The notes beneath the pieces were generated by a model that searched no databases, was not told where the DNA came from, and saw only the letters and a list, made by a program, of their open reading frames with translations. The translations under genes and the position numbers were made by a program. From Halovulum marinum (GTDB taxonomy: Bacteria > Pseudomonadota > Alphaproteobacteria > Rhodobacterales > Rhodobacteraceae): a stretch of DNA of 64,000 nt. Positions within the stretch are counted from its first letter, which is position 1. Each line of letters opens with the position of its first letter. Shown piece after piece: positions 1-64,000 of the stretch. The stretch is taken from assembly GCF_009697225.1 (NCBI RefSeq), contig NZ_WIND01000010.1:1-64000 (forward strand), in the 5' to 3' direction.

Positions 1-136
1 TCGTCGTCCATCCCGTCGCTCCTTCACTGTAGAAGGAGCCGTCAAATCTGAAAGTGCGAAAGATTCTTTACGTTATCAATTCTGGGGCTCACGCTCGCGG
101 CGCTCGCCCTGATCCGTTCGGCGGTCCGCCGATGGG

Positions 137-469
137 TCAAGCCCTATTCATGCATCGCGGGGCGGTGTCAGCAAACCGTCTTGGCGCGACAGCCTGACGC
201 GTGCAGCCATCTGGGTGCCGATGGCCGCGCCCCAAGTTGTCGCGGGCGGCGTGCCAGGGACCGTAGGCGCCGAGGTTCCTAGAGGTGGGGCCGCAGAATG
301 GCTGCATCAAGCTGCGGAACCGGCCAATGAGGGCGTTTACGGTTATGATGTAATAGCTGTGCGGGGTGCGCCACCCGGCGTTGAGCGCGAAGTGTGGGAT
401 GCGCTCGTCCTTCCCGATCCGCGCGTAGGTCGTGTGGCCGTCCGTCCAGAGCACTGCGTCCGGCATCAT
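137..469 (-). pseudogene. IS1595-family (ISXO2-like) transposase remnant
   Basis: A 110-residue open frame resembles the C-terminal catalytic part of IS1595/ISXO2-like DDE transposases. It has a TDGHTTYARI stretch around the second acidic residue and an ITVNALIGRFRSLMQPF block followed by NLGAYGPWHAARDN, the order normal for these enzymes. The N-terminal half, including the zinc ribbon and first catalytic Asp, is absent, and the tail after the ARDN block reads like out-of-frame sequence. It is a dead fragment at the left edge of the lower-GC patch. The 136 bases before it and the bases from 470 to 605 show no gene that I can support. Confidence 0.6.
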
Positions 470-605
470 CTATGACGCGCCCCGCCGCCGGTAGTCCCGC
501 CAGCGCAGCCGCGGGGATGATGGTGCGCCGATGGCTCCTGGGCCAGATGTCTGTTGTATAAACAGAAATGCGATCGATAAACTCATCCGGAAGGCCAAAC
601 TCGGA

Positions 606-2192
606 CTAACTCAAAAACTTCGGTACAAAAATTGTATGATACAAGGCGGTAAGTTCAGCTCCAGACACGCAAAGCGCCACAATCGTCACCCGTCCGTGGA
701 TTCCAAGATGGTCCCTGGGAAAGGCAATGATGCCACCTTCTTCTGGCCAGTGGACACCCTTATCCAAGCCTCCACGGTGTATCAGTACCCTTGCAATCCC
801 ATCGACCCTCCGTTTCGGGAGAAAGATTTCTAACTCAGTAGGCGTAACATTTACGCTGATTAACTCGTCAACCACGTGATTCCCAATTTTGTCAATTGTT
901 GTACCACATCGGTCGCACTCAGTACGGCTAAAATGACCGCCGCCAAGCCCAAATGGCTTAAATCGGATGGTGATCGCTTCGTCGCTGCATCTCGCACAAG
1001 CCCCCCAGCTGCCGTCCCTTTCAGCTGAGAATTGCGCGTATAAACTTCCTATCCATTGGCCCGCGCCAATACATGTACTAACGAGATCAACCAACGTAGT
1101 GGAAAAATGGGAAACCGCACCGTCTAAATAGTCCTTCAAGATGGTCACACTATCCGGTGAATCCAAAATAGCATGTTTAGCGCGAGTAGAGAGAACTCCT
1201 GTACGATGAGCCTCAAAAACGCTTTCCATGGCCGCTTTTGAGCCTGCATCCCAAGCTCCGCACCTATCGAGAACTTCAAACAGATTGATACATGCTTCCA
1301 GCGCAGCAACCGATTTCTGTACGGGGCAAATATCTTGTGTGTAGCTCTTAGGCTCTTTAGGTAGTAACGCAACGACAGTATCAGAACCTAGTGCGAATGT
1401 CGGGTCTCCCAGCAGATGATAGGCACCTCGCTCACCGTAGGCTTCTTCAATGTGGAAATTTAGGGCATTCACGATTCTTCCTAGCGGCTCACCCGATAGA
1501 ATCAGCGTTGAGAAGAGCGAAGCAAGGCCAGGAAAGATGGGAACGATCCTCATAGGCCCGATAACATTGGCACCCGATTCTGCTAGCGCAGCGGCCACCG
1601 AGTACTTCTTCGGAACACATGAGTCGCCGAGTCTTAACGATCCGCATGCGTTTAAAAGGATGACTGGACTTGAAATTCGACTAGAAAGAATACCTTTGAC
1701 TGACTGAAGAACATCTTCATCGGCAACAATCCACCGATCCTCCAAAACGATGCAGTGCTCTGCGCCATGGTTTGTTAACGAAATCGCAAAGGGAGGATTG
1801 GGGGATTCCTGAAGTAATAATACTTCCGCCACAGTAGTCGGTGCTGATCCACCTACCGAGTGAACAACTGCCCTACTAGGATCCACCTCCGCAACAGTGG
1901 CCGAAGGTAGCAAAAACTTCCCCCTGCTCGAACGCTCGAAGAACCCCCTCTCCTGTATACCATACGCTCGATTTCTGGAAACCGAAGCCCACGAAATCAA
2001 ACTCCGAGCAACTGAAGAATCGAGCTGCTCCCACTCACCGACAACTACCACGAAACCGCGTTCGATCGTCGAAAGGGCAGATTGTAATTCGTTTGGTTGC
2101 GCGAGATTCAATTCATCGGCGCAAGCGCAAGTATTTGTGCGCTCATATAGAAATATTTTAGTAACGACATCGCTGTGACCGCGGACTTTCAT
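606..2192 (-). CDS. CHAT/C25 (gingipain-like) caspase-fold cysteine protease with C-terminal zinc ribbon
   Basis: 528 residues. Two motifs mark the caspase/gingipain fold: SLTNHGAEH with a candidate catalytic His142, and VILLNACGS with a candidate nucleophile Cys183. A C25-type [11 protein letters not shown] block follows near residue 259. The last third has two CxxC pairs (CARC and CDRC) about 25 residues apart, a likely zinc ribbon, followed by a probable beta-rich tail. GC content is lower than in the core genes to the right, which suggests transfer. The start ATG overlaps the stop of a degraded IS3 transposase, and an in-frame TGA lies directly before it, so the N-terminus may have been trimmed by the insertion. 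Upstream on the same strand, beyond the IS, is a 43-residue peptide gene. CHAT proteases often act as defence or peptide-processing effectors; the substrate here is unknown. Confidence 0.65.
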
Positions 2193-3395
2193 TCAGCTGA
2201 AGCCGAAGTCGGCGTTTCAGTTGGGCGCTGAAGCGCCGATGGAGCAATGGACGGCCGGCGGAGCGCTTTCGCTTCGCAGAGCCGACCGTCCATTGCGGCT
2301 AGTTGGGCCGCGTAGCCTGCCGGCGTCTCGTAGCCAATCGCAGAATGGTACCGGATGTGGCTATAGTGTGTGACCCAGTTCGCGACTTCGTCGCAGGCGT
2401 GGCCGAGGTCGAAGAGCAGCGTCTCGTTGAGAAGCTCGTCCCGCATCTGACCGCTGAAGGCTTCGCAGATGCCGTTGTGCATCGGCTTGCCCGGCGCGAA
2501 GAAATGCCAGGCAACGCCGGTGGCCTCCCTCCAAGCGACCATGGCGTTCGAGGTGAACTCGATGACGTGGTCGCTGACAATCAGGTCGGGCTTGCCGCGC
2601 ACCGCCACGAGCGCGCTCAGCGCTCGCGCCGCAAGCTTCCCCGAGGTCGACGTGTCGACGACGGCGGCTAGGCGTTCCTTAATCACCTCGTCCACCACGT
2701 TGAGGATGCGCAGCCGCCGGCCGGCGACTAGCTAGTCGTACAACGAAGCCAACCGACCAGCGCGCGTTCGGCGCGATCGCCGTCAGGATCGGCGTGCGCG
2801 TCCCCGTCGTGTGCTTGCGGCCAAGTCGGCGGCGCATCGACTGACCCTCCTCGCGATAGAGCCGCTGGGTCTTCTTGCGGTTCATGGACCACCCCTCCTG
2901 GCGCAAGAGAACCTGCAAGCGCCGATAGAAGAAGCGCAGTCGCGCGCCCTCCAACTCACGAAGTCGCTTGCTAAGATCGTATCGACGGTACTACAGCAGC
3001 GACACCGAATTATCATCCGGTCCGCCCCGACCAAGGAGGACGCCCGCCGCTCGTTCATCTCGTGCGTCTGCACCAGGTGAGCGACAGCTGTCCGATTGGC
3101 GGCAGGCGCTACAACTCTCGCGCCAGAAGATCCTTCAGCGCGGCGCTATCGAGCATGGCGTCGGCGAGCAGCCGCTTCAACTTGGAACTCCCCCTCTTCC
3201 ACGGCCTTCAGCCGTTTCGCAGCGAATACACCCAGGCCGCCGCAATTCGACTTCCCAGTGTACAACGCAGAACTGCTGAACTCGTGCTGCCGGCACACCT
3301 TGGCGATCATCGCAACGGTCTGCTGCTCGCGCACAACGCCGTCCCGCTCATCACTGAACTTCGATCACTTCACAGCCCGGTCCTATAGTTCGGCC
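2189..3395 (-). mobile_element. Degenerate IS3-family (IS407-like) element, orfA and orfB broken
   Basis: OrfB is recognisable at 2189-2698 from its C-terminal DDE region ([12 protein letters not shown], then [14 protein letters not shown] and DELLNE) and from an HTH_21-like N-terminal piece at 2679-2954 (RRLQVLLRQEGWSMNRKK, TQRLYREEG). The two pieces are in different frames. The orfA remnant near 3146-3395 reads REQQTVAMIAKVCRQHEFSSSALYT before frameshifts take over. Multiple frameshifts make the element inactive. It separates the CHAT-like protease from the 43-residue peptide gene, which would otherwise be consecutive on the minus strand. I could not define the terminal inverted repeats with certainty, so the outer limit near 3395 is approximate. 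Confidence 0.7.
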
Positions 3396-3501
3396 GTACT
3401 CAATTCAAGATGGAGGTGGAAGCGGGGATCACAGCGCCATCCGCGCGTCTCTTCGGCTTGCCGCTGCGAAGTAGCTTCACCAGCTGTTCAATAGACCGTA
3501 T

Positions 3502-3633
3502 TCATATCTGAACTGCATCCAGCATATTTGAGATTTTGTCCAGCCGAGCCTTCACCGCGTTGATATCGCTCTCGGCTTTGGCTGCTTCGATCTCTTTCTT
3601 GGCCTTAGCAACAGTCTCGTTGTTCTTGGACAT
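3502..3633 (-). CDS. 43-residue charged helical peptide, function unknown
   Basis: An ATG frame of 43 codons plus TGA, preceded by a good Shine-Dalgarno (GAGGAG, about 7 bases before the ATG). The product begins MSKNNETVAKAKKEIEAAKA and is rich in Lys, Glu and Ala with heptad-like Leu/Ile/Met in the second half (residues 24-43), so it should form an amphipathic helix. There is no Cys and no obvious leader/core boundary. It sits divergently from the radical SAM gene (96-base gap) and upstream of the CHAT-like protease on the same strand, with a decayed IS between. It could be a protease substrate, an inhibitor/antitoxin, or a precursor peptide. A chance frame is possible, but the ribosome binding site and codon content argue against it. 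Confidence 0.5.
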   Translation of the reverse strand: MSKNNETVAKAKKEIEAAKAESDINAVKARLDKISNMLDAVQI

Positions 3634-3729
3634 TGTGTAACTCCTCATTCTCTGTAGGCTTGAAATTAGAGTGACGGCTACAGCGCCTTCGACAATCTGC
3701 TAGGGCTGCCCAGAGTCCGCCAGAATAGC

Positions 3730-5214
3730 TTGCCGTATGGTCAAATTTTTGTCAAGCTTGCGTTAAGCGTGCCAACTGTGGCCTGGGAAAGGTTAGGGTT
3801 GAGTAAGGCCTCCGCTATTTTTTGCCGCCTCGGAGTCGATTTCTTGAGACTGGATAACGACTTGCAGCACTCGCACATCCCGAAGCGTATCCGCATCGCC
3901 TTCTGTCAAGTAAGCGACAAGCTCATTAAGCCTAGCGATCATGAGTACCGTCAATTCTATAGTACGTGCTACAGATCCATGCCGGGCTTTCATTTTAGGG
4001 AAGACTTTCTGGACATCCCCCATTGGATACCAATAATATCAGGCCGCGTTGATAGAAGCATTGAGCAGACCCTCATTATCGTCGAAAATATTGAGGCCGG
4101 TATCAATAGGATACGCTCTGAACGATTCGACTATGTACTATTTTCGGTGATGAATGTTAACGCAAAAATTATAATGAAGATTATTTCCGAATGTGCAGAC
4201 GTAAAGTTCCTGCTAGGCGGGTACGTCGACGCCACGGAATTTTCTCAATTTCCAAACTGTACTTTTCTGGACGATCCAAAGCAGCTGCTACTGTTTCCGT
4301 TGCTGAACTATCAGGCAGACTTGGGGCCGCGATACCATCTCTTCAACGATGGGATGGAGTACATCCCGAGATTTACATTGAGTACGGGCTGCAAGCACCA
4401 TTGCAATTTTTGCTCGGTCCCGCGCTTGGTCGAGCCAGTTGATCAAAAGAGTATTGACAAGCAGTTGGCTTCCTTAACTGGCATCAAACACTCACTTCTA
4501 TATATAGACGATAAGACGTTTGGCCAGTGCGACAACTACCGCACACTGAGTGACCTATTCGTCGAAATTAGTAAGGTAAACAAGGAATTCCGAGGCTTTA
4601 TAGTACAATCCACGGCCACACAACTATTAGCAAATGGTGGTCAACTCCTGTCGGAGGCAATCTCTGACCTGCGCGTGAAGTACATCGAAATTGGCATAGA
4701 AACCTGTCGAGATGACTTGCTGCGATCTTTGAAGAAACCGCACCGCATGAAACATGTGCGTGAAGTATGTGAAATTCTTAGAGCCCACAATGGAAATTGT
4801 GGCGCTGAAAGAAACAGTGACAACGTTTATCTCATTCCTAATTTGATTTTTGGCATCCCAGGCGATGATTACGCGGAAACGTTGCGTTTTATTGATGAGT
4901 ATATAGACGTAATCTCAACATTCAACTACGCGAATCTGTCCGTCTATCCCGGCCGCCGCGGGGGCGATGTCGGGAGCACCTTGCCTGGTGACGATGACGA
5001 TTATAGTTTCCGAAAGTCATGGCTCAGTGACAAACAAATCAATGCGGGAATGAAGGCACTTTCAGCGTTGATGACGATCTTCCGTAAAAAATATTCTCCT
5101 GATCTTAACCAATTGGAACGCGACGAATCGGCTCAGCTAAGTTTCTCGACAGTTCGCCACCAAGCGGCAAACAACCGCGTCGCATGTGACTCTCCCTCTG
5201 GGTCAGGTGCATGA
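3730..5214 (+). CDS. Cobalamin-binding-domain-type radical SAM protein
   Basis: 494 residues from a TTG; the true start may be further in, because sequence like the family seems to begin near KRIRIAFCQ (residue 53). Residues about 131-180 (FDYVLFSV ... VKFLLGGYVDATEF) resemble the Rossmann B12-binding domain. The [4Fe-4S] motif is STGCKHHCNFCSVP with Cys221, Cys225 and Cys228 (CxxxCxxC). SLLYIDDKTFGQ matches the following strand with paired Asp seen in B12-type radical SAM enzymes, and YIEIGIET and LIFGIPG fit later strands of the barrel. Such enzymes act as methylases or ring-rearranging catalysts; the substrate is unknown. Low GC compared with the core. Its 3' end overlaps the convergent aldolase gene by 82 bases. 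Confidence 0.7.
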   Translation: MPYGQIFVKLALSVPTVAWERLGLSKASAIFCRLGVDFLRLDNDLQHSHIPKRIRIAFCQVSDKLIKPSDHEYRQFYSTCYRSMPGFHFREDFLDIPHWIPIISGRVDRSIEQTLIIVENIEAGINRIRSERFDYVLFSVMNVNAKIIMKIISECADVKFLLGGYVDATEFSQFPNCTFLDDPKQLLLFPLLNYQADLGPRYHLFNDGMEYIPRFTLSTGCKHHCNFCSVPRLVEPVDQKSIDKQLASLTGIKHSLLYIDDKTFGQCDNYRTLSDLFVEISKVNKEFRGFIVQSTATQLLANGGQLLSEAISDLRVKYIEIGIETCRDDLLRSLKKPHRMKHVREVCEILRAHNGNCGAERNSDNVYLIPNLIFGIPGDDYAETLRFIDEYIDVISTFNYANLSVYPGRRGGDVGSTLPGDDDDYSFRKSWLSDKQINAGMKALSALMTIFRKKYSPDLNQLERDESAQLSFSTVRHQAANNRVACDSPSGSGA

Positions 5215-5846
5215 GTTTCAGCCGAACTCAAGAGGTGACTTAAATCACATAGTTCAATGTTCGTTCTTTCAGCGAGAATTTGATATTGACACGCTCTCTC
5301 CAGATAGTAGAGTCGTTTCAGCGCGTGCGCAGGATTAGCGCCACCTGTTACTACTCCGTGGCTTTTCAGCATGACAATTGAGTTAGATTCCATCTGCTTG
5401 GCGATATCAATTCCTGTAGCTTCGTCTTCGATCTCTCCATCGTAATTATCATAATAAGTAATGTCAGAGCAAATCGATAGGCAGTTCTGATGAATTGGTA
5501 GCACTCTTCCATCTCTACGGCATGTAATTGCGGTAGCGAACGGTGGGTGCGCGTGAATAAAGCAGCTATGCCGAGGGTGCAACGATTGAAGAGGATGGTG
5601 TAGTGACCATGCTGGTACATCGACATTATAGTTTTTCGGATATATGACACTCTTAGTCGATAGATTTACGCGAACAATTGCCGTGTTAGTAACTTCGGAC
5701 CAGTGCAAAGGATATGGCGATAATAGCATCTCATCACAGTCGCAGGCGGCCCGATAACTCATATGTCCGTCTATTGCGTCGTGTAAGTTAAGGGAAGCAC
5801 AAATCCTGTGTGCAGCAGCGAATTCTTCTCTACTCTTGGAACTCAT
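5133..5846 (-). CDS. Class II aldolase/adducin family protein
   Basis: 237 residues. Zinc ligands are visible: HAH in FIHAHPPFATA and the later SHG in LKSHGVVTGG, with an N-terminal IDGHMSYR corresponding to the glycine-rich phosphate/substrate loop. Family members cleave sugar phosphates such as fuculose-1-phosphate, ribulose-5-phosphate analogues or 5-deoxyribulose-1-phosphate. It follows the nucleoside phosphorylase by 31 bases on the same strand, so the two probably form an operon. A phosphorylase followed by a class II aldolase recalls salvage of 5'-deoxynucleosides, the by-product of radical SAM enzymes, but the isomerase expected between those steps is not in the window. Start chosen at ATG 5846 with AGGA about ten bases upstream. 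Confidence 0.75.
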   Translation of the reverse strand: MSSKSREEFAAAHRICASLNLHDAIDGHMSYRAACDCDEMLLSPYPLHWSEVTNTAIVRVNLSTKSVIYPKNYNVDVPAWSLHHPLQSLHPRHSCFIHAHPPFATAITCRRDGRVLPIHQNCLSICSDITYYDNYDGEIEDEATGIDIAKQMESNSIVMLKSHGVVTGGANPAHALKRLYYLERACQYQILAERTNIELCDLSHLLSSAETHAPDPEGESHATRLFAAWWRTVEKLS

Positions 5847-5877
5847 AGAAGCTCATTCCTATACGATAAGGTCGTCG

Positions 5878-6663
5878 CTAGTCTCTCGAGATTTGTATTT
5901 TGTTATCGGTCGCATTGAGCATAATTTCTATCGAAATTTCTAGAAGTCGGTTCTTTAGGGAGTTCAATTCTTCGCCGTCGATCGGAGAAATTGGTGCAGC
6001 GCATTGACCGTTAACTAGATCGGAAACCCACAGCAACGCCGCGCATTGAACATGATAGTAATGGCAGACTGAGAAAACAGATGCACACTCCATATCTACG
6101 GCTAGGCACCCTTTAGAGCGCCATGTATTTTTATCCTTGTCGCTTTCCATTAGGCATGCTGAAGTGGTAAAAACTGGACCTGTTTTGACCGTTAAATGGC
6201 TGGTTTTTATGGCGCGGGCGAGAATAGGTACGGAAAGAGTGCTTTTGAAAAACGGCTTTTTGGGTAAGTAGTACTGCGAAACGCCTTCTCCAGACCACGC
6301 CTTGGAAACGACTAGAACGGTTCCTAACTCCAAGTCCGATGTCAAAGACCCGCAGCTTCCCGTATGGATAACTACATCGACTCCGATTTCACAAAAAACG
6401 TGAACGAGCTCAGCGGCCATTGGAGCGCCATAGGCGGTGGCAATTGCGACACAGCGGCCGCTAATATTGGTAATAAAAAGATCGTCGAGAAATTTCCCTC
6501 GGCCAGTAATGTATTTGACGTGATTGAAATTCGAGGCCATGCGACTCAGGTTTTCGCCAAGATATCTAGTACCGTAAATTATTAGAGCGGTCGGCGAATT
6601 TTCTGAAGGTATCTCAAGTTTGGAGAGCCAGTATTCTCTGTGTCTGCTTTCAGCTACACTCAT
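5878..6663 (-). CDS. Nucleoside phosphorylase / nucleosidase (PNP_UDP_1 fold)
   Basis: 261 residues. The fold is indicated by VDVVIHTGSCGSLTSDLELGT (here quoted in part: IHTGSCGSL, the family phosphate/base loop), and by AVDMECASVFSVC, the DMEx(S/T) ribose-binding motif that is near-universal in purine and uridine phosphorylases and MTA/SAH nucleosidases. It should cleave the glycosidic bond of a purine or pyrimidine nucleoside; which one cannot be read. The gene is AT-richer than the core, and no strong ribosome binding site is visible before the ATG. It is the first gene of a two-gene unit with the class II aldolase. The 150 bases upstream (6664-6820) are AT-rich and hold no gene that I can support. 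Confidence 0.7.
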   Translation of the reverse strand: MSVAESRHREYWLSKLEIPSENSPTALIIYGTRYLGENLSRMASNFNHVKYITGRGKFLDDLFITNISGRCVAIATAYGAPMAAELVHVFCEIGVDVVIHTGSCGSLTSDLELGTVLVVSKAWSGEGVSQYYLPKKPFFKSTLSVPILARAIKTSHLTVKTGPVFTTSACLMESDKDKNTWRSKGCLAVDMECASVFSVCHYYHVQCAALLWVSDLVNGQCAAPISPIDGEELNSLKNRLLEISIEIMLNATDNKIQISRD

Positions 6664-6840
6664 TGACTGCCGGCTTTTCTGTTGGCTTTCATGCGTTTTG
6701 AAAAAACATTGCGCTTTTGCTCAAACAGTACTTCTATTGTTGCAAAACCGGCATCGATCCATGCCACTTGGCAACACATTCGGTCGTGCGAAATTTCGAG
6801 TGTCTTAGTCGCGAAGTTATCTTACGAGATCATCCTAAAT

Positions 6841-7168
6841 CGTTGGCGATAGAAAGGCAACTCTCGCTGGCTGCTCTCGCCCTCCAGCGTCTTGCGCCCT
6901 AGCTGACGTTTCATCTCGCGAGTGCGGTCCTCCATCTGCTTGGCGGAGCGATCGCTTGTGACGGCTTCGTCTCCTGAAACATCCACGGCCCCTCCCTCCG
7001 GCATCAGACGCGGTCAACGATACAGCAGGTTCGGAGCGACGCCATTGCGGCGCTCTAAATGAAAATGCAGGCGGTGTTATCCAGCGTCTCCTCGACGATC
7101 CGCAGCTTCTCGTATGATGACGAGCGCGGCCGCCGGTCGCTATGGGTGATGATCTCACGGTCAGAAGT
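6841..7168 (-). pseudogene. IS2-like (IS3 family) OrfA remnant
   Basis: Read on the minus strand with one frameshift and one stop, the sequence gives a broken OrfA: YEKLRIVEETL, then ERRNGVAPNLLYR, then EGGAVDVSGDEAVTSD, then REMKRQLGRKTLEGES. This follows the order of IS2-type OrfA (HTH, then a glycine-rich linker, then the LLGKKTMENELL leucine-zipper region). It is inactive and marks the boundary between the low-GC patch and the prophage remnant. Confidence 0.5.
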
Positions 7169-7231
7169 ATGCACATGCTCAGGTATATTCTTAAGGCTCG
7201 ATGGGCATTCCCAAGTTTCTCGTCACAGATG

Positions 7232-7473
7232 CTACCGCCGCTCAGCAAGCTCCTTGCGATCGAGAGGGCGACGCGCCGCCGCCTTGGGCATCCACCTTTG
7301 TACGTCATGGTTTTCTCCATGGCCTCGAGCCGTCGGGCCAGACTCCCGGCGCGCTCGCCGGAGCAGCGGAGGGCCAGCAGAAACAGAAGGATCGCGAGGG
7401 CAGTGACGCTGTAGTGGAGCGCCGTGCTTGCCCATGCCGATCCGGCGAGCGTAGCAGGGCGCCCGCCGATCAT
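7232..7473 (-). pseudogene. Small membrane protein of the lysis cassette (Rz-like position), frameshifted
   Basis: Starts at ATG 7473, overlapping the stop of the M15 peptidase gene (ATGA). The first frame gives a transmembrane helix (ALHYSVTALAILLFLLALR) and then SGERAGSLARRLEAMEKT. The reading then continues in another frame as HDVQRWMPKAAARRPLDRKELAERR and stops at 7232. One frameshift near 7315 is enough to explain this. The position after a peptidoglycan hydrolase, with an N-terminal helix and a charged tail, fits a spanin or holin-associated protein, but the family is not named here. Confidence 0.5.
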
Positions 7474-8144
7474 CGCTGCCCCCGACGCCAGTCATCGAGG
7501 CGGGCGTAGATCGTGACGCCGATCCCGACGAGCGCCACGGCGATGAACACCCAACGGAGTGTGTCGAGGTATGGCACGAGCGGCAGGATTGCGGATTGGG
7601 TCTCGGCCAGGACGCTCTGCGCAAACTCGACGCCAGCTGCGCCCAGCGTCGCCACGCCAGCCGCGCCACCGCCCTTCATGGTGCGGCTCTCGGCAAGCAC
7701 TTCGCGTGCGGGCGGCGTCTCGGCTGCAAATGCCGTCGCACGGACCGGGAACCGCTCGCCCCACTGACGCTCGGGGCCAAGGTCGATGTGCATGAACCCG
7801 GATCGCGGGTAGAACCCGAAGCCAAGGAACCCGACCGCGCGCGCCGCAGCCTCGAATGCCGCCGGGTCGTGGTTCGCCATGGCGATGTCGAAGGCGGCGC
7901 CGTCGAGGTGCTTGGAGCGGGTCGCGCCGCCGACGGCCTGGTTGTGCTCGGGGCTACGATAGGCGGAGCGGACGATCAGCGGCTTGCCCAGCCGGTCGCG
8001 CAGCGCCTGCAGCTTGTCGAGGGCCGGTTCGTTGACCAGCAGCTTGCCGGTGCCCCGGCAGGCGATCTCGGCTGGCGAGAAGTTCGGCCAGCGCCAGCTG
8101 CTCTCGGGCACGTCGCGCCAATGTCGGTGGAAGGTCGTGGTCAT
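7470..8144 (-). CDS. Phage endolysin, M15 D-Ala-D-Ala carboxypeptidase-like
   Basis: 224 residues from ATG 8144, chosen because GGAGG lies six bases upstream; a longer open frame to 8246 runs through hairpins and is not credible. Metal-binding motifs of the M15/VanY-like family are present: SKHLDGAAFDIA (H and D ligands) and GFMHIDLG (third ligand). The C-terminus carries one hydrophobic helix (LRWVFIAVALVGIGVTIYA) and ends in a charged tail, so the protein is probably membrane-anchored. It should cleave peptide cross-links in murein during release. It is coupled to the downstream frameshifted membrane gene, and lies downstream of the tail genes as in GTA-like and siphovirus clusters. Confidence 0.75.
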   Translation of the reverse strand: MTTTFHRHWRDVPESSWRWPNFSPAEIACRGTGKLLVNEPALDKLQALRDRLGKPLIVRSAYRSPEHNQAVGGATRSKHLDGAAFDIAMANHDPAAFEAAARAVGFLGFGFYPRSGFMHIDLGPERQWGERFPVRATAFAAETPPAREVLAESRTMKGGGAAGVATLGAAGVEFAQSVLAETQSAILPLVPYLDTLRWVFIAVALVGIGVTIYARLDDWRRGQR

Positions 8145-8201
8145 GAGGTCCTCCGAAAACGAGTTTCCGGCCCCTCGCAGGGCTCGGTGCGTTCGCCGCA
8201 C

Positions 8202-8270
8202 GGGAAGGTCCACTGGACCTTCCCGTCTGCCTGACAGGCAGACCACGGCTCACCCCGCCACGAGGGCGGG
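8202..8270. repeat. Three consecutive perfect hairpins
   Basis: Three inverted repeats follow one another almost without gaps. The first, 8202-8224, has 11-base arms (GGGAAGGTCCA) around one base. The second, 8225-8243, starts at the next base and has 9-base arms (GTCTGCCTG) around one base. The third, 8254-8270, has 6-base arms (CCCGCC) around five bases. They lie between the DUF6127 gene and the endolysin gene. They could serve as terminators or mRNA-processing sites, or be a REP-like palindromic element. Confidence 0.7.
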
Positions 8271-8304
8271 TCATTGCGGGCCGATGAATGGGGATGGGGC
8301 GCAG

Positions 8305-8592
8305 CTACGGGCTGCCGCCGAAGATCTTCAGCTTGATGGCGATGCCCGCGAGCAACGCCAGCATGACGCCGGTGGTGATCATGCGGACGGCCGTCTGCAT
8401 GGCGGTGCGGCGCACCAGCCGGATGCAGTCCACCAGGGAGCGCAGATCGCGGATGTCGAGCGCTGCCTCGTCGCCGTCGAGCCCGACATCGGCGAGCGCA
8501 CGCTTCGCGCCTTCCTCGGCTGCTCGGGTCAGGATTGCCTCGAACTCGGCGTCGGGCATGCGCACGAAGCCCTCGGATCGGGGTGGTGTCAT
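8305..8592 (-). CDS. DUF6127-like small phage membrane protein
   Basis: 95 residues with an acidic N-terminus (MPDAEFEAILTRAAEEGAKR), a central DIRDLRSLVDCIRLVRRTA segment, and a C-terminal transmembrane helix (MITTGVMLALLAGIAIKL). This matches the small family often annotated DUF6127 that sits between the tail fibre and lysis genes in Rhodobacterales prophages. A holin role is possible from its size, single helix and neighbours, but this is inference. It lies 19 bases downstream of the DUF2793 gene. Confidence 0.6.
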   Translation of the reverse strand: MTPPRSEGFVRMPDAEFEAILTRAAEEGAKRALADVGLDGDEAALDIRDLRSLVDCIRLVRRTAMQTAVRMITTGVMLALLAGIAIKLKIFGGSP

Positions 8593-8611
8593 CGGAGCCT
8601 CCTTCCGCCGC

Positions 8612-9688
8612 TCAGCCGATCTTGCAGCCCCAGAAGGACGTGTGATCGGCGGCGAAGTAGCCGTCCGCGACCCGGAAATACCCCTGCAGCTCGACGGTAT
8701 CGCCCGCAGTCAGCGGCACCATGGTCTGCAACCAGATCGCGGTGGCGAGCGAGACATGGGTGGCCGAGATTTCGCCGAGGGAGCCGCGGATTTCCGTCGT
8801 GCCATTCAACACGAGCCGCCCGCGCATGCGAGCCGTGGCGCTGGCGTTGATCTTGTAGAGCAGCGTCGCGCCGAAGAGGTAAGTGCCGTCCACAGGTGCT
8901 GTGAAGAGGTTGGTCCCGGAATCGAAACAGCCCTGATCGTTGTAGTCGGTGTTGTTGAGGCCGATCTTCGTCCAGGCTCCGACGCCGACATAGTTGTCGT
9001 AGTTCGTCCAGGCCTTGAAGCGCGGCAGTTGCGGCTGGTCGACGATGCCGTTCGTGTTGTCGACGCTCAGCCCGTCGAAGAAGGTGCTGCCGTCGGCGGA
9101 GACCGCGAGGCGGAAGCGGTCGGAGCCGAAGAGCCCCACCAGCGCCTTGGTCACGAAGCCGGTCTGCAGCGTCAGCCCGAGATCGTCGCCCGCAGCCTCC
9201 TTGTTCATGGTGTAGAAGAGATCGCCGGTGCCACCCTCGGCCACGGTCTTCGCCGTCCAGAGCGCGGCGTTGAGCTTGGCCGAGAACGGGTTCGAGGCAT
9301 CCGCTGTCGTGCCCAACCCGAGCAGCGCGATGTTCTGCAGCGCGGCCGGTGTGGTTCCGACCCAGCCCCCGCCGTCATAGACCAGCAGGAGACCTTCGTC
9401 CTCGACCCATGCCCGCCAGCCTGTCCGCGGCGGCAGGCGCAGCCAGGCCCCGTCGGTCCAGAGCGCCACGTTCAGGTCCCAGCCCGCCCAGTCCCCCGTC
9501 GCGCCCGAGCCGACGATGTAACGGTCGCCATCAGTGGGGCTGGCGGGCGGCGCGGTCAGGTCCCTGTCGAGCACGGAGAGTTGCACCAGCCCGTCGAGGA
9601 TCCGCAGCGCCTCGTTGTGGGTGACGTGCTTCTGGGCCTGCGCCGCCAGGATGTAGGGCAGCAGGAGATGTGACGTGGCGTCGGACAT
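8612..9688 (-). CDS. DUF2793 phage tail-fibre protein with C1q-like C-terminal domain
   Basis: 358 residues. The N-terminus (LLLPYILAAQAQKHVTHNEALR, quoted in part: AAQAQKHVTHNEALR) and WTDGAWLRLPPRTGWRAWV are typical of DUF2793, a module found in receptor-binding tail proteins of alphaproteobacterial phages and GTAs. The C-terminal part (about 225-358), with FTAPVDGTYLFGATLLY and short beta-rich repeats, resembles a C1q/TNF-like trimerising head. It starts seven bases after the host-specificity gene with GAGG five bases before the ATG. It probably mediates adsorption, and it is intact although the virion genes are lost. Confidence 0.7.
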   Translation of the reverse strand: MSDATSHLLLPYILAAQAQKHVTHNEALRILDGLVQLSVLDRDLTAPPASPTDGDRYIVGSGATGDWAGWDLNVALWTDGAWLRLPPRTGWRAWVEDEGLLLVYDGGGWVGTTPAALQNIALLGLGTTADASNPFSAKLNAALWTAKTVAEGGTGDLFYTMNKEAAGDDLGLTLQTGFVTKALVGLFGSDRFRLAVSADGSTFFDGLSVDNTNGIVDQPQLPRFKAWTNYDNYVGVGAWTKIGLNNTDYNDQGCFDSGTNLFTAPVDGTYLFGATLLYKINASATARMRGRLVLNGTTEIRGSLGEISATHVSLATAIWLQTMVPLTAGDTVELQGYFRVADGYFAADHTSFWGCKIG

Positions 9689-9695
9689 GGGGGCC

Positions 9696-12600
9696 TCAGA
9701 AGGTTAGCGTGACGGTCTTGGGCGCGCCCCGTCCCACGAGGGCGGAGAGCTGGAAGATGCGGATGTCCAGGCTGTCTCCGGGGTCGAGCGGTGCGCCCCA
9801 GTCGGCGGTCTGCTCGGCGCCGGTGTAGGTGACGCTGGTCGTCGTGCTGCTGAGCACCCGCCTGACCTCGCTGCCCGCGAGGATCTCGACCTCGTAGGCC
9901 TCGATCTCTTCGGCAAGCGGCACCTCGAGCGCGCCCCAGCTGTCGGCCGCGAGCGCCCGGGATCGGCGCGTCCAGCGGATCGTCAGATCGCCGGGCGTAC
10001 GCGGCTTGCGCCACGGCTGCTCGACATGGGCGACCGAGAATGGCCGCAGCCCTACGCCCGCGGGCGTGAAGGTGGTGGCCACATAGGTGTCGTCGCTGAC
10101 CGGCCGGCTTGCCGGGCCGATGCGCCAGTTCCACGGCATGCCGAGATCGGCCTCGGCGACGGGCAGCGAGGCGAGCGCGGTGTCCAGCACAACGACCCGG
10201 GCGCCTTCCGGAGCCGGGTTGCCCATGGCGCCCTCGGTGCCGCGCTGACCACGCAGGAGCCGGGTGAGCTGATACCGGCCCGGCGCCAGCAGCTCGGCCG
10301 CGCCCGCCTGCACGATCTCCCAGACGCCGGGCGCGCTCTCGATGGCGAGCGCATTCGCCCCGCCGAAGAGGGCAAGGTCGGTGATGCTTTCCAGCGTGCC
10401 GGTCAGCAGATCGACCACCAGCGCATTGCCGAGATCGAAGCGCGACGTAGGCCCGGCGTAGAAATCTGCGACCAGCACCCCGATCCGGGCGCGGCTGCCA
10501 AACGTGGTCAGCAGCTCGAAGCCGTCCGTCGAGGGGCTGCGGAAAACGGCGATCTCGCCCGGCCAGGGGATGGCATGGGCCGCGATGAGCGGCCGGTGCG
10601 CCGGCTGGTCCTCGCTGATCTGCGGCAGGTCCATGAGCACCGCCGCGGGCGGGCCGAAGACGACGGCGCGGGAGAGCGCCGAGGACCGCGCCTGCCCGGG
10701 CGGCAGGTCGTAGGCCTCCCGATCCTGGCGCACGGCCTCGACGCCGCGCGCCTCGGCGTCGGCGATCGAGACCAGACGCAGCGCGACCTGCCGGCCGTCA
10801 TGGTCGAGCGCCACCACATCGGCCGGGTCCAGCGCGAGGCGCGAGGGCGGCAGACGGAACGCCGCCGTCTCGCGCCCCACCCATGCCTCCATCAACGCGC
10901 GGCGGCAGCGGCGTTCGGCTTCCTCGGGCGGCACCGCCATCGGGAAGGACTCGGAGGCGATGCGCGTCGTGTCGACCGTGATGCGCCGCGCCTCGACGAG
11001 GGCCGCGTCGTAATCCTCGTCGGCGCGGGCGACCTGCCACTTCAGGGCCTGCGGCAGTTCGGTCTCCTGGCCGCGGGTCAGTTCCAGCACGTCGCCCTCG
11101 CGGGCGGCCACCAGATCGTCGGGTACGAGGGTGGCAACGGAAGCCCGGGCGCGCATCACGAAGCGGATCACCCCTTCGGTCTCAACGGCGTCGAAGCCGA
11201 AGTGGCGCGACAGCGCGGTGATCGACGCGCGCGGGCTTTCCAGCGCCGTAATGGCGTAGCCCTCGACCGCGCCCCAGAGACCGGTGACGTCGATCCGCGC
11301 CTCAGGCATTCTTGCGCGCAGGCAGAGGTGACGGACGAGCGCCGCCAGCGACACCGCCCCGAGCCGTCCGGTCAGCCAGTGCCCGAGCCGCCAGTTCGCG
11401 CCGTCCGTCCAGACGTCGGTCAGTGCGGGGAAGAACGGGTACGGCCGCGCGTCCCACGTCCAGGCGGCGCATTCGGGCACATGCACCATCGGCCCGCCAT
11501 AGATGACGGACACCGGGTTGTTCGCGGCCTCGCCCCACCAGAGATACGTCGCCTCCAGATAGGCGCGCTGGATCGCGTCATCGCGCCAGCCCCGCGAGAA
11601 ATGCGGCGTGAAGCTCTCCGACGATTTCGGGTCGAAGAAGACGTTCGGCTGGTTGGTGCCGAGGTCGATGGCGGGGCAGCCGAGCTCGGTGAAGCGGATC
11701 GGCTTCGATTGCGGCACCCAGCCTGTGGGCACAGCACTCTCCACTCCGCCCGGGCGGTCGTGATGCGGGTTCGACCACCAGCTCCGCAGATCCTTGGTGC
11801 GGAAGACCCATGGCGCTCCGTAAGCACCATCGGTGATCAGGGTTCGGAGCTGCGCGGCACGATCCGCGTCGGAGGCGTAGAACCAGTCGAAGCCCTCGCC
11901 GCCCGCAATGTTCGACTGCAGATAGGCCCGGTCGTAGATCGCGGTCCAGCCGTCCTGCGCATCGACATGGTCGAAGCCGTCGCGCCAATCGGAGAGCGGC
12001 ATGTAGTTGTCGATGCCGACGAAGTCGATCGCCGGGTCGGCCCAGAGCGGATCGAGATGGAAATGGACATCGCCGCTGCCGTCGGCGGGCTGGTGCCCGA
12101 AATATTCCGACCAGTCGGCGGCGTAGCTTATCTGCGTGCCCGCGCCGAGGATGGCGCGGACGTCGGCTGCGAGCCCCCGGAGGGCCTGCACAGCCGGATA
12201 GGTCGAGGCGTCAGAGCGGATCGTGGTGAGCCCCCGTATCTCGGATCCGATCAGGAAGGCATCGACCCCGCCCGCGGCGGCACAGAGATGGGCGTAATGC
12301 AGCACCATGCGGCGCAGGCCCCAATCACCCGCGGCGCCGGTCCAGCTGACGGTCTCACCCGACACGGCGAAGTCGGAGGGACTGGCGGCGCCGAAGAAAG
12401 CCGCGACCTGCGAGGCCGCTACGGCGGTCCGGTCCGGACTCCCGGCATATCCCGCCGCGGGCGAGACGGTGATCCGGCCGCGCCACGGGAAGGCGGGTTG
12501 GCCGATCCCGGCCGCGTTGTCGCTGTAGGGGTCCGGCAGCGTATTGCCGGGCGGCACGTCCATCAGCAGGAAGGGTGAGAGCGTCACGCGCAGGCCGCGG

Positions 12601-13661
12601 GCCTTCATCTCCTGGATCGCCTGCACCACCGCGAAGTCGGCCGGCGTCCCGCCGAACACCGGCCGGTCCTCGGCATCGCGGCTCACGAGATGGGCATTGG
12701 CGCGGGCAACGCCGTTCACGCTCCATGTCATCGGGATGGTGGTCTTCGCCGCCAGCTCGACCCCCGGCATGACCCGGCAGTCGCCCGCGCGCAGATCGTC
12801 CCCGAACCAGGCGACGACGAGGCTGACGCTCTCGACCGCGGGCGCGCTCGCCTGCAGCCGGTCGAGCGCCATCACCATGTCGGCGGTGTCGGCACGCGCG
12901 TTCAGGTTGTCCGGGTCGGAGGAATCGCCGCCGCCCTTGCGGATGCCCTCGGTGGCATAGGTGAACTCGCCCGACGCCGGGATCATTGTGACCGCGCGCA
13001 CGACCCCCTCGGCGGTGTCTGGATCGGCGAGCGGGCGGAACACCTCGAAGCTGAGCTGCGGCAGACGGTTGCCGAAGCTGGCGAGCGGCAGCTCCTCGAA
13101 GACGACATAGGCGGTGCCGCGCCAGGCGGGTGTGCTGGCCGCGCCCATCCTGGCCGCGATGAACGGGTCCGCCGTCTGCGCCTCGTCGCCGGGATACCAG
13201 CGCCAGGTAACGCCCGAGAGGTCCATCGGCTTGCCATCGGCCCAGATACGCCCGATGCCGGTGATTGGACCCTCTGACAAGGCAACCGCGAAACTCGCGT
13301 AATAGAGATGCTCGGTGGTCTGGACCTTCCCGCCACTGCCGCCCTTGCCGCCGCCCTGCGTCGTGGTCCGCGTCTCCTCGCGGAAATCGGTCGCCCAGAT
13401 CACATTGCCGCCCATGCGCATGCGCCCGAAGACCCGCGGGATGACCGCGCCTTCCGTCGACGAGGTGATCCGCAGACTGTCGAGCCGCTGGCCCTCGATC
13501 CGCTGCGCAGGTGCGAGGGACGAGACGATGAAGCTGTCGACCACGGAACCGACGGCCGATCCGACGAAGCCGCCGATGGTCGCGGCGCTGACGCCGAGGA
13601 TCGTGCCGCCGATGCTGCCGCCGATGGCGGAGCCGGCGACGCCGAGAACGAGAGAGGCCAT
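9696..13661 (-). CDS. GTA/phage host-specificity tail-tip protein with TIM-barrel domain
   Basis: 1321 residues. A glycine/alanine-rich hydrophobic N-terminus (MASLVLGVAGSAIGGSIGG) is followed by a tail-hub region, a glycoside-hydrolase-like TIM barrel in roughly residues 440-720 (FLIGSEIRGLTTIR, FVGIDNYMPLSDW, WWGEAANNPVS) and a phage-tail C-terminal region (ALDPADVVALDHDG, YQLTRLLRGQRGTE). This is the architecture of the large 'host specificity' protein encoded at the end of GTA clusters in Rhodobacterales. It should cap the tail and contact the cell wall. It starts six bases after the NlpC/P60 stop. The frame is open throughout, so it is not visibly damaged. Confidence 0.85.
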   Translation of the reverse strand: MASLVLGVAGSAIGGSIGGTILGVSAATIGGFVGSAVGSVVDSFIVSSLAPAQRIEGQRLDSLRITSSTEGAVIPRVFGRMRMGGNVIWATDFREETRTTTQGGGKGGSGGKVQTTEHLYYASFAVALSEGPITGIGRIWADGKPMDLSGVTWRWYPGDEAQTADPFIAARMGAASTPAWRGTAYVVFEELPLASFGNRLPQLSFEVFRPLADPDTAEGVVRAVTMIPASGEFTYATEGIRKGGGDSSDPDNLNARADTADMVMALDRLQASAPAVESVSLVVAWFGDDLRAGDCRVMPGVELAAKTTIPMTWSVNGVARANAHLVSRDAEDRPVFGGTPADFAVVQAIQEMKARGLRVTLSPFLLMDVPPGNTLPDPYSDNAAGIGQPAFPWRGRITVSPAAGYAGSPDRTAVAASQVAAFFGAASPSDFAVSGETVSWTGAAGDWGLRRMVLHYAHLCAAAGGVDAFLIGSEIRGLTTIRSDASTYPAVQALRGLAADVRAILGAGTQISYAADWSEYFGHQPADGSGDVHFHLDPLWADPAIDFVGIDNYMPLSDWRDGFDHVDAQDGWTAIYDRAYLQSNIAGGEGFDWFYASDADRAAQLRTLITDGAYGAPWVFRTKDLRSWWSNPHHDRPGGVESAVPTGWVPQSKPIRFTELGCPAIDLGTNQPNVFFDPKSSESFTPHFSRGWRDDAIQRAYLEATYLWWGEAANNPVSVIYGGPMVHVPECAAWTWDARPYPFFPALTDVWTDGANWRLGHWLTGRLGAVSLAALVRHLCLRARMPEARIDVTGLWGAVEGYAITALESPRASITALSRHFGFDAVETEGVIRFVMRARASVATLVPDDLVAAREGDVLELTRGQETELPQALKWQVARADEDYDAALVEARRITVDTTRIASESFPMAVPPEEAERRCRRALMEAWVGRETAAFRLPPSRLALDPADVVALDHDGRQVALRLVSIADAEARGVEAVRQDREAYDLPPGQARSSALSRAVVFGPPAAVLMDLPQISEDQPAHRPLIAAHAIPWPGEIAVFRSPSTDGFELLTTFGSRARIGVLVADFYAGPTSRFDLGNALVVDLLTGTLESITDLALFGGANALAIESAPGVWEIVQAGAAELLAPGRYQLTRLLRGQRGTEGAMGNPAPEGARVVVLDTALASLPVAEADLGMPWNWRIGPASRPVSDDTYVATTFTPAGVGLRPFSVAHVEQPWRKPRTPGDLTIRWTRRSRALAADSWGALEVPLAEEIEAYEVEILAGSEVRRVLSSTTTSVTYTGAEQTADWGAPLDPGDSLDIRIFQLSALVGRGAPKTVTLTF

Positions 13662-13667
13662 TTCGGA

Positions 13668-13997
13668 TCAGACCTTGGCTGGAAACAGGAAGGCGAAGGC
13701 GATGCGCCGCCGCCAGGCAGCGGTGAGCGGTTCCTCGATGACGCCGAGTCGCTCATAGGCGTGGAGGAAGCTGTCGCGCCCGGTGAGGATCCCGACATGC
13801 TTGGCAATGGCGCGGGGCTTCATGCGGAAGAGGACCAGCGTTCCCGGACCGGCTGCCGCAGGTTCCACTTCGATCATCATCCGCCGCGCGCCCTCGGCCA
13901 GAACCTCGCGCGGTCCGGTCTCGCCCCAGTCGCGGCTGTAGGGCGGGATCGGGAACGGCTCGGGGCCCACCACCTCTCGCCAGACGCCGCGCGCCAA
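13668..13997 (-). pseudogene. NlpC/P60 tail peptidase, N-terminally truncated
   Basis: The frame begins at a TTG within sequence LARGVWREVVGPEP, a segment that in intact GTA/phage NlpC/P60 proteins follows the catalytic Cys. The rest is typical: GTLVLFRMKPRAIAKHVGIL, with the conserved HVG containing the catalytic His, then FLHAYERLGVIEEPL and a short Phe-rich tail. The upstream part with the Cys is gone. Instead, sequence of a small terminase gene abuts out of frame near 13997-14003. The product should be inactive. It lies directly upstream of the tail-tip gene, as expected. Confidence 0.7.
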
Positions 13998-14529
13998 CCT
14001 TCTGCATGGCCGCCGTCTCGATGGTCACCTCGTGGCCTACCGCTTCGCTGCTTGAGGCCGTCAACTCCGCCGCCATCAGCGCAGCCACCCGCGCCGGCCA
14101 GTTCACCCACGCGTCGCGTTCCTCGCGCGCGAGCCGGAAGACCAGCGCGGTGGCGCGGTCGCGGTCGACCAGCTCACCCTTCAGCTTGGCGAGCCGGATG
14201 CGCCGCTCCTGCGCCTTCAGCACCTCATGCGCCGTCTTCGCCTGCAGGAACGTCGTGCCTCCGCCCGTCGCAGGAGCCGCGAGGCCCTGTTCCTTCAGCG
14301 TGTCGCCGACCGCCGAGACCGCCGCCTCCGGCACCGGCTTCAGCTTCGGCGCGGGCGCTTTTCTGGTCTTCGACGGATCGGTCGTCTCCGCCCGCAGCCG
14401 GTCCGAAGCCGCGGCGTCGATGCTGCCATCCTCGTGCAGGACGAGCCGACCGGCGGCCTTCGCCTTCTGGATTGCGCCGCGCGACAGCCCGACATGGGCG
14501 GCGTACTGGCGCTCGCTCATGCCCTGCAT
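13998..14529 (-). pseudogene. Small terminase subunit (Nu1-like), C-terminally fused out of frame
   Basis: Starts at ATG 14529 with GGAG seven bases upstream. The N-terminus MQGMSERQYAAHVGLSRGAI is a winged-helix DNA-packaging domain of the Nu1 type, followed by a charged linker and ALVFRLAREERDAWVNWPAR and a hydrophobic segment. After AAMQK the sequence switches to NlpC/P60-derived DNA in the wrong frame, and the frame runs on to 13753. The native C-terminus is therefore missing. Everything normally found between the small terminase and NlpC/P60 (large terminase, portal, protease, capsid, tail tube, tape measure) is absent, which implies one deletion at this junction. Confidence 0.7.
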
Positions 14530-14560
14530 CGCCAGCTCCGATTATCATTCAAAACCAGGA

Positions 14561-14579
14561 GCTTATCGAGTTGATAAGC
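14561..14579. promoter_or_regulatory. Inverted repeat between divergent phage genes, possible operator
   Basis: GCTTATC and GATAAGC form a 7-base inverted repeat around five bases. It lies between the small terminase gene (minus) and the 90-residue protein gene (plus), in an AT-richer gap of about 110 bases. There is no T-run, so an operator is more likely than a terminator; its regulator is not known. Confidence 0.35.
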
Positions 14580-14640
14580 CGGGCCAGCGGAGCGAACGTT
14601 CATCCCACAAGGACGATGCAACTCACCCGGAGGCAACACG

Positions 14641-14913
14641 ATGACCAGCCGCCTGAACCCGATCACCACCCCGCGCTTTGAGGCCCGCGCCGAGAAGGCC
14701 CGGCGCAACCGCGACGCCGCCCTGAACGCCTTCATCGGAAGGAAGGCCGAGATCGACGAGATGCTCGCCCGGCTGCAGGTGCTCAGCGACGACCACTTCA
14801 ACGCCCACCCCGAAGAGATCAACTGGGGCCATGTCGGCACCCTCGAACACTACGCCAGCCTCCTGAAGCGCATCACCGACAGCGCCTTCGGCGAAGGCGA
14901 ACACGCCGAATAA
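14641..14913 (+). CDS. 90-residue conserved phage-associated protein
   Basis: The product starts MTSRLNPITTPRFEARAEKA and is highly charged and mostly helical, with a central IDEMLARLQVLSDDHFNAHP and HVGTLEHYASLLKRITD. No catalytic motif or membrane segment is visible. The purine-rich stretch CACCCGGAGGCAACACG gives a good ribosome binding site (GGAGG, about eight bases before the ATG). Codon use is as in the neighbouring phage genes. It is divergent from the terminase remnant and upstream of the DUF3489 gene. I do not recognise a function; such proteins are common in the early or accessory part of Rhodobacterales prophages. Confidence 0.6.
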   Translation: MTSRLNPITTPRFEARAEKARRNRDAALNAFIGRKAEIDEMLARLQVLSDDHFNAHPEEINWGHVGTLEHYASLLKRITDSAFGEGEHAE

Positions 14914-15007
14914 TCTCCGGCCCAGCCGGAACTCCCGCCGCGCCGCCGCGCGGCTCGGGGTCGTAGGAGGGTCGCGACGGTCGCGGCCCCGAAACCGGAG
15001 ACCCCAG

Positions 15008-15583
15008 ATGACCAAGCTTTCCGACACCCAGCTCGTGATCCTCAGCGCCGCCGCGCAGCGCGAGGACCGCAACGTCCTGCCACTCCCCGGCTCGCTCCGC
15101 GGCGGCGCCGCCGCCAAGGTGGTCGGCGCGCTGCTGAAGCGCGGGCTGATCGCGGAGACCGCGACCGACAGCCAGACCAAGGCCGACGCCGCGCTCAACC
15201 GCATCTGGCGCAACGACGCGGACGGCCGCGCCATCCTGCTGCACATCACCGACGCGGGCCTCGCCGCCATCGGGATCGAGCCGGAAGGCGGCGCCAGTGC
15301 GCCCACGGGCGCCGACGAAGCGCCGAGTGCGGGGGCTCCCGCGGAGGCCGACCCCGCGCCCAAGGCGCGCACACCGCGCGCGGGCACCAAGCAGGCGAAG
15401 CTGATCGAGATGCTCCGCGCGGAGGGCGGCGCGACCATCGACGAGATCGTTGCGGCCCTCGACTGGCAAGCTCACACGGCTAGGGGCGCCATGTCCGGCG
15501 CGCTGAAAAAGAAGCTCGGCCTGACCATCACCTCCGAGAAAATCGAGGGGCGCGGTAGAGCCTACCGCATCACAGACAACTGA
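15008..15583 (+). CDS. DUF3489-domain protein
   Basis: 191 residues. The N-terminal half (LSDTQLVILSAAAQREDRN, then GGAAAKVVGALLKRGLIAE) looks like a winged-helix domain. An Ala/Pro-rich linker (residues about 95-130) precedes the DUF3489 core: GTKQAKLIEMLRAEGGATID, DWQAHTARGAMSGALKKKLG, and a C-terminal GRAYRI. DUF3489 is a small winged-helix-like family common in alphaproteobacterial prophages and mobile elements and is thought to be regulatory; the target is unknown. It starts 94 bases after the 90-residue gene on the same strand. The ORF is intact. Confidence 0.75.
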   Translation: MTKLSDTQLVILSAAAQREDRNVLPLPGSLRGGAAAKVVGALLKRGLIAETATDSQTKADAALNRIWRNDADGRAILLHITDAGLAAIGIEPEGGASAPTGADEAPSAGAPAEADPAPKARTPRAGTKQAKLIEMLRAEGGATIDEIVAALDWQAHTARGAMSGALKKKLGLTITSEKIEGRGRAYRITDN

Positions 15584-15637
15584 AGCCGCACACCACGATG
15601 GTCCCAATGCCGCCGTCCCACATGGGGCGGCGGTATC

Positions 15638-15862
15638 TCATCGTGCCCCGCGCACCCGGATCGCCTCGAACAGCCGCCTCAGGGCGAAGGACCGCGCGAT
15701 GCTCACCACCGTGAACACCGCGCCTATCTTCAGGTTCTGCGCGAGTGTCGTGTGCAGCCCGAAGACCGGGAAGATCAGGATCTGCGTCACGACCGCGACG
15801 CCGTAGCCCACCGCCACGTTGGCGATGGCCTCAACCAGCGACATGGCCCGGCTCTGCTTCAT
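15638..15862 (-). CDS. DUF7220-like 74-residue membrane protein
   Basis: The product has two hydrophobic helices (IANVAVGYGVAVVTQILIFP and a second around LKIGAVFTVVSIARSFAL) and a basic C-terminus (ALRRLFEAIRVRGAR). This two-helix family occurs in Rhodobacterales phages next to methyltransferase genes. It starts nine bases after the cytosine methyltransferase stop, with GAGGGAG as ribosome binding site, so the two are probably co-transcribed. Function unknown. Confidence 0.6.
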   Translation of the reverse strand: MKQSRAMSLVEAIANVAVGYGVAVVTQILIFPVFGLHTTLAQNLKIGAVFTVVSIARSFALRRLFEAIRVRGAR

Positions 15863-15871
15863 CGCACTCCC

Positions 15872-16915
15872 TCATCCATCGGCCAGCAGTTGAGCTGCGA
15901 GAGTTCGGAGCGCATGCGCCGCGACCAGCGGGACCACTCCGTTGCCACAGAGCCGAAGCCTGTCCACCCGGTAGGCCAGCCCATCAGCGCCTCGACGAAC
16001 AGCGGGTTCAAGGTCCGGGGCGTGTCGCAGGAACTCCCGCCAGCCGTCGGCGTCACCAGGACCTGGCGGCCAAGCAGCCCGTTCACCGGCGTGTTCGCGA
16101 GGCTCGTCGCCCCGTCCTTGTGATCCCGCGCTGTCGGCGTCATCCAGAGCCGGGTCGCATCGCAGAGCGTCGACCCGTCGTTGCGCGGGCGCGCCGTCTC
16201 GCTGCGATTGCTCGTCGAGTTCCGCGTTCCCTTGCTGTCGCCCGCCAGCGGCGTCGGCCAGAGCCGCATCATCTCGGTCCTGTTCCCGCCGCTCGACCGC
16301 GTCCCGGAGCAGGCACGCGGGGTCGGCCAACTCGTCGCGCTCGCGGTGGGCGAGGATGAAGAGCCGCTCGCGCCGGTGGGGCGCGCCGACTTCCGCCGCC
16401 GTGAAGAGGCCCGCCGCAAGGCGGTAGCCCATGCCGACCAGTCCTCCGGCGACTTCGGGGAAGCCGAGGCGGAGATGATGCGCGACGTTCTCGAGGAAGA
16501 CGAAGGGCGGCTCGGTCTCGCCGACGACGCGGGCGACATGCGGCCAGAGGTGGCGCGGGTCGTCCGCGCCCCGGCGCTTGCCCGCGACGGAGAACGGCTG
16601 GCACGGATAGCCCGCAGTGACGATGTCCACCGCGCCGCGCCACGGGCGGCCGTCGAAGGTGGCAACGTCGTCCCAGACAGGCGCCCGATCCAGGGCCGCG
16701 TCTTCCATCCGCGCCACGAGGATGGCCGCGGCGTAGGCGTCCCGCTCGACATGACCGACAGTGCGATATCCGGGGCATGCGAGGTGCAGCCCGAGGTCGA
16801 GCCCGCCGGCGCCGGAGCAGAGCGAGAGGCCGAAGAGGCACGCGTCGCCGGCTCCGGCAGACAGGCCGGAGGAAGGTAGAGCCACGCCATCCACGTCGTC
16901 AGGCCGCGTGGGCAT
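15872..16915 (-). CDS. Phage-borne DNA (cytosine-5) methyltransferase
   Basis: 347 residues from ATG 16915. Family motifs are in order: I LSLCSGAGGLDLGL, IV GYPCQPFSVAGKRRG (catalytic Cys in PCQ), VI FLENV, VIII RRERLFILA, a target-recognition region, and X CGNGVVPLVAAHAL. It should transfer a methyl group from SAM to cytosine C5. No cognate nuclease is adjacent, so it is probably an anti-restriction or regulatory enzyme of the prophage. Its start codon lies inside sequence that reads as recombinase on the other strand, so the N-terminus seems to have been re-made by the deletion that truncated the recombinase. Confidence 0.85.
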   Translation of the reverse strand: MPTRPDDVDGVALPSSGLSAGAGDACLFGLSLCSGAGGLDLGLHLACPGYRTVGHVERDAYAAAILVARMEDAALDRAPVWDDVATFDGRPWRGAVDIVTAGYPCQPFSVAGKRRGADDPRHLWPHVARVVGETEPPFVFLENVAHHLRLGFPEVAGGLVGMGYRLAAGLFTAAEVGAPHRRERLFILAHRERDELADPACLLRDAVERREQDRDDAALADAAGGRQQGNAELDEQSQRDGAPAQRRVDALRCDPALDDADSAGSQGRGDEPREHAGERAAWPPGPGDADGWREFLRHAPDLEPAVRRGADGLAYRVDRLRLCGNGVVPLVAAHALRTLAAQLLADG

Positions 16916-17822
16916 CCTGCTGTCCTTCGCCCAGTTCGAGCGGGAGGTCACAGCCGAACGCATCCGCGACAAGGTCGCCGCCAGTCGGAAGAAGGGCATG
17001 TGGATGGGCGGGGTGCCGCCCTACGGCTACCGCGTCGAGAACCGGAAGCTGGTGATCGACGAAGACGCCGCCGAGCATGTCCGCTGGATCTTCGCCCGCT
17101 TCCTCGAGATCGGATCGGGGACGGAACTGGCGCGGGAGGTCGCGATACGCGGCCTCCGCACGCCGCGTGGCAACCGGATCGACAAGAAGTACCTGTACCG
17201 GTTGCTGAACAACCGCGCCTACATCGGCGAGGCGGTCCACAGGGGAGAGAGCTATCCCGGCGAGCACGACGCGATCATCGACCGCCCAACATGGGACCGC
17301 GTCCACGCCATCCTGCAGGAAAGCCCCCGCAAGCGCGCCGCGCGCACCCGCGCCGAGACGCCCGCGCTGCTGAAGGGACTGCTGTTCGGACCGGACGGCG
17401 CGGCCTTCTCGCCGACGCACACCCGCAAGGGCGACAGGCTCTACCGCTACTACGTCAGCCAGACAGTGCTGAAGCACGGCGCGGGAGCCTGTCCGGTCGG
17501 CCGCGTGCCCGCCGGCGAGATCGAGGCGGCCGTCATTGACCAACTCCGCACCGTGTTTCGCCAGCCGGAGATCGTCGCGGGCACGTGGAAGGCGGCGCGC
17601 GCCCACGCCGACGACATAACCGAATCCGACGCCCGCGCGGCCCTGCAGCAGGTCGATCCCCTGTGGGACGAACTGTTCCCCGCCGAGCAGGCACGGATCG
17701 TCGCGCTGCTGGTCGAGTGCGTGGACATCGGCGTTGATGGCTTGAACATCCGGCTACGCGTGGACGGCCTTAGTGACCTCACGCGCGAGATGCTTGCCGG
17801 CGATATCGAGGCCGCAGCATGA
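16911..17822 (+). pseudogene. Large serine recombinase lacking the catalytic domain
   Basis: Sequence similar to large serine recombinases starts abruptly at GILLSFAQFEREVTAERI, the helix that normally follows the resolvase catalytic domain, and continues through KKGMWMGGVPPYGYRVENR, the PF07508-type recombinase domain, a zinc-ribbon region (YRYYVSQTVLKHGAGACPVG) and a helical C-terminus. The open frame extends upstream to 16761, but those residues are antisense to the methyltransferase and are not recombinase. The N-terminal domain with the nucleophilic Ser is missing, so the protein cannot catalyse strand exchange. It was probably the integrase of this element. Confidence 0.75.
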
Positions 17823-18211
17823 CACGCGGGGCTGCCATCCCCGACACCGTGACACTCCACGTCCCGTTCCGGATCGTGAAGCGCGGCGGCCGTAAGGAGA
17901 TGCAGTTGCCGGCGGGCGTCAAGCAACCGTGCCGGACCGACGGCACACTGGTCAAAGCGTTGGCCCGTGCATTCCGTTGGAAGAGGTTGCTGGAGTCAGG
18001 CGAGTTCGCAACCATCGCCGAACTGGCCGAGCACGAGGGCATTGCACCTTCATACATGACCCGCGTCCTACGGCTCGCCCTACTTGCGCCTGACATCGTG
18101 GAGGCGATCCTGGATGGGCAGCAGGGGCGAGAGGTGACGCTGGTGAGAGTGCTGGAGCCTTTCCCAGTTGAGTGGGAGAAGCAACGATTTTCAAAGATAG
18201 AAACTACCTGA
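17819..18211 (+). CDS. Recombinase-associated HTH protein
   Basis: 130 residues; the start ATG overlaps the recombinase stop (ATGA), so it was translationally coupled to it. The N-terminal part is basic (VKRGGRKEMQLPAG). A helix-turn-helix follows at FATIAELAEHEGIAPSYMTR with VLRLALLAPDIVEAIL, a layout seen in small proteins encoded directly after serine recombinases in alphaproteobacterial elements. It may be a directionality or regulatory factor; this is inference from the position. The 120 bases to the next gene hold nothing that I recognise. Confidence 0.6.
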   Translation: MTRGAAIPDTVTLHVPFRIVKRGGRKEMQLPAGVKQPCRTDGTLVKALARAFRWKRLLESGEFATIAELAEHEGIAPSYMTRVLRLALLAPDIVEAILDGQQGREVTLVRVLEPFPVEWEKQRFSKIETT

Positions 18212-18331
18212 ACTGCCCTCAGCTGCCGTTGGCCGTTTCGCGATTTGATAAGGTGCAGCTTCACTGAAGCGGACATCCAGGGCCGCACGCAGGGCGGCCA
18301 TTCAAGCCAAGGCCAACCTATCCTCCGGGGG

Positions 18332-19420
18332 TCAGTTTTGCTCAGAAGTAAACAGTCCCAAACTGTGCGGTCTTAGGATCGCTTCCACCACGCGTCGGAC
18401 GCCTACGATGGGATTGTCCGAACTGATCGTAGCGGGAAGTTCCATACGAAAAGTGACTGAATGTGCATCCACGTGCTGATGGGCGATGACGTCATCGCGC
18501 CTCAGGACCTCGACCCCTGGATCTGCCATGTCGTACCCACGAACGAAAGTCACGCTGAATTTAGTCGTAAACGGTGCCTCTTTGACCATCGTGGCATGCT
18601 CGTATCCGATGCCTGACTCTGCGCCGTACACAGACACCCGCGTGAGAAACTCGTCGACCAAGCCACTAGCCCCGGTGGCCTTGAGACGCTCGAGGATGCT
18701 CTCCACCAAGGAAGGGATCGACAAAGCAGGCGCATTGAGATCAGCTTGGCACAGGCCGATACTTACGAGGAGCAGACGCGCTTCACCTGCCGTGTCATCA
18801 CTGGCAGGGGTAGGTTCAATCTGGTGGATGCCATGGATTGCGTGACTTGAGGTGGTGCCAGTAGTGGTTTTTATTTCTACGCCCGTGCCTTCCCATGTGA
18901 AGTCCCTTGCCGAGCGGCGCCAGCCATCCCAAGCTTGGACGATTGGTCCGACCTGAGGATCGGTAGCCCGTCGGCACAGAGCGTCGAGTAGTAGCAGTTC
19001 CCCAACAAGTCCGAGAATCGCATTCTCGGAGATCTCCAAGCGCTTAATGGCAAGTTCGATCAGCGGCTCGGTGACGGCAAAGGCGCGCTCTAAATTAGCA
19101 TCAGCCTTCTCGCGCAGCAGTTCAGCGGCAATAAATGCACCGACCTGGTCGAAATGCCCCAGCGCAGGCAAGCAAATGCGGTTTGCGTTCAGCGGAGGCA
19201 GAGTTTCACGGTGCCAGGAGTGGTAGTGAAGCGCAGTCTTCACTGCGCCGGTCCGGGGGCTTAACTCTTCGCCTGCAAGGAACAGTTCCAAATGGCCGCG
19301 ACTATTCCGAGCGATCCCGACCACTTTCGCATCCGTCAACCAAGTAATGGCTCGGTCTTCTCCATTTGTGCCCGCCGGAACGACGTTGATCTGGTTTAGA
19401 ACTGCTTCGTAGCTGGTCAT
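18332..19420 (-). CDS. PD-(D/E)XK nuclease-like protein (DUF4420)
   Basis: 362 residues. The restriction-endonuclease core is visible: GLVGELLLLDAL with Glu141, then ARDFTWEGTGVEIKTTTG with Asp173, Glu182 and Lys184 (D...ExK). This matches the DUF4420 family, described as PD-(D/E)XK proteins that co-occur with Z1-domain helicases. It is the last gene of the four-gene operon, eight bases after the Z1 gene. The probable job is DNA cleavage directed by the other subunits. Codon use is moderate in GC, between the low-GC patch and the core. Confidence 0.75.
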   Translation of the reverse strand: MTSYEAVLNQINVVPAGTNGEDRAITWLTDAKVVGIARNSRGHLELFLAGEELSPRTGAVKTALHYHSWHRETLPPLNANRICLPALGHFDQVGAFIAAELLREKADANLERAFAVTEPLIELAIKRLEISENAILGLVGELLLLDALCRRATDPQVGPIVQAWDGWRRSARDFTWEGTGVEIKTTTGTTSSHAIHGIHQIEPTPASDDTAGEARLLLVSIGLCQADLNAPALSIPSLVESILERLKATGASGLVDEFLTRVSVYGAESGIGYEHATMVKEAPFTTKFSVTFVRGYDMADPGVEVLRRDDVIAHQHVDAHSVTFRMELPATISSDNPIVGVRRVVEAILRPHSLGLFTSEQN

Positions 19421-19428
19421 GGGAGTTT

Positions 19429-22245
19429 CTACTTAATGATGGTCGCCCCAGCACGGGTGGCAGAAAACTGCTCTGGACCTCCCGCAGGGAGACAGACTCC
19501 AACTGCGACCGTGGGATGCTCGTCGTCCGAGTGTTGATTGACGTAGAAGAGAATTTGACCGTCGGAGCCGCTGGGTCGCCATCCTGTGTTGCTGCTGGAC
19601 GGCACGTCAGCGCAACGGTGATAGTAGTCGAAGTAGACGTCGCCGCGATACTGACCCGGGCCGGCGTTGGGGTCACTCGCACCCCAAGTGGTCTGGAGTT
19701 CGCCTCCCGCCACCCTCTTTGTGGTGGCGCGTATGTTGAATGGGAGCTGTGCCAATGGACCTTTGGATATGGTGGCGCCACCTCCGTAACGAATGCCGAT
19801 CCAGAACCGTGGTTGCTCAGCGTTCTTTCGCGTGAGATCGGCGTAGGACCACAGATTGCTGGGCTGGCCGGTGACAAATAGGCCCGTAATCGGCCGAGAG
19901 AGACTGGCCGACCAAAGCCGAAGGTAAGCGGCGATGGCATAGGGACAGGCTCGCCTCGGCTCATTTCCCTCACTATGCCTCACCGGTGGGCGATAGAAAG
20001 GTGCGTCCGTCAGTGGGGCGACTGCGTTTGCGCGAGCTTCGATATCGCTCCAGAAGTTCGCGTAAAGCCCCTCGCTCCCGGGACGGTAATCCGCGAAGTT
20101 GAGGCTATCCAAGAGTTCGGCGGCCTCGGTCAGTTCGAGTGGAACATTTAGGATCCGGCCCCGCAGCACATTGGCGACAGTGAGGTCGCTGGATTCGGAT
20201 GGCCGAACAAAGAGTCCAGCCACGACGTCTGCATTGGGATCCGGCCGGTGGCTGTCATTGATGACCGTCACGAAGGGGCGGGCTCCCGGTGATAGCGGAA
20301 GGTTACCCAGGCCTGCGATCTTGCCTGTGGCTTCGAAATTTAGCCCCTGCAAGACGGTAGGTTTAGGAGCGTCGCTCACCATGCGCTCGATGATGGCAGT
20401 TCGAACTGCTTCGTCGACATCGTGATAAGCACTGAAGAGGGAGAGTTGGTCGCTGGAGGCGAAGACGCGGCACAACTCAATATATGACCCGCGGTAGCCG
20501 AACCAGCGCTGCATCTGCATCTGGGTGTCTGCCAACGGGTTGGCCGATGAGCGCTGAAACAACGTTGTGGTCATCCCTTCCAGCGTCAGCCCCCGCGCCA
20601 TGACATTTCCTGAGACAAAGATCGTGCAAAGGTCGCGAGCTGCTCTCCATTTACCGGTTTCTGCATCCAGGGTTGGTGCGTATGCAGGGCGATCGTCAGC
20701 GTTAGGGTCGCTGTTAACCACTGCGATCCTAGTTCCAGGGATCATCTCCCTAACCAATAGCTCTTCGACCGTCTGCCAGTCCGGGAAACTCGCCGGTGGC
20801 AGGAGGTCGAACTCCTCCTCGATCACTTTGGCGGAGGCACGATACTTTTTAAGCCATTGCGCCCATGGGGCGGGATCCGCCAGAAGTTGTTCCACCAAGG
20901 CGTGCGGAAGCCTGGCATCTCCCTCATCGAGCATATCTCGAGCCGTCGCTCGATCCTGAAACCCTGCCCAGATCAAGAGATCCTCAGCACCCTTGAAGTG
21001 GTGCTGGATTGCTGCAGAAGGGTGATACAGCATCGAGTGCGGCGAAGACGCGTTGGTAAGGGCTTCTTCCTTGGTGTCGAACTGCATTGCGAGTGCGGAC
21101 GCCGGGCCGAGCTTTCCAGAGCGGTAAAGGCGGATGGCGCCCGCTACCAAGAATGCTCGGACGGCGTCGGCGAGGTCCTGCTGCACGGAGTTGGTGGTGG
21201 GCACGCAAAGTTTGGCTGCCTCCGCGCGGCGATAGAATACCTCACCGCCAGTGTAGCATGAACGTATCCCAGCCGCCTCGGGGTAAGTCGATGAGCGAGG
21301 TGCGTTGAGATTGCCAGGGTCGGTCGTGTCTACTGGATGGCCGACGTCAAGTGGCGTGCGAAGAGAGATCAGGAAGTCTCGTGGTGCCAGGGGGTTGTGA
21401 TCCTCCTGAAGGAGGTTGGCCTGGGGTGTCGCCGTATAGGCGATGTAGGTCGAGAAGAGATTTTCAGGCGAACCTTGTGGAGGATCCCAGAGGTTGGCGA
21501 TCGCACGCGGGATCTGCTTTAGGTTGCCGTAAATGGGGTCCTGCGAGGACTCAACTACGGCGTCGAGAATTGAGCCATCGTCGGCCTCATCGTCAAGCAC
21601 GAGCATGTGGACGGTCCGACCAAGCTCCTTAACTTCTTTAAAAACGTTGTCGCGGAGGCTTGCTGCGAGGGCATGCAGATGGTCAGTCTGCTTCATCGCC
21701 ACGATGATCAGAGGCATGCCCTGACGCAGCCGTTTTCGAACCTGTGCAGACGACAAACGGTAGGTGGTTGTCAGCGAGTGGGCCTGTTCTGACAGAGCGA
21801 TGCCAGGCGCAGGACACAGCAGGCGGCGTTTAACTTTCTGTGCGTTTTCCTCGCCAGAGTCCAACTGCTGCTGCAGCCTCTCATAGGTTTGGCGCCACAA
21901 GGAGAGGCGGGTCCCGGCGAGTACAACGATGATGTCGAGGCCGTTGTCGATGGCCAAGGCTGAGACACCCAGCATTGAAGCGGTTTTGCCAGACTGAACC
22001 GAACCCATGACGAGTCCCGTGCGCGAGCGGCGGAATGACCACTCATCGGGCTTCGCGGTGTCGGCGGCCAATATTCCGCGCTGCAAAATGTAGCGAGAGT
22101 CTGCCTCAACTGCGGCACGCGCTGTGTCGGTCAAGCCGGCGAGTTGAGCCTTGTACCTTGCCCACCAAGAGTCCACCTCTTGGGGAGCGGGTGGATTGAA
22201 GTAGACGTGCTCGACGAGTGGGGAATGTCCTGGCACCGCTCTCAA
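19429..22245 (-). CDS. Z1-domain superfamily II helicase-like ATPase
   Basis: 938 residues. Helicase motifs: Walker A GSVQSGKT (81-88), motif Ia-like VVLAGTRLSLWRQT, Walker B LVLDDEADD (218-223), and YIAYTATPQAN as motif III. The Z1 domain follows in the second half, with IFVSGNVMARGLTLEGM and QMQMQRWFGYR resembling motifs V and VI. Z1 was defined by Iyer, Abhiman and Aravind in predicted restriction systems linked to MutL/MORC-type ATPases. The start overlaps the stop of the DUF262 gene by four bases. Expected role: ATP-driven translocation or strand opening for the partner nuclease. Confidence 0.85.
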   Translation of the reverse strand: MRAVPGHSPLVEHVYFNPPAPQEVDSWWARYKAQLAGLTDTARAAVEADSRYILQRGILAADTAKPDEWSFRRSRTGLVMGSVQSGKTASMLGVSALAIDNGLDIIVVLAGTRLSLWRQTYERLQQQLDSGEENAQKVKRRLLCPAPGIALSEQAHSLTTTYRLSSAQVRKRLRQGMPLIIVAMKQTDHLHALAASLRDNVFKEVKELGRTVHMLVLDDEADDGSILDAVVESSQDPIYGNLKQIPRAIANLWDPPQGSPENLFSTYIAYTATPQANLLQEDHNPLAPRDFLISLRTPLDVGHPVDTTDPGNLNAPRSSTYPEAAGIRSCYTGGEVFYRRAEAAKLCVPTTNSVQQDLADAVRAFLVAGAIRLYRSGKLGPASALAMQFDTKEEALTNASSPHSMLYHPSAAIQHHFKGAEDLLIWAGFQDRATARDMLDEGDARLPHALVEQLLADPAPWAQWLKKYRASAKVIEEEFDLLPPASFPDWQTVEELLVREMIPGTRIAVVNSDPNADDRPAYAPTLDAETGKWRAARDLCTIFVSGNVMARGLTLEGMTTTLFQRSSANPLADTQMQMQRWFGYRGSYIELCRVFASSDQLSLFSAYHDVDEAVRTAIIERMVSDAPKPTVLQGLNFEATGKIAGLGNLPLSPGARPFVTVINDSHRPDPNADVVAGLFVRPSESSDLTVANVLRGRILNVPLELTEAAELLDSLNFADYRPGSEGLYANFWSDIEARANAVAPLTDAPFYRPPVRHSEGNEPRRACPYAIAAYLRLWSASLSRPITGLFVTGQPSNLWSYADLTRKNAEQPRFWIGIRYGGGATISKGPLAQLPFNIRATTKRVAGGELQTTWGASDPNAGPGQYRGDVYFDYYHRCADVPSSSNTGWRPSGSDGQILFYVNQHSDDEHPTVAVGVCLPAGGPEQFSATRAGATIIK

Positions 22246-24176
22246 CTCTTCGGTTCGATGCGCATCCGCTGCAACGACGCGTACCCAGAGGTTCCAAACT
22301 GCAGACGGACTGCCTCAGCTGCTTGATCAGGGTCGATTTCCAATAGTTCGAGCAGACTTTTGCTGATCTTGGCGATGTAATCCCACTGGGTTTTCGTCTG
22401 CGTCTTTTCGGGACGTTCCCAGTCCTCAGCTTCCTCGCTCGCTTTTCGGATAGTATCAGCGTTAGCCTCGATGCGATCCTCGATGTCGTCTGGCGAGGCC
22501 GCCAAGGCCATGGCAATGCCGACCAGTGAACCTACGAGTTGGAGTTCCTGCCACTTGGCGCCCTTGCCGCCATCCTTGAACTGATCAGACCACAACTCAT
22601 CGTGCGCTGAGTGGAGTTCGACAGCGTGTAGCAGCAGCTTGAACAGCTTGTTTAATGTCGATGAGTCGGCTAACGGGTGCTGCTTGTTCTTCTGGATCGC
22701 GATCAGCAACTGGTCGATGTTGCGGCTAGTCGATGCCAAGTCTTTATCTTTGGTGTCATGCACCAAGACCGAGATGACCCAGGCGAGAACCTTAGTGCGC
22801 TTATAGCGCGTGCCGCCAAAACCGTAGTCTGTCAGCGCCTCACCAAGGCGGTCAAGATCGTGGATGCCGGCAAGCGACCCGGAGATTTTGGCGACATCAG
22901 TGTTTGGGTCGGCGTCGCCGGCGGCGGCTAGGGTCGCGCGAGTAAGTTCGACCTCGTGGTAGACGGCGTTACGGATCTCTTCAGCATTCAGGTGCACACC
23001 CTGCTTGTTGTAGAGGCGAAAGACTTCATGGATCTGGGCTTGACTGGCCTTAGTGTATTCGATGACGGGGATCTTGTACTGTGCCGTTCCCTCGAACAGG
23101 TACTCAATGGTGGTTTGCTCACCAGCGACGTCGATCACCTGCGCCTTGATTTGCGTGTAGTACTTTCCGCGGAGAGGCTCAAGGTAGGAGCCAACCAGCC
23201 CGCCGTCTCCGGTCGTTCGCAGCTTGAATGGGAAGTAGTATTCGTTCTCATCTGCGGATTTGAGTGGGCTACCTTCTAGCGCTTTCCACGCGCGGCGAAA
23301 CGCAGGGTAATCGTCGTTAAAAAGATCTGTCAGATTCCTCTTACCCTGGTCATCAAGACGTCCTTGTTCGTTGAATCTTTTATCTTTGTGACGAGCAGTG
23401 ACCTCCGCAACCTTCTGCTTTGCGGCAGGGTGCTTTCCTACAAACCGGAGAATGGCCGTGAGCCTCTGCTTGCCGTCAACGACCTCATGCGGTGTCGAAG
23501 GTCCGGTTCGCAGCAAAATGATGGATGGCAAAGGTACGCCACGCAGGATGGACTCCAGCAAGGACTGACGGTCGCTGTTGGTCCATACATCACCACGCTG
23601 GTACGACGGCGTCAGGTTGGGCGCCCTCATGGTGAGTTGGTAGATCGGCCATACGTCGGCCTTTGCCGTGACAGGCTCTGGGCTTACCACTTCCTCGATC
23701 CCGTCGATCTCGGCCCAAGCGTCAGCCCATGACTGGGTTGCGGTTGCGCGGTTAGTGCCCTTGGCCTCGAATTCTTCGAGAAAATTTTCCTGGAGTCTTA
23801 CCGCTTTTTCCACACGCTCGTTTAGGCGCTCAAGCGCGCGAAGACTCAGCGGCGGGTTGGCGCCTCCGGGAGCAAGGAGGTCGGTCGGTTCAAGGTTGAA
23901 CTCAGCGATTAGTGCCTGAAGGAATCGTTCGCCGCCTGTTAGCGGAAGGTCCTCGCTTAGGCTCAGCCAGCCTTGAACCTCAGCCACTTTGCTCATCCAC
24001 GAGGCAGAGGCGAAGTCGACGTCACCGCTGCTGAAAATTGACGAAACCGAGCGAACGCCGTCGGGCGTGTCAGAAGCCTCGGAAAGTGTTGCCAGCCCGT
24101 TGGCGATGCTTTCCAGGAAGAGAACCCGTTGGTCTTCCTCGTCGAAGTCGTTTTCTTGTTCGATATGATCAGTCAT
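22242..24176 (-). CDS. DUF262 (GmrS/ParB-like) protein
   Basis: 644 residues. After a 170-residue helical N-terminus come the DUF262 motifs YQRGDVWTNSDRQSLLESIL (192-) and EVVDGKQRLTAIL (DGKQR at 234-238), the ParB/Srx-like nucleotide-binding core found in GmrSD-type and BREX-associated enzymes. IHEVFRLYNKQGVHLNAEEIRN (quoted in part: LYNKQGVHLNAEEIRN) is the conserved later segment. DUF262 proteins use NTP hydrolysis to gate DNA cleavage. No HNH (DUF1524) nuclease domain is evident here, so catalysis may be by the PD-(D/E)XK partner. It overlaps both neighbours by four bases. Confidence 0.8.
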   Translation of the reverse strand: MTDHIEQENDFDEEDQRVLFLESIANGLATLSEASDTPDGVRSVSSIFSSGDVDFASASWMSKVAEVQGWLSLSEDLPLTGGERFLQALIAEFNLEPTDLLAPGGANPPLSLRALERLNERVEKAVRLQENFLEEFEAKGTNRATATQSWADAWAEIDGIEEVVSPEPVTAKADVWPIYQLTMRAPNLTPSYQRGDVWTNSDRQSLLESILRGVPLPSIILLRTGPSTPHEVVDGKQRLTAILRFVGKHPAAKQKVAEVTARHKDKRFNEQGRLDDQGKRNLTDLFNDDYPAFRRAWKALEGSPLKSADENEYYFPFKLRTTGDGGLVGSYLEPLRGKYYTQIKAQVIDVAGEQTTIEYLFEGTAQYKIPVIEYTKASQAQIHEVFRLYNKQGVHLNAEEIRNAVYHEVELTRATLAAAGDADPNTDVAKISGSLAGIHDLDRLGEALTDYGFGGTRYKRTKVLAWVISVLVHDTKDKDLASTSRNIDQLLIAIQKNKQHPLADSSTLNKLFKLLLHAVELHSAHDELWSDQFKDGGKGAKWQELQLVGSLVGIAMALAASPDDIEDRIEANADTIRKASEEAEDWERPEKTQTKTQWDYIAKISKSLLELLEIDPDQAAEAVRLQFGTSGYASLQRMRIEPKS

Positions 24177-25558
24177 TCAGCAGCTCTTAAGGGTTCGAAG
24201 TCAGAGGTTATGCTCGACGTGGGCCGGATGAGCCCGTGCAACAACCGTTCGGCAATTGCTTTGACAACGCGAGCGTTCACTGCGTTTCCCAAAGCTTTGT
24301 ACGCGTCGATGTCGGACGCGGGCAGTTGGATACCACCGAGGCTCTGAAGTTCAGCGCATTCGGCTGGCGTAATGTAACGACGCTCGCCGGCCAGATTGGC
24401 ACCGAGGATGGGCACTTGGGTCTGCGTGAAGGAGACAAGACTTGGGGAGGTAGTGGGACGCTTGATCCGTAGTCCTGACGCACGCACCTGTAGCACGAAG
24501 TTGTCAATGTCACGGTTCTCACCTTGCGCGTTCCACTCCATCTTCTGGAAGCTAGACGGGAAGCTTTGTGGGCTCCATCTTGAGATCCAAGGATCGATCC
24601 AGTGGCAGTTGGCTTGGTAGAACTCGCGGTTTTGCCTGATAAAAGTCCGCTTCCACTGCGGAAAATTCAAGTCGCCTGGGCGATTAGCATGACTCGGTAT
24701 CCTCGTAAGTTGTTCGTCGAGCGAGCAATCTAGGGACTGGCCGAAGCTGCCCTTGAAACCCAACCGCCTAAAACCCCACACAGGTCTCCGAACCCAGACC
24801 CCTGCTGGTGTCTCGTCCAAGTAGGGATAGGTCGCCCCAAATTCCATCGACCAGATCGGGAAAGAAGGGAGCTTCAGCGAAGCCGGCGAGCTTCGTAGGA
24901 AGTCGCCCCACATGTCAATGGCTCGCAACGTCTGTTCCGGGATGGCACGCCCGGAATGCCCTTCTTGGCGCAGCACCCATTGGATTTCGGTTGGACCTTT
25001 ATGCTTCGCGGGCCACTCATAATTATCGAGACCCTGTAGCGATCCTACAAAATATGCGCGGTCTCGCACCTGTGGAATGCCGAAATCGTGGGGCGAGAAG
25101 TGCTCTACTGCGACGGAGTAGCCGAGTTCCTCCAACAAGCGAATGATCGTAGTCTTGGTGCGGCCGCCGTCGTGCTTGAGGATATTGGGAACATTCTCCA
25201 AGATGAAATGTAGTGGCCGCTTAACGCGCAAAATGTCGTGCACCTTGAAGAAGAGATTGCCCTGATTTGTGTCTTTAAAGCCTAGTTGGTCTCCCGCTTT
25301 AGAGAACGGTTGGCAAGGAAAGCCTGCTGTAAGTACGTGGTGATCGGGCACATTGAGGGCTATGATTTCGTCGCTGCTCAACTCATTGAGGTCACCCCAA
25401 GCATCGATACCGAAATTGACCTTATAGAGGGCCTTCAGTTTGGGCTCCCTCTCTGCAGCGAACACACCACGCCCGTCCAACTCCTCGAGCGCGACGTGGA
25501 AGCCACCCAGCCCAGCGAAGAGGTCGACAAAATGGAATGCCTCTTCACTGGTTCCCAT
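24173..25558 (-). CDS. DNA (cytosine-5) methyltransferase of the Z1 operon
   Basis: 461 residues. Motif I FVDLFAGLGGFHVAL, motif IV GFPCQPFSKAG with catalytic Cys82, motif VI FILENVPNIL, motif VIII VRDRAYFVG, a long target-recognition domain (about 190-400), and motif X ALGNAVNARVVKAIAERLL. It starts at ATG 25558 after a strong GGAGGGGG. It is the first gene of the operon and overlaps the DUF262 gene by four bases. It should mark the host DNA so that the downstream nuclease complex ignores it. The 155 bases upstream are AT-richer and probably contain the operon promoter, but I see no convincing pair of boxes. Confidence 0.9.
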   Translation of the reverse strand: MGTSEEAFHFVDLFAGLGGFHVALEELDGRGVFAAEREPKLKALYKVNFGIDAWGDLNELSSDEIIALNVPDHHVLTAGFPCQPFSKAGDQLGFKDTNQGNLFFKVHDILRVKRPLHFILENVPNILKHDGGRTKTTIIRLLEELGYSVAVEHFSPHDFGIPQVRDRAYFVGSLQGLDNYEWPAKHKGPTEIQWVLRQEGHSGRAIPEQTLRAIDMWGDFLRSSPASLKLPSFPIWSMEFGATYPYLDETPAGVWVRRPVWGFRRLGFKGSFGQSLDCSLDEQLTRIPSHANRPGDLNFPQWKRTFIRQNREFYQANCHWIDPWISRWSPQSFPSSFQKMEWNAQGENRDIDNFVLQVRASGLRIKRPTTSPSLVSFTQTQVPILGANLAGERRYITPAECAELQSLGGIQLPASDIDAYKALGNAVNARVVKAIAERLLHGLIRPTSSITSDFEPLRAAE

Positions 25559-25713
25559 TTTTTTGGCCCCCTCCGTCTCTGCCTGATCGGGCGAGATTTC
25601 TCATGATCTGCTCACAACTTTACATAGCCCCACTTCATGTTGTATGTCCAACAGTCTGTTGACCACCAAGCGGACTTGACCACGAGAGGGGTGCGGATGA
25701 CCTTCCCCCTGGA

Positions 25714-25935
25714 TCAGGACCGGGTTGAACTGGAATTCTCCGGCTGGGGTTGGGTGATGAGCGCCGGCGCGGAGCCCGCAAGAGGCTCAAGCGACGGCGC
25801 GGCGGTCGTGCTGAGAAACTCCATCGGCGAGAGGTATCCGAGCGCCGAATGCGGGCGCTCGGCATTGTAATGGCGCCGCCACGCGCCGATCTCGTCGCGG
25901 GCGCGCGCCGTTTTCAACTCGGTAGACTGCGTGTC
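25714..25935 (-). pseudogene. IS3-family transposase C-terminal fragment
   Basis: The stretch TARARDEIGAWRRHYNAERP followed by HSALGYLSPMEF is the C-terminus of an IS3-family OrfB (motif YNxxRPHSALGY). Upstream residues of the same frame do not look like transposase. Only the last 50-70 residues survive. It flanks the Z1 operon on its upstream side. Confidence 0.6.
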
Positions 25936-26293
25936 CAACGAAGGTCCGGAATCCGCCGTTCCTTCTGATGCGGTGAAGTGTGAACAACCCCGGAACTTGA
26001 TCGACGCCGCCTGGTCAGCAAGAAGCGAACGTACGATTTCAGTTCCTTCTTGCCGAACGCCACCGACGTCGAAGTGTTCAGGCCGAAGCCAAGAAAAATA
26101 ACGTTCTGCCAATGGCTTATAAGCTATTCACCAAATCGGCATAGTCATGAGGTCCAGAGAATATCGGCCCTGAGACACCGCTTTCGGGCCTTCGGGCGCA
26201 GAGGCCGGTGCTCAGCCCCTCCTGCATAACCCTCGAAAACAACGAGAAAATCCGGCAGCAGTCGGATCGGGAGAACGCTTTCGCTGGGGCAAG
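25936..26293. other. Stretch without a recognisable gene between IS fragment and tRNA-Ser
   Basis: 358 bases with mixed composition. Open frames are short and unconvincing on both strands. No terminal inverted repeat, tRNA or terminator stands out. Because it adjoins the 3' end of the tRNA, this is where an integration junction would be expected, but I saw no copy of the tRNA 3' sequence elsewhere in 1-26293. Confidence 0.5.
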
Positions 26294-26383
<90 letters not shown>

Positions 26384-26494
26384 GCTGGGCACAGGTGATA
26401 GCCACAAGCGGGGGGCGGGTTCAAGGCCCGATTGACGGTTGCGCGCGCGCCCGCGGTGCCGCATCACCGGGGCCAGGCCAGACAGGAGGCGCGC

Positions 26495-27292
26495 GTGGGC
26501 CAGGACATTGCCATCTACGTCATCAACCTCGACCGGCGGCCGGACCGGCTGGCGTTCATGGCCGGGCAGCTCGACGCGCTGGGGCTGGCGTGGCGGCAGG
26601 TTGCGGCGGTCGATGCGCAGACCGTGGCCGACGCGGAGCTTGCCCCCGAGGTCGCGCTTGCCGGGCACCGGGTGCGCATGGGGCGCGGCAGCCAGTGCTG
26701 CGCGGTCACCAACTTCCGCATCTTCCGCGAACTGGCCCGGGGCGACGCGCTGGCGGCGCTGATCCTGCAGGACGACGTACAGCTGTCGCCCGAACTGGTG
26801 CCCTTCCTGCGCAACGACGGCTGGCTGCCCGAGGGCATCGGCCTGATCCAGCTGGAGAAATATGGCCGCAAGACCTCGACGCGACTGGCCGGGCCGCCGC
26901 TGGGCGAAAGCCCGGTGCCGGGGCGGCAGGTGCGCCGGCTCTACAGCCGCACCGGCGGCGCGGGCGCGTTCATCGTCACCCGGACGGCGGCGCGCACGAT
27001 CATCGCGCGCAAGGGGGTGCTGGACGTGCCGATCGACCATTTCCTGTTCAGCCCGAACGCAGGCTGGGTGTTCGGCGCGGTCGGGGTGGCCATCGTCACC
27101 CCGGCGCTGGCGGTACAACGGCAGGAGGCGTTCGCCTCCGACATCGCCGCCGAGCGCAGCAGCGATCCCAAGCCCCTGCCCGCCCGCCTGCGCCGGCTGT
27201 GGATGGAGGTCAACCGCGCGCCGATGCAGGCCGCCGCCTGGATCGGCGGCGCGCGGCCGGTGCCGTTCGGCTTCGAGGACCGGACCGGCTAG
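26495..27292 (+). CDS. Glycosyltransferase family 25 (LPS/LOS type)
   Basis: 265 residues from GTG 26495, chosen for GGAGG five bases upstream; the frame is open back to 26432. Family 25 motifs: AIYVINLDRRPDRLAFM at the N-terminus, QCCAVTNFRIFRELA, and AALILQDDVQLSPEL with the paired Asp that stands for the usual ED metal/donor site. SRTGGAGAFIVTRTAAR and the PIDHFLF segment are also typical. It should add a sugar to lipopolysaccharide or another surface glycan at the cytoplasmic face. The stop codon overlaps that of alaX on the other strand in a shared CTAG. Confidence 0.75.
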   Translation: MGQDIAIYVINLDRRPDRLAFMAGQLDALGLAWRQVAAVDAQTVADAELAPEVALAGHRVRMGRGSQCCAVTNFRIFRELARGDALAALILQDDVQLSPELVPFLRNDGWLPEGIGLIQLEKYGRKTSTRLAGPPLGESPVPGRQVRRLYSRTGGAGAFIVTRTAARTIIARKGVLDVPIDHFLFSPNAGWVFGAVGVAIVTPALAVQRQEAFASDIAAERSSDPKPLPARLRRLWMEVNRAPMQAAAWIGGARPVPFGFEDRTG

Positions 27293-28026
27293 GCCAGCCG
27301 AACCGTCACCCGGCGGTTCTGGCGGCCCTTCTTCTCGATCTTGCCCAGGCTCACCGGGCCGATCTCGCCGGTCGTGCGGACATGGGTGCCGCCGCAGGGC
27401 TGCAGGTCGATCTGCGCCGCCCCGGTGCCGATCCGCACCAGCCGCACCCGTCCGGCGCCGGTGGGCGGCTTGACCGACATCGTCTTCACCAGCCCGGGGC
27501 TGGCGGCCAGCTCTGCATCGCTGATCCAGGTCTCGCCCACCGGGTGATCGGCGGCGATCAGCGCGTTCAGCGCCGCCTCCAGCGCCTGCTTGTCCTCGGG
27601 CGCCTCGGGCATGTCGAAATCCAGCCGGCCCTTGTCCGGGGTGATCTGTCCGCCGGTCACGGGCAGCGGAATCACCACCGACAGCAGGTGCAGCGCGGTG
27701 TGCAGCCGCATCATCCGGTGCCGCGCCTGCCAGTCCAGCACCTGCCGCACCGCCGCGCCGGCGGGCGGCAGCGGCGCGCCCTCGGCCGGGACCAGCACGA
27801 TGGCGTCGCCGTCGCGCACGGTGGTGGCGATCGCGGTCGCACCGCCGTCCCACTCCAGTCGCCCGGCGTCGCCCGCCTGGCCGCCGCCGGTGGGGTAGAA
27901 CAGGCTGGCATCCAGCACCACGCCGCCGCGCCCGGTCAGCGCCGCGACCCGGCCCCCGGCCTCGCGCAGATAGGCGTCGTCGCGGTACAGCGCCGCCGTC
28001 GCGGCGGCTGTCGCGTCGGCGGTCAC
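27289..28026 (-). CDS. alaX: AlaX-type alanyl-tRNA editing protein
   Basis: 245 residues from GTG 28026, which overlaps the cysK stop (GTGA). The editing-domain zinc ligands are visible: RLHTALHLLS (HxxxH) and LQPCGGTHV (CxxxH). ASLFYPTGGGQAGD is the conserved N-terminal substrate loop (YPxGGGQ). Stand-alone AlaX hydrolyses Ser-tRNA(Ala), and sometimes Gly-tRNA(Ala), formed by AlaRS error. Placement directly after cysteine synthase, coupled to it, means it is co-expressed with an enzyme that uses O-acetylserine. Confidence 0.85.
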   Translation of the reverse strand: MTADATAAATAALYRDDAYLREAGGRVAALTGRGGVVLDASLFYPTGGGQAGDAGRLEWDGGATAIATTVRDGDAIVLVPAEGAPLPPAGAAVRQVLDWQARHRMMRLHTALHLLSVVIPLPVTGGQITPDKGRLDFDMPEAPEDKQALEAALNALIAADHPVGETWISDAELAASPGLVKTMSVKPPTGAGRVRLVRIGTGAAQIDLQPCGGTHVRTTGEIGPVSLGKIEKKGRQNRRVTVRLA

Positions 28027-29069
28027 GTCGGCACCTGTTCGGTCACGTCCGGCACCTGCATCGGCTCGCGCTCGAGGAACCCCGGCACCGGCAGGTTCTT
28101 CGCGCGCAGGAACCCGGCGTCGTACAGCTTCGCCGAATAGCGGGTGCCGTAGTCGCACAGCACGGTAACGATGGTGTGCCCGCGGCCCATGTCGCGGGCC
28201 AACCGCTCGGCGCCGGCGACGTTGATGCCGCTCGAGGTGCCCATCGCCAGGCCCTCGTCGGACAGCATCTCGTTCAGTCGCTCCATCGCCTCGGTGTCGG
28301 GAATGTTGTAGGCGAAGTCCAGCTCCAGCCCCTCGAGGTTGCGGGTGATCCGCCCCTGGCCGATGCCCTCGGTGATCGAGGAGCCCTCGGCCTTCAGCTC
28401 GCCGTGCGCATAGTGGTGGTAGAGCGCCGAGCCGTCGGGATCGGCGATGCCGATCTTCACGTCCGGCTTGCGCGCGCGCAGCCCCTCGGCCACCCCGGCC
28501 AGCGTGCCGCCGGTGCCGACCGCGCAGACGAACCCGTCGACCGCGCCGCCGGTCTGCTCCCATATCTCGGGGGCGGTGGTGTCGACATGCACCTGCCGGT
28601 TGGCGACGTTGTCGAACTGGTTCGCCCAGATCGCGCCGCCGGGCACCTGCCGGTCCAGCGCCTGCGCCAGCCGCTCGGAATAGCGCACGTAGTTGTTCGG
28701 GTTGCGGTACGGCACCGCCGGCACCTCGACCAGTTCGGCGCCGGCGATGCGGATCATGTCCTTCTTTTCCTGGCTCTGCGTCTCGGGGATCACGATCACC
28801 GTGCGGAATCCCATCGAGGCGCCGACCAGCGCCAGGCCGATGCCGGTGTTGCCGGCGGTGCCCTCGACGATCACGCCGCCGGGGCGCAGCTGACCGCGGC
28901 CGATGGCGTCGCGGATGATGCCCAGCGCGGCGCGGTCCTTGACCGACTGGCCGGGATTCAGGAACTCGGCCTTTCCCAGGATCTCGCAGCCCGTGCGCTC
29001 TGAGGCACCGCGCAGGCGGATGAGGGGGGTATTGCCGATGGTATCGGCGAAGTCGCGCTTGATCTGCAT
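28023..29069 (-). CDS. cysK: Cysteine synthase A
   Basis: 348 residues from ATG 29069. PLP-enzyme motifs of O-acetylserine sulfhydrylase: FLNPGQSVKDRAALG with the Schiff-base Lys, IVEGTAGNTGIGLALVG (the T-G-N-T loop), and the phosphate loop VGTGGTLAGVAEGL. It makes cysteine from O-acetylserine and sulfide. In Rhodobacter sphaeroides cysK is the gene next to trgAB and contributes to tellurite resistance. Here it lies 68 bases after trgB. The C-terminal extension of about 20 residues after GFLEREPMQVPDV is longer than in E. coli CysK. Confidence 0.92.
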   Translation of the reverse strand: MQIKRDFADTIGNTPLIRLRGASERTGCEILGKAEFLNPGQSVKDRAALGIIRDAIGRGQLRPGGVIVEGTAGNTGIGLALVGASMGFRTVIVIPETQSQEKKDMIRIAGAELVEVPAVPYRNPNNYVRYSERLAQALDRQVPGGAIWANQFDNVANRQVHVDTTAPEIWEQTGGAVDGFVCAVGTGGTLAGVAEGLRARKPDVKIGIADPDGSALYHHYAHGELKAEGSSITEGIGQGRITRNLEGLELDFAYNIPDTEAMERLNEMLSDEGLAMGTSSGINVAGAERLARDMGRGHTIVTVLCDYGTRYSAKLYDAGFLRAKNLPVPGFLEREPMQVPDVTEQVPT

Positions 29070-29137
29070 GGGGTCCCCGCAGGCTATCGGAACGGACCGG
29101 ACCCTAGACCGGCACGGCGCGCGCCGCAACCGGAAGG

Positions 29138-30337
29138 CTATCCGCCCCACGCCTCCGTGAGCCGGGCGCGGTGCAGCTCCAGCGCCATCAGCGAGAACGC
29201 CAGCGGCGCGTTGCCCGCCTCGCCGGTGTCCAGCGCCGCGACCGCGTCGGCGCGCGGCACCACGAACGCGCGGATGTCCTCGTGCTCGGTGGCGACGCCG
29301 TGCACCCCCTCGGCCACGCCCGACAGGTCGGCCTCGCCGATGAAACTGGTCATCATTTCGGTCAGCGCGCCGGGCGACAGATAGAAACTGCCGATCCGGT
29401 GCAGCCGGCCGAGCGTCAGCCCGGCCTCCTCCGCCGCCTCGCGGCGGGCGGCGTCCTCGGGCCGCTCGCCGCGGTCGATGAAGCCGGCGACGACCTCCAG
29501 GTGCCAGGGGTCCGGCTCGCCCCGCGCCAGCAGTCCGGCGCGAACCTGCTCGATCAGCAGCACCCGGTCGCTGCGCGGATCCCACGGCAGCACCGCGACG
29601 GTGTCGCCGGTGACGAAGGTCTCGCGCGAGATCGGCGGGCTCATGCTGCCGTCGAACCGGCGGTGGCGGAACACGTGTTCCTCGGTGACGAAGAAGCCGC
29701 TGTGGCGGCGGGTGACCGCGTGCTCGGCGATGTCGCCGCGGCCGAACCCGGTGCGCAGCACCGGCGCGATGGTCCGGCGGCGGGCGCTCAGCCGCGCCAG
29801 CGCGCGCCGGATCAGACCGCCGCGGGCGTGCAGCGGCACCGGGCCGAACGCCGCCGCCTCGCGCGCCATCTCCAGGAACAGCGGCTTGTCGGTGGCGGCC
29901 CATTCCTCCAGCACCCAGGGCCGGCCCGTCACCGCGACCTCGTCGGCAAGATAGGCCAGCGCCCGCACCGGGCCCTGCGGCCCCTCGACCGTCACCGGCG
30001 CCAGCGCGAAGGCGAAGGGGCCTTCGAACGCATCCAGCCGGCGGCGCACCTCGGCGGTGGCGGGGCTCAGCAGCAGCCCGGGCGCGCCGGCGTCGCCGGG
30101 CGCCGGGCGCAGCGCCGGGAACGGGCCGGCAGCGGCGGTCAGCGCACGGTATCCCGGCAGGCGGGCGGGCGTTGCGGCGATGCCGGCATGCTCCGGGCCC
30201 AGCGCCACCGCCAGCACGTCCGGATCGCGCAGCGTGCCGAAGACGAAGATCGGCGGCGCCGCCGGCGCGGCGGCCGGCGTGTCCTCGCGGGTGGCCTCCA
30301 CGGCGGTATCGGGGTCGGCGGCGATCGTCCGGTTCAT
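29138..30337 (-). CDS. trgB: TrgB: AIG2-like cyclotransferase domain fused to NUDIX hydrolase
   Basis: 399 residues from ATG 30337 (AAGGATG upstream). The N-terminal domain (residues about 28-165) begins IFVFGTLRDPDVLAVALG, the gamma-glutamylcyclotransferase/AIG2 fold. The C-terminal domain (about 200-390) is an ADP-ribose-pyrophosphatase-like NUDIX hydrolase with the box GFIDRGERPEDAARREAAEE AG (GX5EX7REUXEEXG). This double-domain protein is the TrgB tellurite-resistance protein of Rhodobacter. It is likely cytoplasmic. It lies between trgA and cysK on the same strand. Confidence 0.85.
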   Translation of the reverse strand: MNRTIAADPDTAVEATREDTPAAAPAAPPIFVFGTLRDPDVLAVALGPEHAGIAATPARLPGYRALTAAAGPFPALRPAPGDAGAPGLLLSPATAEVRRRLDAFEGPFAFALAPVTVEGPQGPVRALAYLADEVAVTGRPWVLEEWAATDKPLFLEMAREAAAFGPVPLHARGGLIRRALARLSARRRTIAPVLRTGFGRGDIAEHAVTRRHSGFFVTEEHVFRHRRFDGSMSPPISRETFVTGDTVAVLPWDPRSDRVLLIEQVRAGLLARGEPDPWHLEVVAGFIDRGERPEDAARREAAEEAGLTLGRLHRIGSFYLSPGALTEMMTSFIGEADLSGVAEGVHGVATEHEDIRAFVVPRADAVAALDTGEAGNAPLAFSLMALELHRARLTEAWGG

Positions 30338-30406
30338 CGGGTCATCCTTGACGGCAGCGGTGTCCAACCCCTGCCGCAAGCCGGGGCCGGCCGCAAGACC
30401 CGGCGC

Positions 30407-30877
30407 TCAGCGCCAGCGGTGGTGGGTGTTGCGCACCAGCACGCCGACGGTGATGCCCATGAAGGCGGCGATCAGCACCAGCTTCAGGTTCAGCATGAAG
30501 GTGCCGTATTCCATGAACTTCTCGGCCATCAGATAGACCGCCTGCTTGGGATCCTCGCCGCGCAGCCTGGCCTTGCCGATCTGCTGCCACAGGTGGTTCG
30601 CCGACAGGATGAACAGGATCCACGCCGCCACAGTGACCGCGGCGCGCAGCCCCAGGCCGATGCCGGTGCCGCCCTCCTCGGCGATGCGGCGCCCGGTGCT
30701 CTTCCAGCCGACGAGGAAGCCGACGGCGCCGAACAGATAGAACATCTCGGGCCAGTCGCGCCAGAATTCCTCCTCGGGGTAGAACCTGTTCAGGACCAGC
30801 ACCATCAGCAGGCTGACCGCGCACAGCGCCAGAGCGGCGACCATGCGCGCGGCGGTCGGCATCACGGGTTGCGGCAT
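30407..30877 (-). CDS. trgA: TrgA family membrane protein
   Basis: 156 residues from ATG 30877 (GGAGG eight bases upstream); the longer open frame to 30949 is upstream noise. Four hydrophobic helices are apparent: MVAALALCAVSLLMVLVLN, MFYLFGAVGFLVGW, AAVTVAAWILFILSA and KLVLIAAFMGITVGVLV. The pattern, size and the neighbours trgB and cysK identify TrgA of the Rhodobacter tellurite-resistance locus. Biochemical role unknown. It is the first gene of a four-gene unit trgA-trgB-cysK-alaX. Confidence 0.85.
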   Translation of the reverse strand: MPQPVMPTAARMVAALALCAVSLLMVLVLNRFYPEEEFWRDWPEMFYLFGAVGFLVGWKSTGRRIAEEGGTGIGLGLRAAVTVAAWILFILSANHLWQQIGKARLRGEDPKQAVYLMAEKFMEYGTFMLNLKLVLIAAFMGITVGVLVRNTHHRWR

Positions 30878-31039
30878 CTTCCGGGCCTCCTGTCTCGACG
30901 GCGCCGGCCCGCCCGGCGCCCGCTGCGGCGCGCCCGCGCCCGCCGGCACCGCAGTGCGCGGCCGGGCCCGATCGCCACAGTCGCGAAAGCCTAGCGCCGG
31001 TTTGTGGCCGGATTTGGGCCCGGACCCGCGCCGCGCCGT

Positions 31040-32443
31040 TCAGCCCCTGCTGGCCTGGTACGCCGCCAGCGCGCGCGCGCGGCCCGCGCCCAGGTCCACC
31101 ATCGGCAACGGGTAGTCCTGCTCCGGCGATAGCCGCCAGGACCGCGGCACCGCGTCGAAATAGTCCAGCGCCTCCGGCCCCGGCCGGTCCGCCAGCTCGG
31201 CCACCCAGCGGCGGCGGTAGGCGCCCTCGGGGTCGAACTTCCCGGCTTGGGTGGCGGGGTTGAAGATCCGGAAGAACGGCGCGGCGTCGGGCCCCGAGCC
31301 GGCGGTCCACTGCCAGCCCAGCGCATTCGACGCCGGATCCCAGTCGATCAGGCAGTCCGCGAACCAGCGCTGGCCCACGCGCCAGTCGGTCAGCAGATGC
31401 TTGGTCAGATAGCTCGCCACCAGCATCCGCGCGCGGTTGTGCATGGTGCCGCTGACGTACATCTGCCGCATGGCGGCGTCGATCACCGGCTCGCCGGTCA
31501 TGCCGCGGCGCCAGCGCTCGGCGTCCGCGCCGGCGTCGCGCCACGCGAACCGGTCCCATTCCTCGCGCCAGTTGCGCGTCGCAAGCCGCGGCGTGTGCCA
31601 CAGCAGGTGGTAGGCGAAGTCGCGCCAGACCAGCTCCTTCAGGAAGGTCTCGGCGCCCTGCCGACCGTCCTCCAGCGCGCGCCGGCCCGCGTGCCAGCAG
31701 CTCCGGACCGAGATCTCACCCAGCGTCAGGTTCTCGGACAGACCCGAGGTGCCGTCCAGGTCCAGACGGTCGCGGCGCGCGCGGTAGCGGTCGATGCCGT
31801 CGGCGATAAACGCATCCAGCCGGGCGTGGGCGGCAAGCTCGCCGACGCGGGCATGTCTCGCGACCACCGCCGCGCCGCGCCGCATCGCCGCGCCGAGGTT
31901 CCAGCCGTGCAGCCGGTCGCCGTCCGGCCAGCCCGCCGGCGGCGCCAGATCCGGCGCCGGGACCGGCGCGCCCGGATCGGTCCCGCGCACCGCCTTCCAG
32001 AACGGCGTGTAGACCTTGTAGTGGCCGCCGGCGCCGGTCTCGACCGCCCACGGCTCGAACAGCAGGTGGCCGGCGTGGCTGCACGGCGCCAGACCGTCGC
32101 CTGTCAGCGCGGCCTTCACCCGCGTGTCGCGGGCGACCGCGGCCGGATCGTACAGCCGCGACCAGTGCACCGCCCGCGCGCCGGTCTGCCGCGCCAGCGT
32201 GCGCAACTGCTCCAGCGCGTCGCCACGGCGCAGGATCAGCCGGCTGCCGGCGGCCTCCAGCGCCTGCCCCAGCGCGGCCAGCCCCTCGCCCAGTCGCCAT
32301 TTCGGCGCCGCGCCCAGCGCCTCGGTCTCGGGATCGAGGATGAATACCGGCAGCACCGGCCCCGCCGCCGCGGCGGCCACGAGGCCGGGGTTGTCGCTCA
32401 GCCGCAGGTCGCGGCGGAACCAGAACAGCACCGGGTCGGTCAT
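31040..32443 (-). CDS. phrB: Deoxyribodipyrimidine photolyase (class I)
   Basis: 467 residues from ATG 32443. The N-terminal alpha/beta domain begins VLFWFRRDLRLSDNPGLVAA. The FAD-binding domain carries TSGLSENLTLGEISVR, FLKELVWRDFAYHLLW, GEPVIDAAMRQMYVSGTMHN (quoted in parts) and NRARMLVASYLTKHLL, then WQWTAGSGPDAAPFFRIFNP. These are the signature segments of CPD photolyases. It repairs UV-induced cyclobutane dimers using blue light and FADH-. Length fits the family. It lies alone on the minus strand between trgA and the BCCT transporter. Confidence 0.93.
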   Translation of the reverse strand: MTDPVLFWFRRDLRLSDNPGLVAAAAAGPVLPVFILDPETEALGAAPKWRLGEGLAALGQALEAAGSRLILRRGDALEQLRTLARQTGARAVHWSRLYDPAAVARDTRVKAALTGDGLAPCSHAGHLLFEPWAVETGAGGHYKVYTPFWKAVRGTDPGAPVPAPDLAPPAGWPDGDRLHGWNLGAAMRRGAAVVARHARVGELAAHARLDAFIADGIDRYRARRDRLDLDGTSGLSENLTLGEISVRSCWHAGRRALEDGRQGAETFLKELVWRDFAYHLLWHTPRLATRNWREEWDRFAWRDAGADAERWRRGMTGEPVIDAAMRQMYVSGTMHNRARMLVASYLTKHLLTDWRVGQRWFADCLIDWDPASNALGWQWTAGSGPDAAPFFRIFNPATQAGKFDPEGAYRRRWVAELADRPGPEALDYFDAVPRSWRLSPEQDYPLPMVDLGAGRARALAAYQASRG

Positions 32444-32560
32444 CGCGCCGCAAGCTCCTTCCCTGGGGTCCGCCCGGAGACGCCGCGAACCGCCGCGCCG
32501 CCGCCCAGAGGGCGCCGGATCACGGGAACCCGGCACACAGGGACCGGCCGCCGGTGCGAC

Positions 32561-34186
32561 TCAGCGCTGCTCGGACATCAGCCCCTTCAGGATCGCCCAG
32601 CACATCAGCAGCAGCACCAGCGTGAACGGCAGCCCGGTCGAGATCACCATCGCCTGCAGCGCGTTCAGGCCGCCGCCGATCAGCAGCGCGATGGCCACCG
32701 CGCCCTCGAAGGTGCACCAGAAGATGCGCTGCGGCACCGGCGCATCCACCTTGCCGCCGGCGGTGATCGTGTCGATCACCAGCGAGCCGGAATCCGACGA
32801 GGTCACGAAGAACACGATCACCAGGATGATGCCGATGGTCGAGGTAACAGCGGAGAACGGCAGGCTGTCCAGCATCGCGAACAGCGAGAGCTCGGGCGAA
32901 TATGTCTCGATCACGTTGGCCATCACCGCCGAGGTCTCGGGGTTCGCGATCATGTCGTTGATCGCCGATCCGCCGAACACCGCCATCCACAGCACGGAGA
33001 CCAGGCTGGGGATGACCAGCACGCTGATCAGGAACTCGCGCACCGTGCGGCCGCGGCTGACGCGGGCGATGAACATGCCCACGAACGGCGACCAGGAAAT
33101 CCACCAGGCCCAGTAGAACGCGGTCCAGCCCTGCATGTAGCCGGTGTCCTCGCGCCCGAACGGGTTGGACAGCGGAATCACCTCGCGGGTGTAGGCCAGC
33201 ACGCCCTTGGCGAACTCGCCCAGGATCGGGACGGCGCCGGCGGTGAACAGCACGAACAGCAGCAGCAGCAGCGCGATCACCATGTTGATCTCGGACAGGA
33301 CCTTGACCCCGCCGTCCAGCCCGCGCAGCACCGAGATCAGCGCGATCGCGGTGATCACCGTGATCAGGATCACCTGCACGGTGAGGTTGTTGGGGATGCC
33401 GTAGACATAGTTCATCCCCGCGTTCGCCTGCTGCGCCCCCAGCCCGAGCGAGGTGGCGAGACCGAACAGCGTGGCGAACACCGCCAGCGTGTCGATGATG
33501 TGGCCGGTCCAGCCCCAGACCTTCTCGCCGAAGATCGGATAGAAGGCGGACCGGATCGACAGCGGCAGGCCCTTGTTGAAGCTGAACAGCGCCAGCGCCA
33601 GCGCCACGACCGCATAGATCGCCCAGGGGTGCAGCGCCCAGTGATAGGAGGTCGCCGCCAGCGCCATGCGCCGCGCCTCGCCGACGTTCTCCGGGATCAG
33701 CGCGCCGTCCTCGGTGAACGGCCGCACCACGCCCAGCGGCTCGTCGCCCCAGGGCGTGCCGAAGTAGTAGGCCGGCTCCAGCACCCCGAAGAACATCAGC
33801 CCGATGCCCATGCCGGCGGCGAACAGCATCGCGAACCAGCCGGCATAGCTGTAGTCCGGCTTGGCGTCCGGCCCGCCCAGCCGCACGCCGCCCCAGGGGC
33901 TGAAGATCAGCGCCAGGCAGAACAGCACGAACACGTTCGCCGACAGCAGGAAGAACCAGTCGAAGGTGCTGGTCAGGAACGGCCGCAGCCAGCCGAAGAT
34001 CGACGCCGCCTGTTCCGGCAGCGCCAGCGCGTAGAACACGAAGGCGACGATGGACAGGCCCGAGATCAGGAACACCGGGTTGTGGATGTCGAACCCGAAC
34101 GGCCCCAGCTGGCCGTCGATGTTGTCCTGACCGATCTCGTAGTCGGTGTCGATGGCGTTCGGCGCGTCCGATGTCGTCTCGGTCAT
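32561..34186 (-). CDS. BCCT-family betaine/choline/carnitine transporter
   Basis: 541 residues from ATG 34186, after GGGGG. About twelve hydrophobic helices are visible. The family signature WAWWISWSPFVGMFIARVSR is present, together with GMGIGLMFFGVLEPAYYF (glycine-rich TM3-like segment) and FFVTSSDSGSLVIDT near the end. BCCT carriers import quaternary-ammonium compounds (glycine betaine, choline, carnitine, DMSP) with Na+ or H+. The substrate cannot be read. Its gene is separated from acuI by 276 bases containing an 11-base tandem repeat. Confidence 0.92.
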   Translation of the reverse strand: MTETTSDAPNAIDTDYEIGQDNIDGQLGPFGFDIHNPVFLISGLSIVAFVFYALALPEQAASIFGWLRPFLTSTFDWFFLLSANVFVLFCLALIFSPWGGVRLGGPDAKPDYSYAGWFAMLFAAGMGIGLMFFGVLEPAYYFGTPWGDEPLGVVRPFTEDGALIPENVGEARRMALAATSYHWALHPWAIYAVVALALALFSFNKGLPLSIRSAFYPIFGEKVWGWTGHIIDTLAVFATLFGLATSLGLGAQQANAGMNYVYGIPNNLTVQVILITVITAIALISVLRGLDGGVKVLSEINMVIALLLLLFVLFTAGAVPILGEFAKGVLAYTREVIPLSNPFGREDTGYMQGWTAFYWAWWISWSPFVGMFIARVSRGRTVREFLISVLVIPSLVSVLWMAVFGGSAINDMIANPETSAVMANVIETYSPELSLFAMLDSLPFSAVTSTIGIILVIVFFVTSSDSGSLVIDTITAGGKVDAPVPQRIFWCTFEGAVAIALLIGGGLNALQAMVISTGLPFTLVLLLMCWAILKGLMSEQR

Positions 34187-34386
34187 TGCAGCCCCCTGGC
34201 TATCGGTTTGCGTTTCGGTTCCCGGCGCGATCGGCACACCGCCCCGCGACCAAGGATAGGGCGGAACAGGTCAGGTCCGGGACCCCGAAAGCGCACGACC
34301 ATCGCCCGTCTGCGACCCGCGCGGCCGCGAATTGCTTGTGTCACGGCCCGGCCCGCCCGGTCAACCGGCCCCCCCCGCCCGGGCCC

Positions 34387-34428
34387 GTCCGTGCCCCGTC
34401 CGTGCCCCGTCCGTGCCCCGTCCGTGCC
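34387..34428. repeat. 11-bp tandem repeat, about 3.8 copies
   Basis: The unit GTCCGTGCCCC is repeated at 34387, 34398 and 34409, with a partial fourth copy from 34420. It lies in the 276-base gap between acuI and the transporter gene, upstream of the latter. It is a probable slippage tract; no function can be assigned. Confidence 0.85.
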
Positions 34429-34462
34429 GGACCGGATACGGAAGCGAACGGTGCCGCCCGGA

Positions 34463-35455
34463 TCAGGCGTTGACGTCGACCACCACCCGGCCCTTGACGC
34501 CGCCCTTCAGGATCGCCGCGCCCAGGTCGGGCAGATCTGACAGCGTGGCCGGCTGGATCATCGCCTCGAGCTTGTCCATCGGCATCAGCTCGGCGATGCG
34601 CGACCAGGCCCGGACCCGGCTGTCGTAGGGCTGCATCACGCTGTCGATGCCCAGCAGGTTGACGCCGCGCAGCAGGAACGGGATCACCGTGGCCGGAAGC
34701 TGCGCGCCGCCCGCCAGGCCGACCGCGGCGACCGAGGCGCCGTATTTCATCTGCCCCAGCACCCGCGCCAGCATGGCGCCGCCCACCGCGTCGACGCAGC
34801 CGGCCCAGGTCTCGCTCTCCAGCGGCCGCTTGACGGTTTCGGCCAGGTCCGCGCGGGGGATGATGCGACCGGCGCCGAGATCGCGCAGATAGGCCTCGGT
34901 CTCGGGGCGGCCGGTGACCGCCGCGACCTCGTATCCCAGCGCCGCCAGCAGCGCCGTCGCGACCGAGCCGACGCCGCCCGCGGCGCCGGTCACCAGCACC
35001 GGCCCGTCGCCGGGCGCCAGGCCGTGATCCTCCAGCGCGTTGACCGCCAGCATCGCGGTGAACCCGGCGGTGCCCACGGCCATCGCCTGGCGCGCGGTCA
35101 TCCCCTCGGGCAGCGGCACCAGCCAGTCGCCCTTGACCCGCGCCTTCTGCGCATAGCCGCCCCAGTGCGCCTCGCCGACGCGCCAGCCGGTCAGCACCAC
35201 CTTGTCGCCCGGCTTGTAGCCGGGATGGTCCGAGCGCTCGACGGTGCCGGCGAAGTCGACCCCCGGAACGTGCGGGTAATTGCGCACCAGCCCGCCGCCG
35301 GGGCCGACGCACAGCCCGTCCTTGTAGTTCAGCGTCGAATGCGAGACGGCGACGGTCACGTCGCCCTCGGGCAGACGGTCCTCGGTCAGTTCGGTCACCG
35401 CGGCCGAGGTCTTGCCGTCCTCGTCCTTGGTCACCAGCAGCGCGTTGAAGCTCAT
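34463..35455 (-). CDS. acuI: Acrylyl-CoA reductase (AcuI/YhdH-type MDR)
   Basis: 330 residues from ATG 35455, with GGAGA upstream. MDR-superfamily features: HSTLNYKDGLCVGPGGGLVR, PGVDFAGTVERSDHPGYKPG and the NADPH-binding VLVTGAAGGVGSVATALLAA. There are no structural zinc cysteines, as in YhdH/AcuI. The enzyme reduces toxic acryloyl-CoA to propionyl-CoA with NADPH, a step in DMSP or 3-hydroxypropionate metabolism. No DMSP lyase is adjacent, so a general detoxification role is equally possible. Confidence 0.85.
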   Translation of the reverse strand: MSFNALLVTKDEDGKTSAAVTELTEDRLPEGDVTVAVSHSTLNYKDGLCVGPGGGLVRNYPHVPGVDFAGTVERSDHPGYKPGDKVVLTGWRVGEAHWGGYAQKARVKGDWLVPLPEGMTARQAMAVGTAGFTAMLAVNALEDHGLAPGDGPVLVTGAAGGVGSVATALLAALGYEVAAVTGRPETEAYLRDLGAGRIIPRADLAETVKRPLESETWAGCVDAVGGAMLARVLGQMKYGASVAAVGLAGGAQLPATVIPFLLRGVNLLGIDSVMQPYDSRVRAWSRIAELMPMDKLEAMIQPATLSDLPDLGAAILKGGVKGRVVVDVNA

Positions 35456-35551
35456 TTGGGGCTCTCCTGTCTCGTGGCCCGGGCGGGCGGTCGCCGCCAT
35501 CTGACCCGGTCCGGCGGCACGGCGCAACCCGGCGGATCGCACGATCTGCGG

Positions 35552-36958
35552 TCAGTTCCGCCGCGGCACCAGGTTGCGCAGCAGCGACAGCATCCCGCGT
35601 GGCGCCGGTGGCGCCGACGGCTCGCCGGGCCGGCCGGCGGCCGTCTCCTCGTCCTCGGGCGCCGCGGCCTTCCCCGCGGCGGCGCCTCCTCCGGCCGCCC
35701 CGCCGGCGGCGCCGCCAGAGGGCGCCTGCCCGCCCGGGTCCGCCGAAGCGGCCGCGCGCAGTGCGTGCAGCCGCTCCAGCCGGTCGACGTAATGCCCGTG
35801 CTGGGTATCGGCCCACTTCGCCATGCTGTCCACGGCGCGGGCCTGCTCCACCTGGGCGATCGCCTTCTTCTGGTGGCGGATCGCCAGATCCAGCTTGCCT
35901 TCGGCCTCGGCCTGCCTGGATTCCATCACGCTGACGCGGCCGCGCTGCATCGCCAGGTCGGCGTTGAAGCGGCCGATCACATGGCGCACGATCGGCGTGT
36001 AGTCCGCGGTTTCCAGCTTGTGGAAATTGCCCTCGCCGTAGCGCGACCAGTCCGGCTGCAAGTCCTGCTCCGAGATCTGCGGCCACAGCCGGGCCAGGCG
36101 ACGGTTCTGCGCGTCGAACCGGGCCTGGATCTCGCGCGCCGTCTCCTGGCCGACGGCAAGCGGCTCCTCGCAGGGCAACTCCTCGATGAAGAAGGTGCGG
36201 AACATCGGGTGCAGCTCGCGCGGCTTGTTGGTGGCGTTCTCGCGCACCAGCGCGTTCATCAGCGCCACCACGCGATAATCGACGGTGCTGTTGATGCGGC
36301 GGTCGGGGGCGTAGTCGGCCTGCGGGTCCAGCCCCAGCCGGCGCTTGAAATACTCCACCGGCCGCTTTTCGCGCACGAACGGCACCGGCGTCACCGCCTG
36401 CTCGCCGAAGGCGTTGGCCCATCGCTCCAGCAGCGCGGGGTAGTTGTAGTACGGGTTCCCCGGCTTGACGCGCTCGAAGAAGCGTTCGTCGATGTGCATG
36501 CCGACCCGCGCGCCGGTCGATGCCAGCGACAGCGCGGTGTCGATCTGCGGCCGCAGGAAGCAGACAATCTCGACCGCGTCGAACTGCGGCTTCACGATCC
36601 CCGCGGTGCGGTCGACCATCTCCTGGAAGCGCAGGCGGCTGTGCAGGTGCTCGGAGCTGACGAAATAGGTGTGCGCCCCGGCGGCGCGCGCCGCCTCGAC
36701 GTCACGGGCGAAGGCCGCCAGCGTGCGGTCGCGGAACGCCTCGTGGTCCGCCTCGGTCTGGATGCCGTAGAAGCCGAAACCGTCCTCGCGCTCGTCGGGC
36801 CTGCGCGCGATCACCGACAGCTTGCGGTTGTTGGGCACGTCGAAGGCCTGCGCGTACCACACGCCCTGCCGGCGCAGCGCCTGGGTGTTCTCGTGCATCC
36901 AGATCTGGAAGGCGGTGGTACCGGTCTTCTCGGTCCCGATGTGCAGTATCAGCTTCAT
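35552..36958 (-). CDS. Sulfotransferase-like protein with low-complexity C-terminus
   Basis: 468 residues from ATG 36958. The N-terminus MKLILHIGTEKTGTTAFQIW matches the 5'-phosphosulfate-binding loop of PAPS-dependent sulfotransferases, and VEIVCFLRPQIDTALSL gives the second (3'-phosphate) motif. The middle and C-terminal third are helical (ESRQAEAEGKLDLAIRHQKK), then comes a Gly/Ala/Pro-rich linker of about 40 residues before a basic end (MLSLLRNLVPRRN). Such proteins are frequent near surface-glycan genes in Rhodobacteraceae. Acceptor unknown. Confidence 0.65.
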   Translation of the reverse strand: MKLILHIGTEKTGTTAFQIWMHENTQALRRQGVWYAQAFDVPNNRKLSVIARRPDEREDGFGFYGIQTEADHEAFRDRTLAAFARDVEAARAAGAHTYFVSSEHLHSRLRFQEMVDRTAGIVKPQFDAVEIVCFLRPQIDTALSLASTGARVGMHIDERFFERVKPGNPYYNYPALLERWANAFGEQAVTPVPFVREKRPVEYFKRRLGLDPQADYAPDRRINSTVDYRVVALMNALVRENATNKPRELHPMFRTFFIEELPCEEPLAVGQETAREIQARFDAQNRRLARLWPQISEQDLQPDWSRYGEGNFHKLETADYTPIVRHVIGRFNADLAMQRGRVSVMESRQAEAEGKLDLAIRHQKKAIAQVEQARAVDSMAKWADTQHGHYVDRLERLHALRAAASADPGGQAPSGGAAGGAAGGGAAAGKAAAPEDEETAAGRPGEPSAPPAPRGMLSLLRNLVPRRN

Positions 36959-37127
36959 GGCATATCCCCGGCGGCACGCCGCCGACACCGGCACCCGGGG
37001 GGCGGCCTGCCCGTGCGAGGCGCCGCGCCCGCGTTCTGCGTCCCTGTTGGGTACGGGCAGAACGGCCGGTTGACAAGCAGCAGCTTCGCGCAGCGCCGCG
37101 ACCGGCGAGCGGCCGTTCCCGCGGCGC

Positions 37128-37946
37128 TCAGCGCGCGCGGCCGTCCGCCCGCAGCAGCCCCGGAGCCGGGTCGGCGTGCAGCGCGCGCACGTTGCCGTCG
37201 CCCAGCGCCGGATACAGCCGCCGGACCAGCGGGTCGTGGCCGGGGATCACGTGCGCATCGCTGTCAGCCAGCGCCCGGATCTGCGCGAACCCGTCCAGCA
37301 TGTCCTGCATGTCGACCACGATCGGGAACGGCTTTCCGGACAGGAAGTTCTCGTAGTAGTGGCTGGCGTCCGAGGCCAGCACCACCCAGCCGCGCCGGGT
37401 GCGCACCCGCACCGCCTGCAGGCCGCGCGAATGGCCGCCGATCAGGTGCAGCTCGACCCCCGGCGCGACCTCGGCGCTGCCCGAGACGAACCGCACCCGC
37501 CCGGCGAACAGCGCCCGGACCATGTCGCAGACATGCGCGCCGGTGAACGGCATGCGCAGCGCGTCGTGGCACATGCACGGGCCGGTGGCATAAGCCATCT
37601 CGGCCTCCTGCACCCACAGCCGCGCGTTCGGGAACGCGTGCAGCGAGCCGGCGTGGTCGTAGTGCAGATGCGTCAGGATCACCGTCTCGATACTGCCCGG
37701 GTCGATCCCGCGGTTGGCCAGCATCACCTCGGGCGGGGTCTCGATCGGGCGGCCGCGGGCGGCGCCCTCGGCGCGGTCGTAGCCGGTGTCGACCAGGATC
37801 CGCCGGCCGCCGCCCTCCAGCAGCCAGACATAGTAGTCCATCGGGTGCGGCGCGGCGTGGTCGTCGTCGAACACGAAGCTGTCGCGCCGCGTGCGCGCGC
37901 CGCGTTCGGCGTACTTGAAGGCGGTGATCTGCCAGCTGTCGCTCAT
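37128..37946 (-). CDS. Metallo-beta-lactamase-fold lactonase (AHL-lactonase-like)
   Basis: 272 residues from ATG 37946, which overlaps the stop of the Gfo/Idh gene (ATGA). Zinc ligands are in order: VILTHLHYDHAGS (HxHxDH), a later GGHSRG, the bridging Asp in ASDASHYYEN, and VIPGHDP. RILVDTGYD is the usual first strand. The family includes N-acyl-homoserine lactonases and broader lactonases. The coupling to a Gfo/Idh oxidoreductase, which can produce sugar lactones, favours a metabolic lactonase over quorum quenching. Confidence 0.75.
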   Translation of the reverse strand: MSDSWQITAFKYAERGARTRRDSFVFDDDHAAPHPMDYYVWLLEGGGRRILVDTGYDRAEGAARGRPIETPPEVMLANRGIDPGSIETVILTHLHYDHAGSLHAFPNARLWVQEAEMAYATGPCMCHDALRMPFTGAHVCDMVRALFAGRVRFVSGSAEVAPGVELHLIGGHSRGLQAVRVRTRRGWVVLASDASHYYENFLSGKPFPIVVDMQDMLDGFAQIRALADSDAHVIPGHDPLVRRLYPALGDGNVRALHADPAPGLLRADGRAR

Positions 37947-38992
37947 CGGCCGTCTCCGCCCGGGGGTCCGATCTCGATCTTCCGCCCTTCGGCGGCGGAC
38001 TGGTAGACCAGCCGCTCGACCTCGAGGTTGGCCAGATAGTCCCGCGCCAGCGTCTCGATGCCGCCGCGGCCGTCCAGCGCGTCCACGACGTGCTGCTGGA
38101 ACGCCTGCACGCAGTCGCCGCCGAAGTCGCGGTCGACGAAGACGTGCGGGTGCTCGGCCCACGCGGCCGCACCCCGTTCGCGCAGCCACAGCCGGCCGTC
38201 GCCGGTCAGGCGCAGGCTGGCGGCGGCGCCCTCGATCTCCAGCTCGCCCATGGTCAGGCGCGGGTCGTGCGCGGCGTGGTCCAGCGTCCGGTTGCCGTCG
38301 AACAGCGCCCGGCCGCCGCCGGCAAGATCGAGGATCACCAGTGCCGCGTCCTCGCCGACGATCACCGGGTTCACCCTGCGCAGATCGGCATAGACGCCCG
38401 CGGGCGCGCCGAACAGGAAGCGGAACACGTCGATCAGGTGGATGCCGGTCTCGTGGATCAGGAAGCGCGGCATCGCGCGGAAATACGGCTGCCGGTCGAG
38501 ATAGGCGTCGGCCCCGGCGCCGTCGCCGGGGCGCAGCGCGAAGCGCGCCTGCGCCACCGCGCCCAGCCGCCCCGAGGCCAGCAGCCGCGCCGCCTCGCGA
38601 TACCAGGGCTGGAAGCGGAAATTCTCATGCACCACCAGCCGGGTGCCCGCGGCCTCGGCCTCGGCGGTGATGTCGCGTGCCTCCTCGACGCTGTTGCAGA
38701 ACGGCTTCTGGCAGATCACGCAGGGCACCCGGCCCAGCGCGCGGCGGATCAGCCCGGCATGCGCCGCCGGGGGCGTGGCGATGTCCAGGATGTCCAGCGG
38801 CCCCAGATCCAGCGCCGCCTCGGCGTCCTCGACCACCGGCAGCCCGGCGAATTCCGCGCGCACCCGCGCCCGCGCACCGGCGGCGCCGTCCGCGACGCAG
38901 GTCAGCGCCACCCCGGCGATGCGGGTCCAGGCCGCGATCTGGTAGCGGGCGAAATAGCCGCCGCCGACCACCGCCACGCGCCTGTCGGTCAT
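37943..38992 (-). CDS. Gfo/Idh/MocA-family oxidoreductase
   Basis: 349 residues from ATG 38992; a TTG ten codons upstream is a weaker choice. Rossmann motif VAVVGGGYFARYQIAAW, then DILDIATPPAAHAGLIR, and VICQKPFCNSVEEAR with the EKP-like catalytic Lys (here QKP). RFLIHETGIHLIDVFRFLFG carries the conserved His region of the substrate side. It should oxidise or reduce a sugar or polyol using NAD(P). It is coupled to the downstream lactonase by a four-base overlap. Confidence 0.85.
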   Translation of the reverse strand: MTDRRVAVVGGGYFARYQIAAWTRIAGVALTCVADGAAGARARVRAEFAGLPVVEDAEAALDLGPLDILDIATPPAAHAGLIRRALGRVPCVICQKPFCNSVEEARDITAEAEAAGTRLVVHENFRFQPWYREAARLLASGRLGAVAQARFALRPGDGAGADAYLDRQPYFRAMPRFLIHETGIHLIDVFRFLFGAPAGVYADLRRVNPVIVGEDAALVILDLAGGGRALFDGNRTLDHAAHDPRLTMGELEIEGAAASLRLTGDGRLWLRERGAAAWAEHPHVFVDRDFGGDCVQAFQQHVVDALDGRGGIETLARDYLANLEVERLVYQSAAEGRKIEIGPPGGDGR

Positions 38993-39090
38993 GCCTCGGC
39001 TCGCATCGTTGGAATCCTTCAAGGAAAATGTCCCGCCGCAACGTATACGTCGCGGCGCGTGTGCAATTCAAGCACCGCCGGCGGGCGACC

Positions 39091-39849
39091 TCACCCGGTC
39101 TGGCGCAACGCGCCGCGGCGCAGCGCCGCGCCGAACGCCTCGAACAGCGGCCGCGACACCGGGTCGGCGGCGGCGTTCCACTCCGGGTGCCACTGCACCG
39201 CCATGGCGAAGCCGCGGGCGCCGTCGATGTGGATCGCCTCGGGGGTGCCGTCGGGGGCGTGACCCTCGACCACGACCCGCGCGCCCGGATCGGTGATGCC
39301 CTGCCCGTGCAGCGTGTTCACCAGCACCTCGTCGGCGCCGAGGATGCGGGCAAAGCGCCCGCCCGGCGTCAGGGTGACGGCGTGGCGATGTGCGAACTTC
39401 TCCTCCAGCGTGCCGTCGGGCGGCATGCGGTGGTTCATCCGCCCCGGCAGGTCGCGGATCTCGGGGTGCAGCGTGCCGCCGAAGGCGACGTTGAATTCCT
39501 GGAAGCCGCGGCAGATGCCCAGGATCGGCACCCCCTGCTCGACGCAGGCGCGGATCAGCGGCAGCGCCAGGTTGTCCCGGTTCAGATCGAAGGTGCCGTG
39601 CGCCTCGGTCTCGTCGTGGCCGTAGAAACTGGGGTGCACGTTCGGCCGGCCGCCGGGCAGCACGACGCCGTCGACCGCGTCCAGGATGTCGGGAACGGCG
39701 GCCAGATCGGGCCGCGCCGGCAGCACCAGCGGCAGAGCGCCGGCCACCTGCGCCACCGCCTCGATGTTCGACTCGCCGCAGGCCTGCGCCGGGTACTGGT
39801 CGTTGACCAGGTGGAAATTGCCGACGATGCCGACCACGGGGCGGGACAT
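39091..39849 (-). CDS. Class I glutamine amidotransferase-like (PuuD-type) hydrolase
   Basis: 252 residues. Catalytic features: PILGICRGFQEFNVAFGGTL with nucleophile Cys and oxyanion Gly, and AVQWHPEWNA with the catalytic His and Glu. The N-terminus VGIVGNFHLVNDQYPAQACG and VVLPGGRPNVHP fit the peptidase C26/PuuD group, which hydrolyses gamma-glutamyl amides such as gamma-glutamyl-GABA. The neighbours do not include other putrescine genes, so the true substrate is open. It is minus strand, 98 bases upstream of the Gfo/Idh gene. Confidence 0.8.
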   Translation of the reverse strand: MSRPVVGIVGNFHLVNDQYPAQACGESNIEAVAQVAGALPLVLPARPDLAAVPDILDAVDGVVLPGGRPNVHPSFYGHDETEAHGTFDLNRDNLALPLIRACVEQGVPILGICRGFQEFNVAFGGTLHPEIRDLPGRMNHRMPPDGTLEEKFAHRHAVTLTPGGRFARILGADEVLVNTLHGQGITDPGARVVVEGHAPDGTPEAIHIDGARGFAMAVQWHPEWNAAADPVSRPLFEAFGAALRRGALRQTG

Positions 39850-40034
39850 GCGAACACCTTCTCAATAGCCGACTCAAGGTCTAGCGCGCGCGGCAGCCAA
39901 GCAAAAGGCCCGGCGCCGGTGGTTTCATCGAAACACGGTGTCGGCCCGGAAAAGCGGCAGCAGGTGCGCGGTTTGCGGACAAACGCGCGAAAAAGGCGCT
40001 AGACCGGTGTCAGGCAAAGCGACGGAGACACCCC

Positions 40035-40997
40035 ATGGACTTCCTGACCGATCCCTTTCTGGTCGAACCCGGGCGCATCGACGGCCCGGTGCTGGTGACC
40101 GGCGCCGGCGGCTGCATCGGCGCCTGGACGGTGGCCGTCCTCGCCCGCTCCGGCGTGCCGGTGGTGGCGTTCGACCTGACCGACGACCGCCGCCGCCCGG
40201 CGCTGCTCCTCGGCCCCGAGGCCGCCGCCGCGCTGACCTGGGAGACAGGCGACATCGCCGACGCGGCAGCACTGGACGGCATCCGCGACCGCCACGGCAT
40301 CCGCGCGATCATCCACCTGGCGGGGTTGCAGGTGCCGTTCTGCAAGGCCTCCCCCGCCGCCGGCGCGCGGGTGAACGTCGAGGGCACGATCAACATCCTG
40401 GAAACCGCCCGCCGGGGCGGAGTGCTGCGGCTGGCCTATGCCAGCTCCACCGCGGTCCACGGGATGCCGCCCGGTGGCCGGTTCATGGCCACGCTCTACG
40501 GCGCCTACAAGCTCGCCAACGAGCACACGGCGCAGGTCTACTGGCTGGACTGGGGCGTGCCGTCGGTGGGGATCCGGCCCAACGTCGTCTACGGTGTCGC
40601 GCGCGACCAGGGGATGACCTCGGAAACCAGCGCGGCGATCGCGGCGGCCGCCCGCGGCGCGCCGTTCGAGATCGCCTTCGGCGGCCCGGTCAGCTGGCTC
40701 TACGCCGGCGAGGCCGCCGCGGCGTTCATCGCCGCGATCTGCACCGACGGCGCGGACGCCGCCGTGTTCGACCTCAACGGCGCCTGCATGTCGGTCGAGG
40801 ACGGCCTGGCGATCCTGTCCGAGCTCGCACCCGGCCACGGGATCACGACCACCGGCAGGCCGCTGCCGGTGCCGCCGGATCTTTCGGACGCCCCGCTCCG
40901 CGCGCGGGTCGGGGATTATCCGTCGGTCGCGCCGGCGCAGGGCATCCGGGACACGTTCGAAGCCTTCCGGCGGCTTGCGGCGGCGGGCCGGATCTAG
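40035..40997 (+). CDS. NAD-dependent epimerase/dehydratase (extended SDR)
   Basis: 320 residues. The glycine-rich loop is PVLVTGAGGCIGAWTVAVLA. The active site is YGAYKLANEHTAQVYW (YxxxK), with Ser in LAYASSTAVHG. IIHLAGLQVPFCKASP matches the NAD-binding fourth strand. It should act on a nucleotide sugar or a free sugar acid. The gene is divergent from the amidotransferase gene with a 185-base gap; CGGAGACACCCCATG gives GGAGA before the start. It ends seven bases from the convergent GlcG-like gene. Confidence 0.8.
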   Translation: MDFLTDPFLVEPGRIDGPVLVTGAGGCIGAWTVAVLARSGVPVVAFDLTDDRRRPALLLGPEAAAALTWETGDIADAAALDGIRDRHGIRAIIHLAGLQVPFCKASPAAGARVNVEGTINILETARRGGVLRLAYASSTAVHGMPPGGRFMATLYGAYKLANEHTAQVYWLDWGVPSVGIRPNVVYGVARDQGMTSETSAAIAAAARGAPFEIAFGGPVSWLYAGEAAAAFIAAICTDGADAAVFDLNGACMSVEDGLAILSELAPGHGITTTGRPLPVPPDLSDAPLRARVGDYPSVAPAQGIRDTFEAFRRLAAAGRI

Positions 40998-41004
40998 GCC
41001 GGGG

Positions 41005-41433
41005 TCAGGCTTCCGGCGTCAGCCCCGCCGCCTCGATGCCGGTCACGGCGCAGATCTCGTCGTTGTCCGAGGTATCGCCGGTCACCCCGACCGCGCCGAT
41101 CACCGCGCCCTCGGCGCCGCGCACCAGCACACCGCCCGGCACCGGCACCACCGCGCCGCCGAAGGCGCCGTTCGCGGCCAGCATGAAATAGGACTGCGCC
41201 TCGGCCCGCGCCATCTGCGCCTGCCCGCCCATGCCCAGCATCACCGCGCCATAGGCCTTGCCGTGGGCGATGGCATAGCGGCCGGGCGATGCGCCGTCCT
41301 GCCGGGCGAAGGCCTTCACCTGCCCGCCTGGGTCCAGCACCACCACCGACAGCGGCTTCAGCGACAGCGCGCCGCCCTTTTCCAGCGCCGCGGCGATGAT
41401 CCGCTGCGCGGCCTTGAGGGAAATCGTCGTCAT
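41005..41433 (-). CDS. GlcG/HbpS-family protein
   Basis: 142 residues from ATG 41433, overlapping the malate synthase stop (ATGA). The sequence shows the family pattern: [56 protein letters not shown], and [20 protein letters not shown] with [10 protein letters not shown]. GlcG is encoded with glycolate oxidase and malate synthase in many bacteria; HbpS relatives bind haem. The exact role is not known. The coupling to glcB supports a link with glyoxylate metabolism. Confidence 0.8.
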
Positions 41434-43592
41434 GCCATCGCCTCCTTCGCCTTCAGCCGGTAATGGTGCAGCAGCGGCTCGGTATAGCCCGACGGCTGCG
41501 CGCGTCCCTTCAGCACCAGATCGCAGGCAGCGCGGAACGCCGGCCCGTCGAAGCCGGGCGCCATCGGCGCATAGCCCGGATCGCCGGCGTTCTGCCGGTC
41601 CACCACCTTGGCCATGCGCTTCATCACCTCGATCACCTGGGCCTCGCTGATCACCCCGTGGTGCAGCCAGTTCGCCATGTGCTGCGAGCTGATCCGGCAG
41701 GTCGCCCGGTCCTCCATCAGCCCGACGTCGTCGATGTCCGGCACCTTCGAGCAGCCCACCCCGGCATCGACCCAGCGCACAACGTAGCCCAGGATGCCCT
41801 GGGCGTTGTTCTCGATCTCGGCGCGGACCTCGTCGTCCGACCAGTTCACGCCCCGCGCCACCGGGATCGTCAGCAGATCGCCCAGGGCGGCCCGCGGTCC
41901 GCCCCTGGCGATCTCGTCCTGCCGGTCCGGCACGTCGACCTGGTGGTAATGCGTGGCATGCAGCGTGGCGGCGGTGGGGCTGGGCACCCAGGCGCAGTTC
42001 GCGCCGGATTTCGGGTGGCCGATCTTCTGCTCCAGCATGTCGGCCATCAGGTCCGGCATCGCCCACATGCCCTTGCCGATCTGCGCGCGGCCGCGCAGCC
42101 CGCAGGCCAGGCCGACGTCGACGTTGTTGTCCTCGTAGGCGGCGATCCACTTCGTGCCCTTCATCTCGGCCTTGCGCACCATCGCGCCGGCCTCCATCGA
42201 GGTGTGGATCTCGTCGCCGGTGCGGTCGAGAAAGCCGGTGTTGATGAAGCAGACCCGGTGCTTCGCGGCGCGGATGCACTCCTTCAGGTTCACCGTGGTG
42301 CGGCGCTCCTCGTCCATGATGCCGATCTTGACGGTGTTTGCCGGCAGCCGCAGCGCGCGCTCGACATAGCCGAAGATCTGGTCGGCGAAGGCGACCTCCT
42401 CGGGCCCGTGCATCTTCGGCTTCACCACATAGACCGAACCCCGGACCGAGTTCCGCGGCCCGCCGGTCTTCTGCAGGTCGTGGACCGCGCACAGCACGGT
42501 GCACAGCGCGTCCAGCAGCCCCTCGGGGATCTCGGCGCCCTGCGCGTCCAGCACCGCCGGCGTGGTCATCAGGTGGCCGACGTTGCGCACCAGCATCAGG
42601 CTGCGGCACTTGACCTCGAGGCTGCCGCCGTCCGGGGTCTGGTAGCTCGCGTCCGGGTTCAGCCGCCGGGTGAAGCTCTGGCCGCCCTTGCGGACCTCCT
42701 CGGTCAGATCGCCCTTCATCAGCCCCAGCCAGTTGCGGTAGGCCAGCGCCTTGTCCGGCCCGTCGACGGCGGCGACCGAATCTTCGCAGTCCATGATCGT
42801 CGAGATCGCAGATTCCAGCCACACGTCGGCGATGTGCGCCGGATCGGTCTTGCCGATCGGGCTGTCCGCGTCGATCAGCACCTCGATCAGCAGGCGGTTG
42901 TGGCGCAGCAGGATGCTGTCCGGCGCCGCCGCCGTGCCCTGAAAGCCGGCCAGCGCCGCCGGGTCGGCCAGCGCCGCGGTCCCCCCGGCGATCCGCGCGA
43001 CCAGCGCGCCGTCCGCGACCGCCAGCCCGGTGACATCAGCCCAGGCAGCGCCCCGCAGCGGCACCGCCCGGTCCAGGAACCCCCTGGCCCAGGCGATCAC
43101 CCGCGCGCCGCGCTCGGGGTCGTAGCCGCCGCCGGCGGGCCGGTCGCCCAGCGCGTCGGTGCCGTAGAGCGCGTCGTAGAGGCTGCCCCAGCGCGCGTTC
43201 GCGGCGTTCAGCGCGTAGCGCGCGTTCATCACCGGCACCACCAGCTGCGGGCCGGGGATCGCGGCGATCTCGGGATCGACGTTCTCGGTCTCGACGGTGA
43301 AATCGCCGCCCTCGGGGACGATGTAGCCGATCTCGCGCAGGAACGCCTCGTAGGCGTCGGCGTCGTGCGGCTGGCCCTTCCGCTCGAGGTGCCAGTCGTC
43401 GATCCGCGCCTGCAGCCGCTCGCGGGTCTCGAGCAGCGCCCGGTTGCGCGGCCCCAGCTCGGCGACCATGCCGGCCAGCGCGTCCCAGAACGCCTGCGGC
43501 GCGACGCCGGTGCCCGGCAGCGCCTCCTGCTCGAGGAACCGGGCCAGCGCGGCCTCCACCTGCAATCCGCTCTTCTCGACGCGCTCGGTCAT
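41430..43592 (-). CDS. glcB: Malate synthase G
   Basis: 720 residues from ATG 43592 (GGAG seven bases upstream), the normal length for the G isoform. Signature parts: [99 protein letters not shown] and [18 protein letters not shown]. It condenses glyoxylate with acetyl-CoA to malate. No isocitrate lyase is in view, so glyoxylate may come from glycolate or allantoin. It is followed by the coupled GlcG-like gene. Confidence 0.95.
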
Positions 43593-43784
43593 CAATCGCT
43601 CCATTTCCGCGGCGCCGCCCTGAACAGCCGCACCGAATAGTTGAGGTGTCTGCCCGCCCCGTGCGGCGGCACCGCGGACCCCTGCGGGCCGCGGCACCGG
43701 ACCGCCGGCCGGTTCGGATGGGTCTCAAATAAGGGATTCCGTTTCCGATAGGCAACCGCCGAGGCGGCGGACCTCGTCCCGGCG

Positions 43785-44474
43785 TCAGCCGGGCGGCCCC
43801 TTCAGCTGCATCGCGCGGTAGAAATCCGCCAGCGTGCGGCCGCGCTCGGCGCGGAACCGGCCGGCGTCGGCGGACTCGCCGATGCGGTCGATGCGGAACA
43901 TGCGGAAATCCTCGCGCAGCTCGCACCAGGCGACCAGGGTCCAGACCTTGCCCCAGAACCACAGCCCCAGCGGGCGCACGGTGCGCGCGGTGGGGCGCCC
44001 TTCGGCGTCGACATAGGCGATCGCCAGCCGGGTGCGCGCGTCGACCGCCGCCTCGATCGCGTCGAGCCGGGCGCGCAGCGCGTCGGTCATGTCCCAGCTG
44101 GCGGCGTGGATCTGCACCTCGCGGGCGCGGGCGCGCGCCTCGGGCGGCAACACCGCCTCGATCTTGACCAGCGCCTCCTCGGCGGCCAGCGCCAGCGACG
44201 CGCCGCCCCAGGCGCGCACCAGCCGCGCGCCGGCGACCAGCGCCGCGACCTCGTCGCGGGTGAACATCAGCGGCGGCAGATCGAACCCCTCGCGCAGCAG
44301 GTAGCCGACGCCGGCCTCGCCCTCGATCGGCACGCCGCAGGACTGCAGGTCGGCGATGTCGCGGTAGATCGTCCGCTCGCTGACCTCCAGCCGCGCGGCC
44401 AGACGCCGCGCGGTGGTCAGGCGACCGCCCCGCAGATACTGCACGATCTGGAACAGGCGGTCGCTGCGGCGCAT
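43785..44474 (-). CDS. WYL-domain transcriptional regulator (YafY type)
   Basis: 229 residues. The N-terminal winged helix is RLFQIVQYLRGGRLTTARRL with EVSERTIYRDIADLQSCGVP. The WYL-type domain covers about residues 135-215, with RLAIAYVDAEGRPTARTVRP and GLWFWGKVWTLVAWCELRED (YAFY-like W..W.L.A.C). It should respond to a small ligand and bind a palindrome. Its ATG overlaps the stop of the VOC gene by one base (TGATG), so the two are co-translated. A perfect 26-base palindrome lies upstream of the VOC gene and is the obvious operator candidate. Confidence 0.85.
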   Translation of the reverse strand: MRRSDRLFQIVQYLRGGRLTTARRLAARLEVSERTIYRDIADLQSCGVPIEGEAGVGYLLREGFDLPPLMFTRDEVAALVAGARLVRAWGGASLALAAEEALVKIEAVLPPEARARAREVQIHAASWDMTDALRARLDAIEAAVDARTRLAIAYVDAEGRPTARTVRPLGLWFWGKVWTLVAWCELREDFRMFRIDRIGESADAGRFRAERGRTLADFYRAMQLKGPPG

Positions 44475-44851
44475 CACGGGGTCTCGAACACGCCGATCGA
44501 GTTGCCGTCGGGATCGCGGATGTAGGCGAAGCGCCCGACCGGCAGCGCGATCGGCTCCGAGACGACCTGGCCGCCGGCCTTGCGCACCCGCTCCAGCGTG
44601 TCCTCCAGCCGGCCCGGCGCCGCCAGGTGCACGGTCGGGCCGCTGCCGTCGGCGGCGGGCTTGCCCGGGTAGAGATGCCCGGCGACGCCGCCGCTGGGAT
44701 CCTTCGGGCGGAACATCGCCATCGGGTTCGGGCCGTTGTCGTCGATCTCGAGGCCGGCATCGGTGACGGCGTTGTAGAACGCCACCGCCGCGGCCAGGTC
44801 GGTGACCGGGATCTCGGTCCAGACAGTGAAGTTGTCGGGTCGGTAGGTCAT
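44474..44851 (-). CDS. VOC-family protein (glyoxalase/bleomycin-resistance fold)
   Basis: 125 residues from ATG 44851. The paired beta-alpha-beta-beta-beta modules are visible: FTVWTEIPVTDLAAAVAFYN, GHLYPGKPAADGSGPTVHL and GRFAYIRDPDGNSIGVFETP, whose final Glu is the usual metal ligand. The second module's start (HLAAPGRLEDTLERVRKAGG) is canonical. Members bind or degrade small molecules and confer resistance. It is the first gene of a two-gene unit with the WYL regulator, 47 bases downstream of the palindrome. Confidence 0.85.
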   Translation of the reverse strand: MTYRPDNFTVWTEIPVTDLAAAVAFYNAVTDAGLEIDDNGPNPMAMFRPKDPSGGVAGHLYPGKPAADGSGPTVHLAAPGRLEDTLERVRKAGGQVVSEPIALPVGRFAYIRDPDGNSIGVFETP

Positions 44852-44897
44852 GCTGCGACTCCCATAGCACGTTTCGGTGCCATGGTTCTCGCACAGC

Positions 44898-44923
44898 CCT
44901 GCTGACAGCATGCTGTCAGCAGG
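44898..44923. promoter_or_regulatory. 26-bp perfect palindrome, putative operator of the VOC/WYL unit
   Basis: Two copies of the 13-base half-site CCTGCTGACAGCA face each other with no spacer. The site is centred about 59 bases upstream of the VOC start codon. Symmetric sites of this kind suit a homodimeric winged-helix protein, and the only regulator encoded nearby is the WYL protein at 43785-44474. Autoregulation of the pair is the simplest reading. Confidence 0.6.
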
Positions 44924-44963
44924 CCGCGCCGCTCACCGTGCCGTGAAGCGCCGCGACTGGCCG

Positions 44964-45218
44964 CTACTGGCCGGGATCGATCTGCGTCTCGGTCGCCGGC
45001 ACGGTCTCGATCGGGTCGTCGTCCTCGACCTCGACCTCCTCGCCGGTCAGCCCCTCGATCCGGGTCTCGGCGCCGTCCGGATCATCGCCGCCCAGGATCG
45101 CCCAGGCGGCGATCAGCAGGGCGAACAGGCCGCCCACGATCAGGCTCAGCGCGATCCCGCCCAGCGCGGGCTTGTGACGCCTGGCCTGCTTTTCGGGGCT
45201 GTCGTGCGGTGCGCTCAT
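44964..45218 (-). CDS. 84-residue single-pass membrane protein, unknown
   Basis: Starts at ATG 45218 with GGAGG upstream. A basic N-terminus (PEKQARRHKPALGG) is followed by one transmembrane helix (IALSLIVGGLFALLIAAWAI) and an acidic tail (EEVEVEDDDPIETVPATETQ). By the positive-inside rule the tail would lie in the periplasm. Small proteins of this design are common in Rhodobacteraceae; no function is known. It is oriented away from pepN, with the 13-bp tandem repeat in between. Confidence 0.55.
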   Translation of the reverse strand: MSAPHDSPEKQARRHKPALGGIALSLIVGGLFALLIAAWAILGGDDPDGAETRIEGLTGEEVEVEDDDPIETVPATETQIDPGQ

Positions 45219-45300
45219 CTCGGCCTCCTGCGCGGATTGCAACGGGACAACCACCTAGCCCGCGCCCGCGTTCCCGCCACCGGCCGGGCCGGCATGCGGA

Positions 45301-45469
45301 TCCAGCGGACGGATCCAGCGGACGGATCCAGCGGACGGATCCAGCGGACGGATCCAGCGGACGGATCCAGCGGACGGATCCAGCGGACGGATCCAGCGGA
45401 CGGATCCAGCGGACGGATCCAGCGGACGGATCCAGCGGACGGATCCAGCGGACGGATCCAGCGGACGGA
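45301..45469. repeat. 13-bp tandem repeat, 13 exact copies (VNTR-like)
   Basis: The unit TCCAGCGGACGGA repeats without a mismatch from 45301 to 45469, then diverges (TCCGATGG). It contains a BamHI-type GGATCC at each junction. It occupies the 379-base gap 45219-45597 between the 84-residue membrane protein gene and pepN. The rest of the gap holds nothing that I recognise. The frames read through the repeat (RIQRTDPADGSSG and reverse) are artefacts of the repetition. Confidence 0.95.
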
Positions 45470-45597
45470 TCCGATGGAGGCGCTGACGCGCCATTCCCTT
45501 TCTCCCCGGTCCCGCCGGGGGCGGAACCGGGGCCCGCCGCCGGCTTTCAACCCGCCGCCCCTTGGGCTACATCTGCGGCGACACAGCGAGGTTTTCC

Positions 45598-48177
45598 ATG
45601 CGCACCGACACGCCCCCCACCATCCGCCTGACGGACTACGCGCCCCCCGCCTACCTGGTGGACGCGGTGCATCTGACGTTCCGGCTCGATCCGGCAGCCA
45701 CGCGCGTTGCCGCGCGGCTGTCGATGCGGCCCAACCCGCACGCCGCGCCGGGCCAGGACCTGCGGCTCGACGGCGAGAAGCTGACGCTGCGCGCGGCCGC
45801 CATCGACGGCGCGCGGATCGAGCTCAACCCCGATGCCGAGGGGCTGACCGTGCCCGCCGGCGCGCTGCCGGACGGACCCTTCACCTGGGAGGCCGAGGTC
45901 GAGATCGCGCCGAAGGACAACACTGCGCTCGAGGGGCTCTACATGTCCAAAGGCATGTACTGCACCCAGTGCGAGGCCGAGGGCTTTCGCAAGATCACCT
46001 TCTTTCCCGACCGTCCCGACGTGATGGCAACCTACACCGTGCGGATCGAGGGCGACCAGCCGGTGCTGCTGTCGAACGGCAACCCGACCGCGCAGGGCCC
46101 CGGCTGGGCCGAATGGCACGACCCGCACCCCAAGCCCAGCTACCTGTTCGCGCTGGTGGCGGGCGATCTGGTCTCGCACGACGACGGTTTCGTCACCGCC
46201 TCGGGGCGCGAGGTGGCGCTGAAGATCTACGTCCGCCCCGGCGACCAGCACAAGTGCGCCTACGCGATGGACGCGCTGAAGCGCTCGATGCGCTGGGACG
46301 AGACCGAATATGGCCGCGAGTACGACCTCGACCTGTTCATGATCGTCGCGGTGGACGACTTCAACATGGGCGCGATGGAGAACAAGGGCCTCAACATCTT
46401 CAACTCGAAATACGTGCTGGCCAGCCCCGAGACCGCGACCGACCGCGACTACGAACTGATCGAGGGGATCATCGCGCACGAGTATTTCCACAACTGGACC
46501 GGCAACCGGATCACCTGCCGCGACTGGTTCCAGCTGTGCCTGAAGGAGGGGCTGACGGTGTTCCGCGACCAGCAGTTCTCGGGCGACCAGCGCAGCCGCC
46601 CGGTGAAGCGGATCGAGGACGTGCAGATGCTGCGCACGCGCCAGTTCCGCGAGGACGCGGGCCCGCTGGCGCATCCGGTGCGGCCGCAGGAATACATCGA
46701 GATCAACAACTTCTACACCGCCACCGTGTACGAGAAGGGCGCCGAGGTGATCGGCATGCTGCACCGGCTGGTCGGCGCCGACGCCTACCGCCGCGCGCTC
46801 GACCTCTATTTCGAGCGGCACGACGGCCAGGCCTGCACGATCGAGGACTGGATCGAGGTGTTCGAGGATGCCACCGGCCGCGACCTGACGCAGTTCGCGC
46901 GCTGGTACTCGCAGGCCGGCACGCCGCGCCTCGGCGTCGAGGAAAGCTTCGAGGGCGACACCTACACGCTGACCCTGACCCAGTCCACGCCGCCGACGCC
47001 GGGCCAGGCCGAGAAGCGGCCGCTGGTGATCCCGGTCGCCGCCGGCCTGCTGGACCGGCAGGGTGCCGAGGTCGTGCCGACCCGGATGCTGGAGCTGACC
47101 GAGGCGCGGCAGAGCTTCACCTTCGAGGGCCTCGCCGCACGCCCGGTGCCGTCGCTGCTGCGCGGCTTCTCGGCGCCGGTGATCCTGAACCGCACGGCCG
47201 ACGACGCCGAGCGCGCCTTCCTGCTGGCCAACGACACCGACCCGTTCAACAAGTGGGAGGCCGGGCACGCGCTGACCCGCGACGTGCTGGCCCGCATGGT
47301 CCGCGCGCCGGACACCCCGGCCGACCCCGAGTTGCTGACCGCGCTGGTCGCCGCGCTCGACGATCCGGCGCTGGACCCGGCGTTCAAGGCGCTGGTGCTG
47401 GGCTTTCCCACCGCCGAGGACGTGTTCCGCACCGTGCGCCAGGACAGCCCGCCGCCCGATCCGGCCGAGGTGCGCGTCGCGCTGATCCGGCTCGACACGG
47501 CGCTGGCGCGGCTGATCCCCGACCTGCCCGAACGGATCCGTGCGCTGGCGGTTCCCGGCCGCTACAGCCCGGACGCGGACAGCGCCGGTCGGCGGGCGCT
47601 CAGCGGCCGCCTGCTGGGGCTGCTGACCCGGCTCGAACCCGACGCCGCCACCGCGCGCGCGGTGTTCGCCCGCACCGACAACATGACCGAGACGATGCAG
47701 GCGCTGGGCCTGCTGGTCCGTTCGGACAACGCCGACGCCGCGCTGGCCGCGTTCCACGCCCGCTGGAAGGACGACCCGCTGGTGCTGGACAAGTGGTTCT
47801 CGGTGCAGGCGGCGCTGACCCCGCCCGAGCGCGCGGTCGAGACCGTGCAGGCGCTGACCGAGCACGCCGATTTCGACTGGAAGACGCCGAACCGGCTGCG
47901 CGCGGTGGTGGGCAGCTTCGCGATGGGCAACATGGCCGGCTTTCACCGCGCCGACGGCGCCGGCTACCGCTTCCTCGCCGACTGGCTGATCAAGCTCGAC
48001 CCGGTGAACCCGCAGACCACCGCGCGGCTGGCCGGCGCGTTCGAGACCTGGCGCCAGTTCGACGAGGGGCGCCAGGCGCTGATCCTGCACCAGCTGCAGC
48101 GCATCGCCGACCGCGACGCGCTGTCGCGCGACACCACCGAGATCGTCGGGCGCATTCTCGACGCCCCCGCAGCCTGA
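45598..48177 (+). CDS. pepN: Aminopeptidase N (M1)
   Basis: 859 residues from ATG 45598. The exopeptidase motif is GAMENKGLNIFN and the zinc motif is HEYFHNWTGNRIT (HExxH with the downstream Glu in LKEGLTVFRDQQFSGD). EKGAEVIGML supplies the transition-state Tyr region. The length and the four-domain pattern agree with gammaproteobacterial and alphaproteobacterial PepN. It removes N-terminal residues in cytoplasmic peptide turnover. The SDR gene follows after nine bases. Confidence 0.95.
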   Translation: MRTDTPPTIRLTDYAPPAYLVDAVHLTFRLDPAATRVAARLSMRPNPHAAPGQDLRLDGEKLTLRAAAIDGARIELNPDAEGLTVPAGALPDGPFTWEAEVEIAPKDNTALEGLYMSKGMYCTQCEAEGFRKITFFPDRPDVMATYTVRIEGDQPVLLSNGNPTAQGPGWAEWHDPHPKPSYLFALVAGDLVSHDDGFVTASGREVALKIYVRPGDQHKCAYAMDALKRSMRWDETEYGREYDLDLFMIVAVDDFNMGAMENKGLNIFNSKYVLASPETATDRDYELIEGIIAHEYFHNWTGNRITCRDWFQLCLKEGLTVFRDQQFSGDQRSRPVKRIEDVQMLRTRQFREDAGPLAHPVRPQEYIEINNFYTATVYEKGAEVIGMLHRLVGADAYRRALDLYFERHDGQACTIEDWIEVFEDATGRDLTQFARWYSQAGTPRLGVEESFEGDTYTLTLTQSTPPTPGQAEKRPLVIPVAAGLLDRQGAEVVPTRMLELTEARQSFTFEGLAARPVPSLLRGFSAPVILNRTADDAERAFLLANDTDPFNKWEAGHALTRDVLARMVRAPDTPADPELLTALVAALDDPALDPAFKALVLGFPTAEDVFRTVRQDSPPPDPAEVRVALIRLDTALARLIPDLPERIRALAVPGRYSPDADSAGRRALSGRLLGLLTRLEPDAATARAVFARTDNMTETMQALGLLVRSDNADAALAAFHARWKDDPLVLDKWFSVQAALTPPERAVETVQALTEHADFDWKTPNRLRAVVGSFAMGNMAGFHRADGAGYRFLADWLIKLDPVNPQTTARLAGAFETWRQFDEGRQALILHQLQRIADRDALSRDTTEIVGRILDAPAA

Positions 48178-48186
48178 GGAGCCGCC

Positions 48187-48957
48187 ATGCCCACATCCGA
48201 AAACGCCGCCGCCCGCCCCGTGGTGCTGGTCACCGGCGCCTCCGCCGGGATCGGCGCCGCCACCGCCCGGCTTGCCGCGGGCGCCGGCTGGGACGTCGGC
48301 GTCAACTACCGCTCCGACCGGGCCGGGGCCGAGGCGGCGGCCGAGGCGGTGCGCGCCGCCGGCGGGCGCGCGCTGCTGCTGCAGGCCGACGTCGCCGACC
48401 CGGCGCAGGTCGCGGCGATGTTCGACCGCCTCGACGAGGGGCTCGGCCGGCTCGACGCGCTGGTCAACAACGCCGGCATCGTCGCCCCCGCGGCGCGGGT
48501 CGAGCAGATCACCGCCGAGCGGCTGTCGCAGCTGTTCGCGGTCAACGTCACCGGCAGCTTCCTGTGCGCGGCGCAGGCGGTGCGCCGGCTGTCGCGCGCA
48601 CACGGCGGGCCGGGCGGCGCGATCGTCAACGTCTCGTCGGTGGCGGCGGTGCTGGGCGGGGCGAACCAGTATGTCGACTACGCCGCGACCAAGGGCGCGA
48701 TCGACAGCTTCACCATCGGCCTCGCCGCCGAGCAGGCGGCGCACGGGCTGCGGGTGAACGCGGTCCGCCCCGGGGTGATCGAGACGCCGATCCACGCCAA
48801 GGGCGGCGCCCCCGACCGCGCCGCGCGGATGGCGCCGGACCTGCCGATGCGGCGCGCCGGCACCGCCGACGAGGTCGCCGAGGCGATCCTGTGGCTGCTT
48901 TCGGACAAGGCGTCCTACGTCACCGGCGAGATCCTCAAGGTCTCCGGCGGGCGCTGA
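48187..48957 (+). CDS. Classical SDR-family oxidoreductase
   Basis: 256 residues. NAD(P) loop VVLVTGASAGIGAATARLA, the NNAG motif in LVNNAGIVAPA, catalytic Ser in IVNVSSVAAVLGG, and YVDYAATKGAIDSF (YxxxK). The N-terminal GVNYRSDRAGAEAAAEAV, with Arg after the second strand, suggests NADP. C-terminal ILWLLSDKASYVTGEILKVS is typical of the FabG-like group. Substrate unknown. Start has GGAG nine bases upstream; it is probably co-transcribed with pepN. Confidence 0.85.
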   Translation: MPTSENAAARPVVLVTGASAGIGAATARLAAGAGWDVGVNYRSDRAGAEAAAEAVRAAGGRALLLQADVADPAQVAAMFDRLDEGLGRLDALVNNAGIVAPAARVEQITAERLSQLFAVNVTGSFLCAAQAVRRLSRAHGGPGGAIVNVSSVAAVLGGANQYVDYAATKGAIDSFTIGLAAEQAAHGLRVNAVRPGVIETPIHAKGGAPDRAARMAPDLPMRRAGTADEVAEAILWLLSDKASYVTGEILKVSGGR

Positions 48958-49094
48958 ACGGGCGCTGACCGGCCACTGACCGCGGGCCGCGGCCACCGGC
49001 ACGAAACCACCGCCGTTCCGACCCCGCGGTGCCACAATTCGCCGCCACCCTCCGCAGCTGTCGCCGGGACCGACCGGCCCTCGGAGGATCCGAC

Positions 49095-49553
49095 ATGATG
49101 ACCGCGCTGTTCGCTTTCGCCGCCACCGTCCTGCTGCTGCTGCACTTCATGCGCAACGGCGCGTTCCCGGCGGTCACGCTGGCCGGCGGCGGCCGCGCGG
49201 CCGCGCCCGAGTTGCTGGCCCCGGTGGTAGGGGTGGACAACCCGCGCATCGCCGCCGCGGCGCTGTTCCACGCCATGATCACGGTCGAGGGCGCCTCCAC
49301 CGCGCACCAGCGCGGCCTGCTCACGCAGATGCAGGCCACCTTCGCCATCGACGCGGCCGAGGCGCGCGAGCTGGCGCTGCTGGGCGCCTGGGTGGCGAAC
49401 CAGTACGCCTCGCCGCTGCAGGCGGTGCCGGCGCTGTCCGCCCGGCTCGGCCAGCTTGGCGGGCCGGCCCCCGCGGCGCAGCGGCGCATCGCCCTGGCCA
49501 TCTTCGGCAACCGGCTGCCCGGCGCCGTCGCGGCGACGCTTCCCGGCGCCTGA
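49095..49553 (+). CDS. 152-residue membrane-anchored protein, paralogue of the 50314 gene
   Basis: Starts at ATG 49095 (GGAGG seven bases upstream). One N-terminal helix (LFAFAATVLLLLHFM) is followed by a helical domain: AAAALFHAMITVEGASTAHQ and LLTQMQATFAIDAAEARELA, LLGAWVANQY. The last part matches MQSVYDIPAAEARELAALGG of the 50314 gene, so the two are paralogues. The four-to-five-helix pattern recalls TerB-like domains, but I cannot confirm this. It lies upstream of the PfpI-like gene. Confidence 0.55.
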   Translation: MMTALFAFAATVLLLLHFMRNGAFPAVTLAGGGRAAAPELLAPVVGVDNPRIAAAALFHAMITVEGASTAHQRGLLTQMQATFAIDAAEARELALLGAWVANQYASPLQAVPALSARLGQLGGPAPAAQRRIALAIFGNRLPGAVAATLPGA

Positions 49554-49635
49554 CGCGGCGACACCCGCCGCTGCCGTAGGAACATCGGCTCCACCGGGGC
49601 GTTGTCGCGCCAAGGCAACCGGAAAGGAGCCCTTC

Positions 49636-50196
49636 ATGCCCGACATCACCGACACCAGCATCCTGATCATGACCACCCACGGCTTCGAGCAGTCCGAGCT
49701 GTTCACGCCGCTGGAAAGGCTGCGCGAGGCGGGCGCGACGGTCCACGTCGCCACCCCCGACGGCAAGCCGGCGAAGGGCTGGGACAAGGACGACTGGGGC
49801 AGGACCGTCGACGCCGACCTGAAGATCGAAGACGCCTCGCCCGAGGACTACGACGCGCTGGTGCTGCCCGGCGGGCAGATCAACCCCGACCTGCTGCGCG
49901 CCGACGAGACCGCCGTGGCGCTGGTCCGCGCCTTCACCGAGACCGGCCGCATCGTCGCCGCGGTGTGCCACGCGCCCTGGCTGCTGATCGAGGCCGGCGT
50001 CGCGAAAGGCCGCGAGATGACCTCCTACCATTCCATCAGGACCGACGTGATCAACGCCGGCGCGAACTGGGTGGACAAGGACGTCGCGATCTCGAACGGC
50101 ATCATCACCAGCCGCAACCCCGGCGATCTCGAGGCGTTCACCGCCAAGATCATCGAGGAAGTCAAGGAAGGCCGCCACCCGCGCAAGGCCGCCTGA
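49636..50196 (+). CDS. DJ-1/PfpI-family protein
   Basis: 186 residues from ATG 49636 (GGAAAGGAG upstream). Family features: ILIMTTHGFEQSELFTPLER, YDALVLPGGQINPDLLR, and AAVCHAPWLLIEAG with the nucleophile-elbow Cys (VCHxPW). GREMTSYHSIRTDVINAGAN, WVDKDVAISNGIITSRNPGD is the typical second half. Members act as protein/nucleotide deglycases, glyoxalase III or stress chaperones. It sits between the two paralogous small membrane-protein genes and is followed by a hairpin. Confidence 0.88.
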   Translation: MPDITDTSILIMTTHGFEQSELFTPLERLREAGATVHVATPDGKPAKGWDKDDWGRTVDADLKIEDASPEDYDALVLPGGQINPDLLRADETAVALVRAFTETGRIVAAVCHAPWLLIEAGVAKGREMTSYHSIRTDVINAGANWVDKDVAISNGIITSRNPGDLEAFTAKIIEEVKEGRHPRKAA

Positions 50197-50228
50197 CCGG
50201 CTTTCGCGGCGCCACGTCGCAGGATCCC

Positions 50229-50253
50229 GACCCGCCGGCGGTCCCGGCGGGTC
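50229..50253 (+). terminator. Hairpin after the PfpI-like gene
   Basis: GACCCGCCG and CGGCGGGTC form a 9-base GC stem around a 7-base loop, 32 bases after the stop of the PfpI-like gene. No long T-run follows (only ATCATTCC), so it may be a weak or Rho-assisted terminator. Confidence 0.45.
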
Positions 50254-50313
50254 ATCATTCCGCCCCGGTTTTCGTGCTAGGCAACGCCCGCAACGGGAAC
50301 CGGGACCGGCCAC

Positions 50314-50839
50314 ATGCACATCATCCTCGGGCTGCTCGCCATCGCCGGCGCCGCGCTGGTCTGGTACTACCGCGCCCGCCACGCCGCCGACATCGCCTCG
50401 GAACTGACCGACGCCGCCCGCGACGTGCGCCTCGCCGCCCGCCGCTTCGGCTTCCGCCGCCGCGCGACCCTTCACCCCGCCGACAGCATCGACGATGCAC
50501 GGGTCGCCGCCAGCGGCATCCTCAACGCGCTGGCCAGGTCGCTCGGCCCGCTGACCGACTCGCGGCAGACGGCGATGGTGCTGCAGATGCAGTCGGTGTA
50601 TCGACATCCCCGCCGCCGAGGCGCGCGAACTGGCCGCGCTCGGCGGCTGGATAGCCGACCAGTGCGGCACGCCGGGCCAGGCCGTCATCCGGCTGTCGCG
50701 CCGGCTGCACCGGCTGACCGGCGCCGCGACGCTGCCCGACATGGAGCGGATGACTCACCGCATCTTCGCCGAGAACGGCGCCCTGCCCGAGGACGTCGCC
50801 GCCGGGCTGCTGGACCTGCGGCGGATCCTGCACGGCTGA
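50314..50839 (+). pseudogene. Membrane-anchored small protein, paralogue of the 49095 gene, frameshifted
   Basis: The first frame begins MHIILGLLAIAGAALVWYYR and runs to MVLQMQSVY. The continuation [40 protein letters not shown] and [10 protein letters not shown] is in another frame and ends at TGA 50837. One extra base near 50600 explains the shift, and the 49095 paralogue shows that the two parts belong together. Either the gene is broken or the base is a sequencing error. Confidence 0.6.
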
Positions 50840-50909
50840 CGCCCCCCGGCCCTTGCCGTTTGCGCGCCGCCGCTCTAAACCCGCCCCGACGCACCGAGAC
50901 GGGGTTTCC

Positions 50910-52421
50910 ATGAGCGAGCTGTCCTACACCGAACCCAAGCCGAAGACGATCGCCGGCGCCCGCGAGGACTGGGAGCTGGTCATCGGCATGGAGGTGCACG
51001 CCCAGGTCAAGTCGACGGCGAAACTGTTCTCCGGCGCCTCGACCACCTTCGGCGCCGAGCCGAACACCAACGTCGCGCTGGTCGACGCCGCGATGCCCGG
51101 CATGCTGCCGGTGATCAACGAGTTCTGCGTCGAGCAGGCGGTCCGCACCGGGCTGGGCCTGAAGGCCGGGATCAACCTGTTCAGCCAGTTCGACCGCAAG
51201 AACTATTTCTATCCCGACCTGCCGCAGGGCTACCAGATCAGCCAGCTCTACCACCCCATCGTCGGCGAGGGCGAGGTGATCGTCGACATGGAACCCGGCG
51301 TCGCCCGCCGGGTCCGGATCGAGCGTATCCACCTGGAACAGGACGCCGGCAAGTCGATCCACGACATGGACCCGACCATGTCCTTCGTCGACCTCAACCG
51401 CACCGGCGTCGCACTGATGGAGATCGTCTCGCGCCCCGACATCCGCGGCCCCGAAGAGGCCGCCGAATACGTCCGCAAGCTGCGCCAGATCCTGCGCTAT
51501 CTCGATACCTGCGACGGCAACATGCAGGAAGGCTCGCTGCGCGCCGACGTCAACGTCTCGGTCTGCCGCCCCGGCGCCTACGAGACGTACCGCGAGACCG
51601 GCGATTTCGGCCATCTGGGCACCCGCTGCGAAATCAAGAACATGAACTCGATGCGCTTCATCCAGCAGGCGATCGACTTTGAAGCCCGCCGCCAGATCGC
51701 GATCCTCGAGGACGGCGGCAAGATCGACCAGGAAACCCGCCTCTACGACCCGACCAGGGGCGAGACCCGCTCGATGCGCTCCAAGGAAGAGGCGCACGAC
51801 TACCGCTATTTCCCCGACCCCGACCTGCTGCCGCTGACCATCCAGCAGTCCTGGGTCGACCGGATCAGGGCCTCCCTGCCCGAGCTGCCGGACCAGAAGA
51901 AGGCCCGCTTCGTGCAGGACTACGGCATGACCGAATACGACGCGAGCGTGCTGACCGCCGAGACCGCCAACGCGACCTTCTTCGAGCAGGTCGCCACGGG
52001 CCGCGACGGCAAGACCGCCGCGAACTGGGTGATCAACGAGCTGTTCGGCCGCCTGAACAAGGAAGGCCACGGCATCGCCGACAGCCCGGTCAGCGCCGCG
52101 CAGCTGGGCACGATCATCGACCTGATCGCCAGGGGCGACATCTCGGGCAAGATCGCCAAGGACCTGTTCGAGATCCTCTGGACCGAAGGCGGCAATCCTG
52201 CGCAGATCGTCGAGGACCGCGGCATGAAACAGGTCACCGACACCGGCGCCATCGAGGCCGCGGTCGACGACGTGCTGGCCGCCAATCCCGACAAGGCCGC
52301 GCAGGCCAGGGAGAAGCCGTCGATGGCCGGCTGGTTCGTCGGCCAGGTGATGAAGGCCACCGGCGGCAAGGCCAACCCCAAGGCGGTGAACGAGATCATC
52401 CGCGCCAAGCTGGGGATCTGA
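50910..52421 (+). CDS. gatB: Aspartyl/glutamyl-tRNA amidotransferase subunit B
   Basis: 503 residues from ATG 50910. GatB signatures: [68 protein letters not shown] and [13 protein letters not shown]; the C-terminal YqeY-like domain ends [20 protein letters not shown]. GatB binds the misacylated tRNA and phosphorylates its Glu or Asp so that ammonia from GatA can amidate it. gatC and gatA are not in the window. It is a core gene. Confidence 0.96.
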
Positions 52422-52441
52422 GCAACTGGTGAGGCAATTCA

Positions 52442-53287
52442 CTAGAAATTGCGACACGCATCCAAGTCCAGTTCAATTGGCCAGCCGCCGCCGAGTGTGG
52501 AGCCTGATGCTCCTCGCTCGGACTTGATCCTTTTTATTTGGTTTGAAATATACTCACCATTGCCCTCTTGGCACATGACCTTTACGTCAACACTCGGATA
52601 GATTATCAACGAAAACCAATGATCTAGAGGAAGAAGATATTTTAGCTTCGATTTTTCTTGATCACTTAATCCTTTATAGTATTCAAATTCCTTCTTGTTA
52701 CGGTGATCGGACGGATCTTTTATATACCCCTTATCAATCAACTCATTAAATAGTATAATTCGCCATTCAGATTCAGAATAAAAATCATAGTTTAACATTT
52801 TAATATTACTGTTCATTGGCTTGAAATAATTCAGAAGTGATTTTTCCGTTATATCTGCAAGGCAGGCACTGAGAAATTTGTCATTTGTTGCACTGGCATC
52901 GAATCCGAAATAGATCATTGGCCGGCCAAATCTATTAAATAAAAACGGTCTCTTCACACCTATGCCTAGACGACCGTATCGTGCAGCATGGCGCCTGGCC
53001 TCAGACAGCTTCAACTCCGTGAAGCAGCATTGCGGTGAGGGAGGGATTGTAACTTTCTTTGATCCCACGAAATACGTACGCGCATCCTCTTCAGTCATCC
53101 AAAGTCCATAGGTCAGTATATCTTTCAATCGTTTAACATACTTCGCGCACTCAGATTGACTTGTAATTGACTTGTGATCACGGTCGCACCAATTATGATC
53201 ACCATAACTATCAATATCCCGCCCGGTCCAATGGACTAGAAAATCTGAGTGGGCAGCTCGATCAAAACTGTAATGCGAATTACTCAT
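52442..53287 (-). CDS. AbiGi-like abortive-infection protein
   Basis: 281 residues from ATG 53287 (GGGG upstream); ATG 53299 lacks a ribosome binding site. The layout fits the AbiGi family (PF10899): DFLVHWTGRDI near the start, LKDILTYGLWMT, then a segment about residues 85-120 with CCFTELKLSEARRHAARYGR and LGIGVKRPFLF, PMIYFGF, then ESEWRIILFNE. AbiGi is the partner of AbiGii in lactococcal abortive infection; no AbiGii-like gene is adjacent. The gene is strikingly AT-rich between GC-rich core genes, so it was acquired. Confidence 0.6.
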   Translation of the reverse strand: MSNSHYSFDRAAHSDFLVHWTGRDIDSYGDHNWCDRDHKSITSQSECAKYVKRLKDILTYGLWMTEEDARTYFVGSKKVTIPPSPQCCFTELKLSEARRHAARYGRLGIGVKRPFLFNRFGRPMIYFGFDASATNDKFLSACLADITEKSLLNYFKPMNSNIKMLNYDFYSESEWRIILFNELIDKGYIKDPSDHRNKKEFEYYKGLSDQEKSKLKYLLPLDHWFSLIIYPSVDVKVMCQEGNGEYISNQIKRIKSERGASGSTLGGGWPIELDLDACRNF

Positions 53288-53351
53288 TGAAGCCCCCATA
53301 TACGCAGCTTACAATGTTACTCAATAATATCATAAATCGTTAACGTAAATC

Positions 53352-54404
53352 ATGAACAACACACCAGACACGCAGCGCACCGGCGTCGCCCTCATCGGCG
53401 CTGGCATGATCGGCAAGACCCATGTCGCGGCGCTGTCGGACCTGCGCGACCGGGTGCGGCTCGATGCGGTGATCACGCGCCACCCCGAACGGGCGGAACA
53501 CCTTGCCGAGCACTATGCCGGCCCGCCGCCCCGGTTCTGCTCGGACCTCGGAACCGTGACCGGCAATGCGGACGTGCAGGTGGCGATCGTCGCGACGCCG
53601 CCCAGCGTGCGGATCGGGCTGATCGAGGAACTCGCCGGCGCGGGCAAGCACATCCTGCTGGAAAAGCCCGTGGCCCGCACCACCGCCGAGGCCGAGCGGG
53701 TCGTCGAGATCTGTGCGCGCGCCGGCGTCACCCTCGGCGTGCTGTTCCAGCACCGGGTGCGCCCGGCGTCGAAGGCGGCGGTGCGGCACTTTGCCGGCGG
53801 CCGGCTGGGCAGGCTCGGCCATGTCGAGATCGCCGCGCCCCTGTGGCGCGACCAGGCCTATTACGACGAGCCTGGACGCGGCACCTATGCGCGCGACGGC
53901 GGCGGCGTTCTGATCACCCAGGCGATCCACACCATCGACCTCGCGCTCAGCCTGACCGGCCCCGTCGCCAGCGTGCAGGCGATGACCGCGACCACCCCGC
54001 TGCACCGGATGGAGGCCGAGGATCTGGCCGTCGCCGGGCTGCGCTTCGCCTCGGGCGCGGTCGGCTCGCTGGTGGTCAGCACCGCGACCTTTCCGCACCG
54101 CGAGGAAGCGGTCACGCTGCATTGCGAACATGCATCCCTGCGTCTGGGCCGCAATTCCCTGCAACTGTCCTGGCGCGACGGGCGCTTCGAGGCCGACGCC
54201 GCCACCGGTGAAGACGCGGACGATTCCGGCGCGCTGGTCGCGCAGCACGCGTGGCACCGGGGCGTGATCGAGGATTTCATCGCTGCCGTCCGCGCCGGGC
54301 GTGCGCCGATCGTGCCGGGACGCGAGGCGCTGGCCGCGCACCGGCTGATCGAGGCGATCGAGACCTCGTCGAGGACCGGCCGGCCGGTCGACGTCGCGCA
54401 CTGA
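53352..54404 (+). CDS. Gfo/Idh/MocA-family oxidoreductase (second)
   Basis: 350 residues. Rossmann loop VALIGAGMIGKTHVAALSDL, then VAIVATPPSVRIGLIEELA, and HILLEKPVARTTAEAERVVE with the EKP catalytic Lys. GGGVLITQAIHTIDLALSL carries the conserved His. It is not closely similar to the 37943 protein outside these motifs. The substrate is probably a sugar, inositol or related compound. The 52 bases upstream are AT-rich sequence belonging to the AbiGi insertion, so its native promoter may have been displaced. Confidence 0.88.
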   Translation: MNNTPDTQRTGVALIGAGMIGKTHVAALSDLRDRVRLDAVITRHPERAEHLAEHYAGPPPRFCSDLGTVTGNADVQVAIVATPPSVRIGLIEELAGAGKHILLEKPVARTTAEAERVVEICARAGVTLGVLFQHRVRPASKAAVRHFAGGRLGRLGHVEIAAPLWRDQAYYDEPGRGTYARDGGGVLITQAIHTIDLALSLTGPVASVQAMTATTPLHRMEAEDLAVAGLRFASGAVGSLVVSTATFPHREEAVTLHCEHASLRLGRNSLQLSWRDGRFEADAATGEDADDSGALVAQHAWHRGVIEDFIAAVRAGRAPIVPGREALAAHRLIEAIETSSRTGRPVDVAH

Positions 54405-54577
54405 GGCGCGTTAACACTGTTTTCACATTCATTTCATCAGCCAGTTCAATGACTTGATGGGGTTTTCACGGTGAAATCCGCCGGATTTCGGGGATTGCCG
54501 CCGATCGCGCCATGCCCCCTTCCCCCGGACCCGGCGGATACTATAGTGTCCGCCGGCACGCCCAACCGGAGGCCCCG

Positions 54578-55027
54578 ATGCAGCACTTCGAATACAAGGT
54601 CGTCGCCGCCCCGCGCCGCGCCAAGCGCGCCAAGGGCGCGAAGACCCCCGCCGAGCGCTTCGCCTTCATGCTGAGCGAGGTGATGAACGCCGAGGCCCGC
54701 GACGGCTGGGAATACCTGCGCGCCGACACCCTGCCCGCCGAAGAGAAGAAGGGCATGCTGTCGAACCCGACCGAGGTCTACCAGACCGTGCTGGTGTTCC
54801 GCCGGCCGGTGTCCTCGGTGGTCTCCGAGCCCGCTGTCGCACGCCGCAACGCCGCCCGCGCCGTCGAGGCCGAAGCGCCCACCGAGGACGAGGTCGAGGA
54901 CACCCCGCGCCCCAACCCGAAGGAACCGAAGGAGCCGAAGGAGCCGCGCTTCTCGCGCACCGGCCGCGCCGCCACCGAGCCGCCGCTCAGCGCCATGCGC
55001 CTGACCCCGGGCGAGCGCGAGGACTGA
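54578..55027 (+). CDS. DUF4177-domain protein
   Basis: 149 residues from ATG 54578 (CGGAGG upstream). The N-terminal DUF4177 domain is clear: MQHFEYKVVAAPRRAKRAKG, FAFMLSEVMNAEARDGWEYL, and TEVYQTVLVFRRPV. The C-terminal half is a disordered charged tail with tandem KEPKEPKEP and an Arg-rich stretch. Domain function unknown; these are widely conserved small cytoplasmic proteins in Rhodobacterales. It converges with the bolA gene, ending six bases from it. Confidence 0.8.
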   Translation: MQHFEYKVVAAPRRAKRAKGAKTPAERFAFMLSEVMNAEARDGWEYLRADTLPAEEKKGMLSNPTEVYQTVLVFRRPVSSVVSEPAVARRNAARAVEAEAPTEDEVEDTPRPNPKEPKEPKEPRFSRTGRAATEPPLSAMRLTPGERED

Positions 55028-55033
55028 GCCGTC

Positions 55034-55294
55034 TCAGCCGTCCTCGACCTGCAACGACAGCGCGTGCACCGGTCCGGCCAGTTCCTCGGCCAGCACCTTG
55101 TGCACCGCCCGCTGGCGCTGCACCCGGCCCAGGCCGTTGAACGCCGGCGCGGCGATCACCACCTTGAAGTGCGTGCCGCCGCCCTCGCGCCAGCCGCCGT
55201 GGCCGCGGTGCGCCTCGCTGTCGTCGATGACCTCGAGCCGCGCGGGCCGGAACGCCTCGCGCAGCTTTTTCTCAATGATTTCCGCGGTATTCAT
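55034..55294 (-). CDS. BolA-family protein
   Basis: 86 residues from ATG 55294. MNTAEIIEKKLREAFRPARL is the first helix, EVIDDSEAHRGHGGW the loop with the His ligands, THFKVVIAAPAFNGLGRVQR the core strand with the invariant His, and HKVLAEELAGPVHALSLQV the last helix. BolA proteins pair with monothiol glutaredoxins to transfer or sense [2Fe-2S] clusters. It is divergent from the J-domain gene, with an 88-base gap. Confidence 0.92.
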   Translation of the reverse strand: MNTAEIIEKKLREAFRPARLEVIDDSEAHRGHGGWREGGGTHFKVVIAAPAFNGLGRVQRQRAVHKVLAEELAGPVHALSLQVEDG

Positions 55295-55382
55295 TTCCGC
55301 TCCGGCTGTGTGGACATGCGCCCTTGGCGCGGGCTCCAGAACCTTTAAACTCTCGGCTCCGACTCGGGAAGGAGGAAACAGG

Positions 55383-56039
55383 ATGGCTCCCAGGACAGGC
55401 AAGTCGCCCTTCGATTTCGACATCTCGGTGAGCGCCGACAAGCGCCGCCGACAGCGCGCGCGCGGGATGACCGGCGCCGTCGAGTCGTCGTCGAAGACCT
55501 GCGAGCATCCCGCCTGCGACAGCCCGGGCAAGTACCGCGCGCCGAAGTCGCCGGACAATCTGGAGGAGTTCCACTGGTTCTGCCTGGCGCATGTGCGCGA
55601 GTACAATCTGAAATGGAACTTCTTCGAGAATCATTCCGAGGCCGAGCTGGAGCGCCAGTTCGCCGCCGACAAGGTGTGGGAACGCCCGACCAAGCCGTTC
55701 AAGAACGGCCCCGAGGGCCATCCCGAGGGCCGCGCCTGGCAGCGCTTCGGCTTCGACGATCCGTTCGAGGTGCTGGGCGACAAGGGCACCCAGAATGGCG
55801 CCGCGCAGCACGCCGAGGCCCGCCCGCAGCGCCGGCTGCCGCCGGCCGAACGCAAGGCGCTGACGATCCTCGAGGTGTCGGACACCGCGACCAAGTCCGA
55901 GCTGCGCGCCGCCTACAAGGCGCTGGTCAAGGTGCTGCACCCGGACATGAACGGCGGCAAGCGCGACGACGAGGATCGCCTGGCCGAGGTCGTCTGGGCC
56001 TGGGATCAGGTCAAGGACAGCCGCAGCTTCACCGACTGA
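55383..56039 (+). CDS. J-domain (DnaJ-like) protein
   Basis: 218 residues from ATG 55383 (GGAAGGAGG upstream). The N-terminal 110 residues have conserved CEHPACDSPGKYRAP and FHWFCLAHVREYN, probably a small metal site (C...C...C...H). The J domain is at the C-terminus: LTILEVSDTATKSELRAAYK and LVKVLHPDMNGG with the HPD near residue 185. It should stimulate an Hsp70. This inverted order (J domain last) is standard for this alphaproteobacterial family. The stop lies in a 14-base tandem repeat. Confidence 0.88.
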   Translation: MAPRTGKSPFDFDISVSADKRRRQRARGMTGAVESSSKTCEHPACDSPGKYRAPKSPDNLEEFHWFCLAHVREYNLKWNFFENHSEAELERQFAADKVWERPTKPFKNGPEGHPEGRAWQRFGFDDPFEVLGDKGTQNGAAQHAEARPQRRLPPAERKALTILEVSDTATKSELRAAYKALVKVLHPDMNGGKRDDEDRLAEVVWAWDQVKDSRSFTD

Positions 56040-56076
56040 GCTTCACCGACTGAGCTTCACCGACTGAGCTTCACCG
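56028..56076. repeat. 14-bp tandem repeat over the stop codon of the J-domain gene
   Basis: TTCACCGACTGAGC occurs at 56028, 56042 and 56056, with a partial fourth copy. Because 14 is not a multiple of three, the TGA in each copy falls in a different frame (56037, 56051, 56065), so all three frames are closed within 30 bases. Confidence 0.9.
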
Positions 56077-56096
56077 GCCGGGGGTCGCCGGCCGGT
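56073..56096. terminator. Hairpin between convergent J-domain and RraA-like genes
   Basis: ACCGGCC and GGCCGGT form a 7-base GC-rich stem with a 10-base loop. It lies between two convergent genes and could end both transcripts. There is no U-tract. Confidence 0.45.
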
Positions 56097-56111
56097 TGCG
56101 CGGCCGCGGCG

Positions 56112-56807
56112 TCAGCCGATCCAGGTGACGCCGGGCCCGTCGAGGATCGCGCGGACGCGGTCGATGCCGGTCTCGCCCTCGGCCACGCGGGCGTCCAGCG
56201 CCTGCTCCAGCGCCATCACCTGCCGGACCCGCTCCAGCACGCCGTCGATGCGCGCGAACGGCACGACGACGACGCCGTCCTCGTCGGCGACGATGATGTC
56301 ACCGGTCTCGACGTGGAGGCCGCCGGCGAGGACCGGCAGGCCGATCGCGCCCGGCCCGCTGGTCACCGGCGAGTTCGGGGTCAGCCCGGTGCAGAACAGC
56401 GGCAGGCCGGCGGCCTGGATCCCGGCCAGATCCCGCGCCGGGCCGTCGGTGACGATGCCCGCCGCGCCGGCGTTGCGCGCCATGCCGCAGATCCGGTCGC
56501 CCAGCGCCGCGCAGCCCTGCCAGCCGGCGACGGCGTTGACGATCACGTCGCCGGGCTGCGCCTGGCTCGGCGCGGCCAGCAGCGCCATCACGTCGCCGGG
56601 CCGGTTGTCGCAGGTCAGCGCGGGCCCGTGCAGCCGGCTTGGCAGGCCCGGCACGGGCTTGATGGCCATGTCCATCGCGCCGCGGCCGTCCATCGCGTCG
56701 ACGACGAATCCGGTGGGCAGGTCGGCGAAGGCGGCGATCTGTGCAGCCGTCGGGCGGCGGCGCGCGGCGGGGCGGACGATGGTCAGCAGGGACGGTTCTT
56801 CTATCAT
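56112..56807 (-). CDS. RraA-family / HMG aldolase-like protein
   Basis: 231 residues from ATG 56807 (GGAG seven bases upstream). Motifs: [60 protein letters not shown] and [15 protein letters not shown], which hold the G-x-x-x-R-D segment used by HMG/CHA aldolases. [19 protein letters not shown] is the usual C-terminal part. The family covers the RNase E inhibitor RraA, HMG/CHA aldolases and oxaloacetate decarboxylases; in this group an aldolase or decarboxylase is likelier. Confidence 0.8.
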
Positions 56808-56969
56808 GATCACTCCGGCGGTCGTGGAGCGGCCAGAAGCGCCCGTAGGGCGCCTGCTGTCAACCCGCCCGCCTTGCAACCACGGGCGATTTCGTCCAAA
56901 GAACGGCGGTGTCACCCGGCAGGCCGGGCGACGCCCGCGGGCGTCGAGGCGCAGGCAGGAAGGATGATG

Positions 56970-57962
56970 ATGAGCATGGCTGACGGTGGAATCGAGCTGC
57001 CCGGCGAACCGACGCGCGACGTGAGCGTGCGCGAGACCTTCGGCATCGACATGCCGATGACCATCAAGGGCTTTTCCGAGCGGTCCGAGCGGGTGCCGGA
57101 CGTCGACAGCGCCTATGTGTTCGACCGCGACACCACGCTGGCGATCCTGGCCGGCTTCGCCCACAACCGCCGCGTCATGATCCAGGGCTATCACGGCACC
57201 GGCAAGTCGACGCACATAGAGCAGGTCGCGGCCCGGCTGAACTGGCCCTGCGTGCGCGTCAACCTTGACAGCCACATCAGCCGCATCGACCTGATCGGCA
57301 AGGACGCGATCAAGCTGCGCGACGGCATGCAGGTGACCGAGTTCCAGGAAGGCATCCTGCCCTGGGCGCTGCGCAACCCGGTGGCGATCGTGTTCGACGA
57401 GTACGACGCCGGCCGCCCGGACGTGATGTTCGTGATCCAGCGCGTGCTCGAGGTCGACGGCAAGCTGACCCTGCTGGACCAGAACAAGGTGATCCACCCG
57501 CACCCCTATTTCCGGCTGTTCTCCACCGCGAACACGGTCGGACTGGGCGACACCACGGGCCTCTATCACGGCACCCAGCAGATCAACCAGGGCCAGATGG
57601 ACCGCTGGTCGCTGGTGGCGACGCTGAACTACCTGGCCCACGACACCGAATCCGAGATCGTGATCTCGAAGAACCCGGCCTTCGCCACCGACGAGGGCCG
57701 CAAGGTGATCAGCCGCATGGTCACCGTCGCGGATCTCAGCCGCACCGCGTTCATGAACGGCGATCTGTCGACGGTGATGAGCCCGCGCACGGTGATCGCC
57801 TGGGCCGAGAATACGCAGATCTTCGGCGACGTCGGCTTCGCCTTCCGCCTGACGTTCCTGAACAAGTGCGACGAACTGGAGCGCGAGACCGTGGCCGAGT
57901 TCTACCAGCGCTGCTTCGACGAGGAGCTGCCGGAAAGCGCCGCCAGCGTCAGCCTGGGCTGA
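56970..57962 (+). CDS. cobS: Cobaltochelatase subunit CobS
   Basis: 330 residues; several in-frame ATGs lie at 56964-56976, and 56970 gives six bases to GGAAGG. AAA+ motifs: Walker [21 protein letters not shown], Walker [18 protein letters not shown], and sensor residues in [20 protein letters not shown]. The N-terminal [20 protein letters not shown] is CobS-specific. With CobT it forms the ATPase ring that drives CobN to insert cobalt into hydrogenobyrinate a,c-diamide (aerobic B12 pathway). cobN is not in the window. Confidence 0.95.
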
Positions 57963-57967
57963 GCGCG

Positions 57968-58225
57968 ATGGGCCGGCGTTCGAGCCGCGACTTCGGGCAG
58001 GTCGACTGGGAGCACTATGTTATCGCACGCGAATTTCCGGGCGTGTTTTCGGCCACAGAGTTCCGCGCGGAGTATCAGCGGCGGTTTCCGGACCGGCCCG
58101 ACGGCTCCATGCTGGTCTCGGACTATGCGGTGAACAGTCCGCAGGCCAGCCGCAACGTGCCGCGGTTCCTGACACGGGTCGACCGCGGCAACTATCGCTT
58201 CATCGGCTTGGGCGGCGACGCATAG
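57968..58225 (+). CDS. 85-residue conserved protein between cobS and cobT
   Basis: Starts at ATG 57968, five bases after the cobS stop. The product begins MGRRSSRDFGQVDWEHYVIA and contains FSATEFRAEYQRRFPDRPDG and SRNVPRFLTRVDRGNYRFIG. It has an aromatic/basic composition and no membrane segment; it looks like a small winged-helix or beta-rich fold. No family is recognised. The tight spacing suggests expression with cobS. Confidence 0.6.
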   Translation: MGRRSSRDFGQVDWEHYVIAREFPGVFSATEFRAEYQRRFPDRPDGSMLVSDYAVNSPQASRNVPRFLTRVDRGNYRFIGLGGDA

Positions 58226-58255
58226 GCCGCGCCGCCGGGCCCCGGGCCGGCACGA

Positions 58256-58702
58256 TCACCGGATCAGCACCCGCCCCTCGGCCATCGCCTGGCGCCAGGC
58301 GCGCCAGCGGGTGTGGGTGTCTGTCACCCCCATCACCCGGGCGATCAGGAACGCCCCGCTGCGGGTCACCGGACGGTGCACGGTGCGGGCCCCGGCACGG
58401 CTGGCGCGGAACCGCTCCAGCGCCATGCCGATCATCACCCGGCGGTAGTCTTCCAGCCTTTGCAGGTAGCTGGCCGACAGCGCGTGGCGGACCTAGCCGG
58501 GCCGCGCGCCGTCCAGGACCGCCAGCGCGTCGGCGCAGTCGTCGGCCAGCCGGATCCGGAAGGTCAGGTATTCTCGGGTGAACCGGTCGTTGTAGGCGAC
58601 GTTGCTGAAATAGGCGCAGGTGCGGTCGAATTCCGCCGCGGCGGGGACCGCCGGCGTCGCGGTCGCCAGCAGTAGCGCGGCCAGAAATGCCTTGAGCGTC
58701 AT
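58256..58702 (-). pseudogene. Secreted 148-residue protein gene interrupted by an in-frame TAG
   Basis: The frame opens at ATG 58702 with a signal peptide ([23 protein letters not shown]), continues FDRTCAYFSNVAYNDRFTRE and DDCADALAVLDGARPG, then meets TAG at 58493-58495. The same frame continues VRHALSASYLQRLEDYRRVM and ALERFRASRAGARTVHRP to TGA at 58256. The second part has no start of its own with a ribosome binding site. It is most simply one gene with a nonsense mutation or sequencing error. Function unknown; it lies antisense between the cobS and cobT genes. Confidence 0.6.
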
Positions 58703-58834
58703 GTGCCTTTCCCTTTGCCTGGAAACTACATACTGTACGCGGAAATCGTCATAAAAATGTCACCGGGCGCACGGTGCGGAGGCCGCGGGAATTGTCCCTT
58801 GCCAAAGCCGGCCGCATGCCCAATTTACGAAGCC

Positions 58835-60742
58835 ATGGCATCCAGCAGCAAACCCTCCCGCGGTCACAACTCGGCGCCCTACGGCAAGGCCCAGGACAAC
58901 CCCGCGGATCCGTTCAAGAAGGCGCTGGCCGAAGCCACCAAGGCCTTGGCCAACGACCCCGAGCTGTCCGTCAGCTATTCGGTCGACCCGCCGGGGCTGA
59001 CCGCCGACACCGCGCGCCTGCCGCAGGTGACCCGCCGGATGAGCCGGGACGAGGTGATGCTGGCCCGCGGCACCGCCGACGCCTTCGCGCTGCGCCGCCG
59101 GTTCCACAACGACGCCACCCACAGCCGCTATGCCCCGCAGGGGGCCGACGCCGCGGCACTGTACGAGGCGATGGAGACCGCCCGCTGCGAGGCGGTGGGC
59201 GCGCGCGCCATGCCCGGCACCGCCGGCAACATCGACGCCAAGATCGCCGACGAGTGCCGGCGCAAGGGCTATTCCCAGGCGAAGGCGGCCGAGGACGCGC
59301 CGCTGGCCGAGGCGGCGGGCTTCCTGGTGCGCCAGCTGGCCACCGGGCGGCCGCTGCCGAAGGGCGCCGAGACGGTGCTGGAGCTGTGGCGCGAGCGGCT
59401 CGACAACCAGGCCGGCGCGACCCTGGCGAACCTGGGCGATGTGCTGGACGACCAGCGCGCGTTCTCGCGCCTGTCGCGGCAGGTGATCCGCGATCTCGGC
59501 TACGGCGACCAGCTGGGCGAGGACCCGGACCTGGAGGACGAGAGCGAGGACGGCGACGAGGGCCAGGACGAGCAGACCGCCCAGCAGGAGCCCGACCAGG
59601 GCGGCGAGGACGAGGACAAGCCCGACGACGCCGACGCCCGCGAGCAGGAGCAGGACACCGACCAGGTCGACACCCAGACCGCGCATGTCAGCACCGACGA
59701 TCTGGACGCGGGCGAGGACGTCGAGGACATGGACGCCGACGACGGCGAGCCGCCGCAGGATCAGCTGCAGCCGCCGGTGTCCGAGGCCGACCCCTACTAC
59801 AGGGTCTACATCACCCAGTACGACGAGGAGATCGCCGCCGAAGATCTGGCCGACCCGGCCGAGCTGGAACGGCTGCGAGCCTATCTCGACCAGCAGCTGG
59901 AGCCGCTGAAGGGCGCCGTCAGCCGGCTGGCGAACCGGCTGCAGCGGCGGCTGCAGGCGCAGCAGAACCGCAGCTGGGAGTTCGACCTCGAGGAGGGGAT
60001 CCTCGATGCCGGCCGCCTGGCGCGGGTGGTGGCCAACCCGACCACGCCGCTCAGCTTCAAGCAGGAAGCCGACACCGAGTTCCGCGACACGGTGGTGACG
60101 CTGCTGCTGGACAACTCGGGCTCGATGCGCGGGCGGCCGATCAGCATTGCCGCGATCTGCGCCGACGTGCTGGCCCGCACGCTGGAGCGCTGCCAGGTGA
60201 AGTGCGAGATCCTGGGCTTCACCACCCGCGCCTGGAAGGGCGGACAAAGCCGCGAGCACTGGCTGGCGCAGGGCCGCCCGCCCCTGCCCGGCCGGCTGAA
60301 CGACCTGCGCCACATCGTCTACAAGCGCGCCGACGCCCCCTGGCGGCGGGCGCGGCCGAACCTGGGCCTGATGATGAAGGAAGGCCTGCTGAAGGAGAAC
60401 ATCGACGGCGAGGCGCTGGAATGGGCGCACCGCCGGATGCTGGGCCGGCCCGAGGCGCGGCGGATCATGATGGTGATCTCGGACGGCGCGCCGGTGGACG
60501 ATTCCACGCTGTCCGTGAACCCGGCGAACTTCCTCGAAAAGCACCTGCGCGACGTGATCGCGATGATCGAGAAACGCCGCGCGGTCGAGCTGATCGCCAT
60601 CGGCATCGGCCACGACGTGACCCGCTACTACCAGCGCGCGGTGACGATCACCGATGTCGAGCAGCTGGCCGGCGCGATGACCGAACAGCTGGCCGCGCTG
60701 TTCGAGCGCGACGGCGGCAAGCGGCCCGGCAGGGCCGCCTGA
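58835..60742 (+). CDS. cobT: Cobaltochelatase subunit CobT
   Basis: 635 residues from ATG 58835, where the family similarity begins ([20 protein letters not shown], quoted in part). The N-terminal half is helical. A very acidic linker (about residues 228-320, runs of Asp/Glu) follows. The C-terminal VWA domain carries the MIDAS motif [19 protein letters not shown] (about residue 426) and [15 protein letters not shown]. CobT forms the second ring of the CobST chaperone. The stop overlaps the start of the M24 gene (TGATG). The upstream frame back to 58703 is not CobT. Confidence 0.94.
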
Positions 60743-62544
60743 TGTTCCAGGACTTCGCGATCCCTTCGGATCCGGCGCTGGGACCACCCCGGATCGCCGC
60801 GCTGCGCGGCGCCATGAAGAAAGCCGGTGTCGACGGATTTCTGGTGCCCCGCGCCGACGCCCACCAGGGCGAGTTCGTCGCCGCGCGCGACGCGCGGCTG
60901 GGCTGGCTGACCGGCTTCACCGGCTCGGCGGGGCTGGCGGTGGTGCTGGCCGACGCCGCCGCGCTGTTCGTGGACGGGCGCTATACGCTGCAGGCCGCGG
61001 CCCAGGTCGACACCGGCGTGCTGACGCTGAAATCGGTTCCCGCGGACAAGCCCGCCGACTGGGCCCGCGGGCACCTGCGCCAGGGCCAGACGGTGGCTTA
61101 CGATCCGTGGCTGCACACTGCCAGGGACATCGCCGACTGGGCCGAGGTACTGGATCCTGCGCGGATCGCGCTGCGCCCGGTCGACAACCTTGTCGACGCG
61201 ATCTGGGACGACCAGCCGCCGCCGCCGGCGGGGCGGGCCGAGGTGCAGCCGCTGGAATTCTCCGGACGCGGCCACGGCGACAAACGCAGCGAGGTTGCCG
61301 GGACGCTGCGCACCGAAGGCGTGAAGGCGGCGGTGCTGACCCTGCCGGATTCGATCGCCTGGCTGCTGAACATCCGCGGCAGCGACGTGGCGCGCATCCC
61401 GGTGATGCACGGCTTCGCGATCCTGCACGCCGATGGCCGCGTGTCGCTGTTCGCGGATCCGGCCAAGCTGGACGAGACGGTGCGCCGCCACCTCGGCGCC
61501 GAGGTCGAGATCGCCGCGCCGGAGGAGTTCGGCGCCGCGCTCGATGCGCTGCCCGGCCCGGTGGGGGTCGACCGGGCCTCGGCCCCGGCCTGGGTGTCGG
61601 ACCGGCTGGCGGCGGCGGGAACCGAGGTGCGCTGGATGCGCGATCCCTGCGTGCTGCCCAAGGCCTGCAAGACCGGCGCCGAGCTGGCCGGAAGCCGCGC
61701 CGCGCATCTGCGCGACGGCGCGGCGATGGTCGAGTTCCTGTGCTGGCTGGACGGCGCGGTCGCCGGCGGCACGCTGACCGAGATCGATGTCGTGCAGGAA
61801 CTGGAAGCACGCCGCCGCGCCACCAACGCGCTGCGCGACCTCAGCTTCGACACGATCTGCGGCGCCGGGCCGCACGGCGCCATCGTGCACTACCGCGTCA
61901 CCGACGGGACCAACCGCCCAATCGCGCCGGGGGATGTCCTACTGGTCGATTCCGGCGGCCAGTACGCCGACGGGACCACCGACATCACCCGCACCGTCGC
62001 CACCGGCGCGGTCGATCCCGATGCGCGCCGCGCCTTCACCCTGGTGCTGAAGGGCATGATCGCGATGTCCCGCGCACGCTGGCCCGAGGGGCTGGCGGGG
62101 CGCGATCTGGACGCGCTGGCCCGCATCGCGCTGTGGCGCGCGGGAATGGACTACGACCACGGCACCGGCCACGGCGTCGGCGCCTATCTGGGCGTGCACG
62201 AGGGACCGGCCGGGCTGTCGCGGCGCAGCACCGAGCCGCTGAAGCCCGGCATGATCCTGTCGAACGAGCCCGGCTACTACCGCGAGGGCGCCTTCGGCAT
62301 AAGGATCGAGAACCTGCTGGCGGTCACCGAGCCGCGCGTGCCCGACGGCGGCGAGCGCCCGATGCTGGGATTCGAGACGCTGACCTACGTACCCATTGAC
62401 CTTCGGCTGATTGACGGCCAACTTCTGAGCGGAGAGGAGCGGGACTGGCTCGACTCCTATCACCGCACCGTACGGGATCGGCTGGCCCCGCTGGTATCGG
62501 ACAAGACACGCGACTGGCTGTCGGACGCGACGCGCGCGCTCTGA
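60742..62544 (+). CDS. Aminopeptidase P family protein (M24B)
   Basis: 600 residues. Two creatinase-like N-terminal domains (GVDGFLVPRADAHQGEFVAA; LPDSIAWLLNIRGSDVARIP) precede the pita-bread catalytic domain. Metal ligands are in order: LLVDSGGQYADGTTDITRTV (two Asp), HGTGHGVGAYLGVHEGP (His), ILSNEPGYYREGAFGIRIEN (two Glu). The size of about 600 residues is that of the eukaryote-like cytosolic aminopeptidase P group, which removes residues before proline. It overlaps cobT by one base. Confidence 0.92.
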   Translation: MFQDFAIPSDPALGPPRIAALRGAMKKAGVDGFLVPRADAHQGEFVAARDARLGWLTGFTGSAGLAVVLADAAALFVDGRYTLQAAAQVDTGVLTLKSVPADKPADWARGHLRQGQTVAYDPWLHTARDIADWAEVLDPARIALRPVDNLVDAIWDDQPPPPAGRAEVQPLEFSGRGHGDKRSEVAGTLRTEGVKAAVLTLPDSIAWLLNIRGSDVARIPVMHGFAILHADGRVSLFADPAKLDETVRRHLGAEVEIAAPEEFGAALDALPGPVGVDRASAPAWVSDRLAAAGTEVRWMRDPCVLPKACKTGAELAGSRAAHLRDGAAMVEFLCWLDGAVAGGTLTEIDVVQELEARRRATNALRDLSFDTICGAGPHGAIVHYRVTDGTNRPIAPGDVLLVDSGGQYADGTTDITRTVATGAVDPDARRAFTLVLKGMIAMSRARWPEGLAGRDLDALARIALWRAGMDYDHGTGHGVGAYLGVHEGPAGLSRRSTEPLKPGMILSNEPGYYREGAFGIRIENLLAVTEPRVPDGGERPMLGFETLTYVPIDLRLIDGQLLSGEERDWLDSYHRTVRDRLAPLVSDKTRDWLSDATRAL

Positions 62545-62608
62545 CCGGAGTGGGTATTCACGGCCGACGCGGGCGATGCCTCCGGCACGGCGGTGGCGGC
62601 GTTAATCT

Positions 62609-62759
62609 GTGACGATCCGGTCACGGCGATCATCCGTGACGACCCCGTCACGCCTACACTCCGTGACGATCCCGTCACGCCAACTCTCCGTGACGATCCC
62701 GTCACGCCTACACTCCGTGACGATCCCGTCACGCCAACTCTCCGTGACGATCCCGTCAC
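62609..62759. repeat. Six palindromes at exact 27-bp spacing
   Basis: A 16-base inverted repeat, GTGAC-GATCCC-GTCAC with small changes in the centre of copies 1 and 2, starts at 62609, 62636, 62663, 62690, 62717 and 62744. The nine bases outside the flanking CG pairs alternate from the third copy on between CCTACACTC and CCAACTCTC, giving a 54-base higher-order unit. The array fills most of the gap between the M24 gene and the DUF427 gene, ending 37 bases before the latter's ATG. The long open frames across it are produced by the 27-base (nine-codon) period. Confidence 0.9.
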
Positions 62760-62795
62760 ACGGGCGCGGTACAACTTGTTTTGAGAGGACTGCTC

Positions 62796-63143
62796 ATGAT
62801 GACCAAGACCATCACGATTCGGCCGGCGACGGGGCATTGGGTCATACGGGCCGGTGGCGCCGTCATCGGGGAAAGCCTCAATGCGCTGGAGTTGATCGAG
62901 GACGACAGCCCGCCGATCATCTACTTCCCGCGCGAGGACGTCGAGATGGCTTTTCTGGACAAGACCGACAGCGCCGCCGACTGCCCGCAGCGCGGCGCGG
63001 CCACCTTCTATTCGATCATTGCGAAAAGCGGCGCGATCCCCGACGCCGCGTGGTCCTACGAGGCGCCGGCCGGCGACACCGCGCCGATCGCCGGCCATGT
63101 TGCCTTCCATGTTCGTGACGGGATCACCGTCGAGCAGCTCTGA
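62796..63143 (+). CDS. DUF427-domain protein
   Basis: 115 residues from ATG 62796 (GAGAGG seven bases upstream). The family pattern is present: VIRAGGAVIGESLNALELIE, PPIIYFPREDVEMAFLDKTD, and CPQRGAATFYSI with the YEAP segment (WSYEAPAGDTAPIAGHVAFH). DUF427 proteins form small beta-tents of unknown biochemical role and are common in alphaproteobacteria and actinobacteria. Preceded by the palindrome array, which may control it. Confidence 0.88.
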   Translation: MMTKTITIRPATGHWVIRAGGAVIGESLNALELIEDDSPPIIYFPREDVEMAFLDKTDSAADCPQRGAATFYSIIAKSGAIPDAAWSYEAPAGDTAPIAGHVAFHVRDGITVEQL

Positions 63144-63170
63144 CGCGCACAAGCCCGCCCCCGGCGCGGG

Positions 63171-64000
63171 TCAGGAGTGCTCTTCGCGGGCGATCGCGCA
63201 GAGCGCCCGGTTGTAGGCCTTCAGCGCGTCGATGTGGCTGACCACCCCCAGCAGGTCGGGGGTGCCGTCCTCCTGCGGCCGGCCGATCGGCAGATAGCCG
63301 GCGCGGCTGCGCTCCAGCATCGGCAGGGCGCTTTCCAGCGTGTCCTCGGGGGTCAGCCACACGCCCTGCTCCAGCAGGTCCTGGATCTGCGTCATCGATC
63401 CGGGGCCGCCCTCGCCCAGCGGCGTCATCAGCCGGCCCAGCCGGATCGTCGCCGGCAGGTAATCCTGCGGACCGGCGGCGAGGCGGCGGCCGTGGCGCTC
63501 GATCACGGTCAGGAAATAGCTGTGCGCCACCAGGCGCGTCGACAGCGCCGAAGACAGCGACACCGCCACCATCACCGCCAGCCCAGCCTGCCAGTCGCCG
63601 GTCATCTCGAAGATGATCAGCGTGGTTGAGATCGGCGCGCCCAGCACCGAGGCCGCGACCGCCCCGGTGCCGGCCAGCGCGTAGAGCGACACCGTCCCCG
63701 AGATCGCCGGGAAGATCGAGGTGGCGACATAGCCGAAGCCGAGGCCGGTCAGCGCGCCCAGCATCAGCGAGGGCGAGAACACGCCGCCGCCCATGCGCCC
63801 GGCCACGGTGATCGACACCGCCACCACCTTGACGGCGGCGAACAGCAGCACCTGGCGCAGGTCCAGCCCGCCGGTCAGCGCGCGCGAGGTGGTCTCGTAA
63901 CCGACGCCGATGATGTGCGGGAAGAACACCGCGATGCCGCCCAGCAGCGCCCCGGCGATCGCCGGACGCGCCCAGCCGGGCACGCGCAGCTGGTGCGACA
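63171..64000 (-). CDS. Voltage-gated chloride channel (CLC) with CBS domains, 5' part outside window
   Basis: The frame stays open to the window edge, so the N-terminal half of the channel is missing here. Visible CLC features are AGRMGGGVFSPSLMLGALTG (GxFxP) and LYALAGTGAVAASVLGAPIS, TTLIIFEMTGDW. A C-terminal pair of CBS domains follows (LMTPLGEGGPGSMTQIQDLL; SRAGYLPIGRPQEDGTPDLL, GVVSHIDALKAYN). It is either a chloride channel or a Cl-/H+ antiporter; the gating Glu lies outside the window. It converges with the DUF427 gene. Confidence 0.92.
   Translation of the reverse strand, partial: SHQLRVPGWARPAIAGALLGGIAVFFPHIIGVGYETTSRALTGGLDLRQVLLFAAVKVVAVSITVAGRMGGGVFSPSLMLGALTGLGFGYVATSIFPAISGTVSLYALAGTGAVAASVLGAPISTTLIIFEMTGDWQAGLAVMVAVSLSSALSTRLVAHSYFLTVIERHGRRLAAGPQDYLPATIRLGRLMTPLGEGGPGSMTQIQDLLEQGVWLTPEDTLESALPMLERSRAGYLPIGRPQEDGTPDLLGVVSHIDALKAYNRALCAIAREEHS

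Follow-up and report, generated by a model that had tools for sequence, protein, structure and literature searches.

A DUF262 protein in the place of the GHKL ATPase in a probable restriction-modification operon of Halovulum marinum

The window, a stretch of 64,000 nucleotides from Halovulum marinum (contig NZ_WIND01000010.1), carries a four-gene operon on its minus strand (18332-25558). The first gene encodes a cytosine-5 DNA methyltransferase (DCM) of 461 aa (24173..25558; Pfam DNA_methylase, 1.5e-56). It is followed by a DUF262/GmrSD_N protein of 644 aa (22242..24176; GmrSD_N/DUF262, 4.9e-24, and a structure model), a Z1 helicase of 938 aa with a TTG start (19429..22245; Z1, 6.5e-27, with partial MzaC matches) and, as the last gene, a DUF4420 PD-(D/E)XK nuclease of 362 aa (18332..19420; 2.1e-17 over residues 129-269). 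All four Pfam-A matches lie above curated cut-offs. The ORF coordinates place 4-bp overlaps between DCM and DUF262 and between DUF262 and Z1, and an 8-bp gap between Z1 and DUF4420; together with the Pfam matches, they agree with a preliminary description of this DNA as four large genes with 4-base overlaps and an 8-base gap. The operon has a GC content of 56-59%, against about 70% on either side.

In blastn comparisons with nine chosen loci, the block common to relatives (18251..25681, minus strand) amounts to about the four genes alone. Its low end falls at 18251-18361 in seven of the eight loci reaching that end, the shared block of L095 extending to 16914, and its high end falls at 25599-25681 in 7/7. 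A tRNA-Ser(GGA) gene (26294..26383, minus strand) adjoins the operon. The tRNA-side flank is common to the window, a Maritimibacter locus (L138) and a Cognatishimia locus (L095), and is a probable integration neighbourhood. The neighbourhood also includes an IS fragment, together with a serine recombinase that is missing most of its resolvase domain. The 3' end of the tRNA has no second copy within the window, and one copy with a single mismatch is present on another contig of the same genome.

The model of the DUF262 protein predicts a helical N-terminal extension (residues 1-163), a ParB/Srx-like core (residues ~172-395) and an all-helical C-terminal half. The core carries a DGKQR motif (residues 234-238; 23463..23477, minus strand) at the position of the DGQQR motif of GmrS, as described in the excerpt cited (PMC4619093), and each of its residues is conserved in 74/74 rows. 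No HNH domain was recognised in Pfam searches up to E 1, in which GmrSD_N is the sole match. The model has no strand beyond residue 376, and no Asn or His among residues 409-644 reaches 93% conservation in the family alignment, H522 being 90% conserved in a 45-row alignment. These three observations bear out the earlier reading of a DUF262 protein without a visible HNH domain. Among solved folds, the model resembles BrxU (Z 8.0, in the range that the structure-comparison tool calls common) and SspE (Z 7.8), and the core model resembles Noc (Z 6.6) and ParB (Z 6.0-6.3) over 93-98 residues. At these moderate scores, the predicted core may be similar to BrxU, SspE and ParB. The hhalign comparison with the host ParB gave a single match of 34 columns (E 0.038, probability 1.4%), and a profile search against the PDB placed BrxU (7p9k) at E 0.13, after two ribosomal chains. 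A PDB sequence search with queries P0003, P0002 and P0001 returned no match, and neither did Foldseek against the PDB at E<=0.001 with the DUF262 and DUF4420 models.

The Z1 protein comprises a helicase part with a Walker A motif and a DEAD-like box, a Z1 domain and a C-terminal part, all encoded on the minus strand. Walker A reads GSVQSGKT (residues 81-88; 21982..22005), with K87 in 74/74 rows. The DEAD-box position is occupied by DDEADD (residues 218-223; 21577..21594), in which D218, D219, E220, D222 and D223 are conserved in 74/74 and A221 in 73/74. In the family alignment, the Z1 motif takes the subfamily form DTQMQMQRWFGYR (residues 573-585; 20491..20529), as against DTLMQMGRWFGYR in two generic Z1 genes. 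A tree of 26 of the 74 full-length subfamily Z1 proteins and 15 others, two of the latter on very long branches, sets the operon type apart as a separate clade (split 100/100).

The nuclease site of the DUF4420 protein follows the E-D-ExK order, with E141 (18998-19000), D173 (18902-18904) and E182-x-K184 (18869..18877), all on the minus strand and each conserved in 76/76 rows. In the model, E141 lies in a helix, D173 beside a strand and E182 and K184 in strands. Residues 130-341 of this model align modestly with SfiI (Z 5.1, again within the range called common; 132 residues, 5.3 A) and EcoRV (Z 4.3, 127 residues, 5.3 A), with the unrelated chain 6skl (Z 4.7) placed between them. A profile search of DUF4420 against the PDB returned lectin chains only (E 0.1-0.5). 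In DCM, the catalytic PCQ motif (residues 81-83; 25310..25318, minus strand, from ORF coordinates) is conserved at each residue in 73/73 rows, as are E121-N122-V123, R165 and R167; the DCM row of each locus is its best-scoring DCM within 20 kb, which is not always the adjacent one. All these counts rest on rows that reach at least 80% of the length of the window protein (DUF262, 75 to 74; DUF4420, 77 to 76; Z1, 79 to 74; DCM, 74 to 73), among them those of the window itself and, if of sufficient length, of L007. The catalytic residues are therefore essentially invariant, and the mutated key residues that the preliminary description had considered were not seen.

That description had also proposed a genome survey for the gene set. 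A codon pattern for part of the DTQMQMQRWFGYR motif of the operon's Z1 subfamily was run over 84,980 species genomes and matched 77 of them: 44 Actinomycetota, 29 Pseudomonadota, 2 Myxococcota, 1 Dehalococcoidia and 1 Phycisphaera. The carriers, several of which are MAGs, are thus assigned to five phyla. DUF4420 is present in 77/77, DUF262 in 76/77 and a linked DCM in 75/77; since the genomes were picked by the Z1 motif, these partner rates hold for that subfamily only. In the sole genome that lacks DUF262, Z1 is truncated and no DCM is linked. The loci without a linked DCM are L107/G414, with a two-piece match (40-44%) on another contig, and L094/G401, with a weak match (E 1.2e-13). The DCMs of L096 and L142 have a target region that does not link to the other 71. 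The same gene set is found on a Neorhizobium plasmid typed as conjugative. Because it recurs in 77 other genomes and on this plasmid, the operon is more than a chance assembly. It is rare within its class, the DUF262 protein having no match at 1e-20 in 384 other genomes. Queries P0003, A1 and A2 and a motif pattern found no relatives in viral contigs.

Spacing within the operon, computed to the nearest possible start codon, is also conserved: at most 20 bp separate DUF262 and Z1 in 72/72 pairs measured and Z1 and DUF4420 in 71/74. Pairwise identities correlate at r=0.962 for Z1-DUF4420 and r=0.918 for DUF262-Z1, and at 0.717-0.778 for DCM against the others, which points to a closely coupled restriction trio with a more loosely attached methylase. 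Frame changes break genes in L149, L165 and the Neorhizobium plasmid. Stop codons were flagged inside some Z1 genes; at one such locus, L049/L126, the ORF tables show a single open frame. A Vsr gene is present in 26/77 loci (confirmed by Pfam Vsr in 26/26), as expected next to an m5C methylase.

Home-made profiles detected no GHKL or AIPR ORF at positions 10001-36000 of the window, as the preliminary description had claimed for MORC and AIPR. A profile built from AIPR ORFs that were annotated as such or confirmed by Pfam finds AIPR in none of the 77 related loci. The GHKL profile, whose eight control members are Pfam-confirmed but which could miss distant GHKL families, matches in two, L106 and L120, in each case nearby and on the opposite strand. 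It does not match a Sacsin-domain ORF next to the Neorhizobium operon. The control set consisted of 12 other Z1 loci from 200 genomes and is drawn from the window's phylum only, while 44/77 carriers are Actinomycetota. The control loci share the helicase-nuclease order of the operon, but a Pfam HATPase_c_3 neighbour is present in 8/12, AIPR in 7/12 and at least one of these in 9/12, and operon-type DUF262 in 0/12. Neither GHKL nor AIPR turned up among the ORFs scanned at L175 and L176, and L177 belongs to the NgoFVII type. Of three plasmid Z1 loci compared, one (L010, Hymenobacter) has a DUF262 gene on the other strand, beyond HNH and HEPN genes. The contrast between 76/77 and 0/12 upholds the proposal that DUF262 takes the MORC/MutL place, in a conserved variant of the MORC/MutL-Z1-PD-(D/E)XK-DCM restriction operons. 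The absence of AIPR from 77/77 loci, the frequent Vsr partner and the kinship with CglI/NgoAVII go beyond what had been described.

The operon is probably an ATP-dependent restriction-modification system of the Iyer/MZA/CglI kind, in which DUF262 replaces the GHKL ATPase and AIPR. DCM would methylate a cytosine target on host DNA, as its intact motifs and the Vsr partners in related loci suggest. The DUF262 protein, a putative ParB/Srx-fold NTPase, would form the restriction side with Z1 and DUF4420. Where DNA lacks the host mark, DUF262 would license the complex by binding or hydrolysing a nucleotide. As has been proposed for N.CglI, the Z1 helicase would spend ATP on moving along or remodelling the DNA, and cutting would fall to the DUF4420 nuclease. 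We infer these steps, the methylation target and the defence role from gene content and from relatives; by analogy with GmrSD, BrxU and SspE, DUF262 may gate the nuclease.

With ATP, GHKL proteins (MutL/MORC) close on DNA; ParB-fold proteins do the same with CTP/NTP. Tentatively, then, DUF262 could serve as a ParB-fold clamp on unmethylated DNA, either marking it or holding it, and bring in the Z1 motor and the PD-(D/E)XK nuclease; this would be a convergent exchange of one clamp for another within a single restriction machine. DUF262 is exchanged as a whole gene while the rest of the operon stays: in L089, L104 and L155, against the nine nearest loci, its identity is only 53-57%, with DCM at 83-92%, Z1 at 76-83% and DUF4420 at 78-89%. 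A domain mosaic was rejected, as the swapped alleles diverge along the entire gene. A role of DUF262 as the main sequence reader was likewise rejected, as across the swap the three pairs compared keep 92, 92 and 85% identity in the DCM target region, although the alleles may instead read the same site. Were DUF262 a clamp, its allele swap under a conserved DCM target region would reflect phage-inhibitor pressure on it.

It is unlikely that the operon is a modification-dependent defence, in which DUF262 senses modified DNA and then triggers Z1 and DUF4420. The mark would be either hypermodified cytosine of phage, as for GmrSD and BrxU, or the DCM-made m5C of the host, as SspE needs phosphorothioate. 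The solved folds closest to the DUF262 core are modification sensors, BrxU acting on 5mC/5hmC and SspE on PT marks according to the excerpt cited (PMC10952713), and DCM is linked in 75/77 genomes. However, BrxU and SspE hold their nuclease in the same chain, and none was recognised in the DUF262 protein here. Moreover, related operons with Z1, an E-D-ExK nuclease and DCM are read as restriction-modification in the part cited of PMC2292703, and CglI leaves methylated sites uncut (PMC4267653, as excerpted). In the one genome without DUF262 and a linked DCM, Z1 is broken, which is what self-toxicity would predict.

Still less probable is an infection-triggered, abortive system, in which DUF262, on sensing a phage product or a change in nucleotides, would set Z1 and DUF4420 loose on all DNA, with DCM only protecting or dampening. 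The whole-gene exchange of DUF262 with a kept DCM target region is more in keeping with a trigger sensor than with a sequence reader. However, the dense DCM coupling and the Vsr partners suggest methylation-based discrimination of self from non-self, and the AIPR gene of sister operons, named for abortive infection, is absent. A mobile-element maintenance or conflict module, acting by post-segregational restriction and not chiefly against phages, is very improbable: the tRNA-Ser gene, IS fragment and recombinase remnant, the flank shared with L095 and L138 and the conjugative Neorhizobium plasmid would suit it, but the loci lie on unrelated contigs and share mostly the four genes alone, and addiction and defence are not mutually exclusive for restriction-modification.

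Read as a restriction-modification system, the operon would broaden the family of Z1-helicase restriction systems, whose core has a GHKL ATPase, as a compact four-gene unit recurrent in genomes assigned to five phyla. It would offer a natural comparison, with the same types of methylase, helicase and nuclease under a different nucleotide switch. DUF262 has so far been known chiefly as the N-terminal half of type IV enzymes made of one chain; here it may act as a stand-alone protein that regulates a PD-(D/E)XK nuclease. No system of identical composition, for which the preliminary description had allowed, was found in PADLOC-DB, NCBIfam protein scans or open PMC text. MZA has MzaC and MzaD entries in NCBIfam and PADLOC, and its full gene list is presumed here. 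Membership in MZA was rejected, as GHKL and AIPR are missing and the equivalog scores are far under the NCBIfam cut-offs (MzaC, 125.5 vs 1500; MzaD, 26.9 vs 420). Because Z1 and DUF4420 score so low and PADLOC models match DUF262 in its core alone, current defence-finding tools would probably miss the operon. One such model, at residues 165-408 (6e-22), is NsnA, which we take to be the DUF262 gene of Menshen.

Like GmrSD, BrxU, SspE and DndI (DUF262 with HNH/DUF1524), the DUF262 protein has a core with a DGxQR motif. It differs in its DGKQR form, its 163-aa helical N-terminal extension, the lack of a recognisable HNH and a nuclease held in a separate protein; GmrSD membership was rejected because no HNH was found in the chain. 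Menshen and PD-T4-2 also combine a DUF262 protein with a nuclease elsewhere, but the Menshen partners differ and include a predicted OLD nuclease in the excerpt cited (PMC10952713). An island of Corynebacterium diphtheriae BH8, compared by description, has a Z1 helicase, DUF4420 and Dcm-HTH, as here. It adds an EcoRII-like nuclease and three unclassified proteins, and DUF262 is not named in the part cited (PMC5379612). The closest biochemically characterised relative is CglI/NgoAVII, which in the excerpt cited likewise comprises an m5C methylase, a Z1 helicase and, as a distinct protein, a nuclease whose cutting requires ATP hydrolysis by the helicase (PMC4267653). There, the nuclease is a PLD-B3 protein that binds the target itself, and no DUF262 is described in that excerpt; here, it is a PD-(D/E)XK (DUF4420) protein without a recognised DNA-reading domain. 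In the MORC/paraMORC-Z1-NRE-DCM operons, as excerpted, a Z1-type SF2 helicase adjoins an E-D-ExK nuclease beside DCM and often Vsr, as in the present operon and its relatives (Iyer, Abhiman and Aravind 2008, PMC2292703). The GHKL-Z1 restriction operons and MZA carry a GHKL ATPase (MutL/MORC/paraMORC) and commonly, though not universally, AIPR, whereas the operon described here lacks AIPR and carries DUF262 in place of the GHKL ATPase.

The operon occupies 18332-25558 on the minus strand and encodes DCM (461 aa), DUF262 (644 aa, P0003), Z1 (938 aa, TTG start) and DUF4420 (362 aa) proteins, all four on that strand and each with a Pfam-A match above cut-off. The ORFs and Pfam-A bear out the four-gene set of the preliminary description, with successive junctions of two 4-bp overlaps and an 8-bp gap. 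In PADLOC-DB, DCM is best matched by generic methylases and DruM, the DUF262 protein by NsnA (core only), Z1 by MzaC (over parts of the protein) and DUF4420, weakly, by MzaD; NCBIfam MzaC and MzaD scores of the window proteins are far under the cut-offs. The operon has a GC content of 56-59%, compared with about 70% in the surrounding DNA, and its neighbors are a tRNA-Ser, an rve_3 IS fragment and a serine-recombinase ORF (16761-17822, plus strand). The recombinase looks damaged because most of its resolvase part is missing and only the domain end is kept (profile 113-145). A second cytosine methyltransferase gene (15872-16999, minus strand) runs into this ORF. Beyond the recombinase side lie phage or gene-transfer-agent-like tail genes (7470-14529, minus strand; GTA_TIM, Phage-tail_3, Rcc01698_C, and DUF2793). 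A low-GC cluster (2189-6663; 46-50% in 3-7 kb) near an rve-domain IS transposase end encodes radical SAM, class II aldolase-like and nucleoside-phosphorylase-like proteins.

P0003 had no match at 1e-20 among 384 other genomes of the class. In tblastn, the only plasmid relative spanning most of the query protein was in Neorhizobium sp. EC2-8 (L007), whose plasmid has the window's gene order, dcm-DUF262-Z1-PD-(D/E)XK, with dcm and Z1 each split into two frames. Downstream of that operon, on the same strand, a weak ParB-HTH protein, an unknown protein and a weak HNH_5 protein (L007 17817-20661) possibly form a further module; a Sacsin-domain protein is encoded upstream on the opposite strand. The window and Neorhizobium Z1 genes have DTQMQMQRWFGYR in common, where two generic Z1 genes have DTLMQMGRWFGYR. 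A codon pattern for MQMQRWFGYR, searched in 84,980 species genomes, retrieved 77 loci in 77 genomes, MAGs among them (judged from record titles, 44 Actinomycetota, 29 Pseudomonadota, 2 Myxococcota, 1 Dehalococcoidia, and 1 Phycisphaera), and up to 20 kb around each Z1 match was studied.

This survey for the DCM-DUF262-Z1-DUF4420 order found DUF262 in 76/77 genomes, DUF4420 in 77/77 and a linked DCM in 75/77. In 73/77 loci, DUF262 and Z1 share a strand with DUF262 immediately upstream: 72 by script plus L149, whose genes are interrupted by frame breaks. Three further genomes (G412, G426, and G448) have a contig beginning at or inside Z1, with DUF262 and an adjoining DCM on another contig. The sole genome without DUF262 (Aquamicrobium, G401; no match at 1e-10) holds a truncated Z1 remnant (375 aa aligned) with DUF4420 but no linked DCM, and its only DCM match, on other sequence, is weak (E 1.2e-13). 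DUF4420 was found by script in 73 loci, in L149 and L165 (75 in all), and on another contig in two more genomes. DCM lies within the studied stretch in 72 genomes, and the three split genomes complete the 75; G414 has no linked DCM and a two-piece match on another contig (40% and 44%, E 5.6e-34). In 52/72, the closest DCM lies upstream in the same orientation; in the rest it is inverted or downstream. Vsr is found in 26/77 loci (Pfam Vsr confirms 26/26). Computed from the nearest possible start codon, the DUF262-Z1 gap is at most 20 bp in 72/72 pairs (overlap in 35) and the Z1-DUF4420 gap in 71/74 (overlap in 41).

AIPR is absent from all 77 subfamily loci, and GHKL occurs at two, in each case as a Pfam HATPase_c_3 ORF on the opposite strand. 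The proposal that DUF262 stands where a GHKL ATPase is expected is supported. At one locus (L120 4535-6217, minus strand), the GHKL ORF (HATPase_c_3 7.7e-11) sits beside DCM and, like it, runs opposite to the DUF262-Z1 operon; two systems may share one methylase there, or the arrangement may be transitional. A PF10593 search of 200 genomes of the window's phylum gave 12 control Z1 genes besides the window's. Their regions contain HATPase_c_3 neighbors in 8/12 (L166 and L168-L174), Pfam AIPR in 7/12 (L166-L169 and L171-L173), one or both in 9/12, and DUF262 in 0/12 (own profile, E 1e-3). The L177 region encodes a PLD-B3 nuclease of NgoFVII type. Scanned ORFs at L175 and L176 include no GHKL and no AIPR; these two loci form a branch of their own, their large neighbor ORFs match no Pfam family, and another Z1 variant may exist there. 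In a Z1 tree, 26 subfamily and 15 other sequences, two of the latter on very long branches, split at 100/100. Given this split and the control, DUF262 is therefore a partner of one Z1 clade, the motif-found one as compared with controls from one phylum, and not a stray neighbor. On a Hymenobacter plasmid, a DUF262 gene accompanied by a HEPN gene (L010 12474-14048) lies near, and on the other strand from, a Z1 locus with an ATP-binding protein.

Pairwise identities (68 rows) correlate most highly for Z1-DUF4420 (0.962), followed by DUF262-Z1 (0.918), and least for DCM with the other genes (0.717-0.778). DUF262 of L089, L104, and L155 is only 53-57% identical to that of the nine nearest loci, compared with 83-92% for DCM, 76-83% for Z1 and 78-89% for DUF4420; a tenth locus, L106, has these three at 69-76%. 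The divergence runs along the entire gene, and these distinct alleles in otherwise close operons are natural gene swaps. Their DCM target regions are 92% (L104/L145), 92% (L155/L093) and 85% (L089/window) identical. DCM has been exchanged too, in L161 and L162, where it is 51-55% identical to that of loci with 66-82% identity in the remaining three genes. In comparisons with nine chosen relatives, the nucleotide block in common ends at 18251-18361 in 7/8 reaching the low end and at 25599-25681 in 7/7 at the high end. These ends are near the operon limits, and therefore the four genes mostly move as a unit. The L095 (Cognatishimia) block extends to 16914, so the recombinase-side flank from there on is common to it and the window; the tRNA-Ser flank is also common to L095 and L138 (Maritimibacter).

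Key residues are intact in alignments of homologues of at least 80% length. DCM retains PCQ, ENV, and R165/R167 in 73/73. In its target-recognition region, whose bounds we take from motif order, W217, P231, P234, and W236 are found in 71/73 and 71/73 rows connect at ≥35% identity, which suggests, without proving, a common kind of target. Z1 K87, D218, D219, E220, D222, and D223 are conserved in 74/74, and DUF4420 E141, D173, E182, and K184 in 76/76 each, like the E-D-ExK set given for the nuclease of such operons (Iyer et al., PMC2292703). DUF262 has D234-G235-K236-Q237-R238 in 74/74, where GmrS has DGQQR (PMC4619093).

In the DUF262 model (mean pLDDT 85.5, 45 sequences), residues 172-395 match BrxU (Z 8.0, 132 residues, 3.8 Å), SspE (Z 7.8, 167 residues, 4.4 Å) and ParB/Noc proteins (Z about 6 to 6.6), with the helical N-terminus of 163 residues outside these matches. 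Helices make up the C-terminal half, which lacks a beta-beta-alpha nuclease unit, in line with the earlier reading of no visible HNH domain. Within the fold-match region, hhalign places host ParB 139-172 (ending ENVQRVDLNAVEE) on DUF262 367-401 (ending YNKQGVHLNAEEI) at 35% identity, weak on its own (E 0.038, probability 1.4%). The DUF4420 model (pLDDT 89.7) best matches SfiI over residues 130-341 (Z 5.1, 132 residues, 5.3 Å); EcoRV ranks third (Z 4.3), with an unrelated chain ahead. Foldseek gave no match at E 0.001 for either model.

The operon is probably an R-M system in which DUF262 would act as a nucleotide-controlled licence for Z1 and DUF4420, by analogy with published systems. CglI/NgoAVII combine an m5C methylase and a separate nuclease with a Z1 helicase-ATPase into an ATP-driven restriction enzyme that requires ATP hydrolysis by the Z1 protein for cutting and leaves methylated sites uncut (PMC4267653). 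MORC/paraMORC ATPases were proposed to form DNA loops that connect recognition sites with cut sites (PMC2292703), and the SspE nuclease is switched by its DUF262 NTPase activity (PMC10952713). That DUF262 supplies a ParB-type clamp in place of a MutL/MORC-type one is a tentative suggestion. Modification-dependent defense, with DUF262 sensing modified DNA, is improbable. The one paper found in open PMC text to mention DUF4420 (PMC5379612) does not contain DUF262 and describes a C. diphtheriae island in which Z1 and DUF4420 accompany a Dcm-like methylase. Within open PMC text, no paper has DUF262 together with AIPR, none among the matches listed has both the Z1 domain and DUF262, and PMC7251935 has the Z1 family only as a table entry. 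Iyer et al. (PMC2292703) sought MORC replacements and, in the portions consulted, named only GHKL families. The window operon has a predicted ParB-fold protein in that role.
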